Part shown: positions 1 to 20,779 of the stretch, in pieces | How the letters are laid out: the number at the start of each line of letters is the position of its first letter | Position numbering within the stretch: the stretch's first letter is position 1 | Assembly: GCF_000003605.2 (NCBI RefSeq) | Contig: NW_003150540.1 | Location: 1 to 20,779, forward strand | Length of the DNA stretch: 20,779 nt | DNA from: Saccoglossus kowalevskii | Lineage: Eukaryota; Hemichordata; Enteropneusta; Harrimaniidae | Reading direction: 5' to 3' | Made by a program: the position numbers and the translations under genes | The notes under the pieces: model-generated | The model's database searches: none | Told to the model about the DNA's origin: nothing | Seen by the model: only the letters and a program-made list of their open reading frames with translations

Positions 1-362
1 CAACAAACTGCGTACAAAGTTGTGAAAAGCGATTGCAAAGTTGTTTTTTTCATTCAGGATTGCTACCTGCGATATCATTTTAACAAGTCCCACAGTTAAC
101 AGTTTGAAAAAGTGAATAAATATTTCGTGAATTGATGTTAAATAATCGAAGTGTTACTCCAAGTATGTAGAGGTCATAGGTCAATTCTAGAAGATACTTG
201 TGTAAGCGATATCGATTTTAAAACATCCCAAAACCTGAAATAGCCGCGACTTCGGTTTAAATTCAAATGATCTATGCAGTTGTGTGGTTAGGTGACCGAT
301 AAATGTTTAAAGTGAATTTCTCATATATAAGCAGATTATCACAACAGTCACCGAAAAGTCGA
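1..362 (+). repeat. Unit 0: short (362 bp) type-A unit with internal deletion
   Basis: This unit matches the first ~316 bp and the last ~46 bp of a full type-A unit, with about 580 bp of the middle missing. The join lies at GAA 314-316, just before TTTCTCATATATAAG. It differs from the other short unit (1306-1668) at only a few places, for example GACTTCGG where the other has GAATTCGG, which removes the EcoRI-type word. Its start coincides with the window edge, so it may be cut by the window. Confidence 0.9.
314..316. other. Deletion junction in short unit 0
   Basis: GAA here joins AAATGTTTAAAGT to TTTCTCATATATAAG. In full unit 1 the two partner sites are GAA at 677-679 (in sub-repeat D) and GAA at 1257-1259 (in sub-repeat B), 580 bp apart, which equals the missing length. 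The shared three bases prevent placing the break more exactly. Confidence 0.85.
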
Positions 363-1305
363 CAACAAACTGCGTACAAAGTTGTGAAAAGCGATTGCGA
401 AGTTGTTTTTTTTCATTCAGGATTGCTACCTGCGATATCATTTTAACAAGTCCCACAGTTAACAGTTTGAAAAAGTGAATAAATATTTCGTGAATTGATG
501 TTAAATAATCGTAGTGTTACTCCAAGTATGTAGAGGTCATAGGTCAATTCTAGAAGATACTTGTGTAAGCGATATCGATTTTAAAACATCCCAAAACCTG
601 AAATAGCCGCGAATTCGGTTTAAATTCAAATGATCTATGCAGTTGTGTGGTTAGGTGACCGATAAATGTTTAAAGTGAAGCACAATCGGTCGTGGATAGT
701 ACATGCATGGGAGATTCCCCGAGTAAACGAGCTGTTGAATGTATTTTTTTGGTTTCATCACAAACCTGGAAAAGATAAACGGCTACATTTCTGCATCTTT
801 TTTATTGTAATGTCAATCATTTGTTAGGAGAAAATTGTGGCACTTTTGTAATTTTTTTAAATAATAAAAAGTTTCGAAATCTCTTCTAATTTTCAATTAC
901 AAGTGGTTGATGCTGTCGGCACGTAGTGGGTTTTAAGTTGTTAACGCACCGTGCAAAGTTGTTCAAAGCCATAGCAAGGTTGTGCAATTATTGGAAAGTT
1001 GGTAGATATATTTGTATAAATGACCTAAGTTGTTGGCATATAGCAACGCGCACTTGTAAAGTCGACAAATTTAATGAAAGCCAGTTGAAAGCAGCGTACA
1101 GATATTCACGTGCGTTGACAGTAGAATGTTAGAAAACAGCGAGCAAAGTTGGGAAAAACGAAAGAAATGTTGGTGGAGTTGCTTGTAAATATAACCTAAG
1201 TCATTATCATGACAACCCCGCAGTTTAATGTCGAAAAAATTAAGTAAATGTTCCGAGAATGCCTCATATATAAGCAGATTATCACAACAGTCACCGAAAA
1301 GTCGA
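363..1305 (+). repeat. Unit 1: full-length type-A unit (943 bp)
   Basis: Type-A markers include a T-run of eight after AGTTG near 400, CACAGTTAACAG, CTTGTGTAAGCG, GGTTTAAATTC and a strongly diverged segment at ~680-880 (ATAAACGGCTACATTTC; TAAATAATAAAAAG). In contrast, ~885-1200 is almost the same as the corresponding part of type-B units, so the unit is a mosaic. The tail is type A (CAGTTTAATGTCG, AGTCGACAAC). Confidence 0.93.
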
Positions 1306-1668
1306 CAACAAACTGCTTACAAAGTTGTGAAAAGCGACTGCAAAGTTGTTTTTTTTCATTCAGGATTGCTACCTGCGATATCATTTTAACAAGTCCCACA
1401 GTTAACAGTTTGAAAAAGTGAATAAATATTTCGTGAATTGATGTTAAATAATCGTAGTGTTACTCCAAGTATGTAGAGGTCATAGGTCAATTCTAGAAAA
1501 TACTTGTGTAAGCGATATCGATTTTAAAACATCCCAAAACCTGAAATAGCCGCGAATTCGGTTTAAATTCAAATGATCTATGCAGTTGTGTGGTTAGGTG
1601 ACCGATAAATGTTTAAAGTGAATGTCTCATATATAAGCAGATTATCACAACAGTCACCGAAAAGTCGA
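1306..1668 (+). repeat. Unit 2: short (363 bp) type-A unit with internal deletion
   Basis: This is the second copy of the shortened unit. The join is GAA at 1620-1622, followed by TGTCTCATATATAAG. It has the same structure and breakpoint as 1-362, so the two descend from one deletion event that was later duplicated with its full-length neighbour. A private variant is AGAAAATACTTG where others have AGAAGATACTTG. Confidence 0.92.
1620..1622. other. Deletion junction in short unit 2
   Basis: The same junction as at 314-316. Here the right side reads GAATGTCTCAT, closer to the GAATGCCTCAT of full units, so this copy preserves the joint better than the first. Confidence 0.85.
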
Positions 1669-2611
1669 CAACAAACTGCGTACAAAGTTGTGAAAAGCGA
1701 TTGCAAAGTTGTTTTTTTCATTCAGGATTGCTACCTGCGATATCATTTTAACAAGTCCCACAGTTAACAGTTTGAAAAAGTGAATAAATATTTCGTGAAT
1801 TGATGTTAAATAATCGTAGTGTTACTCCAAGTATGTAGAGGTCATAGGTCAATTCTAGAAGATACTTGTGTAAGCGATATCGATTTTAAAACATCCCAAA
1901 ACCTGAAATAGCCGCGAATTCGGTTTAAATTCAAATGATCTATGCAGTTGTGTGGTTAGGTGACCGATAAATGTTTAAAGTGAAGCACAATCGGTCGTGG
2001 ATAGTACATGCATGGGAGATTCCCCGAGTAAACGAGCTGTTGAATGTATTTTTTTGGTTTCATCACAAACCTGGAAAAGATAAACGGCTACATTTCTGCA
2101 TCTTTTTTATTGTAATGTCAATCATTTGTTAGGAGAAAATTGTGGCACTTTTGTAATTTTTTTAAATAATAAAAAGTTTCGAAATCTCTTCTAATTTTAA
2201 AGTACAAGTTGTTGACGCTGTCGGCACGTAGGGGGTTTTAAGTTGTTAACGCACCGTGCAAAGTTGTTCAAAGCCATTGCAAAGTTGTGCAAATTATTGC
2301 AAAGTTGGTAGATATATTTGTATAAATGACCTAAGTTGTTGGCATATAGCAACGCGCACTTGTAAAGTCGACAAATTTAATGAAAGCCAGTTGAAAGCAG
2401 CGTACAGATATTCACGTGCGTTGACAGTGGAATGTTAGAAAACAGCGAGCAAAGTTGGGAAAAACGAAAGAAATGTTGGTGGAGTTGCTTGTAAATATAA
2501 CCTAAGTCATTATCATGACAACCCCGCAGTTAAATGTCGAAAACATTAAGTAAATGTTCCGAGAATGCCTCATATATAAGTAGATTATCAAAACAGTCAC
2601 AGAAAAGTTGA
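1669..2611 (+). repeat. Unit 3: full-length unit (943 bp), type A passing into type B
   Basis: The head and middle match unit 1 (type A). The last ~90 bp carry type-B words: GCAGTTAAATGTCGAAAAC from about 2528, ATAAGTAGATTATCAAAAC and AAAAGTTGACAAC. The A-to-B border of the array therefore falls inside this unit. Around 2190-2230 it has private changes (TTTAAAGTACAAGTTG, GTTGACGC, GTAGGGGG). Confidence 0.92.
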
Positions 2612-3557
2612 CAACAAACTGCTTACAAAGTTGTTAAAAGCGATTGCAAAGTTGGTAGTTTCATTCGGGATTGTTACCTGTGATATCATATTAACAAGTC
2701 CCATAGTTAAAAGTTCGAAAATGTGAATAAATATTTCGTGAATTGATGTTAAATTACCGTAGTCTTACTCCAAGTATGTAGAGGTCATAGATCAATTCTA
2801 GAAGATACTTGTGGAAGGGATATCGATTTTAAAACATCACAAAACCTGAAATAGCCGCGAATTCGTCTTAATTTCAAATGATCTATGCAGTTGCGTGGTT
2901 AAGTGACGGATAAATGTTTAATGTAAAGCACAATCGGGCGTGGTTAGTACTTGCATGGTAGACTCCCCGAGTAAACGAGCTGTTGATTCAATTGTTTTGT
3001 TTCATGAAAAACATGGAAAAGATATAGGGCAACATTTCTGCATTTTTTCTTCCTGTAATGTCAATCATTTATAGCAGAATGTCGTGCACTGTTGTAACTT
3101 TTTTAACTAAACTAATGGACAGTTTCGAAATTCCTTCTAATTTTCAATTACAAGTGGTTGATGCTGTCGGCACGTAGTGGGTTTTAAGTTGTTAATGCAC
3201 CGTGCAAAGTTGTTCAAAGCCATTGCAAAGTTGTGCAAATTATTGCAAAGGTGGTAGATATATTTGTATAAATGACCTAAGTTGTTGGCATATAGCAACG
3301 CGCACTTGTAAAGTCAACAAATTTAATGAAAGCCAGTTGAAAGCAGCGTACAGATATTCACGTGCGTTGACAGTGGAATGTTAGAAAACAGCGAGCAAAG
3401 TTGGGAAAAACGAAAGAAATGTTGGTGGAGTTGCTTGTAAATATAACCTAAGTCATTATCATGACAACCCCGCAGTTAAATGTCGAAAACATTAAGTAAA
3501 TGTTCCAAGAATGCCTCATATATAAGTAGATTATCAAAACAGTCACCGAAAAGTTGA
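2612..3557 (+). repeat. Unit 4: type-B unit (946 bp)
   Basis: This is the first complete type-B unit. Type-B markers are TTTAATGTAAAGCAC, ATATAGGGCAAC, CATTTATAGCAGAATGTCG, the doubled AACTA in TTAACTAAACTAATGG, and TAGCAACGCGCAC. Private variants include GGAAGGGATATCG, GTTAAGTGACGG and ATGGTAGACTCC. Confidence 0.95.
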
Positions 3558-4503
3558 CAACAAACTGCTTACAAAGTTGTTAAAAGCGATTGCAAAGTTG
3601 GTAGTTTCATTCGGGATTGTTACCTGTGATATCATATTAACAAGTCCCATAGTTAAAAGTTCGAAAATGTGAATAAATATTTCGTGAATTGATGTTAAAT
3701 TACCGAAGTCTTACTCCAAGTATGTAGAGGTCATAGGTCAATTCTAGAAGATACTTGTGGAAGCGATATCGATTTTAAAACATCACAAAACCTGAAATAG
3801 CCGCGAATTCGTCCTAATTTCTAATGATCTATGCTGTTGCATGGTTAGGTGACCGATAAATGTTTAATGTAAAGCACAATCGGGCGTGGTTAGTACTTGC
3901 ATGGGTGACTCCCCGAGTAAACGAGCTGTTGATTCAATTGTTTTGTTTCATGAAAAACATGGAAAAGATATAGGGCAACATTTTTGCATTTTTTCTTCCT
4001 GTAATGTCAATCATTTATAGCAGAATGTCGTGCACTGTTGTAACTTTTTTAACTAAACTAATGGACAGTTTCGAAATTCCTTCTAATTTTCAATTACAAG
4101 TGGTTGATGCTGTCGGCACGTAGTGGGTTTTAAGTTGTTAATGCACCGTGCAAAGTTGTTCAAAGCCATTGCAAAGTTGTGCAAATTATTGCAAATGTGG
4201 TAGATATATTTGTATAAATGACCTAAGTTGTTGGCATATAGCAACGCGCACTTGTAAAGTCGACAAATTTAATGAAAGCCAGTTGAAAGCAGCGTACAGA
4301 TATTCACGTGCGTTGACAGTGGAATGTTAGAAAACAGCGAGCAAAGTTGGGAAAAACGAAAGAAATGTTGGTGGAGTTGCTTGTAAATATAACCTAAGTC
4401 ATTATCATGACAACCCCGCAGTTAAATGTCGAAAACATTAAGTAAATGTTCCAAGAATGCCTCATATATAAGTAGATTATCAAAACAGTCACCGAAAAGT
4501 TGA
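3558..4503 (+). repeat. Unit 5: type-B unit (946 bp), first of an amplified trio
   Basis: It shares with the next two units CGTCCTAATTTCTAATG, ATGCTGTTGCATGG, ATTACCGAAGTC and AACATTTTTGC, which are absent from units 4 and 8. Its tail TGTTCCAAGAATGCC is shared with the tails of units 4 and 6. Confidence 0.95.
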
Positions 4504-5447
4504 CAACAAACTGCTTACAAAGTTGTTAAAAGCGATTGCAAAGTTGGTAGTTTCATTCGGGATTGTTACCTGTGATATCATATTAACAAGTCCCATAGTT
4601 AAAAGTTCGAAAATGTGAATAAATATTTCGTGAATTGATGTTAAATTACCGAAGTCTTACTCCAAGTATGTAGAGGTCATAGGTCAATTCTAGAAGATAC
4701 TTGTGGAAGCGATATCGATTTTAAAACATCACAAAACCTGAAATAGCCGCGAATTCGTCCTAATTTCTAATGATCTATGCTGTTGCATGGTTAGGTGACC
4801 GATAAATGTTTAATGTAAAGCACAATCGGGCGTGGTTAGTACTTGCATGGGTGACTCCCCGAGTAAACGAGCTGTTGATTCAATTGTTTTGTTTCATGAA
4901 AAACATGGAAAAGATATAGGGCAACATTTTTGCATTTTTTCTTCCTTAATGTCAATCATTTATAGCAGAATGTCGTGCACTGTTGTAACTTTTTTAACTA
5001 AACTAATGGACAGTTTCGAAATTCCTTCTAATTTTCAATTACAAGTGGTTGATGCTGTCGGCACGTAGTGGGTTTTAAGTTGTTAACGCACCGTGCAAAG
5101 TTGTTCAAAGCCATTGCAAAGTTGTGCAAATTATTGCAAAGTTGGTAGATATATTTGTATAAATGACCTAAGTTGTTGGCATATAGCAACGCGCACTTGT
5201 AATGTCGACAAATTTAATGAAAGCCAGTTGAAAGCAGCGTACAGATATTCACGTGCGTTGACAGTGGAATGTTAGAAAACAGCGAGCAAATTGGGAAAAA
5301 CGAAAGAAATGTTGGTGGAGTTGCTTGTAAATATAACCTAAGTCATTATCATGACAACCCCGCAGTTAAATGTCGAAAACATTAAGTAAATGTTCCAAGA
5401 ATGCCTCATATATAAGTAGATTATCAAAACAGTCACCGAAAAGTTGA
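4504..5447 (+). repeat. Unit 6: type-B unit (944 bp), second of the trio
   Basis: Near-identical to units 5 and 7, with two 1-bp deletions that explain its length: CTTCCTTAATG for CTTCCTGTAATG near 4945, and GCAAATTGGG for GCAAAGTTGGG near 5288. The first deletion happens to fuse frames and opens a chance 78-codon reading frame at 4832-5068 that sister units lack. Confidence 0.95.
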
Positions 5448-6392
5448 CAACAAACTGCTTACAAAGTTGTTAAAAGCGATTGCAAAGTTGGTAGTTTCAT
5501 TCGGGATTGTTACCTGTGATATCATATTAACAAGTCCCATAGTTAAAAGTTCGAAAATGTGAATAAATATTTCGTGAATTGATGTTAAATTACCGAAGTC
5601 TTACTCCAAGTATGTAGAGGTCATAGGTCAATTCTAGAAGATACTTGTGGAAGCGATATCGATTTTAAAACATCACAAACCTGAAATAGCCGCGAATTCG
5701 TCCTAATTTCTAATGATCTATGCTGTTGCATGGTTAGGTGACCGATAAATGTTTAATGTAAAGCACAATCGGGCGTGGTTAGTACTTGCATGGGTGACTC
5801 CCCGAGTAAACGAGCTGTTGATTCAATTGTTTTGTTTCATGAAAAACATGGAAAAGATATAGGGCAACATTTTTGCATTTTTTCTTCCTGTAATGTCAAT
5901 CATTTATAGCAGAATGTCGTGCACTGTTGTAACTTTTTTAACTAAACTAATGGACAGTTTCGAAATTCCTTCTAATTTTCAATTACAAGTGGTTGATGCT
6001 GTCGGCACGTAGTGGGTTTTAAGTTGTTAACGCACCGTGCAAAGTTGTTCAAAGCCATTGCAAAGTTGTGCAAATTATTGCAAAGTTGGTAGATATATTT
6101 GTATAAATGACCTAAGTTGTTGGCATATAGCAACGCGCACTTGTAAAGTCGACAAATTTAATGAAAGCCAGTTGAAAGCAGCGTACAGATATTCACGTGC
6201 GTTGACAGTGGAATGTTAGAAAACAGCGAGCAAAGTTGGGAAAAACGAAAGAAATGTTGGTGGAGTTGCTTGTAAATATAACCTAAGTCATTATCATGAC
6301 AACCCCGCAGTTAAATGTCGAAAACATTAAGTAAATGTTCCGAGAATGCCTCATATATAAGTAGATTATCAAAACAGTCACAGAAAAGTTGA
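5448..6392 (+). repeat. Unit 7: type-B unit (945 bp), third of the trio
   Basis: Near-identical to units 5 and 6. A 1-bp deletion, CACAAACC for CACAAAACC near 5676, accounts for its length. Its tail returns to the GTTCCGAGAATGCC and GTCACAGAAAAG forms seen in unit 8, which marks the right edge of the recent amplification. Confidence 0.95.
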
Positions 6393-7336
6393 CAACAAAC
6401 TGCTTACAAAGTTGTTAAAAGCGATTGCAAAGTTGGTAGTTTCATTCGGGATTGTTACCTGTGATATCATATTAACAAGTCCCATAGTTAAAAGTTCGAA
6501 AATGTGAATAAATATTTCGTGAATTGATGTTAAATTACCGTAGTCTTACTCCAAGTATGTAGAGGTCATAGGTCAATTCTAGAAGATACTTGTGGAAGCG
6601 ATATCGATTTTAAAACATCACAAAACCTGAAATAGCCGCGAATTCGTCGTAATTTCTAATGATCTATGCAGTTGCGTGGTTAGGTGACCGATAAATGTTT
6701 AATGTAAAGCACAATCGGACGTGGTTAGTACTTTCATGGGAGACTCCCCGAGTAAACGAGCTGTTGATTCAATTGTTTTGTTTCATGAAAACATGGAAAA
6801 GATATAGGGCAACATTTCTGCATTTTTTCTTCCTGTAATGTCAATCATTTATAGCAGAATGTCGTGCACTGTTGTAACTTTTTTAACTAAACTAATGGAC
6901 AGTTTCGAAATTCCTTCTAATTTTCAATTACAAGTGGTTGATGCTGTCGGCACGTAGTGGGTTTTAAGTTGTTAATGCACCGTGCAAAGTTGTTCAAAGC
7001 CATTGCAAAGTTGTGCAAATTATTGCAAAGTTGGTAGATATATTTGTATAAATGACCTAAGTTGTTGGCATATAGCAACGCGCACTTGTAAAGTCGACAA
7101 ATTTAATGAAAGCCAGTTGAAAGCAGCGTACAGTATTCACGTGCGTTGACAGTAGAATGTTAGAAAACAGCGAGCAAAGTTGGGAAAAACGAAAGAAATG
7201 TTGGTGGAGTTGCTTGTAAATATAACCTAAGTCATTATCATGACAACCCCGCAGTTAAATGTCGAAAACATTAAGTAAATGTTCCGAGAATGCCTCATAT
7301 ATAAGTAGATTATCAAAACAGTCACAGAAAAGTTGA
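6393..7336 (+). repeat. Unit 8: type-B unit (944 bp)
   Basis: It carries the type-B markers plus private variants CGTCGTAATTTC, AATCGGACGTGG and TACTTTCATGGG. Two 1-bp deletions explain its length: CATGAAAACATGG near 6787, and ACAGTATTCAC (sisters ACAGATATTCAC) near 7132. The second breaks the reading frame present in neighbouring copies. Confidence 0.95.
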
Positions 7337-8281
7337 CAACAAACTGCTTACAAAGTTGTTAAAAGCGATTGCAAAGTTGGTAGTTTCATTCGGGATTGTT
7401 ACCTGTGATATCATATTAACAAGTCCCATAGTTAAAAGTTCGAAAATGTGAATATATATTTCGTGAATTGATGTTAAATTACCGTAGTCTTACTCCAAGT
7501 ATGTAGAGGCCATAGGTCAATTCTAGAAGATACTTGTGGAAGCGATATCGATTTTAAAACATCACAAAACCTGAAATAGCCGCGAATTCGTCTTAATTTC
7601 TAATGATCCATGCAGTTGCGTGGTTAGGTGACCGATAAATGTTTAATGTAAAGCACAATCGGGCGTAGTTAGTACTTGCATGGGAGACTCCCCGAGTAAA
7701 CGAGCTGTTGATTCAATTGTTTTGTTTCATGAAAAACATGGAAAAGATATAGGGCAACATTTCTGCATTTTTTCTTCCTGTAATGTCAATCATTTATAGC
7801 AGAATGTCGTGCACTGTTGTAACTTTTTTAACTAAACTAATGGACAGTTTCGAAATTCCTTCTAATTTTCAATTACAAGTGGTTGATGCTGTCGGCACGT
7901 AGTGGGTTTCAAGTTGTTAACGCACCGTGCAAAGTTGTTCAAAGCCATTGCAAAGTTGTGCAAATTATTGGAAAGTTGGTAGATATATTTGTATAAAGGA
8001 CCTAAGTTGTTGGCATATAGCAACGCGCACTTGTAAAGTCGACAAATTTAATGAAAGCCAGTTGAAAGCAGAGTATAGATATTCATGTGAGATCACTGTA
8101 GAATGTTAGAAAACAGCGAGCAAAGTTGGGAAAAACGAAAATATGTTGGCGGAGTTGCTTGTAAATATAACCTAAATCATTATCGTGACAACCCCGCAGT
8201 TACATGTCAAAAACAATAAGTAAATGTTCCGAGAATGCCTCATATATAAGTAGATTATCAAAACAGTCACCGAAAAGTTGA
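7337..8281 (+). repeat. Unit 9: hybrid unit (945 bp), type B joined to type C
   Basis: Up to 8030 the unit is type B, including TAGCAACGCGCAC and the doubled AACTA. From 8072 it is type C (GAGTATAGATATTCATGTGAG, GAAAATATGTTGGCGG, CAAAAACAATAAG). Its right end continues identically into the next unit's pattern. Confidence 0.95.
8031..8071. other. Type B to type C switch interval
   Basis: The last type-B diagnostic bases are C8021 and C8030 (CAACGCGCAC; type C has AAACGCGCAG). The first type-C diagnostic base is at 8072 (GAGTATAG; type B has GCGTACAG). The bases between do not discriminate, so the exchange is confined to about 41 bp. Confidence 0.85.
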
Positions 8282-8379
8282 CAACAAACTGCATACAAAG
8301 TTGTTAAAGTCGATTGCAAAGTTGGTAGTTTCATTCGGGATTGTTACCTGTGATATCATATTAACAAGTCCCATAGTTA
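8041..8379 (+). repeat. 339-bp stretch repeated without change one unit later
   Basis: 8041-8379 and 8981-9319 read the same by eye, including rare variants such as GATCACTGTAG, GAAAATATGTTGG, ATTATCGTGACAACC and GTTAAAGTCG. The flanks differ at C8040/T8980 and C8380/A9320. This is an unusually clean adjacent-unit identity. Confidence 0.85.
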
Positions 8380-9221
8380 CAAGTTCGAAAATGTGAATAC
8401 ATATTTCATGAATTGATGTTAAATTACCGTAGTCTTACTCCAAGTATGTAGAGGTCATAGGTCAATTCTAGAAGATACTTGTGGAAGCGATATCGATTTT
8501 AAAACATTACAAAATCTGAAATAGCCAAGAATTCGTCTTAATTTCTAATGATCTATGCAGTTGTGTGGTTAGGTGACTGAAAAATGTTTAAAGTAAAGCA
8601 CAATCGGGCGTGGTTAGTACTTACATGGGAGACTCCCCGAGTAAACGAGCTGTTGATTCAATTGTTTTGTTTCATGACAAACATGGAAAAGATATACGGC
8701 AACATTTCTGCATTTTTTCTTCCTGTGATGTCAATCCTATATAGAAGAAAATCGTGCATTTTTATCACTTTTTTAACTAATGAACAGTTTCGAAATTCCT
8801 TCTAATTTTCAATTATAAGTGGTTGATGCTGTCGGCACGTAGTGGGTTTTAAGTTGTTAACGCCCCGTGCAAAGTTGTTCAAAGTCATTGTAAAGTTGTG
8901 CAAATTATTGCAAAGTTGGTAGATGTATTTGTATAAATGACCTAAGTTGTTGGCATATAGAAACGCGCAGTTGTAAAGTTGACAAATTTAATGAAAGCCA
9001 GTTGAAAGCAGAGTATAGATATTCATGTGAGATCACTGTAGAATGTTAGAAAACAGCGAGCAAAGTTGGGAAAAACGAAAATATGTTGGCGGAGTTGCTT
9101 GTAAATATAACCTAAATCATTATCGTGACAACCCCGCAGTTACATGTCAAAAACAATAAGTAAATGTTCCGAGAATGCCTCATATATAAGTAGATTATCA
9201 AAACAGTCACCGAAAAGTTGA
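8282..9221 (+). repeat. Unit 10: type-C unit (940 bp), near-twin of unit 21
   Basis: Type-C markers are a single AACTA (TTAACTAATG), CCTATATAGAAGAAAATCG and TAGAAACGCGCAG. It has a rare set of variants (AAAACATTACAAAATC, AGCCAAGAATTC, ACTGAAAAATG, TTTTTATCAC, CAATTATAAGTGG) otherwise found together only at 18634-19573. Confidence 0.96.
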
Positions 9222-9370
9222 CAACAAACTGCATACAAAGTTGTTAAAGTCGATTGCAAAGTTGGTAGTTTCATTCGGGATTGTTACCTGTGATATCATA
9301 TTAACAAGTCCCATAGTTAAAAGTTCGAAAATGTGAATAAATATTTCGTGAATTGATGCTAAATTACCGT
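8353..9370 (+). repeat. Long-range duplicated block, copy 1 (~1018 bp)
   Basis: It matches 18705-19722 at a constant offset of 10,352 bp, with only two mismatches found by eye (9012 against 19364, and an A-to-T near 9071/19423). Both copies carry the same rare variants. The block covers most of unit 10 and the head of unit 11. Confidence 0.88.
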
Positions 9371-10161
9371 TGTCTACTCCAAGTATGTAAAGGTCATAGG
9401 TCAATTCTAGAAGATACTTGTGGAAGCGATATCGATTTTAAAACATCACAAAATCTGCAATAGCCACGAATTCGTCTTAATTTCTAATGATCTATGAAGT
9501 TGTGTGGTTAGGTGACTGATAAATGTTTAAACTAAAGCACAATCGGGCGTGGTTAGTACTTGCATGGGTGACTCCCCGAGTAAACGAGCTGTTGATTCAA
9601 TTGTTTTGTTTCATGACAAACATGGAAAAGATATACGGCAACATTTCTGCATTTTTTCTTCCTGTGATGTCAATCCTATATAGAAGAAAATCGGGCATTT
9701 TTATACCTTTTTTAACTAATGGGCAGTTTCGAAATTCCTTCTAATTTTCAATTACAAATGGTTGATGCTGTCGGTACGTAGTGGGTTTTAAGTTGTTAAC
9801 GCCCCGTGCAAAGTTGTTCAAAGTCATTGCAAACTTGTGCAAATTATTGCAAAGTTCGTAGATGTATTTGTATAAATGACCTAAGTTGTTGGCATATTGA
9901 AACGCGCAGTTGTAAAGTTGAAAAATGTAATGAAAGCCAGTTGAAAGCAGCGTATAGATATTCACGTGCGTTGACAGTAGAATGTTAGAAAACTACGAGC
10001 AAAGTTGGGAAAAACGAAAGAAATGTTGGCGGAGTTGCTTGTAAATATAACCTAAGTCATTATCATGACATCTCCGCAGTTAAATGTCGAAAACATTAAG
10101 TAAATGTTCCGAGAATGCCTCATATATAAGTAGATAATCAAAACAGTCACCGAAAAGTTGA
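9222..10161 (+). repeat. Unit 11: type-C unit (940 bp)
   Basis: The head GCATACAAAG, GTTAAAGTCG and TTGATGCTAAATT match unit 22. From ~9371 it becomes private: GTTGTCTACTCC carries a 1-bp loss, followed by TCTGCAATAGCC, TTTAAACTAAAGC, TCGGGCATT and TTGAAAAATGTAATG. Confidence 0.96.
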
Positions 10162-11101
10162 CAACAAACTGCTTACAAAGTTGTTAAAAGCGATTGCAAA
10201 GTTGGTAGTTTCATTCTGGATTGTTACCTGTGATATCATATTAACAAGTCCCATAGTTAAAAGTTCGAAAATGTGAATAAATATTTCATGAATTGATGTT
10301 AAATTACCGTAGTCTTACTCCAAGTATGTAGAGGTCATAGGACAATTCTAGAAGATACTTGTGGAAGCGATATCGATTTTAAAACATCACAAAATCTGAA
10401 ATAGCCAAAAATTCATCTTAATTTCTAATGATCTATGCAGTTGTGTGGTTAGGTGACTGATAAATGTTTAAAGTAAAGCTCAATCGGGCGTGGTTAGTAC
10501 TTGCATGGGAGACTCCCCGAGTAAACGAGCTGTTGATTCAATTGTATTGTTTCATGACAAACATAGAAAAGATATACGGCAACATTTCTGCATTTTTTCT
10601 TCCTGTGACGTCAATCCTATATAGAATAAAATCGTGCATTTTTGTAACTTTTTAACTAATGGACAGTTTCCAAATTCCTTCTAATTTTCAATTACAAGTG
10701 CTTCATGCCATCGGCATGTAGTGTGTTTTAAGTTGTTAACGCACCGTGCAAAGTTGTTCAAAGTCATTGCAAAGTTGTGCAAAATAATGCAAAGTTGGTA
10801 GATATATTTGTATAAATGACCTAAGTTGTTGGCATATAGAAATGCGCAGTTGTAAAGTCGACACATTTAATGAAAAACAGTTGAAAGCAGCGTATAGATA
10901 TTCACGTGCGTTGACAGTAGAATGTTAGAAAACAGCGAGCAAAGTTGGGAAAAACGAAAGAAATGTTGGTGGAGTTGCTTGTAAATATAACCTAAGTCAT
11001 TATCATGACAACCCCGCAGTTAAATGTCGAAAACATTAAGTAAATGTTCCGAGAATGCCTCATATATAAGTAGATTATCAAAACAGTCACCGAAAAGTTG
11101 A
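10162..11101 (+). repeat. Unit 12: type-C unit (940 bp)
   Basis: Private changes include AGCCAAAAATTCATC, which destroys the EcoRI-type word. CATGCCATCGGCATG at 10704-10718 turns a non-palindromic site into a perfect 6-bp inverted repeat, and GTGCAAAATAATGC is also private. The T-run at ~10650 is one base shorter than in unit 11. Confidence 0.96.
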
Positions 11102-12041
11102 CAACAAACTGCTTACAACTTTGTTAAAAGCGATTGCAAAGTTGGTAGTTTCATTCGGGATTGTTACCTGTGATATCATATTAACAAGTCCCATAGTTAA
11201 AAGTTCGAAAATGTGAATAAATATTTCGTGAATTGATGTTAAATTACCGTAGTCTTACTCCAAGTATGTAGAGGTCATAGGTCAATTCTAGAAGATACTT
11301 GTGGAAGCGATATCGATTTTAAAACATCACAAAATCTGAAATAACCGCGAATTCGTCTTAATTTCTAATGATCTATGCAGTTGTGTTCGTAGGTGACTGA
11401 TAAATGTTTAAAGTAAAGCACAATCGGGCGTGGTTAGTACTTGCATGGGTGACTCCGCCAGTAAACGGGCTGTTGATTCAATTGTTTTGTATCATGACAA
11501 ACATGGAAAAGATATACGGCAACATTTCTGCATTTTTTCTTCCTGTGATGTCAATCCTATATAGAAGAAAATCGTGCATTTTTGTAAATTTTTAACTAAT
11601 GGACAGTTTCGAAATTCCTTCTAATTTTCAATTACATGTGGTTGATGCTATCGGCACGTAGTGTGTTTTAAGTTATCAACGCACCGTGCAAAGTTGTTCA
11701 AAGTCATTGTAAAGTTGTGCAAATTATTGCAAATTTGGTAGATATATTTGAATAAATGTCCTAAGTTGTTGGCATATAGAAACGCGCAGTGGTAAAGTCG
11801 ACAAATTTAATGAAAGCCAGTTGAAAGCAGCGTATAGATATTCACGTGCGTTGACAGTAGAATATTAGAAAACAGCGAGCAAAGTTGGGAAAAACGAAAG
11901 AAATGTTGGCGGAGTTGCTTGTAAATATAACCTAAGTCATTATCATGACAACCCGGCAGTTAAATGTCGAAAACTTTAAGTAAATGTTTCGAGAATGCCT
12001 CACATATAAGCAGATTATCAAAACAGTCACCGCTAAGTTGA
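11102..12041 (+). repeat. Unit 13: type-C unit (940 bp)
   Basis: It shows TTACAACTTTGTT in place of TTACAAAGTTGTT near 11115, GTGTTCGTAGG, GACTCCGCCAG and AGTTATCAACGC. The last of these resembles AGTTATCGACGC in unit 15, two units away. Its tail is the first to carry CACATATAAG instead of CATATATAAG. Confidence 0.96.
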
Positions 12042-12981
12042 CAACAAACTGCTTACAAAGTTGTTAAAAGCGATTGCAAAGTTGGTAGTTTCATTCGGGA
12101 TTGTTACCTGTGATATCATATTAACAAGTCCCATAGTTAAAAGTTCGAACATGTGAATAAATATTTCGTGAATTGCTGTTAAATTACCGTAGTCATACTC
12201 CAAGTATGTAGAGGTCATAGGTCAGTTCTAGAAGATACTTGTGGAAGCGATATCGATTTTAAAACATCACAAAATCTGAAATAGCCGCGAATTCGTCTTA
12301 ATTTCTAATGATCTATGCAGTTGTGTGGTTAGCAGACCGATAAATGTTTGAAGTAAAGCACAATCGGGCGTGGTTAGTACTTGCATGGGAGACTCCCCGA
12401 GTAAAGAAACCGTTGATTCAATTGTTTTGTTTCATGACAAACATAGAAAAGATGTACGGCAACATTTCTGCATTTTTTTCTTCCTGTGATGTCAATCCTA
12501 TATAGAAGAAAATCGTGCATTTTTGTAACTTTTAACTAATGGACAGTTTCGAAATTCCTTCTAATTTTCAATTACAAGTGGTTGATGCTATCGGCACGTA
12601 GTGTGTTTTAAGTTGTCAACGCACCGTGCAAAGTTGTTCAAAGTCATTGCAAAGTTGTGCAAATTATTGCAAAGTTGGTAGATATATTTGTATAAATGAC
12701 CTAAGTTGTTGGCATATAGAAACGCGTAGTTGTAAAGTCGACAAATTTAATGAAAGCCAGTTGAAAGCAGCATATAGATATTCACGTGCGTTGACAGTAT
12801 AATATTAGAAAACAGCGAGCAAAGTTGGGAAAAACGAAAGAAATGTTGGCGGAGTTGCTTGTAAATATAACCTAAGTCATTATCATGACAAACCCGCAGT
12901 TAAATGTCGAAAACATTAAGTAAATGTTCCGAGAATGCCTCACATATAAGCATATTATCAAAACAGTCACCGAAAAGTTGA
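12042..12981 (+). repeat. Unit 14: type-C unit (940 bp)
   Basis: Private changes include GGTTAGCAGACCG, TGTTTGAAGTAAAG and GTAAAGAAACCG. There are compensating single-T indels: a seven-T run near 12475 and a shorter run near 12531. These shift any reading frame relative to its neighbours. Confidence 0.96.
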
Positions 12982-13922
12982 CAACAAACTGCTTACAAAG
13001 TTGTTAAAAGCGAATGCAAAGTTGGTAGTTTCATTCGGGATTGTTTCCTGTGATATCATATTAACAAGTCCCATATTCAAAAGTTCGAAAATGTGAATAA
13101 ATATTTCGTGAATTGATGTTAAATTACCGTAGTCTTACTCCAAGTATGTAGAGGTCATAGGTCAATTCTAGAAGATACTTGTGGAAGCGATATCGATTCT
13201 AAAACATCACAAAATCTGAAATAGCCGCGAATTCGTCTTAATTTCTAATGGTCTATGCAGTTGTGTGGTTAGCTGACCGATAAGTGTTTAAAGCAAAGCA
13301 CAATCGGGCATGGTTAGTACTTGCATGGGAGACTCCCCGAGTAAACGAGCTGTTGATTCAATTGCTTTGTTTCATGACAAACATGGAAAAGATGTACGGC
13401 AACATTTCTGCATTTTTTCTTCCTGTGATCTCAATCCTATATAGAAGAAAATCGTGCATTTTTGTAACTTTTTAACTAATGGACAGTTTCGAAATACCTT
13501 CTAATTTTCAATTACAAGTGGTTGATGCTATCGGCACGTAGTGTGTTTTAAGTTATCGACGCACCGTGCAAAGTTGTTCAAAGTCATTGTAAAGTTGTGC
13601 AAATTATTGCAAATTTGGTAGATATATTTTGTATAAATGACCTAAGTTATTGGCATATAGAAACGCGCAGTTGTAAAGTCGACAAATTTAATGAAAGCCA
13701 GCTGAAAGCAGCACATAGATATTCACGTGCGTTGACAGTAGAATGTTAGAAAAACGCGAGCAAAGTTGGAAAAAACGAAAGAAATGTTGGCGGAGTTGCT
13801 TGTAAATATAACCTAAGTCATTATCATGACAACCCCGCAGTTAAATTTCGAAAACATTAAGTAAATGTTCCGAGAATGCCTCACATATAAGCAGATTATC
13901 AAAACAGTCACCGAAAAGTTGA
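12982..13922 (+). repeat. Unit 15: type-C unit (941 bp)
   Basis: It carries ATAAGTGTTTAAAGC, which removes the ATG seen in sister copies, plus GATCTCAATCC, GAAATACCTTC and AGTTATCGACGC. One extra T in ATATATTTTG near 13627 explains the 941-bp length. Confidence 0.96.
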
Positions 13923-13935
13923 CAACAAACTGCTT

Positions 13936-14113
13936 ACAAAGTTGTTAAAAGCGATTGCAAAGTTGGTAGTTTCATTCGGGATTGTTATTTGTGATATCAT
14001 ATTAACAAGTCCCATAGTTAAAAGTTCGAATATGTGAATAAATATTTCGTGAAGTGATGTTAAATTACCGTAGTCTTACTCCAAGTATGTAGAGGTCATA
14101 GGTCAATTCTAGA
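13936..14113 (+). repeat. Ancestral sub-repeat A in reference unit 16
   Basis: It starts ACAAAGTTGTT. ACCT lies at offset 52, ATAGTT at offset 79 and TAAATATT 25 bp after that. The same words stand at nearly the same offsets in sub-repeats B and C, and the first ~80 bp align almost without gaps. A second GCAAAGTTGG follows 21 bp after the first. Confidence 0.75.
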
Positions 14114-14176
14114 AGCTACTTGTGGAAGCGATATCGATTTCAAAACATCACAAAATCTGAAATAGCCGCGAATTCG
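14107..14176. other. Cluster of three 8-bp palindromes (reference unit 16)
   Basis: TTCTAGAA (14107-14114), CGATATCG (14129-14136) and CGAATTCG (14169-14176) are perfect palindromes within 70 bp, and the equivalents are kept in most units. TTCTAGAA is present in all units except the last partial one. CGATATCG is altered in units 17-19 and CGAATTCG in units 0, 10, 12, 18, 20 and others. They give XbaI-, EcoRV/ClaI- and EcoRI-type sites once per unit. No function is demonstrated. Confidence 0.6.
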
Positions 14177-14317
14177 TCTTAATTTCTAATGATTTATGCT
14201 GTTGTGTGGTTAGCTGACCGATAAATGTTTAAAGTAAAGCACAATCTGGCGTGATTAGTACTTGCATGGGAGACTCCCCGAGTAAACGAGCTGTTGATTC
14301 AATTGTTTTGTTTTATG
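14114..14317 (+). repeat. Ancestral sub-repeat D in reference unit 16 (weakest match)
   Basis: TTGTGGAAGCGAT aligns with TTGTTAAAAGCGAT of sub-repeat A. GCTGTT (GCAGTT in most units) stands 184 bp after the ATAGTT of A, with TAAATGTT 24 bp later, as in B. The rest is too diverged to align by eye. The deletion breakpoint of the short units lies in this element. Confidence 0.5.
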
Positions 14318-14508
14318 ACAAACATGGAAAAGATGTACGGCAACATTTCTGCATTTTTTCTTCCTGTGATGTCAATCCTATATAGAAGAAAATCGTGCAT
14401 TTTTGTAACTTTTTAACTAATGGACAGTTTCGAAATTCCTTCTAATTTTCAATTACAAGTGTTTGATGCTATCGGCACGTAGTGTGTTTTAAGTTGTCAA
14501 CGCACCGT
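14318..14508 (+). repeat. Ancestral sub-repeat E in reference unit 16
   Basis: It starts ACAAACATGG-AAAAG. CCTGTGATGTCAAT resembles CCTGTGATATCATAT of sub-repeat A, and GCATTT at offset 79 occupies the GCAGTT position. AAAATCGTGCA and TAACTAATGGACAGTTTCG resemble GAAACGCGCAG and TTTCATGAAAGCCAGTTG of sub-repeat C. This is the segment in which types A, B and C differ most. Confidence 0.6.
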
Positions 14509-14699
14509 GCAAAGTTGTTCAAAGTCATTGCAAAGTTGTGCAAATTATTGCAAAGTTGGTAGATATATTTGTATAAATGACCTAAGTTGTTGGCATATAG
14601 AAACGCGCAGTTGTAAAGTCGACAAATTTCATGAAAGCCAGTTGAAAGCAGCGTATAGATATTCACGTGCGTTGACAGTAGAATGTTAGAAAACAGCGA
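14509..14699 (+). repeat. Ancestral sub-repeat C in reference unit 16, with 21-bp extension
   Basis: The core begins at 14530 (GCAAAGTTGTG), with TTGTA at offset 40, CCTAAG at 52 and GCAGTT at 78, matching sub-repeat B at 41, 53 and 78. An extra 21-bp copy of the GCAAAGTTG motif sits in front at 14509, so three copies run in tandem (14509, 14530, 14550). Confidence 0.78.
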
Positions 14700-14875
14700 G
14701 CAAAGTTGGGAAAAACGAAAGAAATGTTGGCGGAGTTGCTTGTAAATATAACCTAAGTCATTATCATGACAACCCCGCAGTTAAATGTTGAAAACATTAA
14801 ATAAATGTTCCGAGAATGCCTCACGTATAAGCAGATAATCAAAACAGTCACCGAAAAGTTGACAACAAACTGCTT
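14700..14875 (+). repeat. Ancestral sub-repeat B in reference unit 16
   Basis: GCAAAGTTGGG is followed by TTGTAAATATAACCTAAG, ATCATGACAACC, GCAGTTAAATGT and ATAAATGTT. It aligns with C on its left side and with A on its right side (AGTTAAATGT against AGTTAAAAGT). It runs across the arbitrary unit boundary at 14862/14863 into the next copy of A at 14876. Confidence 0.78.
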
Positions 14876-15813
14876 ACAAAGTTGTTAAAAGCGATTGCAA
14901 AGTTGGTAGTTTCATTCGGGATTGTTACCTGTGATATCATATTAACAAGTCCCATAGTTAAAAGTTTGAAAATGTGAATAAATATTTCGTGAATTGATGT
15001 TAAATTACCGTAGTCTTACTGCAAGTATGTAGAGGTCATAGGTCAATTCTAGAAGATACTTGTGGAAGTGATATCGATTTTAAAACATCACAAAATCTGA
15101 AATAGCCGCGAATTCGTCTTAATTCGTCTTAATGCATTTCGATCTATGCAGTTGTGTGGTTAGGTGACTGATAAATGTTTAAAGTAAAGCACAATCGGGC
15201 GTGGTTAGTACTTGCATGGGAATCTCCCCGAATAAACGAGCTGTTGATTCAATTGTTTTGTTTCATGACAAACATGGAGAAGATATACGGCAACATTTCT
15301 GCATTTTTTCTTCCTGTGATGTCAATCCTATATATAAGAAACTCGTGCATTTTTGTAACTTTTTTAACTAATGGACAGTTTCGAAATTCCTTCTAATTTT
15401 CAATTACAAGTGGTTGATGCTGTCGGCACGTAGTGTGTTTTAAGTTGTCAACGCACCGTGCAAAGTTGTTCAAAGTCATTGCAAAGTTGTGCAAATTATT
15501 GCAAAGATGGTAGATGTATTTGTATAAATGACCTAAGTTGTTGGCATATAGAAACGCGCAGTTGTAAAGTCGACAAATTTAATGAAAGCCAGTTGAAAGC
15601 AGCGTATAGATATTCACGTGCGTTGACAGTAGAATGTTAGAAAACAGCGAGCAAAGTTGGGAAAAACGAAAGAAATGTTGGCGGAGTTGCTTGTAAATAT
15701 AACCTAAGTCATTATCATGACAACCCCGCAGTTAAATGTTGAAAACATTAAATAAATGTTCCGAGAATGCCTCACGTATAAGCAGATTATCAAAACAGTC
15801 ACCGAAAAGTTGA
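14863..15813 (+). repeat. Unit 17: longest type-C unit (951 bp)
   Basis: It is 11 bp longer than standard because of a 10-bp tandem duplication at 15111-15130 and an altered junction (AATGCATTTCGATC). ACTGCAAGTATG, GGAAGTGAT and CATGGAGAAG are shared only with unit 18. Confidence 0.96.
15111..15130 (+). repeat. 10-bp tandem duplication AATTCGTCTT x2 in unit 17
   Basis: AATTCGTCTT occurs twice in a row where all other units have it once. The following bases are also rearranged (AATGCATTTCGATC in place of AATTTCTAATGATC). It is a unique tag for this unit. Confidence 0.95.
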
Positions 15814-16754
15814 CAACAAACTGCTTACAAAGTTGTTAAAAGCGATTGCAAAGTTGGTAGTTTCATTCGGGATTGTTACCTGTGATATCATATTAACAAG
15901 TCCCATAGTTAAAAGTTCGAAAATGTGAATAAATATTTCGTGAATTGATGTTAAATTACCGTAGTCTTACTGCAAGTATGTAGAGGTCATAGGTCAATTC
16001 TAGAAGATACTTGTGGAAGTGATTTCGATTTTAAAACATCACAAAATCTGAAATAGCCGCGCATTCGTCTTAATTTCTAATGATCTATGCAGTTGTGTGG
16101 TTTGGTCGCCGATAAATGTTTAAAGTAAAGCACAATCGGGCGTTGTTAGTACTTGCATGGGAGAATCCCCGAGTAAACGAGCTGTTGATTCAATTGTTTT
16201 GTTTCATGACAAACATGGAGAAGATATACGGCAACATTTCTGCATTTTTTCTTCCTGTGATGTCAATCCTATATATAAGAAAATCGTGCATTTTTGTAAC
16301 TTTTTTAACTAATGGACAATTTCGAAATTCCTTCTAATTTTCAATTACAAGTGGTTGATGCTGTCGGCACGTAGTGTGCTTTAAGTTTTCAACGCGCCGT
16401 GCAAAGTTGTTCAAAGTCATTGCAAATTTGTGCAAATTATTGCAAACTTGGTTGATATATTTGTATAAATGCCATAAGTTGTTGGCGTATAGAAACGCGC
16501 AGTTGCAAAGTCGACAAATTTAATGAAAGCCAGTTGAAAGCAGCGTATAGATATTCATGTGAGTTGACTGTAGAATGTTAGAAAACAGCGAGCAAAGTTG
16601 GGAAAAACGAAAGAAATGTTGGCGGAGTTGTTTGTAAATATAACCTAAGTCATTATCATGACAACCCCACAGTTAAATGTCGGAAACATTAAGTAAATGT
16701 TCCGAGAATGCCTCACGTATAAGCAGATTATCAAAACAGTCACCGAAAAGTTGA
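15814..16754 (+). repeat. Unit 18: type-C unit (941 bp)
   Basis: The left part shares ACTGCAAG, GGAAGTGAT and ATGGAGAAG with unit 17. The middle GGTTTGGTCGCCG and GGGCGTTGTTAG are shared with unit 19 instead. The unit therefore bridges two neighbours. GCGCATTCG removes the EcoRI-type word. Confidence 0.96.
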
Positions 16755-17693
16755 CAACAAACTGCTTACAAAGTTGTTAAAAGCGATTGCAAAGTTGGTA
16801 GTTTCATTCGGGATTGTTATCTGTGATATCATATTAACAAGTCCCATAGTTAAAAGTTCGAAAATGTGAATAAATATTTCGTGAATTGATGTTAAATTAC
16901 CGTAGACTTACTCCAATTATGCAGAGGTCATAGGTCAATTCTAGAAGATACTTGTAGAAGCGATATCAATTTTAAAACATCACAAATCCTGAAATAGCCG
17001 CGAATTCGTCTTAATTTCTAATGATCTATGCAGTTGTGTGGTTTGGTCGCCGATAAATGTTTAAAGTAAAGCACAATCGGGCGTTGTTAGTACTTATATG
17101 GGAGACTCCCCGAGTAAACGAGCTGTTGATTCAATTGTTTTGTTTCATGACAAACATGGAAAAGATGTACGGCAACATTTCTGCATTTTTCTTCCTGTGA
17201 TGTCAATCCTATATAGAAGAAAATCGTGCATTTTTGTAACTTTTTAACTAATGGACAGTTTCGAAATTCCTTCTAATTTTCAATTACAAGTGGTTGATGC
17301 TATCGGCACGTAGTGTGTTTTAAGTTGTCAACGCACCGTGCAAAGTTGTTCAAAGCCATAGCAAATTTGTGCAAATTATTGCAAACCTGGTAGATATATT
17401 TGTATAAATGCCCTTAGTTGTTGGCATATAGAAACGCGCAGTTGTAAAGTTGACAAATGTAATGATAGCCAGTAGAAAGCAGCGTATAGATATTCATGTG
17501 AGTTGACTGTAGAATGTTAGAAAACAGCGAGCAAAGTTGGGGAAAACGAAAGAAATGTTGGCGGAGTTGCTTGTAAATATAACCTAAGTCATTATCATGA
17601 CAACCCCGCAGTTAAATGTCGAAAACATTAAGTAAATGTTCCAAGAATGCCTCACGTATAAGCAGATTATCAAAACAGTCACCGAAAAGTTGA
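16755..17693 (+). repeat. Unit 19: type-C unit (939 bp)
   Basis: It carries GTAGACTTACTCCAATTATGC, TTGTAGAAGCGATATCAATT and TTGCAAACCTGG. GCCAGTAGAAAGC near 17468 recurs only in unit 22. One T is missing in GCATTTTTCTTCC near 17190, giving the shortest full unit. Confidence 0.96.
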
Positions 17694-18633
17694 CAACAAA
17701 CTGCTTACAAAGTTGTTAAAAGCGATTGCAAAGTTGGTAGTTTCATTCGGGATTGTTACCTGTGATATCATATTAACAGGTCCCATAGTTAAAAGTTCGA
17801 AAATGTGAATAAATATTTCGTGAAATGATGTTAAATTACCGTAGTCTTACTTCAAGTATGTAGAGGTCATAGGTCAATTCTAGAAGATACTTGTGGAAGC
17901 GATATCGATTTTAAAACATCACAAAATCTGAAATAGCCGCAAATTCGTCTTAATTTATAATGATCTATCTAGTTGTGTGGTTAGGTGACCGATAAATGTT
18001 TAAAGTAAAGCACAATCGGGCGTGGTTAGTACTTGCATGGGAGACTCCCCGAGTAAACGAGCTGTTGATTCAATTGTTTTGTTTCATGACAAACATGGAA
18101 AAGATGTACGGCAACATTTCTGCATTTTTTCTTCCTGTGATGTCAATCCTATATATAAGAAAATCGTGCATTTTTGTAACTTTTTAACTAATGGACAGTT
18201 TCGAAATTCCTTCTAATTTTCAATTACAAGTGCTTGATGCTATCGGCACGTAGTGGGTCTTAAGTTGTTAGCGCCCCGTGCAAAGTTGTTCAAAGTCATT
18301 GCAAACTTGTGCAAATTATTGCAAAGTTGGTAGATGTATTTGTATAAATGACATAAGTTGTTGGCATATAGAAACGCGCAGTTGTAAAGTTGACAAATTT
18401 AATGAAAGCCAGTTGAAAGCAGCGTATAGATATTCATGTGAGTTGACAGTAGAATGTTAGAAAACAGCGAGCAAAGTTGGGAAAAACGAAAGAAATGTTG
18501 GCGGAGTTGCTTGTAAATATAACCTAAGTCATTATCATGACAACCCCGCAGTTAAATGTCGAAAACATTAAGTAAATGTTCCGTGAATGCCTCACATATA
18601 AGCAGATTATCAAAACAGTCACCGAAAAGTTGA
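17694..18633 (+). repeat. Unit 20: type-C unit (940 bp)
   Basis: Variants include TTAACAGGTCCC, TACTTCAAG, CGCAAATTCG (EcoRI-type word lost) and GATCTATCTAG. From ~18255 it acquires GCGCCCCGTGC and TAGATGTATTTG, words typical of units 10, 11, 21 and 22. Confidence 0.96.
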
Positions 18634-19573
18634 TAACAAACTGCTTACAAAGTTGTTAAAAGCGATTGCAAAGTTGGTAGTTTCATTCGGGATTGTTACC
18701 TGTAATATCATATTAACAAGTCCCATAGTTACAAGTTCGAAAATGTGAATACATATTTCATGAATTGATGTTAAATTACCGTAGTCTTACTCCAAGTATG
18801 TAGAGGTCATAGGTCAATTCTAGAAGATACTTGTGGAAGCGATATCGATTTTAAAACATTACAAAATCTGAAATAGCCAAGAATTCGTCTTAATTTCTAA
18901 TGATCTATGCAGTTGTGTGGTTAGGTGACTGAAAAATGTTTAAAGTAAAGCACAATCGGGCGTGGTTAGTACTTACATGGGAGACTCCCCGAGTAAACGA
19001 GCTGTTGATTCAATTGTTTTGTTTCATGACAAACATGGAAAAGATATACGGCAACATTTCTGCATTTTTTCTTCCTGTGATGTCAATCCTATATAGAAGA
19101 AAATCGTGCATTTTTATCACTTTTTTAACTAATGAACAGTTTCGAAATTCCTTCTAATTTTCAATTATAAGTGGTTGATGCTGTCGGCACGTAGTGGGTT
19201 TTAAGTTGTTAACGCCCCGTGCAAAGTTGTTCAAAGTCATTGTAAAGTTGTGCAAATTATTGCAAAGTTGGTAGATGTATTTGTATAAATGACCTAAGTT
19301 GTTGGCATATAGAAACGCGCAGTTGTAAAGTTGACAAATTTAATGAAAGCCAGTTGAAAGCAGCGTATAGATATTCATGTGAGATCACTGTAGAATGTTA
19401 GAAAACAGCGAGCAAAGTTGGGTAAAACGAAAATATGTTGGCGGAGTTGCTTGTAAATATAACCTAAATCATTATCGTGACAACCCCGCAGTTACATGTC
19501 AAAAACAATAAGTAAATGTTCCGAGAATGCCTCATATATAAGTAGATTATCAAAACAGTCACCGAAAAGTTGA
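18634..19573 (+). repeat. Unit 21: type-C unit (940 bp), near-twin of unit 10
   Basis: It opens with TAACAAACTGC, a C-to-T change in the register word. From 18705 it follows unit 10 almost base for base. Its first ~70 bp follow the ordinary type-C pattern instead (GCTTAC, TTAAAAGCG), so the duplicated block starts within the unit, not at its edge. Confidence 0.96.
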
Positions 19574-19722
19574 CAACAAACTGCATACAAAGTTGTTAAA
19601 GTCGATTGCAAAGTTGGTAGTTTCATTCGGGATTGTTACCTGTGATATCATATTAACAAGTCCCATAGTTAAAAGTTCGAAAATGTGAATAAATATTTCG
19701 TGAATTGATGCTAAATTACCGT
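18705..19722 (+). repeat. Long-range duplicated block, copy 2 (~1018 bp)
   Basis: Partner of 8353-9370. It covers most of unit 21 and the head of unit 22. Outside the block, neighbouring units fall back to ordinary type-C divergence, so block ends do not coincide with monomer boundaries. Confidence 0.88.
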
Positions 19723-20514
19723 AGTCTTACTCCAAGTATGTAGAGGTCATATGTCAATTCTAGAAGATACTTGTGGAAGCGATATCGATTTTAAAACATC
19801 ACAAAACCTGAAATAGCCGCGAATTCGTCTTAATTTCTAATGATCTATGCAGTTGTGTGGTTAGCTCACCGCTAAATGTTTAAAGTAAACCACAATCGGG
19901 TGTGGTTAGTACTTGCATGGGAGACTCCCCGAGTAAACGAGCTGTTGATTCAATTGTTTTGTTTCTTTACAAACATGGAAAAGATATACGGCAACATTTC
20001 TACATTTTTTCTTCCTGTGATGTCAATCCTATATAGAAGAAAATCGTGCATTTTTATAACTTTTTTAACTAATGGACAGTTTCGAAATTCCTTATAATTT
20101 TCAATTACATGTGGTTGATGCTGTCGGCACGTAGTGGGTTTTAAGTTGTTAACGCCCCGTGCAAAGTTGTTCAAAGTCATTGTAAAGTTGTGCAAATTAT
20201 TGCAAAGTTGGTAGATGTATTTGTATAAATGACCTAAGTTGTTGGCATATAGAAACGTGCAGTTGTAAAGTTGACAAATTTAATGAAAGCCAGTAGAAAG
20301 CAGCGTATAGATATTCATGTGAGTTGACTGTAGAATGTTAGAAAACAGCGAGCAAAGTTGGGAAAAACGAAAGAAATGTTGGCGGAGTTGTTTGTAGATA
20401 TAACCTAAGTCATTATCATGACAACCCCGCAGTTAAATGTCAAAAAAAATAAGTAAATGTTCTGTGAATGCCTTATATATAAGTAGATTATCAAAACAGT
20501 CACCGAAAAGTTGA
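19574..20514 (+). repeat. Unit 22: type-C unit (941 bp)
   Basis: The head matches unit 11 (GCATACAAAG, GTTAAAGTCG, TTGATGCTAAATT). Later variants are private: GGTTAGCTCACCGC, TAAACCACAATCGGGTG, TTTCTTTACAAAC and an eight-A run near 20441. CCAGTAGAAAGC near 20290 links it to unit 19. Confidence 0.96.
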
Positions 20515-20779
20515 CAACAAACTGCTTACAAAGTTGTTAAAAGCGATTGCAAAGTTGGTAGTTTCATTCGGGATTGTTACCTGTGATATCATATTAACAA
20601 GTCCCATAGTCAAAAGTTCGAAAATGTGAATAATATTTCATGAATTGATGTTAAATTACCGTAGTCTTACTCCAAGTATGTAGAGGTCATAGGTCAATCT
20701 AGAAGATACTTGTGGAAGCGATATCGATTTTAAAACATCACAAATCTGAAATAGCAACGAATTCGTCTTAATTTTCTAA
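20515..20779 (+). repeat. Unit 23: partial type-C unit cut by the window edge
   Basis: The first 265 bp of a unit. It contains several small losses not seen elsewhere: GTGAATAATATTTC, GTCAATCTAGAAG (which breaks the otherwise constant TTCTAGAA), CACAAATCTG and AGCAACGAATTC. The unit runs off the window. Confidence 0.94.

Follow-up and report, generated by a model that had tools for sequence, protein, structure and literature searches.

The 20,779-bp stretch of Saccoglossus kowalevskii DNA analysed here (the window) raises the question of how a long satellite monomer is put together. The first-pass annotation had divided its 940-bp unit into five sub-repeats of ~188 bp, named A, D, E, C and B in their order along the monomer, and had seen in them an older satellite that diverged and was re-amplified as a pentamer. 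We examined the array as a whole, the relationships among the five proposed parts, and the origin and divergence of the part called D.

The array and its triplicated modules

The window is the whole of contig C4051 in a 572-Mb assembly of 4830 contigs, and it is satellite from end to end (1..20779; window coordinates are on the + strand throughout), with 21 monomers of full length (939-951 bp), two short monomers (362 and 363 bp) and partial ends. The 940-bp period that had been proposed was confirmed both by these full monomers and by the autocorrelation of the window, in which 940 is the top lag. Pairwise identity among the full monomers is 0.89-0.99, so that the array consists, as satellite DNA does, of similar monomers in long head-to-tail order. 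The single monomer on which the earlier description was based, cut at AACAAACTGC, occupies 13924..14863. The short monomers (2..363 and 1307..1669) alternate with 943-bp monomers, and the window consensus was built without them. In the first, D is joined to B, with the 5S core (see below), E, C and most of B missing; the second has the same type of D-B junction and has also lost the 5S core. A map of array rearrangements in 50-bp chunks gave 34 jumps, of which 30 measure 13-52 bp in either direction and four are large (-365, -382, 449 and -399); none of the 34 is a jump of 170, 177, 347 or 593 bp.

Nine more contigs were sampled, and the 25 stretches fetched from them have a satellite coverage of 0.99-1.00. 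Outside the window, monomers were kept only if a single BLAST match spanned them and their length was 900-990 bp, with partial and rearranged ones dropped. Compared with the window consensus, the array consensuses are 0.99 identical for C389 and C1067, 0.92-0.95 for C482, C743, C1338, C1195, C2256 and C3566, and 0.85 for C882. At up to three mismatches, a 37-mer of module B has 1425 places in the assembly, a 38-mer of the 5S stretch 1282 and a 37-mer of E 278; the B count, the largest of the three patterns tried, corresponds to ~1.3 Mb of satellite, roughly 0.2% of the assembly. Exact searches gave 0 matches for a 44-mer in genome_contigs and 0 for a 29-mer in viral_contigs.

The old internal amplification is a triplication and not a pentamer. 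Its modules follow each other in the order C-B-A, with anchors 170 and 177 bp apart, and lie, by conversion from the consensus, at 14519..14680 (C, consensus 597-758), 14690..14849 (B, consensus 768-927) and 13926..14087 (A, consensus 3-164). In this respect the earlier description holds, as the pairwise alignment scores of A, B and C exceed all of the 300 shuffles made per pair (A-B, 254 against a null of 118±15; B-C, 229 against 122±17; A-C, 207 against 132±18). With the CAAAGTTG-bearing part cut out, A-B and B-C are still significant (0/500 shuffles as high) and A-C is no longer so (0.672 of 500 shuffles as high). Profiles built from two modules recovered the held-out A, B and C with 42.9, 42.7 and 33.7 bits, the maximum among 300 shuffles per case being 5.4 bits. 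Shared 6-8-mers of the consensus cluster at lags of 160-180 and 340-380, which are the distances between the modules, as well as at short lags. The aligned identity among A, B and C is 0.49-0.58; between each module and its equivalent in three other subfamilies it is 0.81-0.98. The triplication therefore predates the subfamilies. Sub-repeats of 21 bp of the CAAAGTTG type are found at 14508-14558, ahead of and within module C, and occur at the same place in other monomers.

The D/E block and its 5S-like stretch

The remaining block, D/E (14088..14518), is unrelated to the triplicated modules. D had been described as aligning weakly and E reasonably with A, B and C, and neither has a significant pairwise match (D, p 0.21-0.80; E, p 0.076-0.37, with faint, non-significant values of 0.076 against A and 0.088 against C). 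The A/B/C profiles match nothing in D/E, where they score as in shuffled sequence: the three held-out two-module profiles gave no match in the block, and the full profile gave none in D/E of three subfamilies and, in a fourth, a hit of -2.5 bits just ahead of C that 14.6% of 1000 shuffles equal. The first-pass annotation had itself named the absence of such a profile match as the outcome that would speak against its pentamer. A glocal alignment of D/E to A/B/C scored 17.1 against 17.7±4.2 for 60 shuffles.

The regular features on which the fivefold division had been built do not replace this missing homology. The GCAGTT anchor is indeed present in D, E, C and B at consensus 274, 473, 684 and 854 (14198, 14397, 14607 and 14777), but A has no GCAGTT match, its anchor being ATAGTT, with two mismatches. 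If two mismatches are allowed, 98% of 200 shuffles also give five sites spaced 165-215 bp, and as it is A that needs them, the spacing carries no weight; at one mismatch, the five-site series is absent from the real monomer and from all 200 shuffles. That the spacings sum to 940 is uninformative, because five spacings around a closed period always total that period. Among the words said to recur at matching offsets, TAAATGTT is found at two places in the monomer (D and B), CCTAAG at two (C and B), and CAAAGTTG at six, all in A, B, C or just ahead of C, with 0 in D or E. Within 170-210 bp, the consensus shows no outlier in single-base autocorrelation: the maximum there (0.300 at lag 192) and the value at lag 168 (0.305) are below the mean whole-range shuffle maximum (0.315, n=300). 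With no five-part periodicity beneath it, the suggested closeness to a nucleosomal repeat falls away. Given that D and E are not homologous to A/B/C and that no unit periodicity runs across the monomer, it is not a pentameric higher-order repeat. An attempt to rescue the pentamer through the way in which the short monomers join D to B was set aside: both have the same junction, which probably goes back to a single event and lies close to a short word that D and B share.

Judged by its alignments, D represents part of a 5S rRNA gene and has an origin other than that of A, B and C. The Rfam 5S rRNA alignment runs full-length over 14190..14302 with 15.9 bits, and with 13.9 bits in another monomer; the gathering score is 38 and the helices are not intact, so the stretch falls short of a 5S rRNA gene. 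At the gathering threshold, Rfam gave no match in the window, and weak matches to SpR08 sRNA, CRISPR-DR63, SNORD25, sR18 and MIR827 were taken as chance. The window consensus aligns to a human-type 5S gene with a score of 176 (68±9 for 500 shuffles), and the ten subfamily consensuses align to the own 5S gene of this genome with 176-226, the shuffle means being 75-78 with standard deviations of 9-11 (200 shuffles each). The likeness is concentrated in one part: the window consensus agrees with the own gene at 29/30 positions of nt 61-90, at 33/60 of nt 1-60 and at 15/29 of nt 91-119, and the C882 consensus at 29/30 in the core and at 38/60 and 16/29 in the flanks. In the window, core and pooled flanks differ in identity with p 5e-6, and some of the flanking sequence may not be of 5S origin at all. 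In 5S genes, nt 61-90 hold two parts of the internal promoter, the intermediate element and box C. The family consensus has a 30-base stretch identical to the genome's own 5S gene, the counterpart of which in the window, at 14245..14274, carries two differences. Within the 5S-like stretch, the GCAGTT anchor of D is in the 5' part, most clearly in subfamily C882. As for the 5S helices, the 940-bp unit of the window keeps 10 of 25 pairs, with 2 compensatory, 1 one-sided, 9 broken and 3 gapped. With the helices mostly lost, any constraint would be on DNA elements and not on a 5S-like RNA.

The own 5S genes were located on C3485, C2212 and C3801: of 18217 first-look candidates, 47 went on to scoring, and 47/47 passed the cut-off; one gene read served as the reference used above. 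The real arrays have two unit lengths, ~1139 bp (C3485) and ~1579 bp (C2212 and C3801). With no more than one mismatch allowed, the 5S core is present at 4490 sites, a number that pools real 5S genes and two satellites. Among the 100 matches listed, the spacings on C324 and C525 are multiples of ~944, and those on C111, C242, C404, C554 and C576 are mostly multiples of ~216 bp. The latter belong to a second satellite, in which a 119-bp 5S-like gene is followed by a 97-bp spacer (C554:2455-2700, the unit being assembled from neighbouring copies). Its 5S helices are far better kept than those of the 940-bp unit (18/25 pairs kept, 3 compensatory, 2 one-sided and 2 broken), the three compensatory pair changes being among the changes that separate its 5S-like part from the real gene. 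The 216-bp satellite may represent either a structured 5S rRNA variant or a satellite resembling PcP190 of frogs.

Possible constraint on the 5S-like stretch and the Pol III question

Divergence was measured in 249 monomers from ten arrays, with the 5S stretch set at consensus 308-373, limits taken from the alignment to the human-type 5S. Between arrays, the stretch has changed little. Window and C882 differ at 2/65 positions in it and at 129/876 elsewhere (p 0.003), C482 and C882 at 3/65 and 128/876 (p 0.012), window and C2256 at 0/65 and 68/876 (p 0.006), and C2256 and C882 at 2/65 and 144/876 (p 0.001), comparisons that are not independent, as C882 is shared; window and C482 differ at 1/65 and 48/876, which is not significant alone (p 0.13). 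The ratio of fixed to polymorphic sites between window and C882 is 2/23 in the stretch and 129/221 elsewhere (p 0.002), and two other array pairs gave p 5e-5 and 2e-4. In four comparisons, the stretch ranks 10-17 of 941 sliding windows, and the three top-ranked windows of each comparison all overlap it. Slower evolution of the 5S part than of the rest would be in the manner of PcP190, but blocks of module B are equally slow. Among the 941 windows, 35 show no more variation across the ten consensuses than the 5S stretch does; 32 of these 35 are in B, whose blocks at consensus ~787-900 (within 14690-14849 in the window) match it in invariance between subfamilies. The copy counts agree with this, those of the B 37-mer and the 5S 38-mer both being far above that of the E 37-mer, and that of B the highest. 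There are thus at least two conserved blocks, of which a promoter explains at most one. By permutation, the least divergent 60-bp window has p 0.09 (0.23 for 40 bp and 0.23 for 75 bp). Within arrays, the polymorphism of the 5S stretch is above that of the rest in nine of the ten and slightly below it in C3566 (0.027-0.084 versus 0.016-0.053).

Downstream of the stretch, a TTTT (14306..14309) occupies the position that the terminator has in a 5S gene. Counted from the start of TTAGTACTT, a T-run begins at 44-51 nt in 9/9 readable consensuses, the TTTT of the real gene being at 48. Its length is 4 in the window, C389 and C1067, 6 in C1195, 7 in C882, and 9-11 in C482, C1338, C2256 and C3566. The C743 consensus, in which the exact 20-mer is missing, stays outside this count, and its 18 monomers are included in the count of single monomers, where 198/249 have a T-run and 51/249 have none by the rule used (present in 17/21 monomers in the window, 20/34 in C1067 and 3/9 in C1195). 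At the level of the consensuses, and from sequence only, an internal promoter and an oligo-T terminator at 5S spacing are present, and the 940-bp satellite is possibly Pol III-competent.

A functional reading would go further. The megabase-scale satellite would be kept as a set of Pol III units, with selection acting on the array consensus for the 5S internal promoter and terminator, and not for 5S RNA structure, while single copies mutate freely; the array would recruit TFIIIA and Pol III and make a short RNA or a chromatin state, and the 216-bp satellite alongside it would keep the 5S fold. We regard this as a tentative proposal that is rather unlikely to hold in full. If true, two 5S-derived satellites would exist under different constraints side by side in one genome. 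For the functional step, the chances are about even that the satellite is non-functional and the 5S piece a passenger, its low divergence being due to chance, shared ancestry or biased homogenisation. The raised polymorphism within nine of the ten arrays, the equally conserved blocks of B and the permutation value for 60-bp windows are what an inert piece would lead one to expect. Less easily accommodated are that the part retained is the promoter core and no random part of 5S, that nine subfamily consensuses have T-runs of varied length at the same position, and that fixed differences are few relative to the polymorphism seen.

Probable composite origin of the monomer, and its relatives

The monomer is probably a composite, in which a C/B/A trimer of a ~170-bp module and an unrelated block of ~430 bp with a degraded 5S gene were amplified together and homogenised by unequal exchange. 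We favour this reading because of the triplication, the lack of relationship between D/E and the modules, the homology of the 5S piece to the genome's own gene, the T-run, and the small number of differences that subfamilies show in the 5S stretch. What is kept of the 5S remnant would mainly be the internal-promoter region (presumably the intermediate element, box C and part of box A) together with the downstream T-run. A 5S-derived sequence, either a copy of a 5S gene or a 5S-type SINE, would have inserted next to or inside a small tandem array, followed by amplification of the combined unit and its homogenisation by unequal exchange, a process that would also yield length variants such as the 362/363-bp monomers, with D joined to B and the 5S core lost. 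The promoter part may have persisted through binding of TFIIIA or other Pol III factors; this is the step of which we are least certain, and the probability given to the composite origin does not extend to it. As to traits of a dispersed element, the fetched stretches are array throughout, and neither an insertion site nor a target duplication was established in them.

The composite origin has a less plausible competitor in a decayed 5S rDNA repeat, in which the whole 940-bp unit would descend from a 5S gene with its spacer, and A/B/C would be spacer sub-repeats. Such a descent would account for a 5S-like stretch that aligns across most of the gene with a T-run at the terminator's place, and the real units of ~1139 and ~1579 bp are similar in size. 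Against this, ~600 bases of one real spacer, representing one of the two unit types, are unlike the monomer, with scores no higher than those of 60 shuffles each; Rfam at the gathering threshold gave no match in this 600-base piece. The spacer of the 216-bp unit is unrelated as well (89-101 in forward orientation against shuffle means of 92-93 in three subfamilies, and 110-119 for the reverse complement against 101-102, within the shuffle range). Highly improbable, finally, is an ancient pentamer in which D and E are homologues of A/B/C that diverged past recognition, D having also received a 5S piece, since the anchor spacing near 188 bp, the weak similarity of E to A and C and the D-B join near a shared TAAATGTT are outweighed by the failure in D/E of profiles able to recover a held-out module, the shuffle-like glocal score, the ease with which shuffles reproduce the anchors, and the 5S identity of D.

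Among known systems, higher-order repeats such as alpha satellite have a long monomer with related internal units that is homogenised block-wise, and the 940-bp monomer is similarly long, with related internal units, and homogenised as a block. In contrast to alpha satellite, relatedness is limited here to three of the five proposed parts, and close to half of the monomer consists of other DNA, making it a composite and not a pure higher-order repeat. A nucleosome-phased pentamer is thereby replaced by a mosaic of a triplicated module and what would be a captured 5S promoter. The 5SHindIII satellite of the fish Hoplias malabaricus, compared here by description and not by sequence, is also named after 5S, and is reportedly 5S-derived with a shorter monomer.

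5S-derived satellites and repeats with a 5S promoter are already known (PMC11675491, PMC4201667, PMC10886601, PMC10853983). The frog satellite PcP190 is described as having a ~190-bp monomer with a 120-bp 5S-like conserved region and a variable rest (PMC11675491, PMC4201667). As in PcP190 so described, part of a tandemly repeated monomer comes from a 5S rRNA gene, with the 5S part of the 940-bp unit below the Rfam cut-off; unlike in PcP190, the monomer is 940 bp long, the promoter region is the one part well kept, and a triplicated module with no relation to 5S makes up almost half of the unit. The 216-bp satellite, with its 119-bp 5S-like part and 97-bp spacer, is nearer to that description. 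The internal promoter of 5S consists of box A, the intermediate element and box C (PMC10886601), all of which Ajax is described as retaining while its upstream sequence diverges, and the 5S promoter of Cassandra mirrors that of its own host (PMC10886601, PMC10853983). Like Ajax, SINE3 and Cassandra as summarised in these sources, the 940-bp family retains the 5S promoter alone, with a core identical to the host's own. Unlike these retroelements, which are dispersed and have LTRs or SINE structure, the 940-bp unit forms a long head-to-tail array. A composite of this type was not recognised from titles and abstract openings among the papers listed in literature searches, and it may already bear another name. 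For PcP190, what conserves part of a satellite is a question left open (PMC4201667, PMC11675491); if the promoter were active here, a comparison of the real 5S genes with the 216-bp and 940-bp satellites could show whether promoter function, RNA structure or neither is responsible.

A minor observation concerns the CpG positions of the monomer. The consensus has a CpG observed/expected ratio of 1.20, and CpG positions outside the 5S stretch are more polymorphic than other positions in 10/10 arrays, which suggests germline methylation; inside the stretch, they are more polymorphic in six of the ten arrays.
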